Assembly (NCBI RefSeq): GCF_016862575.1
Contig: NZ_BONF01000009.1
Location: 62,001-126,000 of the forward strand
Direction of reading: 5' to 3'
From: Catellatospora bangladeshensis
GTDB taxonomy: Bacteria; Actinomycetota; Actinomycetes; Mycobacteriales; Micromonosporaceae
DNA length: 64,000 bases
Below the pieces are notes generated by a model. It did not search any database. It saw only the letters and a list, made by a program, of their open reading frames with translations, and was not told the DNA's origin. Positions 1 to 64,000 of this stretch are shown here, piece after piece. A program made the position numbers and the translations under genes. Each line of letters starts with the position of its first letter. Position 1 is the stretch's first letter.

Positions 1-338
1 TCCTGCGCCGAGCCGCGATACTCGATCGCGTCGAAGGTGCGCCCGAGCACCCGGGCGGTGTCCTTCATCGACTCCTTGTGCCCGATCTGCGAGCCGGTCG
101 GCTCCAGGTAGGTGACCTGGGCGCCCTGGTCGTGCGCGGCGGTCTCGAACGCGGTCCGGGTGCGGGTCGAGGTCTTCTCGAAGATCAGCGCGATCTCCTT
201 GCCGCGCAGCCGGGGCTGCTCGTAGCCGCCGCGCTTGGCCGCCTTCAGCTCCGCCGAGAGCTGAAGCAGGTGGCGCAGCTCCTCGGGGGTGAAGTCGAGC
301 TCCTTGAGGAAGCTGCGGTTGCGCAGGTTGAACGCCAT
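1..338 (-). CDS. argF: ornithine carbamoyltransferase, N-terminal part (cut by window start)
   Basis: The first 112 residues of a carbamoyltransferase are visible. The enzyme moves the carbamoyl group between carbamoyl phosphate and ornithine/citrulline in the cytoplasm. The carbamoyl-phosphate loop STRTR is present, followed by the conserved [18 protein letters not shown] stretch. The N-terminus ([17 protein letters not shown]) resembles the catabolic, ArcB-type branch more than the usual actinobacterial anabolic ArgF. It is the last visible gene of a unit with the P-type ATPase, starting 13 nt after that stop; the ribosome site AGAGAGGAA overlaps the upstream stop. In this hypoxia-like setting a role in citrulline breakdown for ATP is plausible but inferred. 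The C-terminal ornithine domain lies outside the window. Confidence 0.9.
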
Positions 339-351
339 GGACGGTTCCTCT

Positions 352-3117
352 CTACGCGGCGGTGCCGCCGGGCACGGTCGCCGCTTCGGGGCGGGCCGGC
401 ACGCGGTGATGCCGGCGGCGCAGCACGAGCTTGATCAGTTCCTCGACCACCAGCAGGGACAGCGCGATGGCGATCGCGATGCACCACAGCCGCAGGCTGA
501 GACCGGTGGTGCCGAAGATGCGCGCCAGCGGGTCGAGCAGGGTGACCAGGATGATCGCCAGCAGTGCGAAGCCGTAGCGGCGCAGCTGCGCCACGCTCGG
601 GATGGCGTCGCGGTCGAAGATCGTGTTCAGCTGGTCCCGCGACAGCAGCCCGGCGACCAGGTGGAACAGCGACAGCGTGGTCAGCAGCATGGTCGCGCCG
701 ACCACCGCGCCGCCCGCGGCGAACCCGATCTGGTACGCCCACAGCGACCCGACCGTCATCACCGCGCCGAGCACGCACAGCCGGACCCAGTCCGTGGCCG
801 ACAGCACCGGCGCGCCGACCGGGCGGGGCGGGCGGCGCATGAGCCCGCTGGTCGGGTCGTCGAAGCCGAGCGCGATGGCGATCGGGATGTCCACCACCAT
901 GTTCAGCCACAGGATCTGCAGCGGGTTGAGCGGCGTACCGGCCGCGATGTCCAGCAGCCCCGCGACCAGGAAGATCGCGATGTAGGCGACCAGCGTGGAC
1001 ATCTGGAAGCGCAGGTACTTGAGCAGGTTGTCGTATAGGCCGCGGCCGTACTCGACGGCCTTGACGATGGTGGCGAAGTTGTCGTCGGTGAGGATCATGA
1101 CGGCGGCCTCCTTGGAGACCTCCGTGCCGGTGATGCCCATGGCCACGCCGATGTCGGCGGCCTTGAGCGCCGGGGCGTCGTTGACGCCGTCGCCGGTCAT
1201 CGACACGACGTTGCCGCTGGCCTTGAGCAGCCGCACCAGGCGCAGCTTGTCCTCCGGCGCGACCCGCGCGATCACCCCGAGCTCGGGCAGCCGGGCCAGC
1301 AGCTCCTCGTCGCTCATCGCCGCGAACTGCGTGCCGGTCACCGCCCGGCCCTCGATGCCCAGCTCCTTGGCGATCGCCGCGGCCGTGGTCGCGTGGTCGC
1401 CGGTGATCATCCGGACCCGGATGCCCGCCTCGCGGCACTCGGCGATGGCCGCCTTCGCCTCCGGCCGGGGCGGGTCCACGATGCCGACCATCGCCAGCAG
1501 CGTCAGGTCCCGCACCTGCCCGATCAGGTCGCCGGACGGGTCGAACGCGGCCGGGTCGAAGTCGCGCTGCGCGACCACCATGACCCGCTCGCCGGCCGCG
1601 GCGATGCGATCGTTGGCGTCGGTGGCCAGGTGCCGGTTGGCGTCGGTGACCGGCAGCACGGTCCCGTCCGGCTTGCGGTACGACGCGGCCCGCGCGATGA
1701 GCACGTCCGGCGCCCCCTTGACGTAGCAGCGCACCACCGGTGCACCGGCGTCGCTGGTCATGTGGTGGAACGTGGCCATGAACTTGTAGTCGGAGTCGAA
1801 CGGCACCTCCGCGATGCGCGGATAGGCACGCCGCGTCTCGGCCAGGTCGAGCCCGCCTTTGGCGGCCAGCACGATCAGCGCGCCCTCGGTCGGGTCGCCG
1901 ATCAGATTCTCGCCGTCCAGCACCGCGTCCGCGCACAGCGCCATCGGCAGCAGGTACGGGTCCAGGTCGAGGCGGGCGCCGCCGACGTGCTTGATCTCGC
2001 CCTCGGTGCGGTAGCCCTCGCCGGTGACGGTGAACCGGTTCTCGCCGGGGATCGCCAGCTCGCGCGCGGTCATCTTGTTCAGGGTCAGCGTGCCGGTCTT
2101 GTCGGAGCAGATCACCGACGTCGAGCCGAGCGTCTCCACGGCGGGCAGCCGCTTGACGATGGCGTTGCGGCGGGCGATCTCCTGCGTGCCGATGGACAGC
2201 AGCGCGGTGACCACGGCGGGCAGGCCGGTCGGGATGGCCGCCACGGCCAGCGCCACACCCGTGATGAACAGCGTGTTGAACGACTCGCCGCGGGCCAGGC
2301 CGATGAGCACCACCAGCGCCAGTGCGATGCCGGCGATGGTAGCGATGATCTTCGAGAGGCTGTCCAGCTGCTTCTGCAGCGGCGTCTTGTCCGCCTCGGT
2401 GCCGGCCAGCAGGTGCGCGATGTGCCCGATCTCGGTGCCCATGCCGGTCGCGGTCACGATCATCTCGCCCCGGCCGCGGGTGACCGACGTGTTCATGTAC
2501 GCCATGCAGGTGCGGTCGCCCAGCGGCACGTCCCGCCCCGGCACCGGGTCCGGGCTCTTGCCGACCGGCAGGCTCTCGCCGGTCAGCGCCGCCTCCTCGA
2601 TCTCCAGCGTGGCGGCGACGCAGATCCGGCCGTCGGCGGGCACCCGGTTGCCCGCCTCGACCAGCACGATGTCGCCGGGCACCAGCTGCTCGGCGTCGAC
2701 CTCGACCGCCTGGCCGTCGCGGCGCACCCGGGCCACGGTCTTGAGCATCTGGGCCAGCGCCCGCACGCTCTCCTCGGCCTTGGCCTCCTGGCGCAGGCCG
2801 ATCACCGCGTTGAACACGGTCAGCCCGGCCAGCACCAGCGTGGTGCCCCACTCGCGCGTGACGAGCTGGTTCACCACGGCGGCGACCAGCAGCACGATCT
2901 GCATGAAGTCCCGGTACTGCCGCAGGAATGCGGCCACCGCCGACTCCTTCTTGCCCCCGGCCAGCCGGTTCGGGCCGTGCTCGGCCAGCCGCCGCTGCAC
3001 CTGGTCGGCGGACAGGCCCTGCTCGATCGGCACCCCGAACTCGCGGGCCACGTCGTCGGCAGCCCGGCCGTACCACGGGACCGAGGTTTCCTTACCGGCC
3101 TGCTGGTCGACTGCCAT
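352..3117 (-). CDS. P-type cation-transporting ATPase (PacL/CtpF-like, P2 type)
   Basis: A 921-residue ion pump of the inner membrane that uses ATP to move cations, probably Ca2+ or a related ion. Visible in order: N-terminal cation ATPase domain ([13 protein letters not shown]), TGES actuator loop near residues 179-182, the phosphorylated Asp in DKTGTLT near residue 339, the MITGD and [17 protein letters not shown] motifs of the P domain, then a C-terminal group of membrane helices. Length fits the PMA1/PacL class and Mycobacterium CtpF, which belongs to the DosR hypoxia regulon. The chosen ATG (MAVDQQ) begins about 20 nt after a 23-bp inverted repeat; an in-frame upstream ATG lies inside that repeat and is less likely. 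Operon with the SHOCT protein upstream and argF downstream. Confidence 0.93.
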
Positions 3118-3137
3118 GGCCGCTCGCTTTCTCGAGC

Positions 3138-3190
3138 CTTTGCTCTGCACACAAATACGCAACGGTCGCGTATTTGTGTGCAGAGCAAAG
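3138..3190. repeat. 23-bp perfect inverted repeat with 7-nt loop
   Basis: Arms 3138-3160 and 3168-3190 are exact reverse complements (arm begins CTTTGCTCTGCACACAAATA); the loop is AACGGTC. It sits between the SHOCT gene stop and the ATPase start, both read leftward, so it would form a very stable hairpin in their shared transcript. There is no T tract. It could be a mobile palindromic repeat, an RNA stability element, or a partial terminator that lowers ATPase expression. The arm is much richer in A/T than the flanking genes. Confidence 0.8.
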
Positions 3191-3206
3191 CGGGTGGCGG
3201 TGTACC

Positions 3207-3569
3207 TCAGCCGGCGAGGATCGCGGCCTTCTGCTGCTCGAACTCCGCGTCGGTCAGCACACCCTGCGCCTTGAGGTCGGCGAGGGTCTTCAGCTGCGCC
3301 AGCTTGTCCTGCATCACGTCACCGCCCGCGGCGGCCGGCGGCTGCTGCGCGTACTGCTGCTGCTGGGCGTACTGCTGTTGCTGCTGCGCGTACTGCTGCT
3401 GCGCCATCTGCTGCTGGTGGTACTGCTCGGCGTACTGCTGCTGCTGGTCGTACTGCTGCTGCTCCTGGTCCGCCCAGCGGCCGGCCTGCCGGCGCGAGAC
3501 GCGGTTGGACACCGCCGTCGCGGTACCGGCGATCACCGCGGTCCGGGCCACCCCACGAATCAGTCCCAT
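3207..3569 (-). CDS. glutamine-rich SHOCT-domain protein
   Basis: About 120 residues. The N-terminus (MGLIRGVARTAVIAGTATAV) is a short hydrophobic helix, the middle (roughly residues 30-75) is almost only Gln with Tyr and Ala, and the C-terminus (DKLAQLKTLADLKAQGVLTDAEFEQQKAAIL) is a typical SHOCT helix-turn-helix module, a small oligomerisation domain often at protein ends. The inner ATG is preferred because GGGGGA lies 6 nt before it; the alternative ATG two codons upstream leaves no spacing. The gene starts about 30 nt after the DUF6325 stop and is probably co-transcribed. Function unknown; membrane association is likely. Confidence 0.82.
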   Translation of the reverse strand: MGLIRGVARTAVIAGTATAVSNRVSRRQAGRWADQEQQQYDQQQQYAEQYHQQQMAQQQYAQQQQQYAQQQQYAQQPPAAAGGDVMQDKLAQLKTLADLKAQGVLTDAEFEQQKAAILAG

Positions 3570-3599
3570 GATCATTCCCCCGTTCCGTGGGCGCGTCGG

Positions 3600-4049
3600 T
3601 TACGCGCCCGCCTCCGCCACGGCCAGCAGTTCCTGCACCGGGATCCGGCCGCTGGCCACCATCTGCGCCCCGCCGCGGCGCCAGGCCCGCGCCAGCGGCG
3701 CCGCCCAGACGTTCTCGTAGATCAGGATCCCGGCCGAGTTGCCGGGCTCGATCGCGTTGGCCGCCTCCTGCAGGTCGTCGCGGCCCAGCAGCCCGGACGA
3801 CGCCCCCTGGAAAACCGCGAACTCGCGGGCGCCCGCGGCGTCCATGTCCTCGACCCGGATCGCGCTGATCGTGCCGTCTGCGTCCTTGCGGATGAACGCC
3901 AGGTCGAGGATGCGCACGATGCCCCGGTCCACCAGGTCCAGCAGCAGCGGGATGCCCTCGCCGGTCATCTTGTTGCCCGGGAACTCGATCACCAGGTAGT
4001 CGACCGGCCCCATGGTGTCGAGGTCGTGACTAGTGTCCGTCGCGCTCAT
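3600..4049 (-). CDS. DUF6325 (DUF1269-like) family protein
   Basis: A 149-residue soluble protein with the conserved start MGPVDYLVIEFPGNKMTGEG and the pattern LLDLVDRGIVRILDLAFIRKD shared by this family. The Gly-rich middle (GASSGLLGRDDLQEAANAIEPG) resembles DUF1269 membrane-stress proteins, but no clear membrane helix is present. These proteins often sit next to SHOCT proteins in actinomycetes, as here; the biochemical role is not known. GAGAGG precedes the ATG. It is the first gene of the leftward unit DUF6325-SHOCT-ATPase-argF and lies about 65 bp downstream of a DevR-like dyad. Confidence 0.8.
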   Translation of the reverse strand: MSATDTSHDLDTMGPVDYLVIEFPGNKMTGEGIPLLLDLVDRGIVRILDLAFIRKDADGTISAIRVEDMDAAGAREFAVFQGASSGLLGRDDLQEAANAIEPGNSAGILIYENVWAAPLARAWRRGGAQMVASGRIPVQELLAVAEAGA

Positions 4050-4112
4050 CTCGTAGGCCTCTCTGATGGTTTACACGCCTTTGTCCGTGCTTGTGTGAGC
4101 ATCGTAGGCACG

Positions 4113-4135
4113 GTCCGGCCACGATGTGGCCCGAA
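4113..4135 (-). promoter_or_regulatory. DosR/DevR-like dyad upstream of the hypoxia-type unit
   Basis: Read on the minus strand the site is TTCGGGCCACATCGTGGCC followed by GGAC. It contains a perfect GGCCAC-N3-GTGGCC dyad (4117-4131). The left end TTCGGG and the GT-N2-CC right half match the known DosR consensus (TTSGGGACTWWAGTCCCSAA) only partly. The centre is about 75 bp upstream of the DUF6325 start, a usual activator distance. Assignment to DevR is inference. Confidence 0.4.
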
Positions 4136-4149
4136 TGCGAAAGCAGCTC

Positions 4150-5358
4150 TCAATGCCCGGCGACGGCCGGGCGGCGGTTGCGCTGGGTCCACGAGTACGC
4201 CAGCGCGGCGAGCGCCACCACGGCCAGCGCGAGCAGGCCGAGGGTGTAGCTGCCGGTGGCGCCGTACACCGCGCCCATCACCAGCGGCGGGACGAAGCCG
4301 CCGAGGCCGCCCATCGCGCCGACGATGCCGGTCACCGCGCCCACCTTCGGCCCTGGCACCACCTGCGCGACGAGCGAGAACACCGCGCCAGCGCCGGCGC
4401 CCAGCATCGCTGCCATCACCAGGAACGTGAACGTCGCCCAGGGGTAGAGCGGCGGCGCGAACGCCTGCCAGGCCGCCATCACCGCGAGCACGGCCAGGCA
4501 GCCGCACAGCACCTTCGCCGCGCCGATCCGGTCGGACAGCCAGCCGCCCGGCGGCCGGAACACCACCGCGACCAGCGTGAACCCCGCCGCCTTGAGCGAG
4601 GCGTCGCCCTGTTCGAGGCCGTACTGGCTCTGCAGGTAGGTGACCAGGTAGACGGCGAACGAGACGTAGCCGCCGAAGGTGACCGCGTACAGGCCGGACA
4701 GCGGCCAGGTCATCGGCATCCGTGCCGCCTCGGAGAACCGGTGGCTGAACGGCTCGCTCGGCACGGTCCGGCCGGGCGGGTCGCGCAGCACCAGCCAGGC
4801 CACCACGCCGTAGACCGCCAGCACGATCGCGCACAGGTAGAACTGCGCGTTCGGCCCGATCTCCCGCATCGGCTTGGTGAGCAGCGCGGCGATCGCGGTG
4901 CCGCCCATGCCCATCCCGATGACGCCGAGCGCGAAGCCGCGCTTGGCGGGCGGGAACCAGCCGTTGCCGTGCGGGATCGCCGCCGCGAACGGGGTGCCGC
5001 CCAGGCCCAGGAAGAACCCGACGGCCAGCATCGCGGGGTAGGAGTCGCCGGCCACGCTCAGCGCGAGCACCGGCAGGATCGTGAGCAGCGCGATCGCGGG
5101 CAGCACCTTGCGGGCGCCGAGCACGTCGGTGAGCCCGCCGACCGGGATCCGGCCCAGCGAGCCGACCAGCACCGGCACCGCCACCAGGATCGACTGCTGC
5201 AGCGAGGTCAGGCCCAGCTGCTGCTTGTACACCGCCGATAAGGGTGAGATCAGGCCCCACGCCCAGGCGGTGAGCAGGAAGCCGAGCGCGGCCAGGATCA
5301 GGTTGACGTACGCCCCGCGCGGCACCGTGTCCACGGGAGCCTGGCCGCGGGCGGTCAC
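4150..5358 (-). CDS. narK: nitrate/nitrite MFS transporter
   Basis: A 402-residue, 12-helix major facilitator protein of the NarK/NasA family, importing nitrate and/or exporting nitrite across the cytoplasmic membrane. Both nitrate-signature regions are visible: GLGGTPFAAAIPHGNGWFP in the first half and GAMGGLGGFVPPLVMG in the second. GTG start chosen because it overlaps the preceding TGA (GTGA), giving translational coupling; upstream in-frame sequence reads through the previous gene and is not NarK-like. It is the last gene of the nitrate-reductase-like operon, so substrate supply for that enzyme is the likely role. Confidence 0.93.
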   Translation of the reverse strand: MTARGQAPVDTVPRGAYVNLILAALGFLLTAWAWGLISPLSAVYKQQLGLTSLQQSILVAVPVLVGSLGRIPVGGLTDVLGARKVLPAIALLTILPVLALSVAGDSYPAMLAVGFFLGLGGTPFAAAIPHGNGWFPPAKRGFALGVIGMGMGGTAIAALLTKPMREIGPNAQFYLCAIVLAVYGVVAWLVLRDPPGRTVPSEPFSHRFSEAARMPMTWPLSGLYAVTFGGYVSFAVYLVTYLQSQYGLEQGDASLKAAGFTLVAVVFRPPGGWLSDRIGAAKVLCGCLAVLAVMAAWQAFAPPLYPWATFTFLVMAAMLGAGAGAVFSLVAQVVPGPKVGAVTGIVGAMGGLGGFVPPLVMGAVYGATGSYTLGLLALAVVALAALAYSWTQRNRRPAVAGH

Positions 5359-5657
5359 CGGTCGCGCCGTTCGCCCAGCCGCCACGCCCACAGCGCGACC
5401 AGGAACGAGGCGACGCTGAACGCCGCCGCCCACCACGCGGTGCGGGTCTGCCCCATCATCCAGGCGTTGAGGCCGATCGTGATCGCCCACAGCTGGCCGA
5501 CCACGATGGACAGCACCAGCGCGAGCCGCCCGGACAGCATCGACGAGCGCTCCGGATCGGTCTCGACCCCGGCGCCCGGCCCGGGGCCGGTGCTGCGGAT
5601 GCGCGGGTCGGCATACCCGCTGGTGGGCCTGATGCGCGGATAGCGGTCGTGGGTCAT
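5355..5657 (-). CDS. small two-helix membrane protein
   Basis: 100 residues. The N-terminal half is polar and Pro/Gly-rich (MTHDRYPRIRPTSGYADPRI), followed by two hydrophobic helices, about residues 45-65 (LALVLSIVVGQLWAITIGLNA) and 72-93, and a basic tail. The start overlaps the Rieske stop (TGATG) and its own stop overlaps the narK GTG, so it is firmly embedded in the operon. No family name is recognised. It may be an assembly or anchoring subunit of the redox complex; that is inferred from position only. Confidence 0.75.
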   Translation of the reverse strand: MTHDRYPRIRPTSGYADPRIRSTGPGPGAGVETDPERSSMLSGRLALVLSIVVGQLWAITIGLNAWMMGQTRTAWWAAAFSVASFLVALWAWRLGERRDR

Positions 5658-6163
5658 CAAGCTTCCTCTCCGGATCGCAGCGTGCCCACCGCGTAGATGC
5701 CGTCGGCGCGCTCCTCCAGCAGCACCCGTGGCAGCGGCCGGGGCGGGGGACCGGCGGTGACCGCGCCCGTGCGCGGATCGAACACGCCCTCGTGACAGGG
5801 GCAGTAGAGCTCGCCCCGCTCGCCCCGGTCGGCCCGCCACAGCACCGCGCAGGCCAGGTGCGTGCAGATCGACGAGTACGCGACCAGCGTCCCGTCGGCC
5901 ATCCGCAGCGCCACGGCCCGGTCCTCCTCGCCGGGGTAGCTGAACGCGACCGACTCGCCCGGCGCGAGCGCCGCCGTCACCAGCTTCGGCGGGGCGGCGC
6001 CGTCGCCGTGCCGGTGGAAGATCCCGGCGGCCGTCACCGCGCTGCCCAGCGCCAGCCCGCCCGACATGGTCACCGCCAGCCGCAGGTAGTCCCGCCGGCT
6101 GGTCAGCGAGTCCGCCGCGATGCGCTCCCGCAGCGCCGCGACCTCCTGCTCGTCAACGCTCAC
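5657..6163 (-). CDS. Rieske 2Fe-2S protein with twin-arginine-type N-terminus
   Basis: 168 residues. The C-terminal Rieske fold carries CTHLAC and CPCHEG, giving the two Cys and two His ligands of a 2Fe-2S cluster. The N-terminus has SRRDYLRLAV followed by a hydrophobic stretch (TMSGGLALGSAVTAAGIF), which looks like a Tat signal/anchor as in other Rieske proteins, so the cluster probably faces outside. GTG start chosen from the GGAG ahead of it. Within the operon it would shuttle electrons between the quinone-side protein and the reductase, or act as a separate electron sink. Confidence 0.88.
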   Translation of the reverse strand: MSVDEQEVAALRERIAADSLTSRRDYLRLAVTMSGGLALGSAVTAAGIFHRHGDGAAPPKLVTAALAPGESVAFSYPGEEDRAVALRMADGTLVAYSSICTHLACAVLWRADRGERGELYCPCHEGVFDPRTGAVTAGPPPRPLPRVLLEERADGIYAVGTLRSGEEA

Positions 6164-6218
6164 AGCCGTGCTCCGTGGTTCGCGCCTGCGGTGCTCCGCT
6201 TCGCTGCGCTCCTCGTGC

Positions 6219-6868
6219 TCACAGTGGCTCCCCGAGGACGTTGTCGGCGTTCGGCTCCAGATGACCGGCCGGTTGCGGGCTGCCCGTGACGCGCGGGTGC
6301 TCGCCCGCGCCACCGGGCAGCGGCAGGTCGCGCGGGCGGTCCCCGGGCACCACCACGGCCACGCCGGTGGACAGGATGGTCCCGTCGATGTCGAACGTGC
6401 TGGCCACCTCGACGCCGGGCCGCTCGCTGCGCAGCTCGTCGAGCGTGCCGTAGAAGATCGAGCCGGTCGGGCACACCGTGGCGCACATCGGGGCCAGCCC
6501 GTACGACGTCCGGTCGTAGCACAGGTTGCACTTGAACTGGAGCTTCGCCGCCAGATCGATCTTCGGTACGCCCATCGGGCAGGCGTTGACACAGTTGCCG
6601 CAGCCGATGCAGCGGCTCTTGTCCGCGTCGTGCACCACCCCGTCCGGGGTGACCAGGATGGCCTCGGCCGGGCACACCTGCGCGCACGGCGCGAGCGGGT
6701 CCTCGCAGTGCATGCACACGGTCGGGCTGGACGCGACGCTGTTGCCCTGGTCCAGGTAGTCCAGGTGGATCATCGAGCGGCCCCGGTGCGAGTCGCACTC
6801 CCGGCACGCCGAGACGCACGCCTGGCAGCCGATGCACCGGCCGGGGTCGATGACGATGGTGCGGCCCA

Positions 6869-6872
<4 letters not shown>
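6219..6872 (-). CDS. four-cluster 4Fe-4S electron-transfer protein (DmsB/NarH/FdhB-like)
   Basis: 217 residues with four cysteine motifs in the order typical of polyferredoxin subunits: CIGCQACVSACREC, CMHCEDPLAPCAQVCP, CIGCGNCVNACP, and CNLCYDRTSYGLAPMCATVCP split over two clusters. It wires the molybdenum enzyme to its electron donor. Start overlaps the stop of the molybdopterin gene (ATGA); the start is a double ATG, so MM or M. The C-terminal tail of about 40 residues is Pro/Gly-rich and not typical. A 55-bp gap without clear features separates it from the Rieske gene. Confidence 0.92.
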
Positions 6873-9154
<2,282 letters not shown>

Positions 9155-9155
9155 G

Positions 9156-10157
9156 TCAGAACCCTCGCTTCACTTCGGTGCGGTACGCCTGGCCGCGCGC
9201 CAGCCGCTTGCAGCGCGGGCAGGTCAGCACGACCTGGTCGAAGCCGAGCTTCAGGTCCTGCATCGTGCCGCGCAGGTTCTCGACGTACGCCGTGGTGTCG
9301 ATCGGCTCGCCGCACACCCGGCACGGCTGCACCGACCCGTGCTCGGTGTACTTGAACAGCTGCATGCCGACCGCCGCCGGGCGCTGCGCGATGTGGAAGA
9401 ACTTGCCGAAGGGCAGGTAGAGCAGCGTCAGCACGACCGCGGCCATGTGCAGCACGGCCAGGAACTGGTAGCCGCCGCCGTGCAGGAAGACGCTGGAGAA
9501 GGTGAGCAGCAGCCCCGTCACCGAGATGATGATCAGCGCGAGCAGCGGCACCAGGTCGTAGCCGAAGCGCTGGCCGGTGCCGGCCTCCCGGTCGCGCATC
9601 CGCCGGACCAGGAAGTACGTCGCCCCGGCGATCACCAGGACGGCGGCCAGGTCGAGCCCGTGGAACGCGATCCAGCCGACGACCGACAGCGCGTCGAACT
9701 TCGCCAGGCTGAACCCCCACAGGTTCATCGAGTACTGCGGCCCGGAGCCGGTGGGGGAGGTGAAGGTGAACCAGCCCCAGCTCAGCGGGAACGTGATCAG
9801 GGCGGCGAGCACGCAGCCCCAGAAGATCAGCTGATGGGCCGCCCAGCGCGAGCGCGACCGCGCCCCGAGGAACTTCTGGAAGCCGAGGTACGTGGCGATC
9901 ATGCGGGGCAGCGCGGTCGGCGCGCGACGCATGTTCTGCCAGGACAGGGCCGCGCCCCAGCCCTTCTTGAACAGCCGCCGCGCGCCCGGCGACGAGATCC
10001 ACACGGTGTAGCGGTAGGCGATGCCGAAGGCCAGGAACACGCTGGCGATGGCGTAGGGGGCCAGCGCCGAGTCGAAGTTGTGCAGGCCGCGGCTGCCCAG
10101 ATAGATCGCCGCGCAGAGCACGAGAGCGGTGACGATGCCGGCGACCACGGGCCTCAT
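9156..10157 (-). CDS. integral membrane protein with C-terminal CxxC pairs (putative redox anchor)
   Basis: 333 residues with about six membrane helices and several His in or near them (AAHQLIFWG, AFHGLDLAA, VLHMAAVVL, KFFHIAQRP), as in b-type cytochrome anchors of the NarI kind. The soluble C-terminus has CRVCGEP and CPRCKR, a pair of CxxC knuckles that could bind Zn or Fe. First gene of the nitrate-type operon, so it probably passes quinol electrons to the ferredoxin or Rieske subunit. The start codon is 7 nt after a TAGCAT -10 hexamer (leaderless). The in-frame upstream extension runs through an inverted repeat and is rejected. No exact family name is claimed. Confidence 0.75.
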   Translation of the reverse strand: MRPVVAGIVTALVLCAAIYLGSRGLHNFDSALAPYAIASVFLAFGIAYRYTVWISSPGARRLFKKGWGAALSWQNMRRAPTALPRMIATYLGFQKFLGARSRSRWAAHQLIFWGCVLAALITFPLSWGWFTFTSPTGSGPQYSMNLWGFSLAKFDALSVVGWIAFHGLDLAAVLVIAGATYFLVRRMRDREAGTGQRFGYDLVPLLALIIISVTGLLLTFSSVFLHGGGYQFLAVLHMAAVVLTLLYLPFGKFFHIAQRPAAVGMQLFKYTEHGSVQPCRVCGEPIDTTAYVENLRGTMQDLKLGFDQVVLTCPRCKRLARGQAYRTEVKRGF

Positions 10158-10164
10158 ACGCCCG

Positions 10165-10222
10165 ATGCTATGGAAAGAGAAGTGCTGTTCATGCCGTTTT
10201 AGCAGCATGAACAGCACCTTCT
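10165..10222 (-). promoter_or_regulatory. leaderless promoter overlapping a 13-bp inverted repeat
   Basis: On the minus strand TAGCAT (10170-10165) lies 7 nt before the ATG at 10157. Upstream, arms 10182-10194 and 10205-10217 (GTGCTGTTCATGC and its complement) form a perfect dyad with a 10-nt loop, extendable by four pairs with one bulge. It covers the -35 area of this promoter and follows the isoamylase stop by 16 nt, so it may be that gene's terminator, an operator, or both. Confidence 0.6.
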
Positions 10223-10232
10223 CGCGATGCGG

Positions 10233-12533
10233 CTACTTCGCGATGAGCAGCAGCACCGCCCGGCCGCGCAGCACGTAGGCGGTCCCGGCGCCGCCGATCA
10301 GCGCCTCGCTGCCGGGCGCGGCGACCTGTCCGGCGCCCTCGGCCCAGGGTGCCGTGTCGGTGACCCGGTACCACTGCTTGCCCGCGGGCGGGGCGGGCAG
10401 CGTGAAGGTCACGTCGCCCGACCAGCCGTTGTAGGCCGTGTAGAGCGCCGCGGCCGGGTCGCCGAACTCCGAGCCGTCGATCCGCCAGGCCAGCGCGTGG
10501 TTGCCCGCGCTGCTCCAGTACGCCGAGTCCGGCGCTACCCCGGCCGGGGTGAACCACTCCAGCTGGCCCATGCCGTTGGCGTTGGTGTCGGACGCGGTGT
10601 AGAAGTTCACCGGCCGCAGCGCCGGGTGCGCCTTGCGGAACGCGATCATCCGCTGGGTGTAGGTCTTGAAGTTGGTCTCGTCCGTGGTCAGCGACCAGTC
10701 CAGCCAGTTCGCCGAGGAGTCGAGGTTGTACGGGTTGTTGTTGCAGTTGATCGACCGAAGCGTCTCGTCGCCGCCGGTCATCATCGGCGTGCCACCCGAC
10801 AGCATCAGGAACGCGAACGCGTTGCGCGCCGCCTTGCGCTGGTCGGCGGCCACCCCGCCTTGGTCCCAGGAGATGTTGTCGTCGCTGCCGCCGTCCGACG
10901 GCCCGTACGGCCAGGCCTGCCCGTTGTTCTTGGCGTTGCACGAGTACAGGTCCTTCTGGGTGAACCCGTCGTGGGCCACCATGAAGTTGACCGAGTGCCA
11001 CGGGCGGCGGCCGTCGTCGCCGTACAGGTCCGACGAGCCCGCGAACCGGGTGGCCAGCTCGCTCGGGGTGACCGCGTCCACGCCCAGCTTGTTCTGGTCA
11101 CGGCGCAGCGTGTCGCGGTAGATGCCGTTCCACTCCGACCACGCCGCCGGGAAGTTGCCGACCTGGTACGTGCCGGTGCCGATGGCCCACGGCTCGGCGA
11201 TCCAGTCCACGCCGCTGCCGCCGGCCGCCGGGCGGGCCGGCAGCTCGGCGGTGAGCCGGTTCAGCGCGGTGTTCGCGTCGGTGCGGCTGTAGCTGAAGCA
11301 GCCGTGCTGGCAGGTGTTGCCCAGCACCGAGGCCAGGTCGAACCGGTAGCCGTCCACCCCGAGGGTGTTCTTCCAGTACGCGACCGAGTCCACGATCAGG
11401 TTCTGCGCGGCCGGGTTGCGGGTGTTGAAGTCGTGCCCAAGCCCCGTGTGATCCATGGAGCCCTGCATGTCGCTGGTCAGCGAGTAGTACGCCGGGTTGT
11501 CCAGCCCGCGCCACGAGAAGATGTGGTACGTGTTCTTGTCGCCGATCGCGCCGCCCTCGGCCGTGTGGTTGTAGACCACGTCGACCAGCACCTTGATCCC
11601 GGCGTCGTGGAACGCCTTGACCATCGCCTTGAACTCGCGGGTCGGCCCGCCGGGGGACTTGTCGTAGGAGTAGCGCCGGTCCGGGGCGAAGTAGTTCAGG
11701 GTCATGTAACCCCAGTAGTTGTCGCCGGTCGTGCTGCTCGGGTTGGTGTCGTTGGCGTCGTTCTGCGTCTCCTGCAGCGGCAGGAACTCCACCGCGGTGA
11801 CGCCGAGCGAGGCCAGGTAGGCCGCCTTCTGCCCGGCCGCCTTGTAGGTGCCGCGCTCGGCCGCCGCGATGCTCGTGTCGCTCCTGGTGAGGCCGCGCAG
11901 GTGCACCTCGTACACGATGTCGTCCTTGAAGGCCCGGGTCGGCTTGGTGCCGAAGCTCGTGGCGTCGGCGGCCAGCACGATGCCCTTGGGCGCGATCGTG
12001 CCCGTGTCCACCGCGCGGTTGGCCGGGCCGGACGAGTAGGCCGAGGCGACCCCGTCGGGCAGTGCGGTGTCGTGGCTCATCTCGCGGGCGTACGGGTCCA
12101 GCAGCAGCTTGTTCGGGTTGAACCGGTTGCCGGAGGCGTCCACGTCTGACACGAATCCGGTGCTGGAGCCTTTGGTCCAGCTCGCGCTGTACGGCCAGTT
12201 CGGGCCCCAGGCCCGGTAGCCGTAGTAGACGGTGCCGGTGACGCCCGCCGCCTGGAGGGTGGCGGTGCTGACGGTGACCGCCCAGACGTCGCCGGTGCCC
12301 TTGGTCAGCACGTAGGACGCCTTCTCCTGGGCGCCGGTGGCGGCGGCGTAGACGTAGACCGCGATCCGGGTGGCGCGGGACGAGTACACCCGGAAGTTGA
12401 TGTTGCTGCCGGAGTAGCGCCCGCCGAGCGTCTGGGTGTCGATGCCGGCGGATGCGGGAACGGTGGGGGCGACGAGGGTGAGCCCGGCGGCCGTCAGGGT
12501 GGCGGCGAGCAGGGCCCTCCAGAGGCGATGCAT
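10233..12533 (-). CDS. secreted isoamylase / glycogen debranching enzyme (GH13)
   Basis: 766 residues. A signal peptide (MHRLWRALLAATLTAAGLTL ... ASAG) directs export. A CBM48-like N-terminal domain (INFRVYSSRATRIAVYVYAA) precedes the GH13 barrel. Catalytic regions are visible: VLVDVVYNH, DGYRFDLASV with the nucleophile Asp, WIAEPW with the acid Glu, and VAHDGFT. It cleaves alpha-1,6 branches in starch or glycogen outside the cell. ATG chosen from GGAAGGAAC ahead of it and the signal peptide. Regulation by a MalR-type repressor is suggested by the TTGCAA sites directly upstream. Confidence 0.9.
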   Translation of the reverse strand: MHRLWRALLAATLTAAGLTLVAPTVPASAGIDTQTLGGRYSGSNINFRVYSSRATRIAVYVYAAATGAQEKASYVLTKGTGDVWAVTVSTATLQAAGVTGTVYYGYRAWGPNWPYSASWTKGSSTGFVSDVDASGNRFNPNKLLLDPYAREMSHDTALPDGVASAYSSGPANRAVDTGTIAPKGIVLAADATSFGTKPTRAFKDDIVYEVHLRGLTRSDTSIAAAERGTYKAAGQKAAYLASLGVTAVEFLPLQETQNDANDTNPSSTTGDNYWGYMTLNYFAPDRRYSYDKSPGGPTREFKAMVKAFHDAGIKVLVDVVYNHTAEGGAIGDKNTYHIFSWRGLDNPAYYSLTSDMQGSMDHTGLGHDFNTRNPAAQNLIVDSVAYWKNTLGVDGYRFDLASVLGNTCQHGCFSYSRTDANTALNRLTAELPARPAAGGSGVDWIAEPWAIGTGTYQVGNFPAAWSEWNGIYRDTLRRDQNKLGVDAVTPSELATRFAGSSDLYGDDGRRPWHSVNFMVAHDGFTQKDLYSCNAKNNGQAWPYGPSDGGSDDNISWDQGGVAADQRKAARNAFAFLMLSGGTPMMTGGDETLRSINCNNNPYNLDSSANWLDWSLTTDETNFKTYTQRMIAFRKAHPALRPVNFYTASDTNANGMGQLEWFTPAGVAPDSAYWSSAGNHALAWRIDGSEFGDPAAALYTAYNGWSGDVTFTLPAPPAGKQWYRVTDTAPWAEGAGQVAAPGSEALIGGAGTAYVLRGRAVLLLIAK

Positions 12534-12574
12534 GACGGTTCCTTCCCGTAACGGGCGTTTGGGGAGGCGGAGCG

Positions 12575-12614
12575 TTGCAAGACCTTGCAAAGGTTGACTC
12601 AGGTTACGTGCAAG
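12575..12614 (-). promoter_or_regulatory. MalR-like operator of the isoamylase gene
   Basis: TTGCAAGACCTTGCAA (12575-12590) holds two TTGCAA units and is an almost perfect palindrome (TTGCAAG-AC-CTTGCAA). A further half-site GTGCAAG lies at 12608-12614. Streptomyces amylase and malE promoters carry similar CTTGCA repeats bound by the LacI-family regulator MalR/Reg1. The sites lie 42-81 bp upstream of the start codon, over the presumed promoter. Confidence 0.65.
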
Positions 12615-12676
12615 TTTCAGCGGCGTAAAGGGTCGTTAAGGCGGCGGTCGCGCCGTCGCCGCAGGAGGATGGAGGG

Positions 12677-13336
12677 GTGGAGGACATGACGTCCGCAGGC
12701 AACGGCACCGCCGCCGAGGTCGTCATCCCGGTGACCGGAGCCGCGCTCGGCGCGCATCTCGCGATACCCCCGCAGGCCGCCGGCCTGGTGGTGTTCGTGC
12801 ACGGCAGCGGCAGCAGCCGGCACAGCCCTCGCAACCAGTACGTCGCCCGCTACCTGCGTGACGCCGGGCTCGGCACGCTGCTGTTCGACCTGCTCAACGA
12901 GGCCGAGGAGGGCGACCGCGGCAACGTCTTCGACATCGGCCTGCTCGCCGGGCGGCTGTCCGAGGTGCTCAGCTGGGTGCGTGGGCAGCAGGCGGCGCGG
13001 GGCCTGCCCGTCGGGCTGTTCGGCGCCAGCACCGGCGCCGCCGCCGCGCTGTGGGCCGCCGCCGACGCGGGCGACGGCGTCGCGGCGGTGGTGTCCCGCG
13101 GCGGCCGCCCCGACCTCGCCGACGGGCGGCTGGCGGCGGTACGCGCGCCGACCCTGCTCATCGTCGGCGGGCTCGACCACACCGTGCTGGAGCTCAACCG
13201 GCAGGCCGCCGCGCAGCTCACCTGCGAGCACGCCGTCGAGGTCGTGCCCGGCGCGACGCACCTGTTCCCGGAGCCGGGCACCCTGCAGCAGGCCGCGACG
13301 CTGGCCCGGGACTGGCTGGTCCGGCACGTCCGCTGA
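12677..13336 (+). CDS. alpha/beta hydrolase (dienelactone hydrolase-like)
   Basis: 219 residues. Oxyanion motif VVFVHGSGSS, nucleophile elbow GASTG, an Asp region near LIVGGLDHTVLE, and the catalytic His in GATHLFPEPG form a complete Ser-Asp-His triad. The nucleophile is Ser, unlike the Cys of true dienelactone hydrolases. Substrate unknown; cytoplasmic. Either GTG (12677) or ATG (12686) could start it: both follow GGAGG runs (GGAGGATGGAGGGG, then GTGGAGG). It is divergent from the isoamylase and shares its upstream region. Confidence 0.82.
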   Translation: MEDMTSAGNGTAAEVVIPVTGAALGAHLAIPPQAAGLVVFVHGSGSSRHSPRNQYVARYLRDAGLGTLLFDLLNEAEEGDRGNVFDIGLLAGRLSEVLSWVRGQQAARGLPVGLFGASTGAAAALWAAADAGDGVAAVVSRGGRPDLADGRLAAVRAPTLLIVGGLDHTVLELNRQAAAQLTCEHAVEVVPGATHLFPEPGTLQQAATLARDWLVRHVR

Positions 13337-13426
13337 CCGTGCGCCCAGACGGCTCACGTCCACATACGACCGAGGTGAGTCCTGCGCGCACGGCGGCCCG
13401 GTGGCGGCACGGCTACAGTGGCGATC

Positions 13427-14140
13427 ATGTGCACCGTCGCGGTCAGCTTCGAGCCGTCATTCCCGGTCCCGCTGCTGGCGCTGGCCGTACGCGACGAGCT
13501 GCTGATGCGGCCGTGGGAGGCGCCCGGCGCGCACTGGCCCCGCCACCCGGGCCTGCTCGGCGGCATCGACCTGGTCGCGGGCGGCACCTGGCTGGCCGTC
13601 GACCCGGCTGCCCGGCGTGCCGCGTTCGTGCTCAACGGGCGCGGGCAGCTCGCGCCCGAGCACGGCCGCCGCTCCCGGGGCGAGCTGCCGCTGCTGGCGG
13701 CCTCCGGTGCGCCGCTGCCGGCGGACCTCGCCGCCTTCGACCCGTTCTACCTGGTCACCGCCGGGTTGACCGGCGCGTCCATGGTGAGCTGGGACGGCGC
13801 TGAGCGGGACGAGACGGCCCTGCCCGAGGGCGTCACCGTGGTCGTCAACAGCGGCGCCGACCCCGCCGAGCCGCGTGCCGCGCGGCTGCTCGCGGCGCTG
13901 CGCGCGGGCGTACGCCCCGACCCGGCCGGCGGCTGGGGCGACTGGCTCGGGCTCGCCGCCGGGCAGGGCGTCGCGCGGGAGGACGACGCCGCGCTCATCC
14001 TGCGGCGCACCTTCGGCGACGACCTGCGCTACGGCTCCAGCTCGGTCACCCTGCTCGCGCTCGGCCCCGACCTGGTCCGCTACGACTTCGCGGCCGTGCC
14101 CGACGAGCCCGGCCCGCTCGTGCTGACGAGGGTCCTCTGA
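13427..14140 (+). CDS. NRDE family protein (TANGO2-like)
   Basis: 237 residues, beginning with the Met-Cys (MCTVAV) characteristic of NRDE/TANGO2 proteins, whose Cys2 is expected to be a nucleophile after Met removal. Family landmarks present: the segment LLGGIDLVAGGTWLAVD, SRGELPLL, YLVTAGL, SSSVTLLAL. Eukaryotic TANGO2 has been linked to heme or lipid handling; the bacterial role is not settled. The start is fixed by the MC rule and by TACAGT ending 7 nt upstream (leaderless). Confidence 0.85.
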   Translation: MCTVAVSFEPSFPVPLLALAVRDELLMRPWEAPGAHWPRHPGLLGGIDLVAGGTWLAVDPAARRAAFVLNGRGQLAPEHGRRSRGELPLLAASGAPLPADLAAFDPFYLVTAGLTGASMVSWDGAERDETALPEGVTVVVNSGADPAEPRAARLLAALRAGVRPDPAGGWGDWLGLAAGQGVAREDDAALILRRTFGDDLRYGSSSVTLLALGPDLVRYDFAAVPDEPGPLVLTRVL

Positions 14141-14141
14141 G

Positions 14142-15035
14142 TCAGCCCAGCTCGCCCAGGCAGGACCACTGCGCGGCGACCGGCTGGTAGCCCAGGCGGG
14201 CGTTGACCGCGAGCATCGGCGCGTTCGACTCGTCGTTGGACGTGTACGCCATCGTTACGCCCCGCTCGGCCGCCCGATGCAGCGCCACGGTCTTGACCAG
14301 CCGCGCCAGGCCCCGCCCCCGGTGCTGTGGCATGGTCGCGGTCATGTCCGACCACATCCGCGAGCCGTCGCGCTTGACCAGCGTGAACGCGGCGATCTCG
14401 GTGCCGTGCAGCGCGGCGGTGCTGGCCTCGCGGTCCAGGCCTAGGTGGTCCCACACCTCGTAGCGCCAGGTCTCGAAGGAGACCGCGTCCTTCGGTACGT
14501 CGCCGGGCTCGTCCGCGCTCGCGGCGACGTCTGCGGCGTACACGGCGCGCGCGTCCAGGGCGGACAGCGGGACGGTGGTGACGCCGGGCGGCGCGTCCGG
14601 CACCGGCGGGGCGAGCCGCGCCTCCAGCGCCGAGTAGCGGACCTCGCGGCTCGGCGTGAACCCGCGCGCACGGGCGAAGTCCAGCGAATCCGTCTGCGCC
14701 CAGGCGCGCACCCGGCGCACCCCGAGCCCGGCCAGGTGCTCGCGGGCCGCGCCGAACAGCGCGGTCCCGGCGCCGCGCTCCCGGTGTTCGGGGTGCACGT
14801 GCAGCAGCGAGATGTCGCCGAAGCCGTCCTCGGACGTGGTCGTGTTCCGGAACGCCGACACCCAGCCGACGACCCGGCCGCCGTCCTCCGCGACGAACGC
14901 GGTCCAGCCGCCGTCCGGCGGGTCGGCGATCATCTGGCGCGTCGAGTCGACCCCGCGCACCAGGTACGGGTACACGGCGGCGCGCAGCGCGACCACGTCG
15001 GCGGCGTCATCGGGTCGTGCGGTCCGCAGTTCCAC
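14142..15035 (-). CDS. GNAT N-acetyltransferase with two GNAT repeats
   Basis: 297 residues with two acetyltransferase folds. The first has the acetyl-CoA loop HPEHRERGAGTALF around residue 80; the second has QHRGRGLARLV near residue 245 and ends NARLGYQPV. It acetylates an unidentified small molecule; the two-domain form resembles mycothiol synthase and antibiotic-modifying relatives. GTG start with GGAGGACGGAG upstream. It converges on the NRDE gene with only 1 nt between the stops. Confidence 0.85.
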   Translation of the reverse strand: MELRTARPDDAADVVALRAAVYPYLVRGVDSTRQMIADPPDGGWTAFVAEDGGRVVGWVSAFRNTTTSEDGFGDISLLHVHPEHRERGAGTALFGAAREHLAGLGVRRVRAWAQTDSLDFARARGFTPSREVRYSALEARLAPPVPDAPPGVTTVPLSALDARAVYAADVAASADEPGDVPKDAVSFETWRYEVWDHLGLDREASTAALHGTEIAAFTLVKRDGSRMWSDMTATMPQHRGRGLARLVKTVALHRAAERGVTMAYTSNDESNAPMLAVNARLGYQPVAAQWSCLGELG

Positions 15036-15095
15036 GCGGGATCTCCGTCCTCCGGGGCTGTTCCCGGACGAGCATGCCCGGCCCGCCTCGCCCGT

Positions 15096-15896
15096 TCAAC
15101 GGGATATCGCCGCAGCGTACGCCGCCGGGGACATGCCGATCGCGGCCGTCACCTCGCGTACCAGGTGGGCCTGGTCGCTGTAGCCCAGCTCGGCGGCCAG
15201 CACGGCCCAGTCCACCGCGCCCCCGGCCCGTTCGATCGCCTCGTGCACGCGGTAGCGCAGGATCACCCACTTGGGACTCACCCCGACGTACTCGGTGAAC
15301 AGCCGTTGCAGCGAGCGGGTGGACAGGCCCGCATCACGGGCGAGGTCGTCGACCCGGCGTACGCCCCGATCGTGGCGGACCCGGTCCGCCAGCTCCATCG
15401 CGGACCGCACCTGTTCGTCAGGCTCCGGCCGCAGGCCCAGCAGCAACCCGTCGAGCAGTGCCGCCGCCTGCTCGTCCGGCAGACCGTCGAGCGCCGCCAC
15501 CGTGCCGAGCGACGGCAGCGCCCGCGCGAGCGGGACCCTGCGGTCGGTCAGCGGGGCGGGGGAGGCGCCGGAGAACGCGCGGAAGGCGCCCGGCCGGAAC
15601 TGCACGCCCCGCACCCAGCCCCGTTCCGCCAGCTTGATCGAGAACAGGTGGCGGCTCACCCCGGACACCTCCGCAGTGACCGGCTCGCCGTCCCCGGTCC
15701 GCATCACCACCAGATTCACCGCCGGATGGCCGACCACGTGCTGCTCGTACGGCTCGTCGAGGTCCCAGTCCACGAACCAGTGGTGCTCGACCAGCCCGGC
15801 CAGCCCCGCCGCGGGCGCGAGGCGCCGGAACCGCACCCGGCGCATCAGCTCGGCAGGGTCGACGATGCCCCGGGTGTCGCGGCGCGGCTGTCGCAT
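15096..15896 (-). CDS. AraC family transcriptional regulator
   Basis: 266 residues. The N-terminal half is a DUF6597-like sensor (FRRLAPAAGLAGLVEHHWFVDWD ... VRGVQFRPGAFRAF). The C-terminal double helix-turn-helix carries LARDAGLSTRSLQRLFTEYVG and the AraC signature AELGYSDQAHLVREV. It is divergent from the DinB-like gene at 15939 with 42 bp between starts, so that gene is the most likely target. Confidence 0.88.
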   Translation of the reverse strand: MRQPRRDTRGIVDPAELMRRVRFRRLAPAAGLAGLVEHHWFVDWDLDEPYEQHVVGHPAVNLVVMRTGDGEPVTAEVSGVSRHLFSIKLAERGWVRGVQFRPGAFRAFSGASPAPLTDRRVPLARALPSLGTVAALDGLPDEQAAALLDGLLLGLRPEPDEQVRSAMELADRVRHDRGVRRVDDLARDAGLSTRSLQRLFTEYVGVSPKWVILRYRVHEAIERAGGAVDWAVLAAELGYSDQAHLVREVTAAIGMSPAAYAAAISR

Positions 15897-15938
15897 TTCT
15901 TCAAGACCCCCTGGCTGACCGCTGCCTACCGTGACGGT

Positions 15939-16520
15939 ATGACGACCATCTCGAACCTACTGCGCGCCTCGGCCGACCGGGCCGCGCCGGTGCTCGCCGC
16001 GATCCGTGACGAGCAGCTCGGCGCGCCCACCCCTTGCGCCGAGTACGGCGTGGGCGACCTGATCAACCACCTGTTCCAGGTCGTGGACAACTTCGAGGGC
16101 CTGGCCCGCAAGGAGCCCACCGACTGGTCGGGCACCCCGGACGTGCTCGGCACCGACTGGCGTGTCCGCTTCGCCGCCGAGACCGATGCGCTGGTCGCGG
16201 CGTGGACGCCGGAGTCGGCGCTGGAGGGCGTCTCGGTGAACATGGGCCTGCCTCAGCTGACCATCGGCCGGATGGTGCTGCTCGACCTGGTGCTGCATCC
16301 GTGGGACCTGGCCGTGGCCACCGGCCAGGAGTTCACCCCCGACGCGGATGCCGTCGCCGAGCTGCACACGCTCGCCGACGACCTCGGGGACATGCCGCGG
16401 AAGATGGGCGTGTTCGGGGAGGAGGTGCCGGTCCCGGCCGATGCCGACCCGTTCACCCGCCTGCTCGGCCGTGCCGGTCGCGATCCACGATGGCGTGCTC
16501 ACGCCGCTGCTCGGCACTGA
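15939..16520 (+). CDS. TIGR03086/DinB-like mycothiol-type metal-binding protein
   Basis: 193 residues of the maleylpyruvate-isomerase/DinB superfamily (four-helix bundle). Metal ligands expected from the fold are visible: H in GDLINHLFQV, and a later H in LLDLVLHPWDLAVATG with the typical HxWDLAxATG pattern. Related proteins use mycothiol as thiol partner; the substrate here is unknown. TACCGT ends 6 nt before the ATG, so the mRNA is probably leaderless. The C-terminal tail (GRDPRWRAHAAARH) is short and charged. Confidence 0.82.
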   Translation: MTTISNLLRASADRAAPVLAAIRDEQLGAPTPCAEYGVGDLINHLFQVVDNFEGLARKEPTDWSGTPDVLGTDWRVRFAAETDALVAAWTPESALEGVSVNMGLPQLTIGRMVLLDLVLHPWDLAVATGQEFTPDADAVAELHTLADDLGDMPRKMGVFGEEVPVPADADPFTRLLGRAGRDPRWRAHAAARH

Positions 16521-16560
16521 CGGGACTGACGCCGCTCGCGGCAATCGATAGCCTGCGGCG

Positions 16561-17283
16561 GTGCCGCTGACCTTCCCCTCGCACGCCGCGCTGCCGCTGC
16601 CGCTCAAGCTGTGGCGGCCCCGCTGGTTCGACGGCGTGGCGCTGGCCGTCGGGGCGGCCGCGCCGGATCTGGCGTACGCGCTGGACGGCTCCGGGCTGCC
16701 GGTCTTCCCGCTGTCGCACCAGTGGCCGGGGCTGTTCCTGTTCTGCCTGCCGGTGACGCTGGTGTGCGCGGCGCTGGTGCGGGCGGCGGCCCCGCTGGTA
16801 GCGGCGCACCTGCCGGTGCGTCCGGTTGCACTGGCGCTACGCGACTACGGCGTGCTCGGCGCCGTCCGTCCCGTGCTCGCCGTAAGCGTGGCCTCGGCCC
16901 TGCTGGCTTCGGCGAGCCACCTCGTCTGGGACCGGATCACCGAACCCGTGCCCGTGCTGGATCTGGCATCCAGCGCGGGCGGGGCGCTCGCCGCGCTCGC
17001 GCTGGCGACGCACGCCGGGCGATCCCGCCTGCTGCGGACCTGGCACGGCGCACCGCCGGTCCGGCCCACCCGGCCGTGGCTGTTCTGGGGCGTCGCCGTG
17101 GCGGTGACCGCCGCCGGTGCTGCTGCGGCCACCGGCCTGCCGGGCGCGTTCCTGCTCCACACGACCGGGGCGAGGCTCATCCTTGCGCTCGCCGCGGGAC
17201 TGCTCGCCGCGGCCGCCGCCACCCACCTCGCCACCACGCGCCCCGGCCCGGCCGCCACCGCCGATCCCGGCGTGCGCCCCTGA
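16561..17283 (+). CDS. DUF4184 family membrane protein
   Basis: 240 residues starting MPLTFPSHAALPLPLK, a match to the DUF4184 start pattern. About six hydrophobic helices follow, with conserved polar spots AAAPDLAYAL and SASHLVWDR. These Asp/His positions resemble YdjM/metal-dependent membrane hydrolases, but activity is not known. GTG start with TAGCCT 6 nt upstream (leaderless). The gene stands alone between the DinB-like gene and the S4 gene. Confidence 0.8.
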   Translation: MPLTFPSHAALPLPLKLWRPRWFDGVALAVGAAAPDLAYALDGSGLPVFPLSHQWPGLFLFCLPVTLVCAALVRAAAPLVAAHLPVRPVALALRDYGVLGAVRPVLAVSVASALLASASHLVWDRITEPVPVLDLASSAGGALAALALATHAGRSRLLRTWHGAPPVRPTRPWLFWGVAVAVTAAGAAAATGLPGAFLLHTTGARLILALAAGLLAAAAATHLATTRPGPAATADPGVRP

Positions 17284-17361
17284 CGGAGACGCGCCTTCCA
17301 GGCTGCCGAGACCGCGAACCAGGAGTTGCGCCACCGGAGGGACGGGGAGGGCGGGGAAGGC

Positions 17362-17568
17362 TCAGACGACGCGGAGGCGGTGGGTGTCGATGACGACAGT
17401 GTCGCCGCGGTGCAGCTGGCGGCCACGGCGCAGCTCCACCTCGCCGTTCACGGTCACGTCGCCGTCGGCGATGCGCAGTTTCGCCTCGCCGCCGGTCTCG
17501 ATCACCCCCGCCAGCTTGAGGAACTGGCCCAGCCGGATCATGTCGTCGCGGATCGGTACGTCGGTCAC
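17362..17568 (-). CDS. S4-domain RNA-binding protein (YbcJ-like)
   Basis: 68 residues forming one S4 RNA-binding fold: IRLGQFLKLAGVIETGGEAK, then DGDVTVNGEVELRRGRQL and a final VIDTHRLRVV strand. Single-domain S4 proteins of this kind associate with ribosomal or structured RNA. The GTG was chosen because an upstream reading frame is otherwise unrelated. Confidence 0.85.
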   Translation of the reverse strand: MTDVPIRDDMIRLGQFLKLAGVIETGGEAKLRIADGDVTVNGEVELRRGRQLHRGDTVVIDTHRLRVV

Positions 17569-17615
17569 GCCCCTATCATCGCGCAGCAGCTCGCGGCCGG
17601 AGCCACGGTGTGCCG

Positions 17616-18725
17616 TCACGGCCGTCCGGGCAGACCCTGCAGCAGCTCGCGCAGCGCGCGGTAGTACGGCATGACCGTGGTCAGATCGGCGTACTCGTCG
17701 GGGCCGTGCAGGCCCGCGCCGCCGATGCCGAAGATGACCGCGTCGATGCCGCGCTGGGAGTAGAAGCGGCCGTCGGCGGCGCCGTGCTTGCGCAGGAAAC
17801 CGGCGGGGAAGCCCTGGGCCTGCGCGGCGTGCCGCAGCGCGGCCACCTCCGGCCGGGCCCGGTCGGCGTGGTGCGGCGCGTCGGCGTGCTCGACCGTGAC
17901 GGTGATGCCCGGACCGCAGATGTCGCCCAGGTGGGCGGCGATCTGCTCGGCGGTACGCCCGTCGAAGCCCGGCTCGCCGGGCGGGAAGCGGATGTCCAGC
18001 CACGCCTCGGCCGACGCCGGGACCTGGTTGAAAGCGCTGTTCGGGGTGTCCAGCCTGGCCAGGTTCACGGTCGTGGCCCAGGCTTCGGTCTGCGGCAGCG
18101 GGTAGGCCTGGTGCAGCGCCCGCACCGCCTCCATGATCGTGAGCAGTGCGTTGTCGCCCTGCCAGGGGTAGGCGCTGTGCGCGGCCCGGCCGGTCGCGGC
18201 TAGCCGGGCCTGCAGGATGCCCTTGGAGTCGGTGACGATCTCCAGCCCGCTCTGCTCGCCGATGACCACGAACTGCCCGGTGACCCCCTGTTCCAGCTGG
18301 TGCAGGGTGCCGTTGCGCCCGCCGACCTCCTCATCGGTGACCAGCTGCAGCGCCAGCGGGTACGGCAGGACCGGGGCCAGCTCGGCGAACACGTACGCCA
18401 TCACCAGCGCGGACACCTTCATGTCCTGGGTGCCCCGGCCGTACAGGCGCTCGCCCTCGCGCCGGGCCGTGAACTGCTCGGGCGTCCCGGGCACCACGTC
18501 CAGATGACCGTTGAGGATCACCGGGAACGCCGGGCGCGGGCCGTCGACGGGCCGGTACAGCAGCGCGCTCGGCTTGCCCCCGGACTCGAACCGTTCGACG
18601 GTGAATCCCGGTCCCACCACGCCGAGCACCAGGTCGAGCGCGCGGTGCAGTTCGGCGGGGCGGTCGGCGGTGGACGGCACGGCGATCAGGTCGGCCGCCG
18701 TACGCAGGAACGGCTCCAGCTCCAT
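17616..18725 (-). CDS. M20 family metallohydrolase (ArgE/DapE-like)
   Basis: 369 residues. Zinc-site motifs of M20 peptidases are present: GHLDVVPG (His, Asp), GRGTQDMK (Asp), TDEEVGG (catalytic Glu pair), and GEQSG (Glu). The dimerisation lid begins at RAAHSAYPW. It hydrolyses an amide such as an N-acyl amino acid or dipeptide; the exact substrate cannot be told. The ATG was chosen because the protein begins MELEPFL just before the family start; the upstream in-frame sequence enters the neighbour's promoter. Divergent from the AlkZ-like gene with 46 bp between. Confidence 0.88.
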   Translation of the reverse strand: MELEPFLRTAADLIAVPSTADRPAELHRALDLVLGVVGPGFTVERFESGGKPSALLYRPVDGPRPAFPVILNGHLDVVPGTPEQFTARREGERLYGRGTQDMKVSALVMAYVFAELAPVLPYPLALQLVTDEEVGGRNGTLHQLEQGVTGQFVVIGEQSGLEIVTDSKGILQARLAATGRAAHSAYPWQGDNALLTIMEAVRALHQAYPLPQTEAWATTVNLARLDTPNSAFNQVPASAEAWLDIRFPPGEPGFDGRTAEQIAAHLGDICGPGITVTVEHADAPHHADRARPEVAALRHAAQAQGFPAGFLRKHGAADGRFYSQRGIDAVIFGIGGAGLHGPDEYADLTTVMPYYRALRELLQGLPGRP

Positions 18726-18771
18726 CCCGCCATCCTGCCCGGTGTCACCGGTCACGGCTAGCATCGCGGCA

Positions 18772-19860
18772 ATGGACGCTCTGCGGCTCGCCTCGTGGCG
18801 GATGCACAACCTCGGCCTGCGCGCACCCGGCGACGGCACCCCGGCCGGGGTGGTGGCGCGGCTGGGCGCGGTGCAGTCGCAGGACTACGGGCCCGCCACC
18901 TGGTCGGTCGGCGAGCGCATCGCCGGGGCGGCGGAGGACGTGGTGCACGGCGCGTTCGCCGAGGGCGCCGTGCTGCGCACCCACGTGCTGCGGCCGACCT
19001 GGCACTTCGTCGCGCCGGAGGACATCGGCTGGCTGCTGGCGGTGACCGGGCCGCGCGTGCACCAGCTCAACGCCTACTACTACCGGCAGCTCGCCCTCGA
19101 CGAGCCGCTGCGGTCGCGCTGCGACGCGATGCTCGTGGAGCTGCTCACCGGACGGCAGCTGACGCGCAAGGAGCTGGCCGCCGAGTTCGACGGCGCGGGC
19201 ATCGGCACCGAGGGCTTCCGGATGGCGTACATCCTGATGAACGCCGAACTGAACGGCCTGATCTGCAGCGGCGCGATGCGCGGCAGGCAGCACACGTACG
19301 CGCTGCTGGCCGAGCGGGCGCCGCAGTCCCGGGCGCTGGACGCCGACGCCGCGCTGGCCGAGCTGACCCTGCGCTACTTCACCAGCCACGGCCCGGCCAC
19401 GGTCAAGGACTTCCGCTGGTGGTCGAGCCTCACCCAGGCGGAGATCCGGCGCGGTCTGGACCTGGTGCGCGCCAGCCTGGACAGCCTGGAGGCGGACGGG
19501 CTGACCTACTGGTTCGCGGGCGCCCCGCCGGCGGCCGCCGACGCGGACCCGCCGGTCGCGCACCTGCTGCAGGCGTACGACGAGTACATCGTGGGTTATT
19601 CGGAGAGCAAGCACCTGCTGAACGTCGCCGGTCTCGGCAGCGGGCAGCGCTGGGACCGGCCCGTCTTCAACGGCGTGCTCATCATCGGCAGCCAGCTCGC
19701 GGGCCACTGGAAGCGGACCGTCGGCCGCCGCGAGGTCGCGATCGAGGTGCTGCTCTACGCGCCGCTCGACGCCGGGCAGGCCGCTGCCGTGCAGGCCGCC
19801 GCCGACCACCACGGCCGGTTCCTCGGCCTGCCGGCCACGGTGACCACCACGATGCTGTAG
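18772..19860 (+). CDS. winged-helix AlkZ-like protein (HTH_42)
   Basis: 362 residues of the HTH_42/AlkZ superfamily, multiple winged-helix domains. AlkZ enzymes unhook DNA crosslinks or remove alkylated bases using a QxQ/QxD-type motif; here the N-terminal segment reads AVQSQDYGPATW, which keeps QSQ. Other hallmarks: LRPTWHFVAPEDIGWL and YDEYIVGYSES. A DNA glycosylase function is plausible, inferred from the family. TAGCAT ends 7 nt before the ATG (leaderless). Confidence 0.85.
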   Translation: MDALRLASWRMHNLGLRAPGDGTPAGVVARLGAVQSQDYGPATWSVGERIAGAAEDVVHGAFAEGAVLRTHVLRPTWHFVAPEDIGWLLAVTGPRVHQLNAYYYRQLALDEPLRSRCDAMLVELLTGRQLTRKELAAEFDGAGIGTEGFRMAYILMNAELNGLICSGAMRGRQHTYALLAERAPQSRALDADAALAELTLRYFTSHGPATVKDFRWWSSLTQAEIRRGLDLVRASLDSLEADGLTYWFAGAPPAAADADPPVAHLLQAYDEYIVGYSESKHLLNVAGLGSGQRWDRPVFNGVLIIGSQLAGHWKRTVGRREVAIEVLLYAPLDAGQAAAVQAAADHHGRFLGLPATVTTTML

Positions 19861-19866
19861 CCGCGG

Positions 19867-20931
19867 TCAGCCCGGCCGGACCGCGCCGGAGTTCTTCGAC
19901 ACCATCAGCCCGGACACGTCCACCGCTTCGAAGTCGGAGCCCTGGAGGTTCTTCAGCGCCCGCAGCGCGTCGTTGGACCAGCGCTCGTCGGGTGCGCCGG
20001 ACAGGTACCACGGGGAGCCGTTGTCGGCGACGATGACGCCGTAGGTCTTCATCGCCTCGGCGATGACGCGGGCCTGCTTGGGCAGCTTGGACGTGTTCAC
20101 GCTCGCTTTGAGGCGCAGGCGCAGTCCCATCGGCGGCAGGTTCGCGTCGGACGAGCTGGACGCGGCGTGCCGGGCGGGCCAGACGTAGGAGTCGCGCGAG
20201 CGCGGCACGGTGATGCGCAGCGCGTGGGTGATCCGCCCGGTGGCGACCTCCTCGTAGCGGGCCAGCCCGGCGAAGACGGACAGCCCGGCCGCGTCCGCCG
20301 AGGTCCAGCCCGCCGGCCGTAGTCTGTGCGAGCGCAGGTCGAAGATCGCGCCCGACCCGGCGCGCCAGCCGGACCCGGACGGGTACGCGGCGTACAGCTC
20401 GTACACCTTGCACGCGGCGGCGTCGTACAGGATGACGTGGCGGTCGCCGTCGCTGCCGCGCCCGCCCTCGACCTTGGCGTCGGCGGGCACGGGGTAGGGG
20501 CCCTTGTCGCTCTCGGACGCGTACTCGAAGCTCACCTTGACGGTCGTCTGCCCAGGCTTGACGGCGGTCACCGGGATGCCGATGGGCGCGCCCTCCCAGG
20601 TGCCCGAGCCGAAGTCGGGGTGCATGTGCGCGTCGGCGCCGATGCTGTTCACGTACGCCGCCGACGAGCGGTGCACGGGCAGCTTCGACACGTCGGCCCG
20701 CCACACGCTGTCGGCCGGGAACACCCCGCACGCCGCGGCGGGCGAAGCGGAGGCGGCCGCGCTCGGGCTCGGGCTCGCCACGGCGGACGGGCCGGGCGTG
20801 GCCGAGCCGGGCACGAACACGGGCGTGGCCGGTGCGGCCTCGGGGGTGGCGCTGCCGCAGGCGGCGAGCCCGAACACGGCGGTCAGCGCGGCCAGCCGCC
20901 GCGGCACTGCGGCGCGGGAACGTGAGAGCAC
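19867..20931 (-). CDS. secreted lipoprotein of unknown function
   Basis: 354 residues. Signal peptide with lipobox LAAC (FGLAACGS), so membrane-anchored outside the cell. A Ser/Pro/Ala-rich linker (residues about 30-65) is followed by a domain starting CGVFPADSVWRADVSKLPVH ending near residue 350. Similar CGVFP..N/SVW..D secreted proteins of unknown role occur in actinomycetes and acidobacteria. GTG start; TAGATT ends 6 nt upstream (leaderless). The stop is 6 nt from that of the convergent AlkZ-like gene. Confidence 0.78.
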   Translation of the reverse strand: MLSRSRAAVPRRLAALTAVFGLAACGSATPEAAPATPVFVPGSATPGPSAVASPSPSAAASASPAAACGVFPADSVWRADVSKLPVHRSSAAYVNSIGADAHMHPDFGSGTWEGAPIGIPVTAVKPGQTTVKVSFEYASESDKGPYPVPADAKVEGGRGSDGDRHVILYDAAACKVYELYAAYPSGSGWRAGSGAIFDLRSHRLRPAGWTSADAAGLSVFAGLARYEEVATGRITHALRITVPRSRDSYVWPARHAASSSSDANLPPMGLRLRLKASVNTSKLPKQARVIAEAMKTYGVIVADNGSPWYLSGAPDERWSNDALRALKNLQGSDFEAVDVSGLMVSKNSGAVRPG

Positions 20932-21030
20932 CCGCAGAATCTAGTGCCGTCCGGCGGTACGGGCACGACGGGCCGCCCTGATGCGAGGATTATGCAGGTA
21001 GAAGCGGTTTGTCCGCCGTAGCCTCGGTAC

Positions 21031-22110
21031 ATGCTCAAGACCGCGCGTGCTCTGTCGTGGTGGGCGGCGATCCCGCCGCTGACCGCGATCGTGCTCGTGC
21101 TCGCCTGGGGACGGCCGCTGTCCAACCCGGCCATCGTCCTGGTCGCCGCCGCGCTGATCGCAGCGGTCGTGGTCGCGGTGCACCACGCCGAGATCGTCGC
21201 GCACCGGGTCGGCGAGCCGTTCGGCACGCTGATCCTCGCGATCGCGGTCACCGTCATCGAGGTCGGCCTGATCATCATGCTGATGACCTCGGCCGGGTCG
21301 GGACCGTCACCGCTGGCCCGGGACACCGTGTTCGCCGCCTTCATGATCGTGTGCAACGGCGTGGTGGGACTATGTCTGCTCGTCGGCGCGCTGCGACATC
21401 GGGAGGTCGAGTTCCACGTCGAGGGCGTGACCGCCGCGCTGGCCACGCTGAGCGCGGTGGCGACCCTGGCCCTGGTGCTGCCGTCGTTCACCATCAGCGC
21501 CCCCGGCCCCACGTACTCCGGGCCGCAGCTCGCCTTCGCCGGCGTCGCCTCGCTCGTGCTGTACGCGTCGTTCGTGTTCGTGCAGACCGTCCGGCACCGC
21601 GACTACTTCCTGCCGGTGGACACCGGCGAGGACCACCACGCCGACCCGCCCACCCGCAAGGCGGCGGTGCTCAGCCTCGTCCTGCTGCTGGTCTGCCTGG
21701 TCGTCGTGGTGGGCCTGGCCAAGATCGAGGCTCCGGCGATCGAGAAGGCCGTGGTGGCCGTGGGCGCCCCGCACGCCGTGGTCGGTGTCGCGATCGCGTT
21801 GCTGGTGCTGCTGCCGGAGACGGCCGCGGCGGTGCGGGCGGCCTCCCGCAACCGGGTGCAGACCAGCTTCAACCTGGCCCTGGGCTCGGCGCTGGCCAGC
21901 ATCGGCCTGACCATCCCGTCGCTCGCGGTCGCCTCGATCTGGCTGCCGAACACGCTGATCCTCGGGCTCAGCCCGAAGGACATGGTGCTGCTGGCGATCA
22001 CCCTGATCGTCACCGTGCTGACCGTCGCGCCCGGCCGGGCCACCCTGATGCAGGGCATGGTGCACCTGACCCTGTTCGGCGTCTTCCTCTTCCTCTCCTT
22101 CGTGCCCTGA
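21031..22110 (+). CDS. chaA: calcium/proton antiporter
   Basis: 359 residues, eleven or so membrane helices, CaCA superfamily. The two alpha-repeats are clear: GEPFGTLILAIAVTVIEVGL in the first half and LLPETAAAVRAASRNRVQTS followed by NLALGSALASIGL in the second, each with the conserved acidic residue. It exports Ca2+ (or Na+/K+) in exchange for protons. TAGCCT ends 6 nt before the ATG, so likely leaderless. No partner gene; the next small membrane gene is 61 nt downstream and could be co-transcribed, though it has its own ribosome site. Confidence 0.92.
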   Translation: MLKTARALSWWAAIPPLTAIVLVLAWGRPLSNPAIVLVAAALIAAVVVAVHHAEIVAHRVGEPFGTLILAIAVTVIEVGLIIMLMTSAGSGPSPLARDTVFAAFMIVCNGVVGLCLLVGALRHREVEFHVEGVTAALATLSAVATLALVLPSFTISAPGPTYSGPQLAFAGVASLVLYASFVFVQTVRHRDYFLPVDTGEDHHADPPTRKAAVLSLVLLLVCLVVVVGLAKIEAPAIEKAVVAVGAPHAVVGVAIALLVLLPETAAAVRAASRNRVQTSFNLALGSALASIGLTIPSLAVASIWLPNTLILGLSPKDMVLLAITLIVTVLTVAPGRATLMQGMVHLTLFGVFLFLSFVP

Positions 22111-22171
22111 CCGGGGCGGCGGACCCGGCGCGGGTGGCCTACGCTGCGCGCAGTCTGCTGAAGGAGAACCC

Positions 22172-22423
22172 GTGCGCCACCCCGCCGACACCGAGCACTA
22201 CGGAAACCGTGCGCTGAGCTACGGGATGGTCGGCTTCCTGCTGGTCGCCGCAGTTTCGTACGTCACCCGCGACGGCGACCTCACCGTGCCCCTGTACGTG
22301 CTGGGCGGCTACCTGATGGCTGTCGGCCTGGTCTACGGGGCGGTGCAGGCGGTGGCCTCGGTGCAGCGCGACCACGAGGACTGGCGCCGCCGCCTCGACC
22401 GCGCGACCCGCGAGGAGGGCTGA
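22172..22423 (+). CDS. small membrane protein, unknown
   Basis: 83 residues with two hydrophobic helices (MVGFLLVAAVSYV and LYVLGGYLMAVGLVYGAVQA) and a charged C-terminus (DHEDWRRRLDRATREEG). GTG start preceded by AAGGAGAA, and a TACGCT hexamer about 25 nt upstream. No family recognised. It ends just before a bidirectional terminator. Confidence 0.72.
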   Translation: MRHPADTEHYGNRALSYGMVGFLLVAAVSYVTRDGDLTVPLYVLGGYLMAVGLVYGAVQAVASVQRDHEDWRRRLDRATREEG

Positions 22424-22434
22424 GACATCGGGTG

Positions 22435-22478
22435 CACGGCGGCTCCCGGGTCGTGGCCACAACCCAGGAGCCGCCGTG
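22435..22478. terminator. bidirectional terminator hairpin
   Basis: Arms 22435-22446 and 22467-22478 (CACGGCGGCTCC / GGAGCCGCCGTG) pair perfectly, with an inner GGGT/ACCC stem after a single mismatch and a 10-nt loop. It lies exactly between the stops of two convergent genes. Confidence 0.8.
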
Positions 22479-23360
22479 TCATTCGGGATCGCCCTCTGCC
22501 GGGCCGTCGTCGTCGATCGCCGTCGCCGTCGCGCCGCCGACGCGGCTGACCAGGCCGAGCTCGGCGGCGCGCACACCGGCCTGGAAGCGGGAGGTCGCGC
22601 TCACGTCGCGCATCATGTCCGCCACGTGCCGCCGGTAGGTGCGCACGGACATGCCGAGGCGGCGCGCGGCCACCTCGTCCTTCGCGCCCGCGCCGAGGTA
22701 GGTCAGGACCGACTGCGCCGTCTCCTCGCGCAGCTTGTCGCTGAGCCGGACGATCTCCGCCAGGGGAGTGCCCGCGCCCCAGCTCACCTCGAAGACGCTG
22801 CGCAGGAAGTGCACCAGCGGCTGGGCGGACAGCAGCACCGTCTGCGCGGCGGCGTGGTCCTCGGCGGTGTTGCGCAGGATCGCCTCACGGCCGTCGGTGA
22901 TGACGAGGTTCTGGCCCTGGAAGTCCCAGGAACGGAAGCCCGGGTGCTCGTACAGCGCCCGGTCGGCCGCGACCAGCGGGCCGGTGGCGGCTGCGGGCAC
23001 CAGCGCCCTGATCCGCACGCCCCGCCGGTCGGCGTGCCGGAGCAGGTCGACGGTGTGGTTGCGGCGGTCGTCGGCGATGTCCCCGGCCGACAGCACGCAC
23101 AGCACCTCCCGCCGCGCCCGCATGATCGCCTCGCCCGCGACCGCGTGGAACACCGCGTCGTCACCGGGCAGGTGGCGGATGTGGTGGCCGTTGCCGCGCC
23201 GCCGCGACATGGCCCGCTCGATCAGCTCCTGGGCCTGCGACAGGACCGTCTCCACCTCGTCGTGGTGGTCCGGCGCCGGCTCGAACGGTCGTGACCGGGC
23301 GTGACCTGCCCGGGGCTCGTGGAACCCCCGGTGCGGCAGGCCGCTCTGTGATGCCTTCAT
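22479..23360 (-). CDS. LuxR-type helix-turn-helix regulator with TrmB/PLD-like sensor
   Basis: 293 residues. N-terminal helix region (VETVLSQAQELIERAM), a middle alpha/beta domain (HIRHLPGDDAVFHAVAGEAI ... VRIRALVPAAAT) like the phospholipase-D-type effector domain of TrmB regulators, and a C-terminal GerE helix-turn-helix (YLGAGAKDEVAARRLGMS, then VRTYRRHVADMM). Such orphan LuxR proteins often sit beside natural-product genes. The ATG was chosen from GGGGGGAG upstream. It is divergent from the carrier-protein operon across 549 bp, so it is the best candidate pathway regulator. Confidence 0.85.
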   Translation of the reverse strand: MKASQSGLPHRGFHEPRAGHARSRPFEPAPDHHDEVETVLSQAQELIERAMSRRRGNGHHIRHLPGDDAVFHAVAGEAIMRARREVLCVLSAGDIADDRRNHTVDLLRHADRRGVRIRALVPAAATGPLVAADRALYEHPGFRSWDFQGQNLVITDGREAILRNTAEDHAAAQTVLLSAQPLVHFLRSVFEVSWGAGTPLAEIVRLSDKLREETAQSVLTYLGAGAKDEVAARRLGMSVRTYRRHVADMMRDVSATSRFQAGVRAAELGLVSRVGGATATAIDDDGPAEGDPE

Positions 23361-23909
23361 CAAAACTCCCCCCGAGTTTCGGAATGCTGGCAGGAACATG
23401 TCGCGCTCGGATGTTTCGCGGTGCGCCCCTCCACGCCCGTATCCATCCACAAACTACGATCAGTATGTTTCCGGCCGATGTTCGCGCCCGCGTGCTCGTG
23501 GCGGACGAACACCTGGACCCGGCCTCGGCCTGGTGTATGTCCATCCAAGATCGCGAGCGTAGGCCAATGTGGACGGTCCTGCAATCACGGAAAGGTGTCA
23601 GCAGGAAGAACGATGGCGCGGATTAGGGTCAGACCGGCGCATTACCGACGCTGACCTGCGCATTGAGGGCAGCCTTCCCACCGGCTGAGAACAATGTCAC
23701 CTGCGCCGATGTCGATCTCCGTCGCATCGGCGACAGGCGTCCGTACTTCGGGACGGCGGCTTGGCAGCTTGTGGTCACACCCCGCCCGCCTCCGGCACCT
23801 GCGCTGGCAGGTTGCTGCGGTGACGTTCCGTTCGGCTTGCACGCTGCGGTTTCATGGACCCCGCCCGAGGACGGGCAAGCAGGCTGGGGCGACCGCGAGG
23901 GGATGGCGC
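23361..23909. other. 549-bp non-coding divergent region
   Basis: No credible gene is seen here; short frames lack ribosome sites and conserved motifs. The part 23400-23760 has clearly lower GC than its surroundings, as expected for promoters of both divergent units. Small dyads such as TGTCCAT ... ATGTGGAC (about 23539-23576) and GCGCATTACCGACGC are visible but unassigned. Regulatory sites for the LuxR-type protein should lie here. Confidence 0.6.
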
Positions 23910-24866
23910 ATGTCCAACGTGTACGTGAGCGACTTCGTGTACGCGCTCGGCTCCCGCAAGACACACGTCACCGAGTCCGAGGCGGCCGGGCGGCTGCTGT
24001 CGTCGGCCGAGGACCTGGAGTCGGCCGGATTCGCGTGGCACCACCTGTGCGAGCCCGGAGAGTCGGCGTACGGCCTCGCCGAGGCGGTCACCGCGCAGCT
24101 CGCCGAGAGCGGCCGGCTGACCGGGATCGACGCGATCGTCTACGCCACCTGCCTGCCGCTCAACGGCAACATCGGCGACCCGGGCGAGTTCGCCCGCACC
24201 CGCGACGTGAAGCACCTGATGGACTTCCCGGCCAGCCGCCTGCAGGCCGACTTCGGCCTCACCGACGCGGTGGTGCTGGGCCTGAACCAGCAGGCGTGCA
24301 CGGCGATGCCCGGCTCGGTGCGGCTGGCCGGCGCGCTGCTGGCCGCCGAGCCGAGCTGGCGCAAGGTGCTGTGCGTGACCGCCGACCGCTTCCCGGACGG
24401 CGCGATCTACGAGCAGGCGTACAACCTGATCTCCGACGGCGGCGCGGCCTGCCTGGTCGGCCGCGAGCCGGAGGGCTTCCGGCTGGTGAGCGCGCACCAG
24501 ATCACCAACGGCGCGCTGGGCCAGGCCACCGACGACGAGACCGTCGGCTCCTACTTCTCCTTCACCCACCGGCTGTTCCGGGAGTCGCTGGACCGGGCCG
24601 GGCTCACCGTCGCCGACGTGGACTGGGTGGTCACCCAGAACACCAACGACAAGGCATGGCAGATCCTCGCCCGGCTGCTCGGCGTGCCGCTCGACCGGGT
24701 GTGGTTCCCGTCCATGCCCGACGCGGGGCACATCATCTCGGCGGACAACATCGTCAACCTGGCGCAGCTGATCGCGTCCGGCCAGCTCCGGCCCGGCCAG
24801 CGGGTGGTGCTGATGATGGCGGGCTTCGGCCTGAACTGGCAGAGCCTGATCCTGGAGGCCGTGTGA
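23910..24866 (+). CDS. KASIII-like (ketoacyl-ACP synthase III family) condensing/acyltransferase protein
   Basis: 318 residues, thiolase fold. The nucleophile Cys is kept (C130 in LNQQACTAMPG), but the other two KASIII residues differ: the HQAN motif is TQNTN (Q243 in place of His) and the GN(T/S)SAA motif reads GHIISAD (H274 in place of Asn). It is therefore unlikely to be an ordinary decarboxylating FabH and may transfer an acyl group to an amine or hydroxyl, as CerJ-like relatives do. ATG preceded by GAGGGG. First gene of the operon; its stop overlaps the next GTG (GTGA). Confidence 0.85.
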   Translation: MSNVYVSDFVYALGSRKTHVTESEAAGRLLSSAEDLESAGFAWHHLCEPGESAYGLAEAVTAQLAESGRLTGIDAIVYATCLPLNGNIGDPGEFARTRDVKHLMDFPASRLQADFGLTDAVVLGLNQQACTAMPGSVRLAGALLAAEPSWRKVLCVTADRFPDGAIYEQAYNLISDGGAACLVGREPEGFRLVSAHQITNGALGQATDDETVGSYFSFTHRLFRESLDRAGLTVADVDWVVTQNTNDKAWQILARLLGVPLDRVWFPSMPDAGHIISADNIVNLAQLIASGQLRPGQRVVLMMAGFGLNWQSLILEAV

Positions 24867-25765
24867 CCGTCACCGCCGCCGCCCGGCTGCGCGATGCCAT
24901 CGCGTCGCTGAAGGAGACCTCGGACCGGCTGAGCCGGCTGTCGCAGCGCTCGTACCAGAACCCGTACACCGCCGTGGACTGGCCGGAGTCGGTGGACCCG
25001 GAGACCGAGTGGTTCAGCTCGCCGGAGCTGCTCAGCCTGTACGGCACGCCGGTCTGGGACACCCTGGACGAGCGGGCGCGCTGCCGGCTGGCGTTCCACG
25101 AGGCGGCCAACTTCTACAGCCTCAACATCCACGGCGAGAAGGGCCTCATGCAGGGGCTGGCCGCCCGGCTCTACCGGCGCGACCTCGCCGACGTGGCCGA
25201 CTACCTGCACCACTTCCTCGACGAGGAGAACAAGCACAGCATCTTCTTCGGCGGCTTCTGCACCCGCTACGCCCGGGTCTACCCGACCAAGCAGGTGTCG
25301 TTCGAGGTGAAGCGGCCGCGCGACGTGGAGGACTTCCTGTTCTTCGCCCGGGTCATGGTCTTCGAGGAGATCGTCGACCGCTACAACTGGTGGCAGGGCC
25401 GCGACGAGCGCCTGCACCCGGTCGCCCGCTTCATCAACAACAACCACCACTTCGAGGAGGCCCGGCACCTGATCTTCGGGCGCCGCCTCGTCGAGGCGAT
25501 GTGGCAGGCCTGCGCCCCCGCCTGGGACGACGAGCTGATCGAGGACGTGCGCGAGCACCTCACCCAGTTCCTCGTCACCAGCTGGCGCGAGTACTACAAC
25601 CCCGCCGTGTACGCCGACGCCGGGCTGGCCGACCCGTACGACCTGGCCGAGCAGGCGTGGGCCGCGCCCGCGCAGCGCGAGCACCGCAGGCGCACCTCCA
25701 CCAAGCTGCTCGGCTACCTCACCTCCACCGGAATCCTGGTCAAGGAGCCTGTCGATGCATTCTGA
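24863..25765 (+). CDS. AurF-like diiron N-oxygenase
   Basis: 300 residues. A helical diiron fold with ligand pattern of the AurF/CmlI family: a first Glu (E80 or E92), E122-x2-H125 in DEENKHS, E168 in MVFEEIVDRYNWW, and H195-x3-E199-x2-H202 in NNNHHFEEARH. The spacing between the last four positions equals that of AurF. The family oxidises an amine to hydroxylamine, nitroso or nitro. With the amino acid:carrier ligase two genes on, a carrier-bound amino group is the likely substrate (inference). GTG start overlaps the upstream stop; the ACP gene start lies 11 nt inside its 3' end. Confidence 0.88.
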   Translation: MTVTAAARLRDAIASLKETSDRLSRLSQRSYQNPYTAVDWPESVDPETEWFSSPELLSLYGTPVWDTLDERARCRLAFHEAANFYSLNIHGEKGLMQGLAARLYRRDLADVADYLHHFLDEENKHSIFFGGFCTRYARVYPTKQVSFEVKRPRDVEDFLFFARVMVFEEIVDRYNWWQGRDERLHPVARFINNNHHFEEARHLIFGRRLVEAMWQACAPAWDDELIEDVREHLTQFLVTSWREYYNPAVYADAGLADPYDLAEQAWAAPAQREHRRRTSTKLLGYLTSTGILVKEPVDAF

Positions 25766-26015
25766 GCCCGAGATCCGCCAGGCGCTGCGGGAGTGGATCC
25801 TCGGCAAGGCCCGGGACCTGGACCCGGCCGCGCTGACCGACACCACTCCGCTGTTCGAGCGCCGCTACCTGCGCTCGCTGCACGTGCCGGAGCTGCTGCT
25901 GCTCCTGGAGCGGTTGCGCGGCGAGCCGATCGACGTGGAGGACCTGGGCGCGGGCGACTTCCGCGACATCGACACGCTGCTGGCGAAGTTCGGCCCGGCG
26001 CGGGCGGCGTCGTGA
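25755..26015 (+). CDS. acyl/aminoacyl carrier protein (first)
   Basis: 86 residues, helical, with the general carrier-protein layout: helix 1 (EIRQALREWILGKARDLD), acidic loop (LTDTTPLF), modified-Ser site and helix 2 (RSLHVPELLLLLERLRG), then VEDLGAGDFRDIDTLLAKF. The usual DSL is replaced by RSL (S41), so recognition by the phosphopantetheinyl transferase may differ. Directly followed by and overlapping the SerRS-like ligase gene (GTGA), which marks it as that enzyme's likely carrier. ATG with GGAGCC ahead. Confidence 0.8.
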   Translation: MHSEPEIRQALREWILGKARDLDPAALTDTTPLFERRYLRSLHVPELLLLLERLRGEPIDVEDLGAGDFRDIDTLLAKFGPARAAS

Positions 26016-26923
26016 CCGTCACCGTGTCCGCGGGGCTGTCCTCGATCGGGCTGCGCTGGTACGAGACCGGGCAGGCCGGGCTCAGCGGCCCCCTGCTGCG
26101 GCTGGCCGAGGAGTGCGACCGCGCGTTCCGTACCCTCGCCTCGGTCTGGGAGGCGGCCGACGAGCGCCACCCGTCCGCGCTGCCCGCCGAGCGGCTGCAG
26201 CGGCTGGACTACCTGCACTCGTTTCCGCACCAGGCGACGTTCCCGGCCCGGCTGGACCCGGCCCACCTGGACGAGTTCCTGGCCGGGGAGCCGGTCACCG
26301 AGTCCGGTGCGGTGGACCTCACCCCGCTGGCCCCGGTGACCTCGGTGCTCACCCCGGCCGCCTGCTACCACCTCTACCACGCGCACGAGGGCAGCAGCTT
26401 CTCCGCGCCGGTGTACCTGACCACCCGCAACACCTGCTACCGCCACGAGGAGCGCTACGAGCCGCTGCGCCGCCAGTGGGCGTTCAGCATGCGCGAGATC
26501 GTGTGCCTGGGCACCCACGACGAGACCGAGGCGTTCCTGGCGCAGGCCCGCGCGGTGGTGGACGAGTTCCTCGGGCTGCTGGACCTGCCGGTGGCGTGGC
26601 CGACGGCGACCGACCCGTTCTTCCGGCCGCGCGACAACCCGCAGTACCTGATGCAGCGGCTGCAGCCGAGCAAGCACGAGGCCACCTACGGCGGCGACCT
26701 GGCCATCGCGTCGGTGAACCTGCACCACGACCACTTCGGCGCGGCGTTCGGGCTGCGCCGGGCCGGGCGGCCGGTGAACACCGCCTGCCTGGCCTTCGGA
26801 ATCGAGCGCTGGCTGTGGGCGATCACGGACCGGCACGGGCTCGACCCGTCCGACTGGCCGTCGCCCGCCCAGGCGGCGGTGACCGTGGCCACCCGCACGG
26901 TGGCCCGCGAGGTGCAGTTGTGA
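26012..26923 (+). CDS. amino acid:carrier protein ligase (seryl-tRNA synthetase-like)
   Basis: 303 residues, class II aminoacyl-tRNA synthetase core without the N-terminal tRNA-binding coiled coil of SerRS. Motif 2 is TCYRHEERYEPLRRQWAF, motif 3 is FGIERWLWAI. The three zinc ligands of the studied Bradyrhizobium enzyme (Cys, Glu, Cys) are matched by C118 (TPAACYH), E162 (MREIVCLG) and C259 (NTACLAFG). Family members activate glycine or alanine with ATP and load it on a carrier protein's phosphopantetheine. The overlapping carrier gene upstream is the likely acceptor. Which amino acid is used cannot be read off. Confidence 0.88.
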   Translation: MTVTVSAGLSSIGLRWYETGQAGLSGPLLRLAEECDRAFRTLASVWEAADERHPSALPAERLQRLDYLHSFPHQATFPARLDPAHLDEFLAGEPVTESGAVDLTPLAPVTSVLTPAACYHLYHAHEGSSFSAPVYLTTRNTCYRHEERYEPLRRQWAFSMREIVCLGTHDETEAFLAQARAVVDEFLGLLDLPVAWPTATDPFFRPRDNPQYLMQRLQPSKHEATYGGDLAIASVNLHHDHFGAAFGLRRAGRPVNTACLAFGIERWLWAITDRHGLDPSDWPSPAQAAVTVATRTVAREVQL

Positions 26924-26939
26924 GCGAGGGGGCACACGC

Positions 26940-28046
26940 ATGGGCATCCTGATCACCGGAGCCGACGGCTACCTGGGCCGCCGTGCCGTGTCGGCGCTGC
27001 TGGAGACGACCGGCGACGAGTTCGTGCTCGCGGTGCGCGCCGCCGACGCCGCCGAGCTGGCCGCCAAGCGCGACCGGCTCGACGCCGAGCTGGGCGCGGC
27101 CGGACACGGCCGGGTCACCGTCGTGGGGGCGGACCTGACCCGCGACGACGCGCTCGCCGACGTCGATCCGCGCCGGGTGACCGCGATCGTGCACGCCGCG
27201 GCCGTCACCCGGTTCAGCGTCGACCGGGAGACCGCGCAGCGGGTCAACGTGGACGGCACCGTACGGCTGGCCCGGTTCGCCCGGCGCTGCCCGGACCTGC
27301 GCCGCTTCACGCTGCTGTCCACGCTGTACACCGCGGGCCGGCACACCGGCGACGTGCCCGAGCGCCGCCACGAGGACGCCGGGTTCGTCAACTTCTACGA
27401 GTGGTCCAAGTGGCGGGCCGAGCAGCACCTGTTCGACAGCGGGCTGCCGCTGTCGGTGCTGCGGCTGCCGACCGTCATCGCCGAGGACGACGGCGGCACG
27501 GTGGTGCAGTACAACGCCTTCCACAACACGCTCAAGCTGTTCTACTACGGCCTGCTGTCGCTGATGCCGGGCGAGCCGTCGACCCCGCTGGCACTGGGCA
27601 CCGCGGCGTTCACCAGCGCGGCCGTCGCGCACCTGGTCCGGCCCGAGGTCCCGGCCGGGATCTACCACGTCACCCCGGACCCGGCGCAGACGCTGACCCT
27701 GGGGCAGCTCATCGACCTGACGTTCGACGTGTACGAGCGCGACGACAACTTCCGGCGGCGCAACCTCATGCGCCCGATCTACTGCGACCGGCAGAGCTTC
27801 GACGACATGGTGGACATCGCCCGGCGGCTCAAGGGCGGCCCGATCGAGCAGGCGGTGGCCTCGGTCGCCCCGTTCGGCACGCAGCTCTACCTGCACAAGA
27901 CGTTCCGCAACGAGGCGCTGCGCGCGGCCTGGCCGGGCTACGCGGCGCCCGATCCGCTGGCGCTGGCCGACGCCGTCTGCGACCACCTGGTCGCGTCGCG
28001 GTGGGGCAGGCAGCCGGTGACCCGTCAGCTGGAGGGCGCGCTGTGA
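26940..28046 (+). CDS. NAD(P)-dependent thioester reductase-like SDR
   Basis: 368 residues of the extended SDR / male-sterility reductase group (NAD_binding_4). The nucleotide loop is TGADGYLG (residues 6-13) and the catalytic pair is Y153-x3-K157 (FYEWSKW). A C-terminal substrate part follows. Such stand-alone R-domain-like proteins reduce carrier-bound thioesters to aldehydes or alcohols, releasing product. An epimerase role cannot be excluded. ATG after GAGGGGG, 16 nt from the previous stop; its own stop overlaps the next GTG. Confidence 0.82.
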   Translation: MGILITGADGYLGRRAVSALLETTGDEFVLAVRAADAAELAAKRDRLDAELGAAGHGRVTVVGADLTRDDALADVDPRRVTAIVHAAAVTRFSVDRETAQRVNVDGTVRLARFARRCPDLRRFTLLSTLYTAGRHTGDVPERRHEDAGFVNFYEWSKWRAEQHLFDSGLPLSVLRLPTVIAEDDGGTVVQYNAFHNTLKLFYYGLLSLMPGEPSTPLALGTAAFTSAAVAHLVRPEVPAGIYHVTPDPAQTLTLGQLIDLTFDVYERDDNFRRRNLMRPIYCDRQSFDDMVDIARRLKGGPIEQAVASVAPFGTQLYLHKTFRNEALRAAWPGYAAPDPLALADAVCDHLVASRWGRQPVTRQLEGAL

Positions 28047-28633
28047 ACAAGCAGGCCGTGAGCGAGAACGAGCGCTGGCTGCTCAGCTACTACCGGGCCT
28101 CGGAGATCAACGGGGCGCTGTTCTTCGGGCGGGTGGCGCGGACCGTACGCGGGCCGCTGCTGGTCGACGTCACGCACCACTTCACCGACGAGGCCAACCA
28201 CGCCAACTACTGGACGAAGTGCCTGGACGACATGGACCTGACGCCGGTCCCTCAGAACCGCGCCTACCAGGACCAGTATCTGGAGGCGGTCGGCATGCCG
28301 GCCAACGTCATGGAGGTCATGGCGATCACGCAGGTCTTCGAGAAGCGGGTGATCGGCCAGTACGGCCGCCACCAGCGCTACGCGGGCACGCATCCGCTGG
28401 CGAAGGCGACCATCCAGAAGATCATGCTCGACGAGCGCTGGCACGTGAAGTACGTCCGCGACGCCCTCGCCGACCTGTCCGGCAAGTACGGGGCCGAGCT
28501 GATCGACACGACGCTGGCCCGGTTCACCGCCGCCGACGACGAGGTCTACGCCAAGACGCTGGAGGAGTACGGCCAGCGCCTGGAGTTCCTCGGCGAGACC
28601 ACCGAGCACTACCACGGAACCGAAACGGAGTAA
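28043..28633 (+). CDS. ferritin-like diiron protein
   Basis: 196 residues, four-helix bundle with a full diiron set: E21 (RASEINGALFF), E50-x2-H53 (DEANHANYW), E100 (QVFEKRVIGQYG), and E131-x2-H134 (LDERWHVKY). The family includes small oxidases and N-oxygenating enzymes; VlmB of valanimycin biosynthesis is a possible functional analogue, by inference. GTG start overlapping the reductase stop. Being the second diiron protein of the operon, it could catalyse a later oxidation or an N-N/N-O bond step. Confidence 0.8.
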   Translation: MNKQAVSENERWLLSYYRASEINGALFFGRVARTVRGPLLVDVTHHFTDEANHANYWTKCLDDMDLTPVPQNRAYQDQYLEAVGMPANVMEVMAITQVFEKRVIGQYGRHQRYAGTHPLAKATIQKIMLDERWHVKYVRDALADLSGKYGAELIDTTLARFTAADDEVYAKTLEEYGQRLEFLGETTEHYHGTETE

Positions 28634-28636
28634 TCG

Positions 28637-28906
28637 ATGCAGGCCACCTTCGCGGCCGTCGCCGAGCGGATCAGCGTCACCTCGGGTGTCGCGGTCGACC
28701 GGCTGCGCCCCGAGACGACGCTGAAGGAACTCGCCCTGGACAGCTTCCTGCTGGTCGAGATGGCCGTCGACCTGCAGGAGGAGTTCGACGCCATCTTCAC
28801 CCAGGAGGACCTGCACCGGGTGAGCACGGTCGGGGACCTGGTCGAGCTGCTGAACACCTCGGGGGCCGCCGACGTGCGGGCCCGCGCGGCGGCCGACCAT
28901 GGCTGA
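28637..28906 (+). CDS. acyl carrier protein (second)
   Basis: 89 residues with the standard carrier fold and phosphopantetheine Ser36 in LALDSFLLVEMAVDLQEEF, i.e. DSF in place of DSL, then VSTVGDLVELL. It differs clearly from the first carrier (RSL), suggesting each is loaded by a different enzyme: this one most likely by the fatty acyl-AMP ligase of the same operon. ATG starts 3 nt after the diiron gene stop; the 3' end overlaps the MMPL gene by 8 nt. Confidence 0.88.
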   Translation: MQATFAAVAERISVTSGVAVDRLRPETTLKELALDSFLLVEMAVDLQEEFDAIFTQEDLHRVSTVGDLVELLNTSGAADVRARAAADHG

Positions 28907-31193
28907 GCGTTTCGCGCACGCGATCCGCCGCTATCGCTGGCTGCTGCTGGCCGCCTGGCTCGTGGTGCTGACCGGGGCCGGGGTCGCCGCGCTGCCGCTG
29001 GCCGGCAAGCTCAGCGGCGGCGGCTGGTACGTCTCCGGCTCCGACTCCCAGCTCGCCGCCCAGGCGCTGCGCTCGGGCTTCACCGGCCGGGGCGAGAGCA
29101 ACCTGGTCGTGCTCGTCCACGACGAGCGGCACACCGTCGCCGACCCGCAGTTCGCCGAGCGCGCCGGGCGGGCGGTCAACGCCGTGCTGGACGACGACCG
29201 GCTGGACGCGGCCAGCTCGTACGGCTGGATGAGCCTCACCGGCGACGGGCGCGACGCGTTCGTCGGCGACGACCGGCGCACCGTGGTCACCCTGGTCGGC
29301 CTCGACGTCGACGACGGCACCGCGCGCCGGGTGCTGCCCGACGTGCAGGGCGAGCTGGCCGACCGGTTCGCCGCCGAGGGCCTGCGGGTGTCGCTGGTCA
29401 GCGCCGCGTCCCTGTTCGGCGAGATCAACGCGCTGAGCCAGAGCAGCCTGACCGAGGCGGAGCTGATCGCGTTCCCGCTGATCCTGGTCATCCTGCTGTG
29501 GCTGTACCGCAGCGTGGTCGCCACCGCGGTGTCGTTCGTGGTCAGCATGACCGCGCTCGGCCTCACCTTCGGCCTGCTGTCGCTGCTGGCCAGCCGGTTC
29601 GAGCTGTCCATCTTCGTGCAGAACGCCGCCACGATGATCGGCCTCGGCGTCAGCGTCGACTACTCGCTGATAATCATCTCCCGGTACGCCGAGGAGCTGC
29701 GCCGTGGCCGGGACCGCTTCGAGGCGCTGGTCACCACGCTGCGCACCAGCGGCGAGACGGTGCTGTTCTCCGGCCTGATCGTGGCCCTGTCCACGTCCGC
29801 GCTGTTCCTGGTGCCGCTCAACGTGATCGGCTCGATCGCGCTCGGCATCGTGCTGGTGGTGGCGTTCGCGGTGCTCAGCAGCGTGCTCGTGCTGCCCGTG
29901 GTGCTCTACCTGCTCGGCGACCGGGTGCTCAAGGGCGCGGTCAAGCTGCCCGGCGGCCGGGCCCGCTCGCTGGAGGTCTCCGAGAACCCCTGGTACCGGC
30001 TGGCCATGCGGATCATGCGCCGCCCGGTGCTGTGGCTGCTGCCCCCGGCGATCGCGCTCATCGCGCTGGCCGTGCCCGGCCTGGGCATGAGCACGTTCAC
30101 GCCGGACGCCCGGGTGGTGCCGACGTCCTCGCCGGTCCGTTACGGCTACGACCTGATGCGCGAGCAGTTCGGCACCGGCGCCGCCTCGCCGATGCAGGTC
30201 GTGGTGACCGTCGCGGGCGAGCTGAACGACGCGCACGGCGCGGCGCTGACCGGCCTGGCCGAGCGGCTGCGCGGCCTGCCGCACGTCGAGCGGGTCGACT
30301 CGCCGCTGGACGTGCTGCGCGCGGTCGACCCGGCCCGCCCGGTCGCGGCGCTGGCCGGGCTGGACCGGATGCCGGCCGACGCCCGGCAGACCGTCGAGCA
30401 CTTCGTCTCCGCCGACCGCGACACCGTCGTGCTGGAGGTCATCCCGGACGGCGACGCGGCCAGCCCGGGGGTCATCGCCCTCTACGACCAGGTGCGGGCC
30501 GAGGTGGCGAAGCTGCCGTCGGACAGCTTGCGCGGCGTCGTCGGCGGGGAGACCGCCGAGGGCGTCGACGCGAACCAGGCGATCAGCGACAAGCTGCCGT
30601 ACGTCCTGGGCATCATGCTCCTGATCATCTACGTGCTGCTGCTGGTGACGTTCCGGTCGCTGCTGCTGCCGCTGAAGGCGATCGTGCTCAACCTGCTGTC
30701 GGTCGGTGCGACGTTCGGCCTGCTGGCGATCGTGTTCCAGCACGGCTTCGGCGTCGAGCTGCTCGGCACCGTCAGCCACGGGTACGTGCAGAACTTCGTG
30801 CCGATCCTGCTGCTGGCCATCCTGTTCGGGCTGAGCACCGACTACGAGGTGTTCCTGCTCAACCGGGTCCGGGAGGAGTGGCAGCGCACCGGCGACGACA
30901 CCGTCAGCGTCGCCACCGGCCTGGCCCGCACCGCGCCGCTGATCTCCGGCGCGGCGGTGCTGATGCTCGCCGTGTTCGGCGCGTTCACCCTCACCGGCAT
31001 CAACCCGATCCAGCAGCTCGGCTTCGGCCTCGCCGTCGCCGTAGCGCTGGACGCCACCCTGATCCGCCTGGTCATCGTGCCCGCCTCGATGCGCCTGATG
31101 GGCCGGTGGAACTGGTGGCTGCCGGGTCGCCGCCCCACCGCCACCCCTGTTTCGTCACCCGCCCTGCCCGTACGAGAGGACGCCCTGCGTTGA
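28899..31193 (+). CDS. MMPL/RND family exporter
   Basis: 764 residues, RND layout: helix 1, an extracytoplasmic domain (about 35-180), helices 2-6, helix 7, a second outer domain, helices 8-12. The proton-relay regions are GVSVDYSLIIISRYAEEL and GLSTDYEVFLLNRVREEW, the MmpL pattern in each half. MmpL proteins move lipids or lipidated products out of actinomycete cells, which fits a fatty acyl product of this operon. Length is in the usual range. Confidence 0.9.
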   Translation: MAERFAHAIRRYRWLLLAAWLVVLTGAGVAALPLAGKLSGGGWYVSGSDSQLAAQALRSGFTGRGESNLVVLVHDERHTVADPQFAERAGRAVNAVLDDDRLDAASSYGWMSLTGDGRDAFVGDDRRTVVTLVGLDVDDGTARRVLPDVQGELADRFAAEGLRVSLVSAASLFGEINALSQSSLTEAELIAFPLILVILLWLYRSVVATAVSFVVSMTALGLTFGLLSLLASRFELSIFVQNAATMIGLGVSVDYSLIIISRYAEELRRGRDRFEALVTTLRTSGETVLFSGLIVALSTSALFLVPLNVIGSIALGIVLVVAFAVLSSVLVLPVVLYLLGDRVLKGAVKLPGGRARSLEVSENPWYRLAMRIMRRPVLWLLPPAIALIALAVPGLGMSTFTPDARVVPTSSPVRYGYDLMREQFGTGAASPMQVVVTVAGELNDAHGAALTGLAERLRGLPHVERVDSPLDVLRAVDPARPVAALAGLDRMPADARQTVEHFVSADRDTVVLEVIPDGDAASPGVIALYDQVRAEVAKLPSDSLRGVVGGETAEGVDANQAISDKLPYVLGIMLLIIYVLLLVTFRSLLLPLKAIVLNLLSVGATFGLLAIVFQHGFGVELLGTVSHGYVQNFVPILLLAILFGLSTDYEVFLLNRVREEWQRTGDDTVSVATGLARTAPLISGAAVLMLAVFGAFTLTGINPIQQLGFGLAVAVALDATLIRLVIVPASMRLMGRWNWWLPGRRPTATPVSSPALPVREDALR

Positions 31194-31768
31194 ACGAGCC
31201 CGTCCTGGTCCTGCTGACCCTGAACTTCGCGTTCATCGGCATCCTGCCGCGGATCTTCTTCCGGTCCGACGGTTCGCTCAACGCCCGCTGGTGGGCGACG
31301 GCGAGCCCGTTCTTCGTGGCCTGCCTGTTCCTGGTGGGGGCGTACTTCGCCGACTGGGCCGCGCTGGCGCCCGCGTCGTGGCTGCGGTGGCTCGCGGTGG
31401 CGGCGGTGCCGTTCAGCGTCGCGTCGGTGGCGCTGATCTGGATGACGCTCGGCACGCACCGCATCCCGATCTCGCTGTGGCACCAGGAGAATGACGCGCC
31501 GCGCAGCATCGTCACCTACGGCGCGTACCGCTGGATCCGGCACCCGTTCTACGCGTCGTTCATCTTCGCGCTGTTCGCCGCGCTGCTCTACCACCCGCAC
31601 TGGGTCACCGGCGCCACGTTCCTCTACGGCGTGATCGCGCTGAACCTGACGGCCGCCCGCGAGGAGCGCCGCCTGGCGGTCTCCGAGTTCGGCGCGGAGT
31701 ACCAGGAGTACATGGGCCGCACCGGGCGGTTCACGCCGAGGCTGGGCGCACCCGTCAGGGTCGCCTGA
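31190..31768 (+). CDS. ICMT/PEMT-like membrane methyltransferase
   Basis: 192 residues, about five membrane helices, with the isoprenylcysteine methyltransferase-type C-terminal motif: GAYRWIRHPFYASF, then EERRLAVSEFGAEYQEYMGR. This family binds SAM at the membrane and methylates carboxylates or lipid amines. Start is TTG overlapping the MMPL TGA (TTGA). In this operon it may methylate a lipophilic intermediate. Followed by a strong hairpin. Confidence 0.82.
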   Translation: MNEPVLVLLTLNFAFIGILPRIFFRSDGSLNARWWATASPFFVACLFLVGAYFADWAALAPASWLRWLAVAAVPFSVASVALIWMTLGTHRIPISLWHQENDAPRSIVTYGAYRWIRHPFYASFIFALFAALLYHPHWVTGATFLYGVIALNLTAAREERRLAVSEFGAEYQEYMGRTGRFTPRLGAPVRVA

Positions 31769-31771
31769 CAC

Positions 31772-31807
31772 GCGGCTCCAGGGATGCGGGGGTGTCCCTG
31801 GAGCCGC
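31772..31807 (+). terminator. hairpin between the methyltransferase and FAAL genes
   Basis: 13-bp perfect stem (31772-31784 with 31795-31807, GCGGCTCCAGGGA and complement), 10-nt loop, followed by CTTCT. It lies 4 nt after the methyltransferase stop and 44 nt before the FAAL start. It would end or thin out operon transcripts before the FAAL gene. Confidence 0.75.
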
Positions 31808-31850
31808 CTTCTCCGCAGCAGACGACACCGGCCAGACCAGGGGGGACGAC

Positions 31851-33521
31851 GTGCCGGACATCCACACCGGATGGCTAACGCAGCCGCATCCGGACCGCGG
31901 GGTGCACCTCGCCGACGAGACCGGCGGCTGGACCTACGCCTCCTACCCGGAGCTGGCCACCGCCGCCCGGCGCATGGCGGCGCAGCTCGTCGCGGCCGGG
32001 GTGCGCCCCGGTGACGCGGTGTGTGTGCTGATGCCCACCGGCTATCCGGTGCTCACCGTGATCTACGGGGTGTGGGCGGCCGGCGCGGCGATCTGCCCCG
32101 TCGTGCCGCCCAGCTTCCAGCGCGAGGACGAGTACGTCGCGCACGTCGCCGCGATCCTGGAGCAGGCGCAGCCGAGCCTCGTGGTGACCAGCGCCGGGCT
32201 GGAGCCGGTCGCGGTGCGGGCGATGGCCGCCGCCGGGCGGTCCGACAAGCCGCTGCTGCCGTGCGCGGACGCGACCGACGAGCTGACGCCGCAGCCGCGC
32301 GGCGAGCTGGCGCTGCTCCAGTTCACCTCCGGGTCCACCGGCCGCCCGCGCGGCGTGCGGGTGACCTGGGACAACCTGGCGGCCAACTTCCGGATCATCG
32401 CGCGGATGAACGCGTGGCGCGACGGCGACGCGATGGCGTCGTGGCTGCCGCTCTACCACGACATGGGGCTGATCGGGCTGTTCCTGTTCCCGATCTGCCA
32501 CCAGGGCTCGCTGTGGCTGATGCGCCCGGACCAGTTCATCCGCGACCCGCTGCGCTGGCTGGCCTGCTTCGCGCCGGGCAAGGCCACGGCGTCGGCGTCG
32601 CCGTCGTTCGCGTTCGCGTACGCCACCCGCCGCGTCAAGCCGGAACGGCTGGCGGGCCTGGACCTCACCGAATGGAAGTCGGTCTGCATCGGGGCGGAGA
32701 CCACCGACGTCGCGGCGCTGGCCGGGTTCGCCCGGTTCGCCGCCGGGACCGGGTTCCGGCCGCAGACCTTCCAGCCGTCGTACGGCCTGGCCGAGTGCAC
32801 CCTGGCCGTCACCTCGCCGCCGCCCGGCGAGCTGTCCGAGGTGGTCCGGCCCGACTGGGCGAAGCTGCGTTTCGGCGAGCCGGTGCAGCTCGACGCCAAG
32901 GGACGGCTGTCCGAGGCCGACACCCCGCCCGGCTCCGGCTGGATGATCGGCCACGGGCTGCCCGACCCGGCGGACGGGCTGACCGTGCGCCTGGTCGACC
33001 ACGACGGCCGCGAGTTGCCCGACGGCTGCCTCGGCGAGATCGCGGTCCGGGGCAGCTCCGTCGCCGCCGGATACCACGCGGGCCGGGAGGGTGTCTCGTC
33101 CCGCTTCGTCGACGGCGAGCTGCGCACCGGCGACGCGGGTTTCCTCCACGAGGGCCAGCTGTACGTGCTGGGCCGGATGGGGGAGAGCGTCAAGCTGCGC
33201 GGGCGCAACGTGTACGTCGAGGACCTCGACGTCAAGGTCGCCGCCGCGGCCGGGGTGGAACGCGGGAGCGTCGTCGTGGTGGGCGCGCTCCGTGAGGGCC
33301 GCCCGGGGCTGGTCGTCTTCGTCGAGGCGAGCCCCGGCCCGTGGACCGAGGACGTGGCCGCCCAGCTGCGCGGCGAGTTCGGCCCCGACCCGTTCCTGAC
33401 CGTGGTCGCCGGCCGCCGCGGCGTGATCCACCGTACGTCCAGCGGCAAACCGCGGCGGCGCCACATGTGGGAGCTGCTCCAGTCCGGCGCGATGCCACGC
33501 GCCACCGTCAGCCACCACTGA
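31851..33521 (+). CDS. fatty acyl-AMP ligase (FAAL)
   Basis: 556 residues, ANL superfamily. ATP loop LLQFTSGSTGRPRGV (TSGSTG at 159-164), the FAAL-type motif SWLPLYHDMGLIG (197-209), YGLAE, and the C-terminal Lys in TSSGKPRRR. FAALs activate a fatty acid as acyl-AMP and pass it to a carrier protein rather than CoA. The second carrier protein of the operon is the likely acceptor. GTG start with GGGGGGA upstream. It may have partly separate transcription, because a strong hairpin precedes it. Confidence 0.92.
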   Translation: MPDIHTGWLTQPHPDRGVHLADETGGWTYASYPELATAARRMAAQLVAAGVRPGDAVCVLMPTGYPVLTVIYGVWAAGAAICPVVPPSFQREDEYVAHVAAILEQAQPSLVVTSAGLEPVAVRAMAAAGRSDKPLLPCADATDELTPQPRGELALLQFTSGSTGRPRGVRVTWDNLAANFRIIARMNAWRDGDAMASWLPLYHDMGLIGLFLFPICHQGSLWLMRPDQFIRDPLRWLACFAPGKATASASPSFAFAYATRRVKPERLAGLDLTEWKSVCIGAETTDVAALAGFARFAAGTGFRPQTFQPSYGLAECTLAVTSPPPGELSEVVRPDWAKLRFGEPVQLDAKGRLSEADTPPGSGWMIGHGLPDPADGLTVRLVDHDGRELPDGCLGEIAVRGSSVAAGYHAGREGVSSRFVDGELRTGDAGFLHEGQLYVLGRMGESVKLRGRNVYVEDLDVKVAAAAGVERGSVVVVGALREGRPGLVVFVEASPGPWTEDVAAQLRGEFGPDPFLTVVAGRRGVIHRTSSGKPRRRHMWELLQSGAMPRATVSHH

Positions 33522-33548
33522 AGACGGCCAGGGAGCGGGCCGTCGATC

Positions 33549-33613
33549 GACCGCGGGACCGGGCAGCCCGCGGTCGGCCGGGCCGCCGCGGGCGGGCACC
33601 CGCGGCGGCCCGG
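33549..33613. terminator. tandem terminator hairpins between convergent genes
   Basis: Two hairpins: 33549-33557/33567-33575 (GACCGCGGG, 9 bp, 9-nt loop) and 33578-33592/33599-33613 (CCGGGCCGCCGCGGG, 15 bp, 6-nt loop, then TTCT). They close the FAAL gene from the left and the aminotransferase gene from the right. Confidence 0.85.
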
Positions 33614-33615
33614 TT

Positions 33616-34800
33616 CTACTGCTTGAGCCGGGCCACGGCGTCGGCGATCACCTCGGGGCGCTTGCAGAACGCGAACCGCACCAGGTGCCGCCCCGCGTCC
33701 ACGTCGTCGTAGAACACCTGCGCCGGGATCGCCACCACGCCGCTGCGCTCGGGCAGCCCGAGGCAGAACTCGATGCCGTCGCTGCCGCCCAGCGGCCTGA
33801 TGTCGGTGGTGATGAAGTACGTCCCCTCGGCGGCGAGCACCCCGAACCCGGCCTCGGCCAGCCCCGCCCGGAGCTGGTCACGCCGCTCCTGAAGGCCCGC
33901 GGTGAAACCGGTGAAGTAGTCGTCGGGCAGGCCCAGCGCCACCGCGACCGCGGGCTGGAACGGCCCGGCGTTGACGAAGGTGAGGAACTGCTTGACCCGC
34001 AGCACCGCCGACACCAGCGCGGCCGGTCCGCTGGCCCAGCCCACCTTCCAGCCCGTGCAGGAGAACGTCTTGCCCGCCGACGAGATGCGCAGCGTGCGCT
34101 CGCGCATGCCGGGCAGCGACGCCAGCGGGAGGTGCGGCGAGCCGGCGTCGTCGAAGACCAGGTGCTCGTAGACCTCGTCGGTCACCGCGTACGCCCCGAA
34201 CTCCTGGCACAGCTGCGCGATGAGGGTCAGCTCCTCGCGGGTGAACACCTTGCCGGTCGGGTTGTGCGGGGTGTTGAGCAGCACCAGCCTGGTGCGCGGC
34301 CCGAACGCGGCGCGCAGCTCGGCCGGGTCGAACCCGTAGCGCCCGCCGTCGCCCGGCCGCAGCGTCACCGGCCGCCGCACCGCCCCCGCCAGCGCGATGC
34401 TCGCCGCGTACGAGTCGTAGTACGGCTCGAAGCAGACCACCTCGTCGCCCGCCTCGCACAGGCCCAGGATCGCGGCCGCGATCGCCTCGGTCGCCCCCGC
34501 GGTGACCACGACCTCACCGTCCGGGTCGTACTCCAGTCCCCAGAACCGGCGCTGGTGCGCGGCGACCGCCTGGCGCAGCACCGGCAGCCCCGGACCGGGC
34601 GGGTACTGGTTGTACCCCTCGCGCAGCGCCCTCGCGGCCGCGTCCAGCATCTCCGCCGGGCCGTCGGTGTCAGGGAAGCCCTGCCCGAGGTTCACCGCGC
34701 CCGTCTTGAGCGCGAGCGCCGACATCGTCGCGAAGATCGTCGTCCCGAACGGGCGCATCCGCTCCACCAGCGGATCGCCCCCGAAGTTCCCAGCCGTCAT
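33616..34800 (-). CDS. PLP-dependent aminotransferase, class I/II (DapC / kynurenine-methionine aminotransferase type)
   Basis: 394 residues, fold type I. The PLP Lys lies in SSAGKTFSCTGWKVGW; the cofactor Asp is in VTDEVYEHLVF; NTPHNPTGKVF and the terminal Arg region VRFAFCKR are also present. The GQGFPDTDGP start and the K-site sequence place it with YbdL/kynurenine aminotransferases and actinobacterial DapC. Substrate is not certain. ATG chosen 8 residues before the conserved start. Not evidently linked to the neighbouring carrier-protein operon, from which it is separated by terminators. Confidence 0.88.
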   Translation of the reverse strand: MTAGNFGGDPLVERMRPFGTTIFATMSALALKTGAVNLGQGFPDTDGPAEMLDAAARALREGYNQYPPGPGLPVLRQAVAAHQRRFWGLEYDPDGEVVVTAGATEAIAAAILGLCEAGDEVVCFEPYYDSYAASIALAGAVRRPVTLRPGDGGRYGFDPAELRAAFGPRTRLVLLNTPHNPTGKVFTREELTLIAQLCQEFGAYAVTDEVYEHLVFDDAGSPHLPLASLPGMRERTLRISSAGKTFSCTGWKVGWASGPAALVSAVLRVKQFLTFVNAGPFQPAVAVALGLPDDYFTGFTAGLQERRDQLRAGLAEAGFGVLAAEGTYFITTDIRPLGGSDGIEFCLGLPERSGVVAIPAQVFYDDVDAGRHLVRFAFCKRPEVIADAVARLKQ

Positions 34801-34862
34801 GCCCCCATCTTCACCCACCCCTGTGAACAACCCGCCCCCGGCCGCGCCTCACCAGCCGTCGC

Positions 34863-34942
34863 CAAGATCGCGTCGATCTTGCGCGAACTGTTGCCCATTT
34901 GCCCGGTTGGTGCGTGTCGTACCCACACATCGCGCAAGATCG
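34863..34942. repeat. palindromic intergenic element with AAGATCG/CGATCTT ends
   Basis: CAAGATCG (34863-34870) faces CGATCTTG (34874-34881), and the overlapping arm CGATCTTGCGCGA (34874-34886) pairs perfectly with 34930-34942. So one right-hand block can pair with either of two partners. It lies between the aminotransferase start and the protease stop and shares the AAGATCG core with the elements at 40276 and 57692. Confidence 0.65.
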
Positions 34943-35017
34943 GCGGGGGAGGGGAGGAACAAAGAGGGGCGCTGCCCCGGCGGGAGGGCCGGGGCAGCGC
35001 CTTGGGGGGTGGTGGGG

Positions 35018-37615
35018 TTAGAGGGTGAGGGTCCAGGTGTTGATGTAGCCGGTGTCGGCCGAGGCGGCGTCCTGGACGCGGAGGTTCCAGGTGCCGTTCT
35101 TGACCTCGCTGGACAGGTTGACCGTGTAGGTCTGGTTGATGTTGTCGGTGCTGCCGCCGGCGCGGTTGTGCAGCACGTAGGTCGAGCCGTCGGGCGCGAC
35201 GAGGGTGACCACCAGGTCACCGATGTAGGTGTGCACGATCTGGACCGCGACGGTGGACGTCGACGACGCGTTGCCCGAGCAGCCCGCGAGGGTGATCGGG
35301 CTGTTGACGGTGGTGTTGTCCGGGATCGTCACGTCGGTGCCGTTGGTGCCGGTGCAGGCGGGGGTGCCGCCGCCGACCAGGTTCAGCGTCCACGTGTCGA
35401 TGGTGCCGGTGTCCGCCGACGCCGCGTCCTGCACCCGCAGCTTCCAGGTGCCGTTCGCGACCTCGCTGGACAGGTTCACCGTGTAGGTCTGGCTGATGTT
35501 GTCGGCGCTGCCGCCCGTGCGGTTGTGCAGCAGGTAGGTCGAGCCGTCCGGCGCGACCAGGTTCACCACCAGGTCACCGATGTAGGTGTGCAGGATGTTG
35601 ACCGCGACCGTGCTGCCGGCTCCGGCGTTGCCGGTGCAGCCGCTGATCGTGATGGACGACTCCACGGTGGTGTTGTCGGGGACCGCCACGTCGGTGGAGT
35701 TGGTGCCGGAGCAGCCGGGCGGGCCGTTGACGGTCAGGTTGAACGTCACGGTCCGGGTCGAGCTGGCGCCGGTGCCGGTGATGGTCACCGCGTACGTGCC
35801 GGGCGTGGTGCTGCCGGTGGTGGCGATGGTCAGCGTCGAGGTGCCGCCCGCCGAGGTGATCGACGTGGGGCTGAACGACGCGGTGGCGCCCGCGGGCAGG
35901 CCGGAGGCGGTCAGGTTGACCGTCTGGGCGCTGCCGTTGGTCAGCGTGGACGTGATGGTGCTGCTGATCGAGCTGCCCGGGTTGACCGAACCCGACGACG
36001 GCGCGGCCGCCAGCGAGAAGTCGTTGCCCGCCGGGCAGGCGGCGTCGTTGCCGGCCACGTTGACCGCGGTCCAGGCGGCCTGCACGGTCTTGTACTCCAG
36101 CGAGCACAGGCCGTAGAGGTCGGTGGCCGCCGACAGCGTGTACGCCCGCGACGTGTTGCCGGGGTTGCTGGTCAGCACGTAGCGGGTGCTGGAGGTGAAG
36201 TACACGTCCAGCGCGCGGTACCAGATCTTCTCGGCCTTGGTGCGGCCGATGCCGACCACGGCCGGGGCCGAGCCGCAGACCGGGCTGGTGCCGTACGCGG
36301 TCGCGCCGGTGCCCTCGGCCAGGTTGAAGAAGAAGTGGTTGCCGGGGCCCGACGAGTAGTGCACGTCGACGTTCTGCGTGCTGGTCGACCAGCAGCCGTG
36401 CGACGAGCCGTCGAGGGTCGGGTTGTACATGTAGCGCAGCGGCGTGCCGTTGCCGTTGATGTTGATCTTCTCGCCGACCTGGTAGTCGCCCGGGTCGTTC
36501 GGCGCGGCGGCGTAGAACTCCACCATGTTGCCGAAGATGTCCGAGGTGGCCTCGTTGAGGCCGCCGGACTCACCGGAGTAGACCAGGCCCGCCAGGGCCT
36601 CGGTGACGCCGTGGCTCATCTCGTGGCCGGCCACGTCCAGCGACACCAGCGGGCGGCTGTTGCCCGAGCCGTCGCCGTAGGTCATCTGCGCGCCGTCCCA
36701 GAACGCGTTGACGTACGCGTTGCCGTAGTGGACGCGGCTGGGCACGCCCGTGCCGTTGCCGAAGATGCCGTTGCGGCCGTGCACGTTCTTGAAGTAGTCG
36801 AACGTCTTCGCCGCGCCGAAGTGCGCGTCGGCGCCGGCGGACTGCCGGTTGGCGTTGGTGCCGTCGCCCCAGATGTTGTCGGCGTCGGTGAAGTTGGTGC
36901 AGGTCGACGTGCCGTTGTTCATGTCGCAGGTGCGGCCGTTGCCGTGCGACGGGTCGATCATCGTGTACGTCGAGCCGGACAGGGTCGTGTCGACGGTGAC
37001 GGCGCCGGAGTAGATGCTGTTGCCGGTGCCGTTGACGTGCTTGACCTCGTCGAACGAGCCGATGTACGCGCCGCTCGCCGCGTCGGTGATGACGTGCAGC
37101 TTCGACGGGGTCTGGCCGTCGGGGCGCATGCCCGCCACGACGGTCTCCCAGGCCAGCCGGCCCTTGCCGCTGCTCGCGTCGACGAACAGCTCGGGCGTGC
37201 CGACCGTGCTCACGGTGCCGCTGAAGCGGCCGCGGGCGGCTTGGGCGGCCTTGGCGCTGGTGACCTTCGGGGTGGTCGACAGCGTCAGCGGGGCCTCCAG
37301 GCCGACCGACGATCCCTTGTAGACGCCGTTGGCGCCGGTGTGCACGACGAAGTCGCCGCCGTACACCCGCAGGCCCTGGAACGTGCGCTCGTAACGCACG
37401 TGGGTGCCGCTGGCGTCGCTGATGCTGCGGTCGATGCGGTAGGCGTCGCCCGATGCCGCGCGAACGTCGGACGGGTGTTCCGCGAGGGCGCGTTCGGCGG
37501 CGGCGACGCCGACCGGCGAGGCGCCTGCGGGCGCCGCGCTGCCGGAGGTTGCCGACACCGACAGCATGGCGCCCACGAGTAGGGCGACACTGCCGGCCGC
37601 GAGGGTTCTTTTCAC
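35018..37615 (-). CDS. secreted thermolysin-like M4 metalloprotease with two P-domains
   Basis: 865 residues. Signal peptide (VKRTLAAGSVALLVGAML ... GSAAPA), FTP/PepSY propeptide (about 45-200), catalytic M4 domain with H331-E332-x2-H335 in GHEMSHG and the third ligand Glu in GLNEATSD, then an Ig-like linker (about 550-630) and two near-identical proprotein-convertase P domains (about 635-750 and 753-865) each ending TGTIDTWTLNL / TGYINTWTLTL. Extracellular protein digestion. GTG start from GGGGAGG and signal peptide; earlier in-frame ATGs would spoil the signal. Confidence 0.93.
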   Translation of the reverse strand: MKRTLAAGSVALLVGAMLSVSATSGSAAPAGASPVGVAAAERALAEHPSDVRAASGDAYRIDRSISDASGTHVRYERTFQGLRVYGGDFVVHTGANGVYKGSSVGLEAPLTLSTTPKVTSAKAAQAARGRFSGTVSTVGTPELFVDASSGKGRLAWETVVAGMRPDGQTPSKLHVITDAASGAYIGSFDEVKHVNGTGNSIYSGAVTVDTTLSGSTYTMIDPSHGNGRTCDMNNGTSTCTNFTDADNIWGDGTNANRQSAGADAHFGAAKTFDYFKNVHGRNGIFGNGTGVPSRVHYGNAYVNAFWDGAQMTYGDGSGNSRPLVSLDVAGHEMSHGVTEALAGLVYSGESGGLNEATSDIFGNMVEFYAAAPNDPGDYQVGEKININGNGTPLRYMYNPTLDGSSHGCWSTSTQNVDVHYSSGPGNHFFFNLAEGTGATAYGTSPVCGSAPAVVGIGRTKAEKIWYRALDVYFTSSTRYVLTSNPGNTSRAYTLSAATDLYGLCSLEYKTVQAAWTAVNVAGNDAACPAGNDFSLAAAPSSGSVNPGSSISSTITSTLTNGSAQTVNLTASGLPAGATASFSPTSITSAGGTSTLTIATTGSTTPGTYAVTITGTGASSTRTVTFNLTVNGPPGCSGTNSTDVAVPDNTTVESSITISGCTGNAGAGSTVAVNILHTYIGDLVVNLVAPDGSTYLLHNRTGGSADNISQTYTVNLSSEVANGTWKLRVQDAASADTGTIDTWTLNLVGGGTPACTGTNGTDVTIPDNTTVNSPITLAGCSGNASSTSTVAVQIVHTYIGDLVVTLVAPDGSTYVLHNRAGGSTDNINQTYTVNLSSEVKNGTWNLRVQDAASADTGYINTWTLTL

Positions 37616-37628
37616 GAGTCCTCCCCGA

Positions 37629-37690
37629 CTCAGTGGAGTGTGACGGTAGCCACTGAGAGCTATGTATATAGAAGCTGTGAGAACTTTGGA
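37629..37690 (-). promoter_or_regulatory. protease promoter/leader with 8-bp dyad
   Basis: CTCAGTGG (37629-37636) and CCACTGAG (37650-37657) form a perfect dyad 14-42 nt upstream of the GTG, in the likely leader. An A/T-rich stretch on the minus strand (TTCTATATACATAGC, about 37660-37675) is a good -10 candidate. The dyad may be an operator or a leader hairpin. Confidence 0.5.
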
Positions 37691-37850
37691 AGGCCTAGGC
37701 ATCCCTGACCTTCGATGAAAGAACTTTCGTGAGTGCTGCTGAGCGCGGGGTACTCGGCAGTACCGGCAGCGACACATGATCGACTTATCTCGATCGAAGG
37801 ACCGGTATGTCGGATACGCGACGGTGCGGGCCGGCTTTCTAGAGGAAGCT

Positions 37851-37870
37851 TTCTAAAGCTATCTTTAGAA
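37851..37870 (+). promoter_or_regulatory. operator of the ArsR-type regulator
   Basis: TTCTAAAG-CTAT-CTTTAGAA is a perfect 8-bp dyad ending 1 nt before the ATG. A similar half (CTTTCTAGAG) lies at 37835-37844. It occupies the place of a ribosome site, which suggests a leaderless message or a promoter inside the dyad and autorepression. Confidence 0.65.
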
Positions 37871-37871
37871 T

Positions 37872-38444
37872 ATGTCCGAGCGTCCTGCCGTCGCCCTCAG
37901 CGACCCCCTCGCCCTGCGCGCGTACGCCCACCCGCTGCGCATGTCCCTGGTCGGCCTGCTGCGCCGGGAGGGCCCGCTCACCGCGACCCAGGCCGCCGGC
38001 CTGCTCCGGGAGAGCGTGCCCAGCTGCTCCTTCCACCTGCGCCAGCTCGCCAAGTACGGCCTGGTCGAACGGGTCGAGGGCGCCGACGCGCGGGAGAAGC
38101 CGTGGCGCGCCACCGCGCTCTCCACCACCTGGACCGCCGCCTCCGACGACCCCGAGATCCGGGCCGCCGCCGACCACCTCGACGCGGTCGTCATCCGCCG
38201 CCTCTACGACCGCGCCATGCAGTGGCTGGGCCGCCGCGACGCCGACCCGCCCGCGTGGCGGTCCGTCACAGGTCCAGGAGACGACCTCGCCTACCTCACA
38301 CCCGAGGAGCTGGGCGAGCTGTCCCGGCGCATCGACGCGCTGTTCGACGAGTACCGGCCGCGCCAGGCCGATCCGTCGCTGCGGCCGCCCGGCGCCCGCC
38401 CCGTGCACCTCGGCTACTACGTGACGACCCTCGAGCAGCGCTGA
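37872..38444 (+). CDS. ArsR-family winged-helix transcriptional regulator
   Basis: 190 residues. N-terminal winged helix: LALRAYAHPLRMSLVGLL, TATQAAGLLRESVPSCSFHL with RQLAKYGLVERV following. The C-terminal half (YDRAMQWLGRR ... LTPEELGELSRRIDALFDEY) is a helical extension typical of the group paired with MFS exporters. It probably represses itself and the MFS gene 18 nt downstream through the dyad at 37851-37870. Confidence 0.9.
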   Translation: MSERPAVALSDPLALRAYAHPLRMSLVGLLRREGPLTATQAAGLLRESVPSCSFHLRQLAKYGLVERVEGADAREKPWRATALSTTWTAASDDPEIRAAADHLDAVVIRRLYDRAMQWLGRRDADPPAWRSVTGPGDDLAYLTPEELGELSRRIDALFDEYRPRQADPSLRPPGARPVHLGYYVTTLEQR

Positions 38445-38462
38445 CCCCCGGAGGCACCCCTC

Positions 38463-39713
38463 ATGACCGCCACCGCCACCCCCGCCGCCACCCGTGGCTG
38501 GATCCCACCCCTGCTGCGGCAGACCCCCTTCCGCCGGTACTGGACCGGGCAGAGCGTCTCGCTGCTCGGCGATCAGATCACCGAACTCGCCCTGCCCCTG
38601 TTCGCGGTGCTCGTCGCGGCGGCCGGGCCCGCCGAGATGGGCTACCTGACCGCCGCCGCGCTCGTGCCCAACCTGCTGTTCTCCCTGCTGTTCGGCGGCT
38701 GGGCCGACCGCCGGGCGTACAAGCGGCAGATCATGGTCGCCGCCGACGTGGCCCGCGCGGTCGCCCTGCTCGCCGTCCCGGCCCTCTACCTGCTCGGCAC
38801 GCTGGACATGACACAGCTCTACCTCGTCGCGTTCACGGTCGGCACGTTCAGCGTGCTGTTCGAGGTGTGCCGGAGCACGCTGTTCGTGTCGCTGGTCTCC
38901 CGGGACGACTTCCTGCAGGCGAACGCGCTGCTCAATGGCTCGCGCGCGTTCTCGACGGTGGCCGGGGCCAGCGTGGGCGGCGTGCTGGTGCGGCTGGTCG
39001 GCGCACCGTTCGCGCTGCTGCTCGACGCGCTGTCGTTCGTCTTCTCCGCCGTCATGATCGCCAGGGTCGAGGTCGTGGAGCCCGTGCCCGTCCCGCGGCG
39101 CGGCCTCGGCCTCCGGGAGGGCCTCACCTTCATCGCCCGGCACCCGATCATGCGGGCCGCGGTCAGCGCCAGCACCACCATCAACCTGTTCAACTACATG
39201 TACGCGGCGCTGGTCATCCTGTACCTCACCACGGAGCTGAACATCTCGGCCGCGGTCCTCGGCGTCGGGCTCGGCCTGGCCGCCGTGGGCGCGCTGATCG
39301 GGGCCGCGATCGCCCGGCGCGCCGCCGAGCGGTTCGGCGTCGGTCCCATGTACGTCTTCGGCTACCTGATGTTCCCGGCCCCGCTGATCCTCATCCCGCT
39401 CGCCGGCGGGCCGCACTGGCTGGTGCTGGCCATGGTGTTCACCGCCGAGTTCCTGTCCGGCGTCGGCGTCATGCTGCTGGACACCGCGGCCGGGTCACTG
39501 CAGGCCAGCGTGATCCCCGATGAGCTGCGGGCCCGGGTCACCGGCGCGCACCGCACCATCAACTACGGCATCCGGCCCGTCGGCGCGCTCGTCGGCGGTG
39601 CGCTGGGCACGGCGATCGGGGTACGGGAGACGCTGTGGATCGCCACCGTCGGGGCGCTCGCCGGGGTGCTGTGGCTGCTCGCCTCCCCGATTCCGCGAAT
39701 GCGCCGGTTGTGA
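38463..39713 (+). CDS. MFS exporter (drug/siderophore type)
   Basis: 416 residues, 12 helices, EntS/MFS_3-like. Start region LLRQTPFRRYWTGQSVSLLG and GGWADRRAYKRQIMVAADVARA (loop 2-3 motif) are typical. It is expected to expel a small toxic compound using the proton gradient. Same operon as the ArsR-type regulator, GGAGG before the ATG. Substrate unknown. Confidence 0.9.
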   Translation: MTATATPAATRGWIPPLLRQTPFRRYWTGQSVSLLGDQITELALPLFAVLVAAAGPAEMGYLTAAALVPNLLFSLLFGGWADRRAYKRQIMVAADVARAVALLAVPALYLLGTLDMTQLYLVAFTVGTFSVLFEVCRSTLFVSLVSRDDFLQANALLNGSRAFSTVAGASVGGVLVRLVGAPFALLLDALSFVFSAVMIARVEVVEPVPVPRRGLGLREGLTFIARHPIMRAAVSASTTINLFNYMYAALVILYLTTELNISAAVLGVGLGLAAVGALIGAAIARRAAERFGVGPMYVFGYLMFPAPLILIPLAGGPHWLVLAMVFTAEFLSGVGVMLLDTAAGSLQASVIPDELRARVTGAHRTINYGIRPVGALVGGALGTAIGVRETLWIATVGALAGVLWLLASPIPRMRRL

Positions 39714-39740
39714 GCACGATTCATAAATCCCGATCGATGG

Positions 39741-39776
39741 GACAGTTGTTGCTTGATTCAACTGTCTGAATCTAAT
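39741..39776 (+). promoter_or_regulatory. overlapping dyads in the doxX promoter
   Basis: GACAGTTG (39741-39748) pairs with CAACTGTC (39759-39766), and GATTCA (39755-39760) pairs with TGAATC (39767-39772). The two dyads overlap, so a protein could bind in one of two modes. TCTAAT (39771-39776) is a -10 candidate. A redox or MarR-type regulator is possible. Confidence 0.5.
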
Positions 39777-39829
39777 GTGGAGGACATCCGGGCAAACGAC
39801 ATCCAGATCTCTACCCTGAGGAGACCTCC

Positions 39830-40264
39830 ATGTCCTCCGCCCGTTCGGCTGCGCTCACGCTCGCCCTCTTCCGGGTCGTGACCGGCCTCTTGTTCGCCTT
39901 CCACGGCGCGAGTTCCCTGTTCGGCTGGTTCGGCGGCAACCGCGGCTCCGGCCAGGCCGTCGAGTTCGCCGCCTGGCCCGGCTGGTGGGCCGCCCTCATC
40001 CAGCTCGCCGGCGGCCTGCTGGTCATCGCCGGGCTGGCCGCCCGCCCGGCCGCGCTGCTCTGCTCCGGCTCGATGGCGTACGCCTACTTCGTCGTACACC
40101 AGGAGCTCGGGCTGCTGCCGCTCAACAACGGCGGCGAGACCGCGGCGCTGTTCTGCTGGTCGTTCCTGATCATCGCGGTGCTCGGCCCCGGCGCCTTCGC
40201 GGCCGACAACCTCCTGCGCCGCCGCCCCGCCGAAACCCGCCAGGCTCTGGCCACGGCGTCCTGA
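39830..40264 (+). CDS. DoxX family membrane protein
   Basis: 144 residues, four membrane helices. DoxX-type start (LFRVVTGLLFAFHGASSLFG) and central WWAALIQLAGGLLVIAGLAAR. These proteins take part in redox and thiol-stress defence or in quinone-linked oxidation; the exact reaction is not known for this branch. GAGGAGACCTCC lies before the ATG. It stands alone and is followed by a palindromic repeat. Confidence 0.88.
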   Translation: MSSARSAALTLALFRVVTGLLFAFHGASSLFGWFGGNRGSGQAVEFAAWPGWWAALIQLAGGLLVIAGLAARPAALLCSGSMAYAYFVVHQELGLLPLNNGGETAALFCWSFLIIAVLGPGAFAADNLLRRRPAETRQALATAS

Positions 40265-40275
40265 CGCTCGGTAGG

Positions 40276-40344
40276 TGAAGATCGCCGTCTCGTGTCAGAA
40301 CCTGGGGTGTGACCTGAGGTTTCGACACGAGACGGCGATCTTCA
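40276..40344. repeat. 69-bp palindromic element, copy A
   Basis: Arms 40276-40296 and 40324-40344 (TGAAGATCGCCGTCTCGTGT + C) are perfectly complementary over 21 bp; the spacer is 27 nt with an inner AACCT/AGGTT stem. Placed between the convergent doxX and xylA stops. The copy at 57692-57760 has the same length, the same spacer length and three pair-preserving changes in the arms. Confidence 0.85.
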
Positions 40345-40357
40345 TATGGTGCCCGGG

Positions 40358-41542
40358 TCAGCGGACGCCGAGGAGGTGCTCCAGGGCGAGCTGGTTGAGC
40401 TGGACGAAGGCGCCGCCCTTGGCCGCCTGGGCGTCGACGTCGAAGTCCTCGAACGCGGTGCGGTCGGCCAGCAGGTCGTCGTAGCTCTCGCCCGCGCCCA
40501 GGGTCGGCACGGCCAGCTCGTGGTAGCGGGCCGCCTCGCGCGCCTCGGCCACCCGCGGGTCCGCCCGGAACGCCGCGGCGCGCTCCTTGAGCAGCAGGTA
40601 CGTGCGCATGTTGGCGGCCGCCGAGGCCCACACGCCGTCCAGGTCCTCGGTGCGCGAGGGCTTGTAGTCGAAGTGGCGCGGGCCGGTGTACGCCCGGCCG
40701 CCGTCGGCGCCGCCGAACTCCAGCAGCTCCACCAGGAAGAACGCGTTCACGATGTCGCCGTGGCCGAACACCAGGTCCTGGTCGTACTTGATGCCGCGCT
40801 GGCCGTTGAGGTCGATGTGGAACAGCTTGCCGTGCCACAGCGCCTGCGCGATGCCGTGCAGGAAGTTCAGGCCGGCCATCTGCTCGTGCCCGACCTCCGG
40901 GTTGAGGCCGACCATGTCCTTGTGCTGCAGCGACTCGATGAACGCGAGCGCGTGGCCGATGGTGGGCAGCAGGATGTCGCCGCGCGGCTCGTTCGGCTTG
41001 GGCTCCAGCGCGAACTTCAGCCCGTAGCCCCGGTCGGTCGAGTACTGCGCGAGCAGGTCCAGGCCCTCGCGGTAGCGCTCCAGCGCGGTGCGCACGTCCT
41101 TGGAGCCGTCGTACTCGGTGCCCTCGCGGCCGCCCCACAGCACGTACGTCTGCGCGCCCAGCTCGGCGGCCAGGTCCATGTTGCGCATGACCTTGCGCAG
41201 CGCGTACCGCCGCACGGCGCGGTCGTTGCTGGTGAAGCCGCCGTCCTTGAACACCGGGTGGGTGAACAGGTTGGTGGTCGCCATCGGCACGACCAGGCCG
41301 GTCTCGGCCAGCGCGGCCTGGAAGCGCTTGATGACGCGCTCGCGCTCGCTGTCGTCGGACCCGAACGGGATCAGGTCGTCGTCGTGGAACGTCACACCGT
41401 ACGCGCCCAGCTCGGCGAGGCGGTGCACGGTCTCGACCGGGTCGATCGCGTCGCGGGTGGCGTCGCCGAACGGGTCACGCCCGGCCCAGCCCACGGTCCA
41501 GAGGCCGAACGTGAACTTGTCGGCCGCAGTCGGCTGCGTCAT
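40358..41542 (-). CDS. xylA: xylose isomerase
   Basis: 394 residues, close in layout to Streptomyces XylA: start [20 protein letters not shown], active-site [12 protein letters not shown], metal-binding [10 protein letters not shown] and [15 protein letters not shown], and [15 protein letters not shown]. It interconverts D-xylose and D-xylulose (and glucose/fructose) with Mg2+/Mn2+. ATG after AGGGAGATGAC; an in-frame upstream ATG would cross the operator. Divergent from a ROK regulator. Confidence 0.96.
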
Positions 41543-41565
41543 GTCATCTCCCTGAAATCTTGTTT

Positions 41566-41580
41566 GTTCAGCCATTGAAC
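41566..41580. promoter_or_regulatory. xylA/xylR operator
   Basis: GTTCA-GCCAT-TGAAC, a perfect 5-bp dyad in the 64-bp divergent region. ROK-type xylose repressors bind such GTTCA..TGAAC sites. It lies 24 bp from the xylA start and 27 bp from the regulator start, so one site can control both. Confidence 0.7.
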
Positions 41581-41606
41581 TTATAGGGTGTGGCATTGTC
41601 AAGACC

Positions 41607-42818
41607 ATGCCCGCCCGCCCGCCGCGCCGTGATGATCCGGTGCGTCAACGCAGCCTGCGCGACCACAACCTGGCGCTGGTGCTGCGCCAGGTCACGTCCG
41701 CGCCCCGGCCGCCGTCGCGGGCCGACATAGCCGCCGCCACCGGCCTGACCAGGGCCACCGTCTCCACCATCGTGGACGAGCTGATCGCCGGAGGGCTGGT
41801 CGCCGAACTGCGCCCGGTGTCGCGCTCCGGCGTGGGCCGTCCCGGCACCGGCATCGTGCCCGCCGGCACCGGCCCGGCCGGGCTCGGCATGGAGGTCAAC
41901 GTCGACTACCTCGCGGTGTGCGCGGTCGACCTGGCCGGCGCGGTCCGCCACCGCGAGCTGCGCCACCTCGACCAGCGCGAGCGCACCCCCGCGCAGACCT
42001 GGCGGGCGCTGGCCGGGCTCGCCGACCGCACCGCCGCCGCGGTCGGCGCCCTCGGGCTCGTCCCGGCGGGCGCTGTGATGGCCGTGCCCGGCCTGATCGA
42101 GGGCGGCACCATCCGCGTCGCGCCCAACCTGGGCTGGCAGGGGGTGGCCCTGCCCGCCGCGGCGGACTTCCCGGCCCTGCACGGCCTCGACCTCGGCGCG
42201 GGCAACGAGGCGACCCTCGCCGCGCTGGGGGAGCGGCACGCCACCGGGCTGGACAGCTTCCTCTACGTGTCCGGCGAGATCGGCGTCGGCGGCGGCATCG
42301 TGCTCGACGGGGAGCTGTTCGGCGGCTCGCACGGCTGGGCGGGCGAGATCGGCCACGTCACCATCGACCCGCAGGGCCCGCCGTGCCACTGCGGCGCGCG
42401 CGGCTGCCTGGAGCAGTACGCCGGCGAGGAGGCGATCCGGGCCGCGGCAGGCCTGTCCGCCGACGGGGACCGGCCCGTGCTCGCCGGCCTGGCCGACGGC
42501 GCCCGTGCCGGCCGCGCGCCCGTGCTCGCCGCGCTGGACCGTGCCGGGACGGCCCTGGGCGTGGCGCTGTCCGGCGCGGTGAACCTGCTCGACATCGCCA
42601 CGGTGGTGCTGGGCGGCCACTACGCCGAGCTGATCGACTGGCTGCGGCCCGCCCTGGAACGCGAACTGTCTCGCCGCGTGCTCACCGCCGCCTGGTCACC
42701 GGTCGAGGTGCGCCCGTCCGCCCTCGGCGCCGACGCGGCCATGATCGGCGCCGCCCGCGCCGTCATCCAGGGCATCCTCGACGACCCCGCCCGCTTCCTC
42801 GCCACCCGCACCCCCTGA
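41607..42818 (+). CDS. xylR: ROK family transcriptional repressor (XylR-type)
   Basis: 403 residues. N-terminal winged helix ([20 protein letters not shown]) followed by a sugar-kinase-like domain with the ROK glycine motif [15 protein letters not shown] and the zinc motif [12 protein letters not shown]. It probably represses xylA when xylose is absent. Divergent from xylA with the shared dyad. Confidence 0.92.
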
Positions 42819-42872
42819 ACCGGCGGGCTCGTTCACCGCGCGCCGTGGCGGTGACCGGCATAGCCTGGTGGC

Positions 42873-43436
42873 ATGGGCGCGATCGCCGTACTGCGGCCGC
42901 TGGCGCTGGGCGTGGCCACCGGCATGCGTTCCCAGCTCGGCCTGGCCGCGCTGGCGGTCGCCGTGCAGAGCCGTGGCAAGGCCCGGCGTGAGAAGTCCGG
43001 GTTCTCCAAGCTGGTGCAGACGCAGCTGCTGGCGAGTCCGGCCGTGCGCAAGAGCCTGGTGGCCACGGCCGCGGGCGAGATCGTCGCGGACAAGCTGCCG
43101 GCCACCCCGAGCCGGCTCAACAAGGGCCCGCTGCTGGCCCGGCTGGCGCTGGGCGGCCTGGCCGGCGGCGTGATCGGCTGGTCCGACGATCGCGGGCTGC
43201 GGCGCACCCTCGCCGGCGCGGTGCTGGGCGCGGCGGGCGCGGGCCTGGGCGCCTACGGCGGATACCACGTGCGTGCCCTGCTGGACGCCCGCACGAACGT
43301 GCCGGACCGGTACTGGGCGGTCGCCGAGGACGTGACCGCGATCGGGCTGGCCGCGTTCGCCGTGGCGGTGACCGACGACGCCGACACCGCCGCGATCGAG
43401 GCGCATGACATGGAGCGAGCGGAACTGACCGTCTGA
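42873..43436 (+). CDS. DUF4126 family membrane protein
   Basis: 187 residues with Gly/Ala-rich hydrophobic helices (LALGVATGMRSQLGLAALAV; LALGGLAGGVIGW; AVLGAAGAGLGAYGGYHVRALL) matching DUF4126. Function is not known. TAGCCT ends 6 nt before the ATG (leaderless). The soluble C-terminus is acidic (DDADTAAIEAHDMERAEL). Confidence 0.8.
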   Translation: MGAIAVLRPLALGVATGMRSQLGLAALAVAVQSRGKARREKSGFSKLVQTQLLASPAVRKSLVATAAGEIVADKLPATPSRLNKGPLLARLALGGLAGGVIGWSDDRGLRRTLAGAVLGAAGAGLGAYGGYHVRALLDARTNVPDRYWAVAEDVTAIGLAAFAVAVTDDADTAAIEAHDMERAELTV

Positions 43437-43512
43437 GCTGGACGGCGGTAGACCGGCGAAGTGCCCGGGATCTCAGTTTTCGCCGTGTCCGGCAACAAAT
43501 CTGTAACCGGCA

Positions 43513-43542
43513 TTGACACCCGCGTGGCCAGGGGACAAGTCT
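43513..43542 (+). promoter_or_regulatory. sigma-70-type promoter of the sugar ABC operon
   Basis: TTGACA (43513-43518) followed at 18 nt by AAGTCT (43537-43542), about 49 nt before the ATG. The -35 is consensus, the -10 weak, as expected for a regulated promoter. Confidence 0.5.
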
Positions 43543-43590
43543 GTGTGGGCGCATGAGACAACGATGTCAAGAATCTCGGATGGAGGAAGC

Positions 43591-44859
43591 ATGCGTCTTT
43601 CCAGGCGTGTGGCGGTCGTGGCCGTCGCGGTCGGGACGATGTTCGCGACCGTGGCCTGTGGCAGCACCGACGAGCCCGGCGCGGCGAGCGCGGACGTCGA
43701 GGTCTTCACCTGGTGGGCCGACGGCGGTGAGAAGGCCGGTCTGGACGGCCTGGTCGGGGTATTCGGCACCGACTGCAAGGACTTCAAGTTCGTCAACGGC
43801 GCGGTGGCCGGCGGCGCGGGCAGCAACGCCAAGCAGGTGCTGGCCTCGCGGCTGCAGCAGAACGAGCCGCCGGACACGTTCCAGGCGCACGCGGGTGCCG
43901 AGCTGTCCGACTACATCAACGACGACCAGGTCGAGGACCTGTCGGCGCAGTACTCCGAGTGGGGTCTGACCAACGCGTTCCCCAAGGGCCTCATCGACAA
44001 CCTGACCGTGGACGGCAAGATCTACTCGGTGCCGGCCAACATCCACCGCGCCAACGTGCTGTGGAGCAACAAGACCGTGCTGGCCAAGGCGGGCATCACC
44101 AAGGACGCGACGACGCTGGAGGGCTTCTTCGCCGACCTTGACAAGCTGAAGGCCGCCGGGGTGGCCGCGCCGCTGGCACTGGGCAAGGACTGGACCCAGC
44201 AGATGCTGTTCGAGGCGCTGCTGATCAGCAAGCTCGGCCCGGACAAGTTCAACGCGCTGTGGAACGGCAGCGGCGACTGGGCCGGCGCGGAAATGACCGC
44301 GGCGATCAACGACTACAAGAAGCTGCTCACCTACACCAACAAGGACCGGGACACCTTCGACTGGACCGACGCCGAGAAGCTGCTGATGGACGGCAAGGCG
44401 GCGTACCAGCTGATGGGTGACTGGGAGGCGGCCGACCTCGACGCCAAGGGCTTCAAGGACTACGGCTGGTCGGTGTTCCCGGGCAACGGCAACGTGTTCC
44501 AGTGGCTGGCCGACTCGTTCGTGCTGCCCAAGGGCGCCAAGAACGCCGAGGGCACCAAGTGCTGGCTGAAGACGGTCGGCAGCGCGACCGGCCAGGCCGC
44601 GTTCAACCAGAAGAAGGGCTCGATCCCGGCCCGCACCGACGTCGGCACCGACGGCTTCCCGGCGTACCAGCAGGCCGCGATGGCCGACTGGAAGACCGCG
44701 ACCCAGGTGCCGAGCTGCCCGCACGGCTCGGCCTGCGCGCAGACCTGGCAGGGCGCCGTCTCCTCGGCGCAGGGCAAGTTCTCCAGCGACGGTGACGTCG
44801 CCGCGCTGCAGGCGGCGCTGGCGTCGGCCGCAGCGGAGTTCGGCCCGAAGAAGAAGTAG
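43591..44859 (+). CDS. sugar ABC transporter substrate-binding lipoprotein
   Basis: 422 residues. Signal peptide with lipobox (FATVACGS), then a type-I sugar-binding fold: VEVFTWWADGGEKAGLDGLV, NEPPDTFQAHAGAELSDYI, LMGDWEAADLDAKGF. Family members bind mono- or oligosaccharides outside the membrane. GGAGGAAGC precedes the ATG. First gene of an importer operon with two permeases and no ATPase; actinomycetes usually supply a shared MsiK-type ATPase from elsewhere. The sugar is not identifiable. Confidence 0.92.
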   Translation: MRLSRRVAVVAVAVGTMFATVACGSTDEPGAASADVEVFTWWADGGEKAGLDGLVGVFGTDCKDFKFVNGAVAGGAGSNAKQVLASRLQQNEPPDTFQAHAGAELSDYINDDQVEDLSAQYSEWGLTNAFPKGLIDNLTVDGKIYSVPANIHRANVLWSNKTVLAKAGITKDATTLEGFFADLDKLKAAGVAAPLALGKDWTQQMLFEALLISKLGPDKFNALWNGSGDWAGAEMTAAINDYKKLLTYTNKDRDTFDWTDAEKLLMDGKAAYQLMGDWEAADLDAKGFKDYGWSVFPGNGNVFQWLADSFVLPKGAKNAEGTKCWLKTVGSATGQAAFNQKKGSIPARTDVGTDGFPAYQQAAMADWKTATQVPSCPHGSACAQTWQGAVSSAQGKFSSDGDVAALQAALASAAAEFGPKKK

Positions 44860-44876
44860 GTTCGCCGCAAGGCAGC

Positions 44877-44912
44877 GAAGGGCACCCTCCCGAGCCGAGG
44901 AGGGTGCCCTTC
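44877..44912 (+). terminator. intercistronic stem-loop after the binding-protein gene
   Basis: 14-bp perfect stem (44877-44890 with 44899-44912; arm core AGGGCACCCTCC), 8-nt loop, 17 nt after the stop. Such structures let the binding protein mRNA outlast and exceed the permease part. It also contains a GTG (44904) that is therefore a poor start for the permease. Confidence 0.8.
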
Positions 44913-44930
44913 CTCAACGAGGAGGTCGCG

Positions 44931-45827
44931 TTGCGCCACCGTAGGCGGACCTGGATTCCCGGGCTGCTGCTCATCTCCCCGTCCCTGATCCTGCTGGCCG
45001 TCTTCGTGTACGGCCTGATCGGCTGGACGTTCAACCTGTCCCTGCAGGACCGCCACAACGCCCGGCCCGCCAAGGGCTACGTCGGGTTCGACAACTACAC
45101 CAAGCTGTTCACCGCCGACATCAACGACCGTTTCGTGCACTCGCTGCAGAACCTCGTCGTGTTCACGGTGGTGTTCATGGCCGGCACGCTGCTGTTCGGC
45201 CTCATCTGGGCGCTGCTGCTGGAGCGGCGGGCCAGGGCGGAGGGCTTCTTCCGCACGATCTACCTGTTCCCGATGGCGGTGTCGTTCGTCGCCTCGGGCG
45301 TGGTCTGGCGCTGGCTGATGAACACCGGTCAGGGCGACAGCGCGGGCGGCATCAACGCGATCTTCCACGGCCTCGGGCTGGGCTTCCTGGAGAGCCCGTG
45401 GTGGACCCATCCCGACTGGGGTATGGCCGCCATGGCGATGCCCGCGATCTGGCAGCTCGCCGGGTACGTGATGGCGCTGTTCCTGGCCGGGTTCCGCGGC
45501 ATTCCCGAGGAGCTGCGCGAGGCCGCCGTGGTGGACGGCGCGACCACCTTCCAGCTCTACCGCCAGGTGCTCTTCCCGCAGCTGACCCCGACGATCCTGT
45601 CAGCGCTCATCATCACCGGGCACATGTCCATGAAGATGTTCGACCTGATCATGTCGGTGTCCGGGGCGCAGTGGCTGACCGAGGTCCCCGCCGTGTACGT
45701 CTGGCAGACCCTGCTCACCCGCGACTACGCCAAGGCCGCCGCGATCTCGGTGTTCCTGCTGCTGGTCGTCGCGGTCGTGGTGGTGCCGTACCTGATCCAC
45801 GTCAACCGCTCGGAGAAGCGATCATGA
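44931..45827 (+). CDS. sugar ABC transporter permease (MalF-like)
   Basis: 298 residues, six membrane helices. Start LRHRRRTWIPGLLLISPSLI and the cytoplasmic EAA loop EAAVVDGATTFQLYRQV that docks to the ATPase. TTG start chosen: GAGGAGG is 5 nt ahead, while the upstream in-frame GTG is inside the stem-loop. Stop overlaps the next ATG (ATGA). Confidence 0.92.
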   Translation: MRHRRRTWIPGLLLISPSLILLAVFVYGLIGWTFNLSLQDRHNARPAKGYVGFDNYTKLFTADINDRFVHSLQNLVVFTVVFMAGTLLFGLIWALLLERRARAEGFFRTIYLFPMAVSFVASGVVWRWLMNTGQGDSAGGINAIFHGLGLGFLESPWWTHPDWGMAAMAMPAIWQLAGYVMALFLAGFRGIPEELREAAVVDGATTFQLYRQVLFPQLTPTILSALIITGHMSMKMFDLIMSVSGAQWLTEVPAVYVWQTLLTRDYAKAAAISVFLLLVVAVVVVPYLIHVNRSEKRS

Positions 45828-46711
45828 CCGCAGCCGTCGCCGACCCCGCCGTCCAGACGCAGGCCCCGGCTCCCGGCCCGGCGCGCCGGGCCGGCTTTCC
45901 GTGGGCCGCCCTGATCCGGTACGGGCTGCTGCTGTTCTTCGTGCTCATCGTGCTGATGCCGCTGTACGTCCTGGTCGTCACGAGCTTCAAGTCGGGGCGC
46001 GAGATCGGCGTCAACGGCCAGTGGAACCTGCCCGAGCAGTGGACCTTCGCGTCCTGGGCGAAGGCGTGGACCGCGCTGGGCCCGTCGTTCGGGCGCACGT
46101 TCCAGCTCGCCGTCCCGGTGGCGCTGCTGTCGTCGATCATCGGCGCGGCCAACGGGTTCGTGCTGTCGCGCTGGCGCTTCCCCGGCGCCGACCTGGTGTT
46201 CACGCTGATCCTGTTCGGCATGTTCATCCCGTACCAGGCGGTCATGATCCCGCTGCGGGAGATCGTGCTCTGGCTGGGCGTGCCGTCGGGCATCCCCACC
46301 CTGATCTTCGTGCACACCGTGTACGGCATCCCGATCTGCACCCTGATCTTCCGGAACTACTACGCCACCGTGGTGCCGGAGGAGCTGATCGAGGCGGGCC
46401 AGATGGACGGGGCGGGGCTGCTGCGCACGTTCCGCTCGCTGATCCTGCCGATCTCGATCCCGGGGTTCGTGGTGACCGTGATCTGGCAGTTCACCTCGTC
46501 GTGGAACGACTACCTGTTCGCCATCTTCCTGTCCAACACGCGCAACGGGCCGATCACGATCGCCCTGAACGCGCTGGCCGGGGCGCAGTCGCCGGACTAC
46601 GCCGCGTCGATGGCCGGGGCGCTGATCACGTCGCTGCCCACGCTGCTGGTGTACATCCTGCTGGGCCGCTGGTTCATCGGCGGCATGATGGCCGGCTCGG
46701 TCAAGAGCTGA
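45824..46711 (+). CDS. sugar ABC transporter permease (MalG-like)
   Basis: 295 residues. Six helices after a polar N-terminal tail of about 30 residues. EAA loop is EAGQMDGAGLLRTFRSLI. The C-terminal VYILLGRWFIGGMMAGSVKS end is characteristic of MalG/CUT1 permeases. Coupled to the first permease by ATGA. Operon ends with a strong terminator. Confidence 0.92.
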   Translation: MTAAVADPAVQTQAPAPGPARRAGFPWAALIRYGLLLFFVLIVLMPLYVLVVTSFKSGREIGVNGQWNLPEQWTFASWAKAWTALGPSFGRTFQLAVPVALLSSIIGAANGFVLSRWRFPGADLVFTLILFGMFIPYQAVMIPLREIVLWLGVPSGIPTLIFVHTVYGIPICTLIFRNYYATVVPEELIEAGQMDGAGLLRTFRSLILPISIPGFVVTVIWQFTSSWNDYLFAIFLSNTRNGPITIALNALAGAQSPDYAASMAGALITSLPTLLVYILLGRWFIGGMMAGSVKS

Positions 46712-46715
46712 CCCG

Positions 46716-46757
46716 CGCGTGGGACGGGCCGCCGCCCTGACCGGCCCGTCCCACGCG
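46716..46757 (+). terminator. terminator of the sugar ABC operon
   Basis: 15-bp perfect stem (46716-46730 with 46743-46757, CGCGTGGGACGGGCC and complement), 12-nt loop, beginning 5 nt after the stop. Confidence 0.85.
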
Positions 46758-46798
46758 GGGGTGTAAGGAGTCAACCGCGGTACGGTACTGTCTGCGCC

Positions 46799-48205
46799 AT
46801 GGCCGAGCAGCGATTCCACACCGGTAGTCACGACCTGCCCGTCTCCGCGGCGCTGGACGAGTTCATGCGCACGGGCTGGCTCGACTCCGAGCACCACGAC
46901 CTGCCGCGGGCGGAGGTGGCCGGGTGGACGCCGGCCCGGCGCGCCGCGCTGCACCGGGCGTTCCCGGGACACCGGCTCGTGGTCCCGGCGGGCACCTTCA
47001 AGGCCCGCTCCAACGACCAGGACTACCGCTTCCGGCCGCACTCGGCGTACGTGTGGCTGACCGGCGACCAGTCCAGCGACGGCGTGGTCGTGGTCGAGCC
47101 GGACGGCGACGCCGTGCTCTACCTGCGCCCGCGCTCCGCCCGCGACAACGGCGAGTTCTTCCGCGACCGCCGCTACGGCGAGCTGTGGGCTGGCCGCCGC
47201 CCCACCCTGGGCGAGAGCACCCGCGCGCTCGGCGTGCCCACCCGCCACCGGGACGAGCTGCTCGCCGCGCTGAAGCCGGACACCCCGACGCTGGTGCTGC
47301 GCGGCCTGGACGCCGAGGTCGACACGGCGGTCGCGCCGTCGTCGGGCGACGCGGAACTCAAGGCGGTGCTCGCCGAGCTGCGGCTGGTCAAGGACGCCTG
47401 GGAGATCGCGCAGCTGGAGGAGGCCGTCGCGATCACCACGCGCGGCTTCGAGGACGTGGTGCGGGCGCTGCCGCAGGCGAAGGCCACCTCGGAGCGGCTG
47501 CTGGAGGGCGTGTTCTGGCAGCGGGCCCGGCTGGAGGGCAACGAGGTCGGCTACCACTCGATCGTGGCAGCCGGGGCGCACGCGGCGACGCTGCACTGGA
47601 TCGACAACGACGGCCCGGTGCGCGACGGCGACCTGCTGCTGCTCGACGCGGGCGCGGAGACGCGCAGCCTGTACACCGCCGACATCACCCGGGTGGTGCC
47701 GATCTCCGGGCACTTCACCCCGCTGCAGCGCGACCTGTACGAGCTGTGCCGCAAGGCCAACGACGCGTCGCTGGCCGCGCTGGTGCCGGGCGCGGCCTAC
47801 CGGGACTTCCACCGCGCGGCGATGCGGGTGTACGCGTACGGCCTGGCCGATCTCGGCATCCTGCCGGTGTCGGCGGAGGAGGCGCTGGACGAGGAGAGCG
47901 GCCTGTACCGGCGCTGGACGCTGTGCGGCTCGGGCCACATGCTCGGCCTGGACGTGCACGACTGCGCCGCGTCGCGCGCCGAGAACTACCTGGACGGCAC
48001 GCTGACGCCGGGGCACGTGCTGACCGTGGAGCCGGGCATCTACTTCCAGCCCGACGACGGGCTGATCCCGGCGGAGCTGCGGGGCATGGGCTTCCGGATC
48101 GAGGAGGACCTGCTCATCACCGAGACCGGCTACCGGATGCTGTCGGACGGGCTGCCGCGCACCGCGTCCGACGTGGAGTCCTGGATGCACCGGCTGGCTT
48201 CTTAA
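46799..48205 (+). CDS. pepP: Xaa-Pro aminopeptidase P (M24 family)
   Basis: 468 residues. N-terminal creatinase-like domain (FKARSNDQDYRFRPHSAYVW is the AMP_N hallmark), C-terminal pita-bread domain with metal ligands in LLLLDAGAETRSLYTADITR (two Asp), GSGHMLGLDVHD (His), VEPGIYF (Glu) and GFRIEEDLLI (Glu). It removes an N-terminal residue ahead of proline, in the cytoplasm. TACTGT ends 7 nt before the ATG (leaderless). Confidence 0.93.
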   Translation: MAEQRFHTGSHDLPVSAALDEFMRTGWLDSEHHDLPRAEVAGWTPARRAALHRAFPGHRLVVPAGTFKARSNDQDYRFRPHSAYVWLTGDQSSDGVVVVEPDGDAVLYLRPRSARDNGEFFRDRRYGELWAGRRPTLGESTRALGVPTRHRDELLAALKPDTPTLVLRGLDAEVDTAVAPSSGDAELKAVLAELRLVKDAWEIAQLEEAVAITTRGFEDVVRALPQAKATSERLLEGVFWQRARLEGNEVGYHSIVAAGAHAATLHWIDNDGPVRDGDLLLLDAGAETRSLYTADITRVVPISGHFTPLQRDLYELCRKANDASLAALVPGAAYRDFHRAAMRVYAYGLADLGILPVSAEEALDEESGLYRRWTLCGSGHMLGLDVHDCAASRAENYLDGTLTPGHVLTVEPGIYFQPDDGLIPAELRGMGFRIEEDLLITETGYRMLSDGLPRTASDVESWMHRLAS

Positions 48206-48267
48206 CAGTTCGTTCACAGGTCCGCAATGGACACCCGTGGTCAGCATGCTGACTGCGTGACAGGTGC

Positions 48268-48329
48268 CTCACGGGGGACTGTGGACATCACGCCGTCACA
48301 CGGCGTGATGTCCACCGTCCCCCAGTGAG
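48268..48329 (+). terminator. very long hairpin between pepP and the HAF-repeat gene
   Basis: Core arm 48281-48295 (GTGGACATCACGCCG) pairs perfectly with 48301-48315 around a TCACA loop. After one T/C mismatch GGGGGAC (48273-48279) pairs with GTCCCCC (48317-48323), then CTCAC pairs with GTGAG (48325-48329). About 27 pairs in total. It may terminate pepP or act in the leader of the next gene, whose GTG is 12 nt away. Confidence 0.75.
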
Positions 48330-48340
48330 AGCGAGCGCCC

Positions 48341-49336
48341 GTGAAGACACTCCGGCGGACCATGTCCGCGGCGGCCGCGGCCGTCGTGCTGTCCGTGTCG
48401 CTGACCGCCGCCCCGGCTGCGGCGAGCGGCGGCCTGCACGCCGTCGACCTCGGCACGCTGACCGGCACCTGCTGCAGCGTCGCGTACGACCTCAACGACC
48501 AGGGGGTCGTGGTCGGGGCGAGCCAGGTCGGCACCGGTGAGAACCCGCCGGAGCGGGCGTTCCGGTGGCGCAACGGCACCATGACCGACCTCGGCACGCT
48601 GGGCGGCTCGAGCGCCTCCGCGCAGGCCGTCAACAACAACGGCTGGGTCGTCGGCTACAGCCTGCTCGCCGACGGCGTCACCACGCACGCTTTCCTGTGG
48701 CGGCCCGCGCTGGGCATGCTCGACCTCGGCTCGCTCGGGGCCGACAGCGTCGCCGTGGACGTCAACGACGCGGGCGTCGTCGTCGGGTACTACGTCGACA
48801 GCGGCACGCTGCGCGGCTTCCGCTGGGCGAACGGCGTGCTGACGCAGCTCACCACCACGTCCGGCCATCCGTTCGTGCCGTCCGGGATCAACCGCTACGG
48901 CATGGTCTCCGGCACCGCCGAGGACCAGCCCGCGACGTGGCAGGCGGGCACGGTGCGGCTGTACGGCCTGCTCGGCGCCGAGGGCACCGCGCTCAACGAC
49001 TACGGCGACGTCGCCGCGGTCACCGGCTACCCGTACTACGTGCCGTTCGTGTGGCGCGCGAGCGACATGAACGACCCGCTGTTCACGCCGGCGGCCACCC
49101 AGTTCGCGGGCACCACCGACATCAACGAGGCGCGCCACGTCGTCGGCTGGCGGCAGGACGCGTCCGGGGTCCGTGCCGTGTTCTGGTCGCCCACGGGCAC
49201 CCCGCACCTGCTGCCGGGCCTGGCCCCGGGCGCGCAGTCGCGGGCGCACGCGGTGAACAAGCACGGGCAGGCCGTCGGCCAGGGCAACCTCAACACCACC
49301 ACGGGCGACTACCACGCCGTGCTCTGGACGCACTGA
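48341..49336 (+). CDS. secreted HAF-repeat protein
   Basis: 331 residues. Signal peptide (VKTLRRTMSAAAAAVVLSVS ... AAAS) then about six HAF-type beta repeats of 40-50 residues, each with a pattern like DLGTLGG.S..A.AVNNNGWVVGYS and ending AFLWR or GFRWA. These form a beta-propeller-like extracellular protein of unknown role. GTG start. Closed by a strong terminator. Confidence 0.85.
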   Translation: MKTLRRTMSAAAAAVVLSVSLTAAPAAASGGLHAVDLGTLTGTCCSVAYDLNDQGVVVGASQVGTGENPPERAFRWRNGTMTDLGTLGGSSASAQAVNNNGWVVGYSLLADGVTTHAFLWRPALGMLDLGSLGADSVAVDVNDAGVVVGYYVDSGTLRGFRWANGVLTQLTTTSGHPFVPSGINRYGMVSGTAEDQPATWQAGTVRLYGLLGAEGTALNDYGDVAAVTGYPYYVPFVWRASDMNDPLFTPAATQFAGTTDINEARHVVGWRQDASGVRAVFWSPTGTPHLLPGLAPGAQSRAHAVNKHGQAVGQGNLNTTTGDYHAVLWTH

Positions 49337-49343
49337 ACCCTCC

Positions 49344-49389
49344 GGTGATCGAAGCTCCCGCCGACGGCGTGGCGGGAGCCTCGATCACC
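49344..49389 (+). terminator. terminator of the HAF-repeat gene
   Basis: 18 pairs: GGTGATCGA (49344-49352) and GCTCCCGCC (49354-49362) against 49371-49379 and 49381-49389, one A/C mismatch, 8-nt loop. It starts 8 nt after the stop. Confidence 0.88.
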
Positions 49390-49403
49390 TAGGCTGGGCG
49401 GCT

Positions 49404-50267
49404 GTGTCCTTTGTGTTCTGCGCCGATCCGCTCACCCCCGGCCGTGTCGACCCGCACTTCGCGGGGCAGGCTCGGGCGGCGCGCGAGGCGGGCGGCACCG
49501 TCGCGCTGCTCGACCACGACGCGCTGCTCGCCGGGGACGTCGCCGGTGCGGTCCGCCGCGTCCCGCGCGACCTCGGTGAGGTCTGGTATCGCGGCTGGAT
49601 GATCCCCACCGGCCGCTACGCCGAGCTGGCCGGGGCGCTCGCCGCGCGGGGCGTGATCCTGCGCGTCTCTCCGGAGGCATACCGTGCCGCGCACGAGCTG
49701 CCTGGCTGGTACGCCGCGCTGGCCGAGGTGACGCCGCGCAGCGTGTGGACGCCGTGGGAGCCCGGCGTGGCGCCGACGACGGAGCAGGCCGCAGCGCTGG
49801 CCGCGCCGCTGGGCAGCGGCCCGGCCGTGGTCAAGGACTACGTGAAGTCCCGCAAGCACGAGTGGGACGAGGCCTGCTTCGTGCCCGACCTCGCCGACAC
49901 CGCGCACCTGCGGCGGGTGCTGGCCCGGCTGGTCGAGCTGCAGGAGGACACCCTGCAGGGCGGTCTGGTGGTACGCCGGTTCGAGCACTTCGCGCGCCGG
50001 GACGGCCGCACGGTCGAGGCCCGCGTGTGGTGGGTGCACGGCGAGCCGGTCCTGACCGGCCCGCACCCGGACACCCCGGACCTGGCGGCCGCGCCCGGCC
50101 TGGCGGCGATCGCGCCGCTCGTGGCGGCGTTCGGGCATCCGTTCGTCACCACCGATGTCGCGCTGCGTGACGACGGCGCGTGGCGGGTGGTCGAGCTGGG
50201 CGACGGACAGGTCAGCGATCTGCCGTCCGGGCTGGACCCGGCTGCCCTGATCGCCGGTCTGGCCTGA
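49404..50267 (+). CDS. ATP-grasp domain protein
   Basis: 287 residues, C-terminal ATP-grasp (DUF4343-like): AVVKDYVKSRKHEWDEACFV supplies the ATP-binding Lys, FEHFARRDGRTVEARVWWV and TTDVALRDDGAWRVVELGDG the metal-binding acidic end. It should join a carboxylate to an amine; substrate unknown. TAGGCT ends 8 nt before the GTG (leaderless). Convergent with the LacI gene, stops 10 nt apart. Confidence 0.82.
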   Translation: MSFVFCADPLTPGRVDPHFAGQARAAREAGGTVALLDHDALLAGDVAGAVRRVPRDLGEVWYRGWMIPTGRYAELAGALAARGVILRVSPEAYRAAHELPGWYAALAEVTPRSVWTPWEPGVAPTTEQAAALAAPLGSGPAVVKDYVKSRKHEWDEACFVPDLADTAHLRRVLARLVELQEDTLQGGLVVRRFEHFARRDGRTVEARVWWVHGEPVLTGPHPDTPDLAAAPGLAAIAPLVAAFGHPFVTTDVALRDDGAWRVVELGDGQVSDLPSGLDPAALIAGLA

Positions 50268-50277
50268 TCGCCGCAGG

Positions 50278-51375
50278 TCAGCGCTCCGGAACCGGTTCCG
50301 GGAACGGTGCCGCGACGGCGATCGCCGGCAGCTGCTCGGCGCGCACCCGGCGGCTGCGCTGACCCGGGATCCGGCCCACCGGCGGGGTGCTGCCGCGCAC
50401 CACCAGCGTCGTCGCCAGCGGCGCGGCGGGCGCGGCCGGGCGCCCGCCGTCAAGCCGGGTGACCAGGTCACGGGCCGCGGCGGCGCCGAGTTCGGCCCAG
50501 GGCACCCGGACCGTGGTCAGCGGCGGCGACGTGTACGCGGCGGGCGCGACGTCGCCGAGCCCGACCACCGCCACTTCGCCGGGCACCTGCCGCCCCGACT
50601 CGTACAGCGCCCGCAGCGCCCCGGCCGCCATCGCGTCGCCGTGCACGAACAGCCCGTCGAAGAACAGCCGGGCCCGCAGCAGCCGCTGCACCGCGTCGTA
50701 TCCGCCCTGCTCGGAGCCGTCGGCCTCGGTCACGTGGCTGGCCCGGAGCACCGCGCCGGTGCCGGTCAGCCGGTCGGTGAAACCCTCCGCGCACGCGTTG
50801 CCGAACCCGTCCGCCGCGGGTCCTGTGATCATGGCGATGCGCAGCCGGCCCGCGGCCAGCAGCAGATCCGCCGCGCCCGCGCCGCCGCCGGGGTAGTCGG
50901 CGCCGACGGACGGCAGCCCGCTGGGCCGCCCGCCGGTCTCCACCACGACCACCGGCAGGCCGTGATCGTGCAGCTCACGCAGCTCGGCGACGGCCTCGCC
51001 GGGGTCCACGGCGAGCACGCCGTCCACCGCGTGGGCGCGTACGCTCGCCGCGAAGCGCTCCAGCGCCGGGCCGTCCCCGGCGGCGGCGTGCAGCAGCAGC
51101 CCGTAACCGGTCGGCGCCAGCCCGTCGGCGACGCCCTGCAGCAGCTCCGGCATCCACGGGGTGTGCAGCGACGGCGCCAGCACGCCGACGGTGCGGCTGC
51201 GGCCGCTGGCCAGGCCGACCGCGCGGGCGCTGGGCACGTACCCGGTCTCGGCCATGATCTCCTGGATACGGGCCTGGGTGGCCTGGTCGACGTCGGGCCG
51301 GCCGTTGAGCACCCGCGACACCGTCGCCTTGCTCACCCCGGCCAGGCGGGCGATGTCCGCGATCGTCACGCGCAT
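50278..51375 (-). CDS. LacI family transcriptional regulator
   Basis: 365 residues. HTH and hinge at the start (TIADIARLAGVSKATVSRVL), then a periplasmic-binding-like effector domain (RTVGVLAPSLHTPWMPELLQ; DGLFVHGDAMAAGALRALYE). Effector likely a sugar, unknown. Upstream at 51403-51416 and again in the last codons (50287-50300) lies CGGAACCGGTTCCG, so the gene is flanked by the same palindrome. No sugar gene is next to it; targets may be itself and distant genes. Confidence 0.92.
   Translation of the reverse strand: MRVTIADIARLAGVSKATVSRVLNGRPDVDQATQARIQEIMAETGYVPSARAVGLASGRSRTVGVLAPSLHTPWMPELLQGVADGLAPTGYGLLLHAAAGDGPALERFAASVRAHAVDGVLAVDPGEAVAELRELHDHGLPVVVVETGGRPSGLPSVGADYPGGGAGAADLLLAAGRLRIAMITGPAADGFGNACAEGFTDRLTGTGAVLRASHVTEADGSEQGGYDAVQRLLRARLFFDGLFVHGDAMAAGALRALYESGRQVPGEVAVVGLGDVAPAAYTSPPLTTVRVPWAELGAAAARDLVTRLDGGRPAAPAAPLATTLVVRGSTPPVGRIPGQRSRRVRAEQLPAIAVAAPFPEPVPER
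50287..50300. promoter_or_regulatory. CGGAACCGGTTCCG palindrome inside the LacI C-terminus
   Basis: The 14-bp palindrome encodes part of the last residues (EPVPER). It is identical to the upstream site at 51403-51416, 1116 bp away centre to centre. May be a second operator for looping, or chance. Confidence 0.5.
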
Positions 51376-51402
51376 GTGGACCTCCGCAGCACTGCCGCCT
51401 CA

Positions 51403-51416
51403 CGGAACCGGTTCCG
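51403..51416. promoter_or_regulatory. LacI-type operator upstream of its own gene
   Basis: CGGAACCGGTTCCG, a perfect 14-bp palindrome with central CG, 28 bp before the start codon. It is followed by a related half-site GGGACCGGTA. Typical of LacI autoregulation. Confidence 0.7.
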
Positions 51417-51520
51417 GGACCGGTAGCGGCTACACACGGTAAGCGGCCGCCAAGGCGTCATGTCAAGGCCGATCGGTTATTCGGTCGGCCGTGCCCGCCT
51501 ACCCGGCTACGGTGTCGCCC

Positions 51521-51880
51521 ATGCCGTTCATCTCCTCGGTCGTCATCCACTGCCGCGACCCGTACCTGATGGCGCCGTTCTGGAGCCTGGTCACCGGCCT
51601 GCCGCCGGTCGAGGGGGACCGGGTCGCGCTGGCCGAGCGCTCGCTGGCCGACGGCGAGTCGGTGCTGCTGCGCCACCCCGGCGCCGGGCCCGACGTGTGG
51701 ATCGCCCAGGCGCGGGAGCTGCTCCCGGTCGGCCGGATCCACCTCGACGTCGTCGCCGACGCGGCAGAGCGGGCGGCGATCGTCGCGGCCGGTGCGACGC
51801 TGGTGCGCGAGCAGGAGGATCTGTCGGTCTACACCGACCCCGAGGGCAACGAGTTCTGCCTGCTGCACGAGCGTCACTGA
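51521..51880 (+). CDS. VOC (glyoxalase-like) family protein
   Basis: 119 residues, two beta-alpha-beta-beta-beta units: SSVVIHCRDPYLMAPFWSLV and the ending VYTDPEGNEFCLLHE, with metal-ligand candidates His in both halves and the final Glu. Members include glyoxalases and resistance proteins; substrate unknown. The ATG was chosen because TACGGT ends 7 nt upstream (leaderless); an upstream in-frame GTG precedes that promoter. Confidence 0.8.
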   Translation: MPFISSVVIHCRDPYLMAPFWSLVTGLPPVEGDRVALAERSLADGESVLLRHPGAGPDVWIAQARELLPVGRIHLDVVADAAERAAIVAAGATLVREQEDLSVYTDPEGNEFCLLHERH

Positions 51881-51931
51881 GCACCGGGCATCGCGCTGAC
51901 CCGGCGCATCCGCCCGACTAGGATCATGCAC

Positions 51932-52984
51932 ATGCGCGCCACGGTGATCCACGCTCCGCACGACGTCCGCATCGAGGACGTGCCGGACCCGGTCCTGCAG
52001 CACCCCACCGACGCCGTGGTCCGGGTGACGCACGCCTGCATCTGCGGCAGCGACCTGTGGGCGTACCAGGGCGTCGCCAAGCGCGAGCCGGGCCAGCGCA
52101 TCGGGCACGAGTTCCTCGGCGTGGTCGAGGCGGTCGGCGCCGACGTGACCGGCCTGCGCGCGGGCGACGTGGTGGTGGCCCCGTTCGTGTGGTCGGACGG
52201 CACCTGCGACTTCTGCCGCGAGGGCCTGCACACGTCCTGCCCGGTGGGCGGCTTCTGGGGGCAGCCCGGCTCCGACGGCGGCCAGGGCGAGGCGGTGCGC
52301 GTCCCGTGGGCCGACGGCACCCTGGTCAAGCTCCCGGCCGGGCTCTCCGACGCCGAGCTGGTGAAGATCCTGGCACTGTCCGATGTGATGTCCACCGGCC
52401 ACCACGCCGCGCTCGCCGCCGGGGTGCGCAAGGGTGGCACGGTCGCCGTGGTCGGCGACGGGGCCGTGGGCCTGTGCGGGGTGCTGGCCGCACACCGGCT
52501 GGGCGCCGAGCGCATCATCGCGCTGGGCCGCCACGACGCGCGCACCGCGCTGGCCCGGCGCTTCGGCGCGACCGACGTGGTGCCCGAGCGCGGCGACGAG
52601 GCGATCGCCGTGGTCCGCGAGCTGACCGGCGGGCAGGGCGCGCACGCCGTCATCGAGGCGGTCGGCACCGAGCAGTCGATGCGCACCGCGATCGGCGCGG
52701 CCCGCGACGGCGGAGCGGTCGGGTTCGTCGGGGTGCCCCACGGCGGCTCGGCCGGCGTCGACCTCGGGGACATGTTCGGCCGCAACGTCGCGCTGCGCGG
52801 CGGGGTGGCCCCGGCGCGGGCGTACATCCCGGAGCTGCTCGCGGATGTGCTGGCCGGGACGCTGGACCCGTCGCCGGTCTTCGACGTGTCCGTCGGGCTG
52901 GACGGGGTGCCTGGCGGATATGCCGCGATGAACGATCGTAAGGCGCTGAAAGTGCTGGTGCGCCCGAACACGGCGGCGGTGTAG
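51932..52984 (+). CDS. zinc-dependent alcohol dehydrogenase
   Basis: 350 residues, MDR superfamily. Catalytic Zn site CICGSDLW and GHEFLG; a structural-Zn-like loop (SDGTCDFCREGLHTSCPVGG) has only three clear Cys; Rossmann loop VAVVGDGAVGLCGVLAA. Oxidises an alcohol with NAD(P). TAGGAT ends 7 nt before the second ATG, so that start is preferred over the ATG two codons earlier. Followed directly by an Lrp gene. Confidence 0.88.
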   Translation: MRATVIHAPHDVRIEDVPDPVLQHPTDAVVRVTHACICGSDLWAYQGVAKREPGQRIGHEFLGVVEAVGADVTGLRAGDVVVAPFVWSDGTCDFCREGLHTSCPVGGFWGQPGSDGGQGEAVRVPWADGTLVKLPAGLSDAELVKILALSDVMSTGHHAALAAGVRKGGTVAVVGDGAVGLCGVLAAHRLGAERIIALGRHDARTALARRFGATDVVPERGDEAIAVVRELTGGQGAHAVIEAVGTEQSMRTAIGAARDGGAVGFVGVPHGGSAGVDLGDMFGRNVALRGGVAPARAYIPELLADVLAGTLDPSPVFDVSVGLDGVPGGYAAMNDRKALKVLVRPNTAAV

Positions 52985-52994
52985 CTTGAGCGCC

Positions 52995-53447
52995 GTGGAA
53001 GAGACCGACCAGGCCATCGTTTCGGCCCTCACCGCCGACGGGCGTATGTCGTACACGGACCTGGCCGAGAAGGTCGGGCTGTCCGTGTCCGCCGTCCACC
53101 AGCGGGTACGCAGGCTGGAGCAGCGCGGCGTGATCACCGGCTACGGCGCGCGGGTGGACTACAACGCGATCGGCCTGCCGCTGACGGCGTTCGTGGCGAT
53201 CCGCCCGTTCGACCCGGCGCAGCCCGACGACGCCCCCGAGCGCCTGGCCCACCTGTCCGAGATCGAGTCGTGCTTCTCGGTGGCCGGTGAGGACTTCTAC
53301 ATCCTGCTGGTCCGCGTCGCGTCCCCGGCGGACCTGGAGCGCCTCCTGCAGGAGATCCGCACCGGGGCCAACGTGACCACCCGCACCACGGTCGTCCTGT
53401 CCACCCCCTTCGAGCAGCGCGCCCCGAAGATCCACCTGGCCGACTGA
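52995..53447 (+). CDS. Lrp/AsnC family transcriptional regulator
   Basis: 150 residues. N-terminal HTH (DQAIVSALTADGRMSYTDLA, then EKVGLSVSAVHQRVRRLEQRG) and C-terminal RAM ligand domain (FSVAGEDFYILLVRVAS). GTG preferred: TAGCTT (52982-52987) ends 7 nt ahead, so the message is likely leaderless; an in-frame TTG 9 nt upstream overlaps the -10. Amino-acid-responsive regulator; may control the adjacent dehydrogenase. Confidence 0.88.
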   Translation: MEETDQAIVSALTADGRMSYTDLAEKVGLSVSAVHQRVRRLEQRGVITGYGARVDYNAIGLPLTAFVAIRPFDPAQPDDAPERLAHLSEIESCFSVAGEDFYILLVRVASPADLERLLQEIRTGANVTTRTTVVLSTPFEQRAPKIHLAD

Positions 53448-53457
53448 GGTCTGCTGG

Positions 53458-54222
53458 TCACACGGCGCCCGGGAAGCGGCCGGTGGTGTGCCGCCGCCCG
53501 CCGGGCTCGATGAGCAGCGCCTCGTAGCCCGTGCCGGACAGCAGGGTGAGGCCGGTGGCGCCCTTCGCGGCGACGGCGGTGGCGTAGACGTCGGCCCACA
53601 GCAGCGACGGCCCGGTGACGGTCACCCCCGCGACCTCGGTGGCGGCCGTGCCGTGGTACGGGTCGAACAGGTGCGCTCCGCGCCGCGCGGTGCCGGACGT
53701 GGCCGCCGCCCCAGCCGCCAGGGGCAGCACCCCGGCCAGCCGGGACGGGTCGAGCGGGTCCTCCACGCCGACCCGCCACGGCGGACGGCCCGGCAGCGTG
53801 GCCACGACCACGTCACCGCCCGCGTTCAGGCAGAAGTCGTGCCCGGACAGCAGCCGCGCGGCCGCCTCCACGGCCCAGCCTTTGACCAGTCCCGTCGGGT
53901 CCCAGCGCGGCGCGCCGCCGGGGCCGGGCAGCATCGCGTCGAACCAGCCGCCGGTGCGCTCGCGGGCCTGCTCGCACAGCTCCGCCACCTCGGCCACCCA
54001 GGGGTGTGCGCCGCCCGCCGCCAGCTCCCCGCGCCGCACCCGGCTCACGTCGCTGTCCGCGCGGTAGGTGCTGAACACCGCGTCCACCTGCCGGAGCAGC
54101 GCGAACACCGCCTCCACCGCAGCCGCGACGGGTGGCGCGGCCAGGCCGGGGCCGCGCAGGTGCAGGCTGACCGGCATACCCATGAGCTGCTCGACCCAGG
54201 CCCGGCGGGGCAGCGTGCTCAT
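53458..54222 (-). CDS. apbE: FAD:protein FMN transferase
   Basis: 254 residues, ApbE family. Attaches FMN by a phosphodiester bond to a Thr of partner proteins. Landmarks: GMPVSLHLRG, DPTGLVKGWAVEAA, CLNAGGDVVV, SGTARRGAHLFDPYHG, VTGPSLLWADVYATA. No signal peptide is obvious, so it may act inside or at the membrane. Start overlaps the FMN-binding protein stop (ATGA); the partner is thus its likely target. Confidence 0.93.
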   Translation of the reverse strand: MSTLPRRAWVEQLMGMPVSLHLRGPGLAAPPVAAAVEAVFALLRQVDAVFSTYRADSDVSRVRRGELAAGGAHPWVAEVAELCEQARERTGGWFDAMLPGPGGAPRWDPTGLVKGWAVEAAARLLSGHDFCLNAGGDVVVATLPGRPPWRVGVEDPLDPSRLAGVLPLAAGAAATSGTARRGAHLFDPYHGTAATEVAGVTVTGPSLLWADVYATAVAAKGATGLTLLSGTGYEALLIEPGGRRHTTGRFPGAV

Positions 54223-54641
54223 GCCCGGTGCGCCTGGTCGATGGCGTACTGCAGCGAGTCCAGGTACGCCCGGCTGGTGGCGGTCGCGCCGGTGACGGTG
54301 TCCACGTCGGCCGACTGGGCGGCCAGCACCCGCTGCTTCAGCTCCGGCAGCGCGAAGTCGTTGAGCACCAGGGAGTGCTCGTGCACGGTGTGCACCTGGA
54401 GGGTGACCACGTCGGCGATCCGGCCGCCGGCGAAGACGACCCGCACCTGCACCACGCCGTAGTCGGTGGTCACCGCGCTGCCGTCGACGACCTGGCCGTC
54501 GGCGAACCGCGTGGGCTGCGGAGCCGGAGAGGCCAGGGCCTGGCCCGGTCTCGGGATCGCCGCGCCGAGGCTGGTGCGGTAGCTGAACAGCCCGACCAGG
54601 CCCGCCAGCGTCGCCAGCAGGAAGAACGTGATCCTACGCAT
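54219..54641 (-). CDS. FMN-binding domain protein (flavinylation substrate)
   Basis: 140 residues. N-terminal membrane anchor (RITFFLLATLAGLVGLFSY), linker, then an FMN_bind domain with the flavinylation motif D114-x2-TGAT (T120 expected to carry FMN). The domain lies outside the membrane. Operon between apbE and the ferric-reductase-like gene, so it should accept electrons from the latter. Confidence 0.9.
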   Translation of the reverse strand: MRRITFFLLATLAGLVGLFSYRTSLGAAIPRPGQALASPAPQPTRFADGQVVDGSAVTTDYGVVQVRVVFAGGRIADVVTLQVHTVHEHSLVLNDFALPELKQRVLAAQSADVDTVTGATATSRAYLDSLQYAIDQAHRA

Positions 54642-54644
54642 CGC

Positions 54645-56030
54645 TCACCACCCGAACCGCTCGTCGTGGACCTGCCGGGCGGGCACCCCGGCCGCGCGCA
54701 GCGCCGCGCGGGCCGCGGCCATCCACGGCGGCGGCCCGCACAGGAACACGTCCCGCCCGGCCAGCTCCGGGACCAGGTGCGCGAGCGCCTCGTCGTCGGC
54801 GAACCGCGCGGCCAGGTCGGCGGTCAGCCAGGACACCCGCCCCGCGGGCGGCGGTCCCGGTAGGTAGATCACCTGTGCGCCGCGTTCGCGGGCGATGCCG
54901 TCGATCTCGTCGCGCAGCACCAGCTCCTCATCACTGCGCGCCCGGTAGATCAGGGTCACCTCGTCCGGGGCGTACCGCATGCCCTCCAGCAGCGCCCGCA
55001 GCGGGGTGATGCCGATCCCGGCGGCCATCAGCAGCACCCGCTCGCCGCGGCGGCGGCTCTCGGTGAGCGTCCCGAACGGACCCTCGATCAGCACGGCCGT
55101 GCCCGCAACAGCCCCGGCGAGCCGGGCGCCGTCGTCGCCCGCGGCCCGGAAGGTGAACCGCAGCCGGTCGGCGCGCGGCGCCTCGGACAGCGAGAACGGG
55201 TGTGCCCGGCTCCAGCCCCGCCCGGTGCGCAGCCGCCAGGTCAGGAACTGCCCCGGCCGGGCCGCCAGCCGGTCCAGCCGCTGCCCGCCGAGGTAGACCG
55301 AGTACACGTCGGACACCTCGTGGCGCACCTCGGTGACGGTGAGCCGATGGCGGCGGCTCAGCCACAGCGGCCGCCCGACCCGGAACACCAGCAGCGCGGC
55401 GAACGCGGCACCCCACAGCGTCCACCAGTACACCGACGCCGCGGGCGAGGTGACGAAGTGCGCGCCGTTCCACAGCTGGTGCGGCACGGCCAGCCCGACG
55501 CCGAGGTACGCGTACAGGTGCAGCAGGTGCCAGTTCTCGTAGCGCACCCGCCGCCGCGCCGCCCGCACCGACAGTCCCACCACCAGCACCAGCAGCGTGG
55601 TGCCCGCTGCGGCGAGCAGCATGCCCGGGTAGCGCACGACCAGGTCGGCGAGCTGGGCGAACACCCCGGTGCCGGCGGGCGCGGCGTACCCGTACCCCAC
55701 CAGCACCACGTGCCCGGCCATCAACCAGAACGAGGTGAAGCCGAGCAGCCGGTGGCCGCGGGCGAGCCGGTCCTGGCCCCAGGCGTGCTCCAGCCACGGC
55801 ACCCGCGCCATCGCGAGCACCTGCAACAGCAGCAGGTCGGCGGCGACCAGACCGGTCAGCCGGGCCGCGGCCAGGATTGCCGTGCCCTCGGTCAGCAGCG
55901 CGGCCGGGCCGCCCGCGGCGGTCCACAGCACGAGCACGACCAGCACGGAGGCCGCCGCGAGCGCGCCGGTGAGCACGCGGCCGAGGGCGCCGTCGCGGCG
56001 GCGGGGGAGGGGAGAGCGGTCAGGGGTCAC
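54645..56030 (-). CDS. ferric reductase-like transmembrane flavoprotein
   Basis: 461 residues. Six-helix heme-b membrane domain of FRD type (GHRLLGFTSFWLMAGHVVLV; NWHLLHLYAYLGVGLAVPHQ with paired His), then a cytoplasmic FNR module: RAHPFSLSEAP for FAD, GIGITPLRALLEG and FLCGPPPWM for NAD(P)H. It moves electrons from NAD(P)H across the membrane, probably to the flavinylated partner. GTG start; 3 nt gap to the next gene. Confidence 0.92.
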   Translation of the reverse strand: MTPDRSPLPRRRDGALGRVLTGALAAASVLVVLVLWTAAGGPAALLTEGTAILAAARLTGLVAADLLLLQVLAMARVPWLEHAWGQDRLARGHRLLGFTSFWLMAGHVVLVGYGYAAPAGTGVFAQLADLVVRYPGMLLAAAGTTLLVLVVGLSVRAARRRVRYENWHLLHLYAYLGVGLAVPHQLWNGAHFVTSPAASVYWWTLWGAAFAALLVFRVGRPLWLSRRHRLTVTEVRHEVSDVYSVYLGGQRLDRLAARPGQFLTWRLRTGRGWSRAHPFSLSEAPRADRLRFTFRAAGDDGARLAGAVAGTAVLIEGPFGTLTESRRRGERVLLMAAGIGITPLRALLEGMRYAPDEVTLIYRARSDEELVLRDEIDGIARERGAQVIYLPGPPPAGRVSWLTADLAARFADDEALAHLVPELAGRDVFLCGPPPWMAAARAALRAAGVPARQVHDERFGW

Positions 56031-56148
56031 GCCACGGCGAGTCCGGGGGACGCCGCCCGGTTCCCGCCGGGGCCGGGAAATCCGCGGCGTGCTGACGGAT
56101 GGGGGACAGCCCTGTTGCCGGGTGCCGTGATCCGTTTAACCTCGCCGC

Positions 56149-56673
56149 ATGACCTACCTCGCCACCCCCGCCGACTCCCCGCTGTTCGCGAACCAGACCG
56201 GCCACATCCCGAACTACCTGAGGGTGTTCGCGCTGCAGCCGGGCGCGTACGCGGCCTGGGAGCAGCTGTCCGCCAGCGTCCGCGACGGCATGGACCTGCA
56301 CCGGTACGAGCTGGTCACCCTCGCCGCGGCCCGCCGCCTGGGCTCGGACTACTGCACCCTGGCCCACAGCAAGGTGCTGCGCGACCGCTTCTACGACGCC
56401 GACCGCCTGCGCGCCATCGTCGACGACCACCGCAACGCCGGGCTGTCCCCGCTCGACGTCGCCATCATGGACTTCGCCGACCAGGTCGCCGCCGACCCCA
56501 CCGCCATCACCGACGAGCACGCCGCCCCCCTGCGCGCCCACGGCCTGTCCGACCAGGACATCTTCCAGATCGTCCTGGCCGTCTGCATCCGCCGCTTCTT
56601 CAGCGGCGTCCTCTCCGCCGTAGCCGCCACCCCCGACCCCGCCCTCCTGACCCCCACCCCCGATCTGCGTTGA
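56149..56673 (+). CDS. carboxymuconolactone decarboxylase/AhpD-like protein
   Basis: 174 residues, all-helical AhpD-like fold. The active region reads SDYCTLAHSKVL, with one Cys and the His but not the CxxC of true AhpD, so disulfide reductase activity is doubtful. TAACCT ends 6 nt before the ATG (leaderless). The stop lies inside a TTGATCATGAAC sequence also found at 59169. Confidence 0.82.
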   Translation: MTYLATPADSPLFANQTGHIPNYLRVFALQPGAYAAWEQLSASVRDGMDLHRYELVTLAAARRLGSDYCTLAHSKVLRDRFYDADRLRAIVDDHRNAGLSPLDVAIMDFADQVAADPTAITDEHAAPLRAHGLSDQDIFQIVLAVCIRRFFSGVLSAVAATPDPALLTPTPDLR

Positions 56674-56728
56674 TCATGAACTTAGGGGCGTGTTCGACGG
56701 CGTGTCACGACCCTGGTACCGTGATCAC

Positions 56729-57660
56729 CTAGCGGTAGCGGGCCAGGGTGGCGGCGATGCGGGCGAGGAAGGGGCGGCCGAAGGCGGACGTGCCGTCCAC
56801 CGCGACCACGGCCAGGTAGCCGTGCAGCCGCCACAGCTCGCGGCGCTGCGCGAACCCGGGGTCGTTCGGCAGCACCTCGCGGTATCCGTCGAACACCGTC
56901 TCGGGCACGGGGGCGAAGTAGTCGAGCAGGGCCAGGTCCAGTTCGGGGTGCCCGTAGTAGGGGCCGGTGTCCAGCAGGTACGCCGTGTCGGCGGTGGTCA
57001 GGAAGTTGTTCTGCTGCGCGTCGCCGTGCAGCAGGGAGGGGACCGGCTCGGGCCCGCACACCGGGGCAGGTCGGCGGCCAGCCGCTCCACCCCGGTGGCC
57101 AGCTCAGCGGGCAGGTTCCCGGAGGCGACGGCGTCGCGCAGCCGGGGCAGCAGCCGCCGCTGCGCGTAGAAGCCTGCCCAGCCCGTGCCGGTCGGGCGGT
57201 TGTCCTGGGCCAGCGGGCCGAAGTACCCGTCGAACTCGGCCAGGCCGAACCGGTCCCCGCGGGCGCTGTGCAGGATGGCCAGGGTGCGGCCGATCGCGCG
57301 CCACTGCTCGGGGGTACGCCGCTGCGCCGGCACCTCGGGCAGCGCCTCCAGCAGCAGTAGCGTCCCGGCGGGGGAGCCGGCCGTGCCCGGCCCGACGGGC
57401 AGGGGTGTGCGGACTCCGCCGCGCTCGCGCAGCAGCCGGTGCCCGCGCAGCTCCACGCCGAACCGGTCCGCGCCGCCCGCCGAGCCGTCGAGCTTGGCGA
57501 ACACGGAGAACGGCGTGCCGTGCAGGATCCCGCACCGGTGCGAGGCGCGCTCGTCCAGGTCGGTGAAGCCGGTCGCCGACCAGGGCCGTCCACGATGGCC
57601 GGAAGCGGCCCGCTCGACCACCGCCCGCACCCCGGGCTCCCACAACGGATGCGTCACCAC
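56729..57660 (-). pseudogene. APH/fructosamine-kinase-like phosphotransferase, frameshifted
   Basis: Two overlapping frames together give one complete kinase-like protein of about 310 residues. The first (57660 to about 57064) holds the N-lobe and linker up to RLAADLPRCAG; the second (about 57061 to 56729) continues with PEPVPSLLHGDAQQNNFL, the catalytic HGDxxxxN, and LLDTGPYYGHPELDLALL, the Mg-binding Asp. One missing base in CCCCGG(G)TGTG near 57062-57066 explains the break. Either a real mutation or a sequencing error. Start GTG with TAGGAT 7 nt upstream (leaderless). Confidence 0.8.
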
Positions 57661-57691
57661 CCGGCCGATCCTACGGACCGTCCCGGACGCG

Positions 57692-57760
57692 TGAAGATCG
57701 CTGGTTCGTGTCAGGAGCTGCGGCTGGACCACATGTTCCGACACGAACCAGCGATCTCCG
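57692..57760. repeat. 69-bp palindromic element, copy B
   Basis: 18-bp perfect arms 57695-57712 and 57740-57757 (AGATCGCTGGTTCGTGTC and complement), 27-nt spacer. Compared with copy A at 40276, three arm positions changed and each change is matched in the other arm; 17 of 27 spacer bases agree. It lies between the MBL gene stop and the kinase gene start. Confidence 0.85.
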
Positions 57761-57772
57761 CCCGCAGGCGAG

Positions 57773-58414
57773 TCAGAGAGTGATCGCCTCGCCGAGGGGG
57801 ATGCGGGCGTAGTCGGTGTCGCCCTTGAAGCCCATCCAGCGGTCGAAGTTGTCGTAGCCGACGTCCGGCGACAGCATCCGGTCGTGGATCGGGAAGGCGC
57901 GCGCCGGGGCCACGGCCCGGGTGAAGTCCAGCGCCTCCCGCAGCTTGAACCACGGCGCGCCCGCCGGCACGAGCAGCGTGGTCACCGGCTGCTCGGGGAC
58001 GAAGAACGAGTCGCCGGGGTGGTAGACGCCCTCGACGACGTACCCCAGGTTGGCGCAGCCGGGAAGGCCGTCGTAGATCTCGGCGTGCGCGCCGCCGACG
58101 GCGTTCACCGCGAAGCCGCCCGCGGTGAACGCGTCCCCGGTGGCCACCGGCGTGATCGCGGCGGCGACCGCGGGCGCGTCCTCGGCCGCGGCCACGTCCC
58201 GCACCGCCGCAGGCGCGTACACCCGCAGCTCGCGGGACTTCAGCAGGGACTCCAGGTGGGCGAAGTCCACGTGGTCGTAGTGCTCGTGGGTGACCAGGAT
58301 GTCGGTGACGCCCTCGTACGCCGCCGGCTCCGTCCAGACACCCGGGTCGATCAGCAGACGGCGCGCGCCGTCCTCGAGGCGTACGCAGGCATGGGTGAAT
58401 TTGATCAACTGCAC
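57773..58414 (-). CDS. MBL-fold metallohydrolase (UlaG-like)
   Basis: 213 residues. Metal motif THEHYDHVD, further ligands in GGAHAEIY, YHPGDSFFV and the terminal IHDRMLS. Similar proteins hydrolyse phosphodiesters or lactones; substrate unknown. GTG start: TAAGGT ends 6 nt before it (leaderless). Downstream lies palindromic element B. Confidence 0.87.
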   Translation of the reverse strand: MQLIKFTHACVRLEDGARRLLIDPGVWTEPAAYEGVTDILVTHEHYDHVDFAHLESLLKSRELRVYAPAAVRDVAAAEDAPAVAAAITPVATGDAFTAGGFAVNAVGGAHAEIYDGLPGCANLGYVVEGVYHPGDSFFVPEQPVTTLLVPAGAPWFKLREALDFTRAVAPARAFPIHDRMLSPDVGYDNFDRWMGFKGDTDYARIPLGEAITL

Positions 58415-58433
58415 GCGCTCACCTTACCGGCGG

Positions 58434-59003
58434 TCAGAGGTTCCAGCGCAGCAGGACGGGGGTCTCCCGCTCGAAGCCCAGCACGCTCAGGGTGCCCGTC
58501 TCCAGCCGGAACAGCGCCCCGCCCTGCGGCGGCAGGCCCAGCCAGCGCGCGGTGAGCACGCGCAGCTGGTGCGCGTGGCCGACCAACGCCACGTCCCCGG
58601 CGGTCAGCATGGTGCGGGCGCGCTCCAGGACCCGGTCGGCGCGGGCGCCCACCAGCTGGGCGGTCTCGCCGCCGGGACCGGGGCAGCCCTGGTCCCACAG
58701 GCTCCAGTCGGCGCGCTGCTCGCGGATGTCGGGGGTGGTGCGGCCCTCGTACGCGCCGTAGTTCCACTCCAGGAGGTCGTCGTCGAGCGCGGTGACGTCC
58801 AGCCCGGCGAGCTGCGCGGTGCGTACGGCGCGCTGGAGGGGACTGCACAGCACGGCGGCGAACGCGCGCCCGGCGAGCAGCTCGGCGAGCCGGGCCGCCT
58901 GCCGCTCGCCCTCGGGGGTCAGCGGCAGGTCGGTGAACGAGGTGTGCCGGCCTGCCGCGCTCCACTCGGTCTGCCCGTGACGGACCAGCACGATCTCACG
59001 CAT
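58434..59003 (-). CDS. histidine phosphatase family protein
   Basis: 189 residues with the phosphohistidine motif LVRHGQTEW, PLTPEGERQA, SPLQRAVRTAQ, LLEWNYGAYEG and the second catalytic His in VALVGHAHQLRVL. Phosphoglycerate-mutase-like phosphatase of an unknown phosphoester. ATG after GGGAGGATC. It lies 19 nt from the MBL gene, which has its own leaderless promoter signal. Confidence 0.9.
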   Translation of the reverse strand: MREIVLVRHGQTEWSAAGRHTSFTDLPLTPEGERQAARLAELLAGRAFAAVLCSPLQRAVRTAQLAGLDVTALDDDLLEWNYGAYEGRTTPDIREQRADWSLWDQGCPGPGGETAQLVGARADRVLERARTMLTAGDVALVGHAHQLRVLTARWLGLPPQGGALFRLETGTLSVLGFERETPVLLRWNL

Positions 59004-59221
59004 GGCGCTGATCCTCCCAGCTCGGCGGTCTCCACGGCCACGTTAGCGGTGGTCACGGCCTTCCCGGGCGTTTTCCGCCCCGCAGTTCAATTCCTAGCGT
59101 CCTAGGACTCCGTAGAGCGTGTGCGGTCCGCGACAAGCCGACAGCCAGCGCCGACGCGGGCAAGTTTGTTGATCATGGACGGCTCGCGACGCGGCAGCCC
59201 GGCAGCTCACAGAATTGAGGT

Positions 59222-60082
59222 ATGACGGACGACCCGCTCATGCCGCACTACGCACGGGTCGACCAGAGCCCGCCGCAGATGCAGGCCCGGCTGGTCGCGT
59301 ATCTGGACCGCGCCGCGGTGCAGCCGGCCATCGCCGAGGCGCGGGCCCTGGCCGCCGAGGCGATGCATGTCAAACCCGGTCACCGCGTGCTCGACGGCGG
59401 CTGCGGGCTGGGGGAGGAGGCCTGCTCGCTGGCGCTGCTGGTCGGGCCCGAGGGGCGGGTCGAGGGCGTGGACAACTCGCGCAGCATGCTGGCGCTGGCG
59501 GCGCACCGCCACGCGCGCTGGCGCGAGACCCATCCGGACGCGGGCGACGTGCGCTTCACGGCCGGCGACCTGGCCCGGCTGGACTATCCCGCGGGCACGT
59601 TCGACGCGGTGCGGTGCGAGCGCACGCTGCAGCACCTGCTCGACGCCGAGCGCGTGATCGCCGAGCTGGTGCGGGTGACGCGCCCGCAGGGCCGGATCTG
59701 CCTGGTGGACACGGACTGGGAGTCGCTGGTCTTCGACGGGCTGCCCGCCGAGGTGATGACGCCGATGCTGTGGCGGTTGCGGCACCACAGCGTGATGAGC
59801 AACCCGGCGATGGGCCGTACGCTGCGCAGCCGCCTGCGCCGGGCGGGGGTGCGGGAGCTGGAGTGCCATCCGCTGACGGTGTGTTTCACCGAGCCGGCGC
59901 AGGCGCAGCACGTGGTGCCGTACTTCGAGCGGGACCTGCTGCTGCACATCGTGGGGGAGGAGGACGGTGACGCGACGTCGACGGTGGACCGGTGGCTGGA
60001 CGCGGTGGCCGACGCCGCGGACCGGGAGGACTTCCTGATGGCGCTGACGCTGTGGGTGGTCGCCGGCACGGTGCCCGCCTGA
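59222..60082 (+). CDS. class I SAM-dependent methyltransferase
   Basis: 286 residues. SAM-binding motif I VLDGGCGLGEEACSLAL, motif II EGVDNSRSML, the FDAVRCERTLQHL motif, and RVTRPQGRICLVD after it. Resembles UbiE/sterol-type small-molecule methyltransferases. ATG after GAGG. Substrate unknown. The 218-bp gap before it has no gene; it contains a short TTGATCATGGAC repeat at 59169-59180. Confidence 0.85.
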   Translation: MTDDPLMPHYARVDQSPPQMQARLVAYLDRAAVQPAIAEARALAAEAMHVKPGHRVLDGGCGLGEEACSLALLVGPEGRVEGVDNSRSMLALAAHRHARWRETHPDAGDVRFTAGDLARLDYPAGTFDAVRCERTLQHLLDAERVIAELVRVTRPQGRICLVDTDWESLVFDGLPAEVMTPMLWRLRHHSVMSNPAMGRTLRSRLRRAGVRELECHPLTVCFTEPAQAQHVVPYFERDLLLHIVGEEDGDATSTVDRWLDAVADAADREDFLMALTLWVVAGTVPA

Positions 60083-60090
60083 CGGGCGGG

Positions 60091-60846
60091 TCAGGGTAGG
60101 TCGATGCTGAGGACGCGGGTGCGGACGTGGAAGCCGGCGGCGTCGTACAGGCGGCGGGCGGGGTTGCCGTCGACCACTTCCAGGCCGAGGCGGGGCAGGC
60201 CGGCGGCGCGGGCGCCGTGGAGCGCGTGGACGAGCAGGGCACGGCCGAGGCCGCGGCCCTGGGCGTGGGGCGCGACGCCGATGTTGAGGATCCAGGCGCA
60301 CAGGTCGTCGGTCCACGGGGCGGGTCCGGCGCAGAGCACGTGCCCGGCGCTGCGGCCGTCGGGCCCGACGACGCGGGCGGAGGCTTCGGCCAGCGGCGGC
60401 ACGGGTTCGCCGCGTTCGAACATGCCGCGGACCTCGCGGGTGTCGTTGTCGGTCCAGCCGCCGTCGGGGTGGGGTGGGCGGTAGGCGGCGGCCAGGCCTT
60501 CGGCGAGGTCGTCGTCCCAGCCGGCGGGGGCGAGGGTCCAGCCGTCGGGCAGCTGGGGCATGGCGGGCAGGTCGGCGAGGTCGTGGCGCATGTCGGTGGC
60601 GGCACGGCGGAGTTTCAGGCCGGTGTGCACGACGGCGAGGGCGAGCTGGTCGTCCGGGGTCTGCAGGCGTCGCCCGGCGAGGTCCCGGCGGGCCTGGGCG
60701 GCGATCAGCGGTAGTGGAGCGCCGGGCAGCGGCCGGACGTCGTCGGCGAGCGGAGTGCCGTCGTCGTCGCGGAGCCGGAGGCGGGCGAGCGGGGTGCCGT
60801 CGGTGCCGGTGAGGATGGTGTGGTCGGCGTCGGGGTGCAGGGGCAT
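60091..60846 (-). CDS. GNAT N-acetyltransferase
   Basis: 251 residues; the C-terminal GNAT fold has the acetyl-CoA loop HAQGRGLGRALLVHAL and the ending DAAGFHVRTRVLSIDL. The first half is a linker/N-terminal domain (MPLHPDADHTILTGTDGTPL). Mycothiol-synthase-like family; substrate unknown. TAAGGT ends 6 nt before the ATG (leaderless). Converges on the methyltransferase gene. Confidence 0.85.
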   Translation of the reverse strand: MPLHPDADHTILTGTDGTPLARLRLRDDDGTPLADDVRPLPGAPLPLIAAQARRDLAGRRLQTPDDQLALAVVHTGLKLRRAATDMRHDLADLPAMPQLPDGWTLAPAGWDDDLAEGLAAAYRPPHPDGGWTDNDTREVRGMFERGEPVPPLAEASARVVGPDGRSAGHVLCAGPAPWTDDLCAWILNIGVAPHAQGRGLGRALLVHALHGARAAGLPRLGLEVVDGNPARRLYDAAGFHVRTRVLSIDLP

Positions 60847-60895
60847 CCGGGCACCTTATGTGTTCTTCGGGGGTGGGCGCGCGGGGATATGCGAA

Positions 60896-60933
60896 AGGCC
60901 CCGGCCGGCTGGGGCGCAGCGCGGCCGGGGCCT
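60896..60933 (-). terminator. terminator of kamA
   Basis: 12-bp perfect stem (60896-60907 with 60922-60933, AGGCCCCGGCCG and complement), 14-nt loop, 11 nt past the kamA stop and ahead of the GNAT promoter. Confidence 0.8.
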
Positions 60934-60944
60934 GGTCGTTCGGG

Positions 60945-62309
60945 TCAGGACTGGTCGGCCTGCTGCTCTTCGAGCTGCTTGCGCCACCACTTCTGGCCGG
61001 ACTCGGGGAGGGTGTCGATCGGGTCGTAGTAGGCGTAGCGCTTGGTGAGCACGTCGGCGTCGTGGTCGGCCTCGATGGAGGTGCGGTAGTTCTTGGTCCA
61101 GTACGAGATGCCGTTCTCGCGGTCGTATTCGGTGACCATGTGGACCCAGCGCTTGCCGACGAAGGGCACGTCGCAGACGATGCGCGGGGTGGCGTATCCG
61201 GGCAGGTAGCCCATGATGTCGTGCTGGAGTGCCTGGGCGTGGGCGACGGAGACGCGCCAGTGTTCGGCGTTGGGGATCATGTCGCACATGTAGAAGTAGT
61301 ACGGCAGGATGTTGGCCTCGCCCTGGAGTGCGAAGCAGAGGTCGAGCAGGTCGGGCGAGGTGGCGTTGACGCCGCGCATGAGGACGCCCTGGTTGCGTAC
61401 GTCGCGGACGCCGACTTCGAGTGCGGTCTTGGCGGCCTTGGCCACGGTCGGCGTGATCGAGTTGGCGTGGTTGACGTGGGTGTGGATGGCGAGGTTGACG
61501 CCGCGGCGGCGGGCGGTGCGGGCGACGCGTTCGAGGCCTTCGACGACCTCGGGCTGCAGCCAGTGCTGGGGCAGGCCCATGAGGGCCTTGGTGGCGAGCC
61601 GGATGTCGCGGATGGTGTCGATCTCGAGCAGGCGCATCAGGTAGGACTCGAGGTTCTTCCACGGGACGTTGGCCACGTCGCCGCCGGAGACGACGACGTC
61701 ACGGACGCCGGGGTGGGCCTTGAGGTAGCTGATGTGCGCGTCGTAGCGGTCGACGGGCTTGAGGCTGAGTTTGAGCTTCTCGACGGCGGGGGTGCTGTTG
61801 CCGACGAGGTCCATGCGGGTGCAGTGGCCGCAGTACTGCGGGCAGGTGGACAGGAGCTCGGCGAGCACCTTGGTGGGGTAGCGGTGGGTGAGGCCTTCGG
61901 CGACCCACATGTCGTGCTCGTGGAGGCTGTCGCGGCTGGCGTGGGGGTGGCTGGCCCATTCGGTGAGCCGGTCGCTGGCTACGGGGATCATGTAGCGGCG
62001 GACCGGGTCGGCGTAGAACGCCTCGGTGGTCAGTGCCTCGCGCGCCATGGTGTTGAGCATCTGCGGGGGGACCAGCATGGACATCGTGGCCAGGGCTTTC
62101 TGGTCGGCCTCGAGGTCGGTGTAGAAGGTCTCGTCGACGGTGTCGCCGAGGACGGCGCGCAGCTGCTTGGCGTTCTTGATGCAGTTGACGCGCTGCCACT
62201 GGGCCGAGTCCCACTGTGCGGGGGTGACGTCGCGCCAGCCCGGGAACCGGGTCCAGTCGGGCTCGATGAGCTCGACGCGTCGGTATTCGTAGGGTTGCCC
62301 AGCGTTCAT
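60945..62309 (-). CDS. kamA: lysine 2,3-aminomutase
   Basis: 454 residues, radical SAM and PLP enzyme. The cluster motif C156-x3-C160-x2-C163 is in STCPQYCGHCTRMD; VVSGGDVANVPW is the GGD region. It turns L-lysine into beta-lysine (3,6-diaminohexanoate), first step of the lysine fermentation route. Slightly longer than clostridial KamA (about 416). ATG preceded by AAGGAGAGGG. Divergent from kdd, which acts later in the same route. Confidence 0.93.
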   Translation of the reverse strand: MNAGQPYEYRRVELIEPDWTRFPGWRDVTPAQWDSAQWQRVNCIKNAKQLRAVLGDTVDETFYTDLEADQKALATMSMLVPPQMLNTMAREALTTEAFYADPVRRYMIPVASDRLTEWASHPHASRDSLHEHDMWVAEGLTHRYPTKVLAELLSTCPQYCGHCTRMDLVGNSTPAVEKLKLSLKPVDRYDAHISYLKAHPGVRDVVVSGGDVANVPWKNLESYLMRLLEIDTIRDIRLATKALMGLPQHWLQPEVVEGLERVARTARRRGVNLAIHTHVNHANSITPTVAKAAKTALEVGVRDVRNQGVLMRGVNATSPDLLDLCFALQGEANILPYYFYMCDMIPNAEHWRVSVAHAQALQHDIMGYLPGYATPRIVCDVPFVGKRWVHMVTEYDRENGISYWTKNYRTSIEADHDADVLTKRYAYYDPIDTLPESGQKWWRKQLEEQQADQS

Positions 62310-62339
62310 CGGTGGCCCTCTCCTTTGCGGTCGCCGTTG

Positions 62340-62368
62340 ACCATACTGGAAGTTCTCCGGCGTACCAA
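62340..62368 (-). promoter_or_regulatory. kamA promoter
   Basis: On the minus strand TTGGTA (62368-62363), 17-nt spacer, TATGGT (62345-62340), about 31 nt before the start codon. Within the 157-bp divergent region between kamA and kdd. Confidence 0.55.
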
Positions 62369-62466
62369 CTAGTCTGCCGTAGGATTTCCCGCGGAGTACA
62401 GATCTAACCGCAGATTTGGTTCTGGCTTCCCTGGGGAGACGGCACTTTTTGAGGGAGAACCGGACA

Positions 62467-63531
62467 ATGACGTCACCGATCGGGCTGCACCGCGTGCTGG
62501 AGCCGGCCGGGGTGCTGCCCCAGGCGGCCCAACAACTGGACAATTCGCCTGAAATCGGGGCGGACGAGGTGCGGATCGCGGTGGAGCGGCTCAACCTCGA
62601 CGCGGCCAGCTACCGCCAGCTCGCCACCAAGCACGCCGGCGACGGCGCCGCGGTCCGCGCCGAGGTCCTGGAGATCATCGGCAGCCGCGGCAAGATGCAG
62701 AACCCGGTGACCGGCTCCGGCGGCATGCTCATCGGCACCGTCGAGGCAGTCGGCCCCGAGTCCCCGCTGGGGCTGCGCGTCGGCGACCGCGTCGCCACCC
62801 TGGTCTCCCTCACCCTCACCCCCCTGAAGATCACCGACGGGCTCAAGCACTGGGACGGCGGCGGCGAGCAGGTCCCCTGCGAGGGTCACGCGATCCTGTT
62901 CGCGCGTTCCATCGCCGCGGTGCTGCCCGCCGACCTGGATCCGGAGCTGGCCCTGGCGGTGATGGACGTGTGCGGCGCCCCGGCGCTGACCGCCCGTGTC
63001 GTGGCGCGGTACGACGACCCGACGGTCGCGGTGATCGGCGGCGCGGGCAAGAGCGGCTCGCTGTCGCTGGCCGCCGCCCGCAAGGCAGGCGCCGCCCGCA
63101 CCGTGGGCGTCGTGCCGGTCGAGCGCGAGCGCGCCGCTCTGGCGCAGGCGGGCCTGGCCGACGTGGTGGCGCTGGCCGACGCCCGTGACCCGGTCGCGCT
63201 GGCCGATGCCGTACGCGAGGCGCTGGGCGGCCGGGCCGCGGACGTGACCGTGGTGTGCGTGGACGTGCCCGGCTGCGAGCACGGCGCGATCCTGTCGACC
63301 GCCGACGGCGGCACGGTGGTCTTCTTCTCGATGGCGACGAGCTTCGCGGCGGCGGCGCTGGGCGCGGAGGGCCTGGCCGCGGATGTGACGATGCTGGTCG
63401 GCAACGGGTACGTGCCGGGTCATGCCGCCTATGCCCTGGATCTGCTGCGGCAGGTGCCGGCGGTGCGGGCGATGTTCGAGTCCCGGCTGGCGCACGAGGC
63501 CGCGCGGCCTGCTTCCGGCACGGCAGACTGA
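62467..63531 (+). CDS. kdd: L-erythro-3,5-diaminohexanoate dehydrogenase
   Basis: 354 residues, MDR-like NAD enzyme. Start region IGLHRVLEPAGVLPQAAQQLDN and the Rossmann loop VAVIGGAGKSGSLSLAAARKAG are typical of Kdd, as is DVPGCEHGAILSTADGGTVVFFSM (split). It oxidises 3,5-diaminohexanoate to 5-amino-3-oxohexanoate, the third step of lysine fermentation, after kamA and a B12-dependent 5,6-aminomutase (kamDE) not seen in this window. ATG after GGGAGAA. Confidence 0.92.
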   Translation: MTSPIGLHRVLEPAGVLPQAAQQLDNSPEIGADEVRIAVERLNLDAASYRQLATKHAGDGAAVRAEVLEIIGSRGKMQNPVTGSGGMLIGTVEAVGPESPLGLRVGDRVATLVSLTLTPLKITDGLKHWDGGGEQVPCEGHAILFARSIAAVLPADLDPELALAVMDVCGAPALTARVVARYDDPTVAVIGGAGKSGSLSLAAARKAGAARTVGVVPVERERAALAQAGLADVVALADARDPVALADAVREALGGRAADVTVVCVDVPGCEHGAILSTADGGTVVFFSMATSFAAAALGAEGLAADVTMLVGNGYVPGHAAYALDLLRQVPAVRAMFESRLAHEAARPASGTAD

Positions 63532-63535
63532 CGTC

Positions 63536-64000
63536 ATGCAGATCTCCGCCATGCCTGCCGAGCGCACGACGCTCTGGCACAACGCCGTCGTCCGCAGCCC
63601 CGCCGATCCGGGCGCGACCGCGCTGCTGACGCGTGGGCAGCACATCGTGTGGCTCGGCCCGGTGGCCGAGGCGCCCAGCGCCGACGTGCGCATCGACCTG
63701 GGCGGTGCGCTGGTGACCCCGGCGTTCGTCGACGCGCACGTGCACGCCACCGACACGGGTCTGGCCCTGGCGGGCCTGGACCTGTCGGGGGTGCGCGGTG
63801 CCGCGGAGCTGCTGAAGGCGGTGGCCGAGTTCGCCGCGGGGCTGGGCCCGGACGCGGTGGTGCTGGGGCACGGGTTCGACGAGAGCACCTGGGGCGCGGC
63901 GCAGACCCCGCCGGAGGCGGGCGAGCTGTCGCGGGCCGCGGGTGGGCGCAGCGTGTACCTGTCGCAGGCGTCGATCCACTCGGCGCTGGTGTCGCCTGAC
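63536..64000 (+). CDS. amidohydrolase family protein, N-terminal part (cut by window end)
   Basis: 155 residues visible. Beta-sandwich start (LWHNAVVRSP ... HIVWLGPVAE) and the metal motif DAHVHATDTG after LVTPAF, as in YtcJ-like amidohydrolases. It starts 4 nt after the kdd stop and is probably in its operon. Hydrolysis of an amide in or next to lysine breakdown is possible but unproven. Confidence 0.85.
   Translation, partial: MQISAMPAERTTLWHNAVVRSPADPGATALLTRGQHIVWLGPVAEAPSADVRIDLGGALVTPAFVDAHVHATDTGLALAGLDLSGVRGAAELLKAVAEFAAGLGPDAVVLGHGFDESTWGAAQTPPEAGELSRAAGGRSVYLSQASIHSALVSPD

Follow-up and report, generated by a model that had tools for sequence, protein, structure and literature searches.

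A ten-gene operon of Catellatospora bangladeshensis, which occupies positions 23910-33521 of the window (the whole 64,000-nucleotide stretch of DNA analysed), is predicted from its sequence to make an exported, N-oxidised lipid-like metabolite in which an N-oxidised glycyl-carrier, probably a nitronate, is joined to an acyl group supplied by a fatty acyl-AMP ligase (FAAL) and an acyl carrier protein (ACP), a reading to which we give about an even chance. What the sequence shows directly is the gene set, the protein families, the catalytic and metal-site residues, the conserved association of the genes and their joint presence at a site where relatives have a short stretch of DNA. A search of the open-licence literature turned up no described pathway with this gene set, consistent with the original prediction, which knew of none with the exact set.

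Organisation and distribution of the ten genes

All ten genes (g1 to g10) run on the plus strand and six of their nine junctions, calculated from coordinates, are overlaps of 4-11 nt, the other three being gaps of 3, 16 and 82 nt, much as was first described (ten same-strand genes, mostly overlapping). The family assignments originally given to the ten are upheld by Pfam and NCBIfam profiles, solved relatives and conserved residues, and the claim that the assembly line works without an NRPS agrees with the absence of a Pfam match to one among the ten genes. None of the ten encodes a PPTase; several relatives do.

The operon lies within a stretch of extra DNA (22108-33618, no strand assigned) whose two flanking genes are near neighbours, 82-2101 bp apart, in all nine other members of the genus searched, but 11.5 kb apart here; it therefore looks to have been acquired as one unit. 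The extra DNA also holds a divergent putative regulator, named by eye, on the minus strand (22479-23450, with the start uncertain between 23255 and 23450), the shorter form of which has no Pfam or NCBIfam match. The gene set recurs across phyla, in actinomycetes and Candidatus Obscuribacterales: all ten genes are matched in Streptomyces sp. PH10-H1 and nine of ten at a Candidatus Obscuribacterales locus (L060).

The ligase-carrier-oxygenase module and the other genes

A ligase, a first carrier protein and an AurF-like oxygenase form one module. The ligase, g4 (26012-26923), is a SerRS-like amino acid-carrier protein ligase, as evidenced by its match to Bll0957 (E 3.3e-24) together with scores against the class II aaRS core (Pfam, 1.1e-5) and the NCBIfam family 'amino acid--[acyl-carrier-protein] ligase' (6.4e-37) that lie below the respective cut-offs. 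Its residues C118, E162 and C259, which correspond to the zinc-ligand positions of Bll0957, are invariant in 54 of 54 sequences, as are R144/E146 of motif 2 and R266 of motif 3, so that homology, presumed zinc ligands and class II motifs all point to a Bll0957-type ligase. Members of this ligase family accept alanine too. The adjoining g3 (25755-26015), the first carrier protein (CP1), has no Pfam match, but a profile built from 17 of its relatives identifies the carrier PltL as a match (E 7.8e-8); all 36 relatives with a detected first-carrier match, to which this count is confined, keep Ser41.

The third component, g2 (24863-25765), is an AurF/CmlI-type diiron N-oxygenase (Pfam AurF, 3.1e-38) whose candidate metal ligands E80, E122, H125, E168, H195, E199 and H202 are invariant in 53 of 53 sequences, leaving out that of locus L138, whose matched frame contains a stop codon. 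In diiron N-oxygenases an additional His precedes the Glu of the last ExxH by four residues (PMC12154687), and H195 is assigned to this role by its spacing, with the neighbouring H196 likewise invariant. The best structural matches of the predicted g2 model are CmlI and AurF, both weak (TM about 0.5-0.6), and three of the five AurF models are of low confidence.

Around this module lie the other genes of the operon. The KASIII-like acyltransferase g1 (23910-24866; Pfam C-terminal domain, E 2.5e-17, and alignment) retains the catalytic Cys130, but His and Asn are replaced by Gln243 and His274 in 28 of 28 sequences (the L062 protein, a fragment of 27 aa, being excluded), so that the Cys-His-Asn triad of decarboxylating KASIII enzymes reads Cys-Gln-His. 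In alignment, g1 has this altered active site (GH....D, without the canonical His) in common with ChlB3, an acyl shuttle. A second carrier, the ACP g7 (28637-28906; PP-binding, Pfam 5.2e-10), bears the D35-S36 site, and the FAAL g10 (31851-33521; AMP-binding, Pfam 4.6e-49) is nearer to FAALs than to acyl-CoA ligases by its top solved relatives (3pbk, E 1.2e-58), with NCBIfam scores below cut-offs; a relative at L059 with a stop codon inside the matched frame was omitted from residue counts. The stand-alone thioester-reductase-like SDR g5 (26940-28046; Male sterility/thioester reductase, Pfam 3.9e-26) has TGxxGYxG and Y153xxxK157 invariant in 29 of 29. Export and methylation are represented by an MMPL-family exporter, g8 (28899-31193; Pfam MMPL, 1.6e-85), and an ICMT-type integral membrane methyltransferase, g9 (31190-31768, assuming a TTG start; Pfam ICMT, 4.3e-6).

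The weakest of the original family claims, that g6 (28043-28633) is a second diiron protein, gains from residue conservation: profile matches to rubrerythrin (0.0025) and AurF (0.051) are below cut-offs, but E21, E50xxH53, E100 and E131xxH134, the pattern of a ferritin-like diiron site, are invariant in 18 of 18 relatives. The best Foldseek matches of g6 are aldehyde-deformylating oxygenases (E about 1e-3, query TM 0.57-0.69 for the top eight), none of which is among the sequence matches of its profile, and such a role, with g5 supplying the substrate, is disfavoured by the presence of g5 without g6 in 11 loci.

Three architectures around the ligase

We compared 62 ligase loci, namely the window, one locus found through g6 (L161) and 60 others that are mostly best-scoring ligase matches; the loci are related, so that counts are not independent, the Fisher p calculated from them is inflated and is set aside, and fractions do not represent population frequencies. 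Of the 62, 57 have AurF close to the ligase, and these divide without overlap into 32 with a close KASIII (at least 45% identity) and a thioester reductase, 15 with a nitronate monooxygenase (NMO) and ten with neither, nine of which carry an LCM-type methyltransferase. Close KASIII and thioester reductase mark an identical set of loci, and NMO occurs in none of these 32, the window included, versus 15 of the 25 other AurF loci. The window has neither the NMO nor the class I methyltransferase of the other two branches; it has the ICMT-type g9, and the MT2-type methyltransferase of L123 is found in none of the 32 KASIII-type loci. Its AurF also falls in a separate clade of a tree that includes 29 of these 32. 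Near NMO-type loci there are weak KASIII-like matches (24-26%, L111 and L140) and one LCM match (38%, L128).

The genes g1-g5 are present in 11 other loci that have no match to FAAL, ACP, g6, methyltransferase or pump, a distribution that the first reading could not have seen. The N-oxidising core therefore probably does not depend on the fatty-acid arm, and the retention of g5 in these loci makes CP1 the likely site of its action. Seventeen loci have the ICMT, always together with g6, ACP and FAAL, and 11 have DUF3419 at the threshold of this comparison, always with a GNAT protein; that the two never co-occur suggests alternative ways of capping a single oxygen. At L053, g6 and ACP are accompanied by a weaker DUF3419 match (37%), while L106, on a contig that continues beyond the locus, has neither cap. 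The DUF3419 and GNAT proteins of L042 have no NCBIfam match, and the pump g8 is matched in just nine of the 17 ICMT-type loci.

Proposed pathway, alternatives and known systems

We propose that g4 would activate a small amino acid, most likely glycine, and load it on g3, where g2 would oxidise the nitrogen to the nitronate (aci-nitroacetyl) level; oxidation could also end at a hydroxylamine or oxime. In parallel, a fatty acid would be loaded on g7 by g10 and its chain probably oxidised by g6, after which g1 would join the two carrier-bound pieces, g5 would free the product from g3 reductively, g9 would O-methylate it and g8 would export it. Glycine, the nitronate level, the pieces joined by g1, what g5, g6 and g9 act on, and the product structure are our inferences. 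The pathway first suggested is supported in part, namely in its two loading enzymes and carriers, N-oxygenase-type diiron enzyme, reductase, methyltransferase and exporter; the nearest known chemistry, on the other hand, is no longer fragin/valdiazen or azoxy biosynthesis but the oxidation of glycine to a nitronate on a carrier, since NMO adjoins relatives of the AurF-carrier-ligase module.

A lipothrenin-like hydroxamate, an iron chelator for which g2 would N-hydroxylate an N-acyl amino acid amide formed on CP1 (via g1 or another step) and g5 would release an aldehyde or alcohol, is rather unlikely. The lit cluster of Streptomyces aureus LU18118 (PMC10616846) likewise has a KASIII, FAAL, ACP and AurF homologue, the last needed for N-hydroxylation, and no NRPS in its gene table; two of its proteins without annotation, LitK (85 aa) and LitL (311 aa), are sized like g3 (86 aa) and g4 (303 aa), and deletion of LitL abolished lipothrenin production. 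The operon offers a testable role for these two unexplained proteins. Yet 11 loci have the core but no FAAL or ACP match, module relatives adjoin NMO in 15, and the ten genes have no Pfam match to ThiF or DUF4873, which accompany AurF in the lit cluster along with a GMC oxidoreductase, an MFS protein and threonine as substrate; conversely, the lit gene table lists neither the thioester reductase nor the ICMT of the operon (PMC10616846). The lit cluster was not found among the SerRS-like loci, of which L114 and L115, lacking AurF, carry other genes. The hydroxamate models of trichostatin and actinonin/matlystatin were rejected, as the AsnB-like partner paired there with AurF homologues (PMC5719088) is missing among the ten genes.

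In a quite unlikely form of the nitronate pathway, the g3-bound nitronate would be a carbon nucleophile, g1 would acylate its alpha carbon with the acyl group from the FAAL and without decarboxylation, which would account for the loss of His and Asn in g1, and g5 would reduce the thioester to a primary alcohol, yielding a 2-nitro-3-oxo-1-alkanol. The product would then be a nitro counterpart of 3-ketosphinganine, the sphingoid precursor, made without PLP, and nitroacetyl-carrier a new extender unit, with a methyl cap (ICMT) here and an aminocarboxypropyl cap (DUF3419, BtaA-like) in seven-gene relatives.

It is distinctly unlikely that g1 instead shuttles the N-oxidised glycyl group on to a fatty alcohol made by g5 from acyl-g7, esterifying it before g9 methylates the nitronate oxygen, as the active site that it has in common with the acyl shuttle ChlB3 would allow. 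The persistence of g5 without ACP and FAAL matches better fits reduction of a CP1-bound chain. An N-N product (azoxy, diazeniumdiolate or hydrazine type) is very improbable: fragin/valdiazen-type pathways use an NRPS and a cupin, neither of which is among the ten genes, and with an aminotransferase also unmatched (Pfam) the fragin/valdiazen and azoxy models were rejected. A second amine source is not obvious either, although some AurF-family enzymes make azoxy groups (PMC12154687). The nitronate O-methyltransferase that the glycyl-shuttle route would need has a precedent in enteromycin carboxamide (PMC9967187).

We give equally little credence to a modified acyl lipid whose ordinary aminoacyl head group would come from the ligase and for which g2 would act on carbon, as a hydroxylase or CylC-like halogenase. 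CylC-type halogenases are distantly related to AurF (PMC8406957), and in the nocuolin (noc) cluster FAALs and ACPs are accompanied by relatives of ColD, a putative halogenase (PMC5333925); however, all seven AurF-type ligand positions of g2 are invariant, the extra His included, its model is closest, if weakly, to CmlI and AurF (TM about 0.5-0.6), and NMO adjoins module relatives. As described in the available text of PMC5333925, the noc cluster has FAALs, ACPs, distant AurF-like proteins, an acyl-ACP reductase and a methyltransferase in common with the operon but is an NRPS/PKS cluster with benzene-degradation-like genes, in which a SerRS-like ligase is not named, and a nocuolin-type identity was rejected.

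Returning to the nitronate pathway, aaRS-like loading and AurF-type oxidation on a stand-alone carrier would constitute a portable module that feeds three or more downstream fates, of which one is unexplored within the open-licence literature. In this third fate, fatty acids would be joined to N-oxidised glycine with no NRPS involved, and a class of exported N-oxygenated lipids that has not been seen before is predicted; the small separate enzymes would allow new C-N-O chemistry to be studied in vitro, along with a KASIII that lacks the decarboxylation residues.

Among known systems, the Bll0957-type ligase and carrier correspond to g4, homologous with the same zinc-ligand and motif positions, and its likewise adjoining carrier, but comprise the loading step alone, with other gene neighbours reported (PMC2922099). 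The nearest chemistry is that of glycine-derived nitronate pathways, among them enteromycin carboxamide, akazaoxime and nitronate denitrification, in which a diiron oxygenase oxidises carrier-bound glycine (He and Ryan 2021, as described in PMC9967187, PMC11035981 and PMC12154687), as we suggest for the module. For akazaoxime the same sources propose glycine loading on an NRPS, in contrast to the stand-alone g3. The reported fates of glycine-derived nitronates, O-methylation and NMO denitrification (PMC11035981 and PMC9967187), agree by gene content with the methyltransferase and NMO loci among module relatives. The window lacks an NMO and adds to these pathways a KASIII-like protein, a thioester reductase, FAAL and ACP, a second diiron protein and an ICMT; this third architecture looks like an undescribed third branch of glycine-to-nitronate chemistry.

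Operon content and genomic setting

A run of ten plus-strand genes (g1–g10) spans positions 23910 to 33521, six of its nine junctions overlapping by 4–11 nt and the other three leaving gaps of 3, 16 and 82 nt. Pfam and NCBIfam identify a KASIII-like protein (g1), AurF (g2), a SerRS-like ligase (g4), a thioester-reductase-like SDR (g5), an ACP (g7), MMPL (g8), ICMT (g9) and a FAAL-type AMP ligase (g10), and give weak matches only for the second diiron protein, g6. A Pfam search returned no match for g3, the first carrier; a profile built from 17 sequences matched it to the carrier PltL (E 7.8e-8) with the Ser in register. No described pathway with this gene set was found in the open-licence literature.

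The operon lies between an antiporter-like gene (21031–22110) and an aminotransferase gene (33616–34767). These flanks are 11.5 kb apart in the window and 13.8 kb apart in genome G051, where all ten genes are also present, at 96–98% protein identity; in all nine other genus members searched, the distance is 82, 102, 103, 135, 558, 1159, 1779, 2094 or 2101 bp. The extra DNA also holds a putative regulator (22479–23450) divergent from the operon, found at full length only in the window's genome and G051 among eleven genus genomes compared, the shorter form of which matched nothing in Pfam or NCBIfam. Gain of the operon as a unit in the window's lineage is a simpler reading than parallel loss in its relatives. 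Downstream lies a thermolysin-type peptidase gene with two P-domain matches (35018–37576), and at 60001–62000 GC skew reaches 0.24, against absolute values of at most 0.09 elsewhere in the window at the same step.

Settings of the ligase–carrier–AurF module

AurF is encoded close to the ligase in 57 of 62 loci surveyed (exceptions L056–L058, L114 and L115), these loci being related and mostly best-scoring, so that counts are not independent. A KASIII of at least 45% identity occurs in 32 of the 62 and the reductase in the identical 32, none of which has a nitronate monooxygenase (NMO). NMO is present in 15 loci, including Streptomyces sp. NBC_01431 (order diiron oxygenase, carrier, ligase, NMO) and Tistrella mobilis pTM2. 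Ten further AurF loci have neither NMO nor close KASIII; within 9 kb, nine encode an LCM-type methyltransferase and eight a second SAM methyltransferase, the tenth, L141, having ketosynthase genes and no LCM-type enzyme. The split is not perfectly clean, with weak KASIII-like matches (24–26%) near NMO-type L111 and L140 and an LCM match (38%) near NMO-type L128. In a tree of 53 AurF homologues, midpoint-rooted and with some long branches, the 29 KASIII-type rows are set apart by a branch supported at 100/100.

Passages in PMC11035981 and PMC9967187, citing He and Ryan 2021, describe two alternative fates of a glycine-derived nitronate: O-methylation on the way to enteromycin, and denitrification by NMO. 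Methyltransferase-type and NMO-type loci thus resemble these two fates in gene content, whereas the window's architecture corresponds to neither.

Other arrangements were also observed. In L141 (2004–10819), on a Streptomyces plasmid, AurF–carrier–ligase adjoins genes for a ketosynthase, a chain-length factor and an AMP-binding protein, which may represent a fourth fate for the module. L123 (4746–19445) combines the module with two SAM methyltransferases and, by eye, an apparent methionine/SAM recycling set. In L056 (7239–12631) ligase and carrier occur without AurF and have on their flanks two proteins that by eye are FAD oxidase-like, as well as two KASIII-like matches; this may be another kind of amino acid oxidation on a carrier.

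Seventeen of the 32 KASIII-type loci encode ICMT, all with g6, ACP and FAAL matches and nine with MMPL. Eleven others encode DUF3419 and GNAT proteins and show no g6, ACP, FAAL or ICMT match. This seven-gene set (KASIII–AurF–carrier–ligase–reductase–DUF3419–GNAT; L042:7769–13904, also L041 and L043–L051) occurs both within the window's genus (seven genomes) and in other genera (four genomes), and probably makes a small amino-acid-like metabolite. The eleven form one clade (100/99) nested among other KASIII-type rows of the AurF tree; the long version therefore looks older under the midpoint root. Four loci have neither ICMT nor DUF3419 at threshold: L062 and L109, which stop at contig ends, L106, and L053, with a weak, divergent DUF3419 match (37%). 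BtaA, a DUF3419 family member, adds a 3-amino-3-carboxypropyl group to a primary alcohol. As the methyl and aminocarboxypropyl transferases are mutually exclusive and sit beside a reductase, we suggest that they cap a hydroxyl or nitronate oxygen.

Active sites and a proposed pathway

Aligned with solved FabH-type enzymes, g1 retains the catalytic Cys (C130) and replaces His with Gln243 and Asn with His274, a pattern invariant in 28/28. ChlB3 in the same alignment likewise lacks the His and likewise has the GH....D segment. Because the catalytic His and Asn are replaced, as the His is in ChlB3, these residues argue for acyl transfer rather than malonyl-decarboxylating elongation; the acceptor would perhaps be a nucleophile that works without decarboxylation, for example the carbon of a nitronate.

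In structural comparison of the g2 model (mean pLDDT 79.4, with three of the five models poor), the eight top matches are CmlI and AurF (TM 0.5–0.6). Excerpts of PMC12154687 describe an extra His in diiron N-oxygenases, to which H195 of g2 corresponds by spacing, and list nitronate among their products. In g6, E21, E50xxH53, E100 and E131xxH134 are kept in 18/18 relatives, and its model (mean pLDDT 83.6) resembles ferritin-like diiron enzymes, the top matches being aldehyde-deformylating oxygenases at weak E-values of about 1e-3.

Of the following scheme, only the families of the enzymes, their active-site residues and the associations were observed. We posit that g4 would load a small amino acid onto g3, where g2 would then oxidise it; g10 would load a fatty acid onto g7 and g6 would oxidise the acyl chain; g1 would join the two parts, g5 release the product by reduction, g9 O-methylate it and g8 export it.

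Recurrence and likeness to lipothrenin

Ligase matches of at least 49% identity occur in 16/300 family genomes (window's own counted), and, within the family to which Streptomyces sp. PH10-H1 belongs, matches of at least 57% occur in 11/394 genomes (PH10-H1 counted). All ten genes are matched together in the window, L039, L059 (PH10-H1; FAAL match with an internal stop codon), L104 (pump match split in two pieces), L105, L107 and L120–L122. Nine, without MMPL, are matched in L040, L108 and L110, in L052 with a weaker FAAL match, and in the Obscuribacterales loci L060, L061 and L063 and L161 of the same class. Members of the g6 family were detected in 1/396 phylum-wide genomes, the window's own, and in 5/146 of the Obscuribacterales' class, four of the five known beforehand. 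A PPTase is encoded in the neighbourhoods of L052, L053, L060 and L110, and an RND permease gene lies close to the L060 cluster. L108 (3672–12597) and L110 each carry two g6-like ferritin genes; their KASIII, reductase and FAAL genes run divergently to the module.

Among known systems, the lipothrenin (lit) cluster, as presented in PMC10616846, contains a KASIII, FAAL, ACP and AurF homologue, together with the unannotated proteins LitK (85 aa) and LitL (311 aa), the latter required for production. LitK and LitL are close in size to g3 and g4, a lead towards their being possible counterparts.
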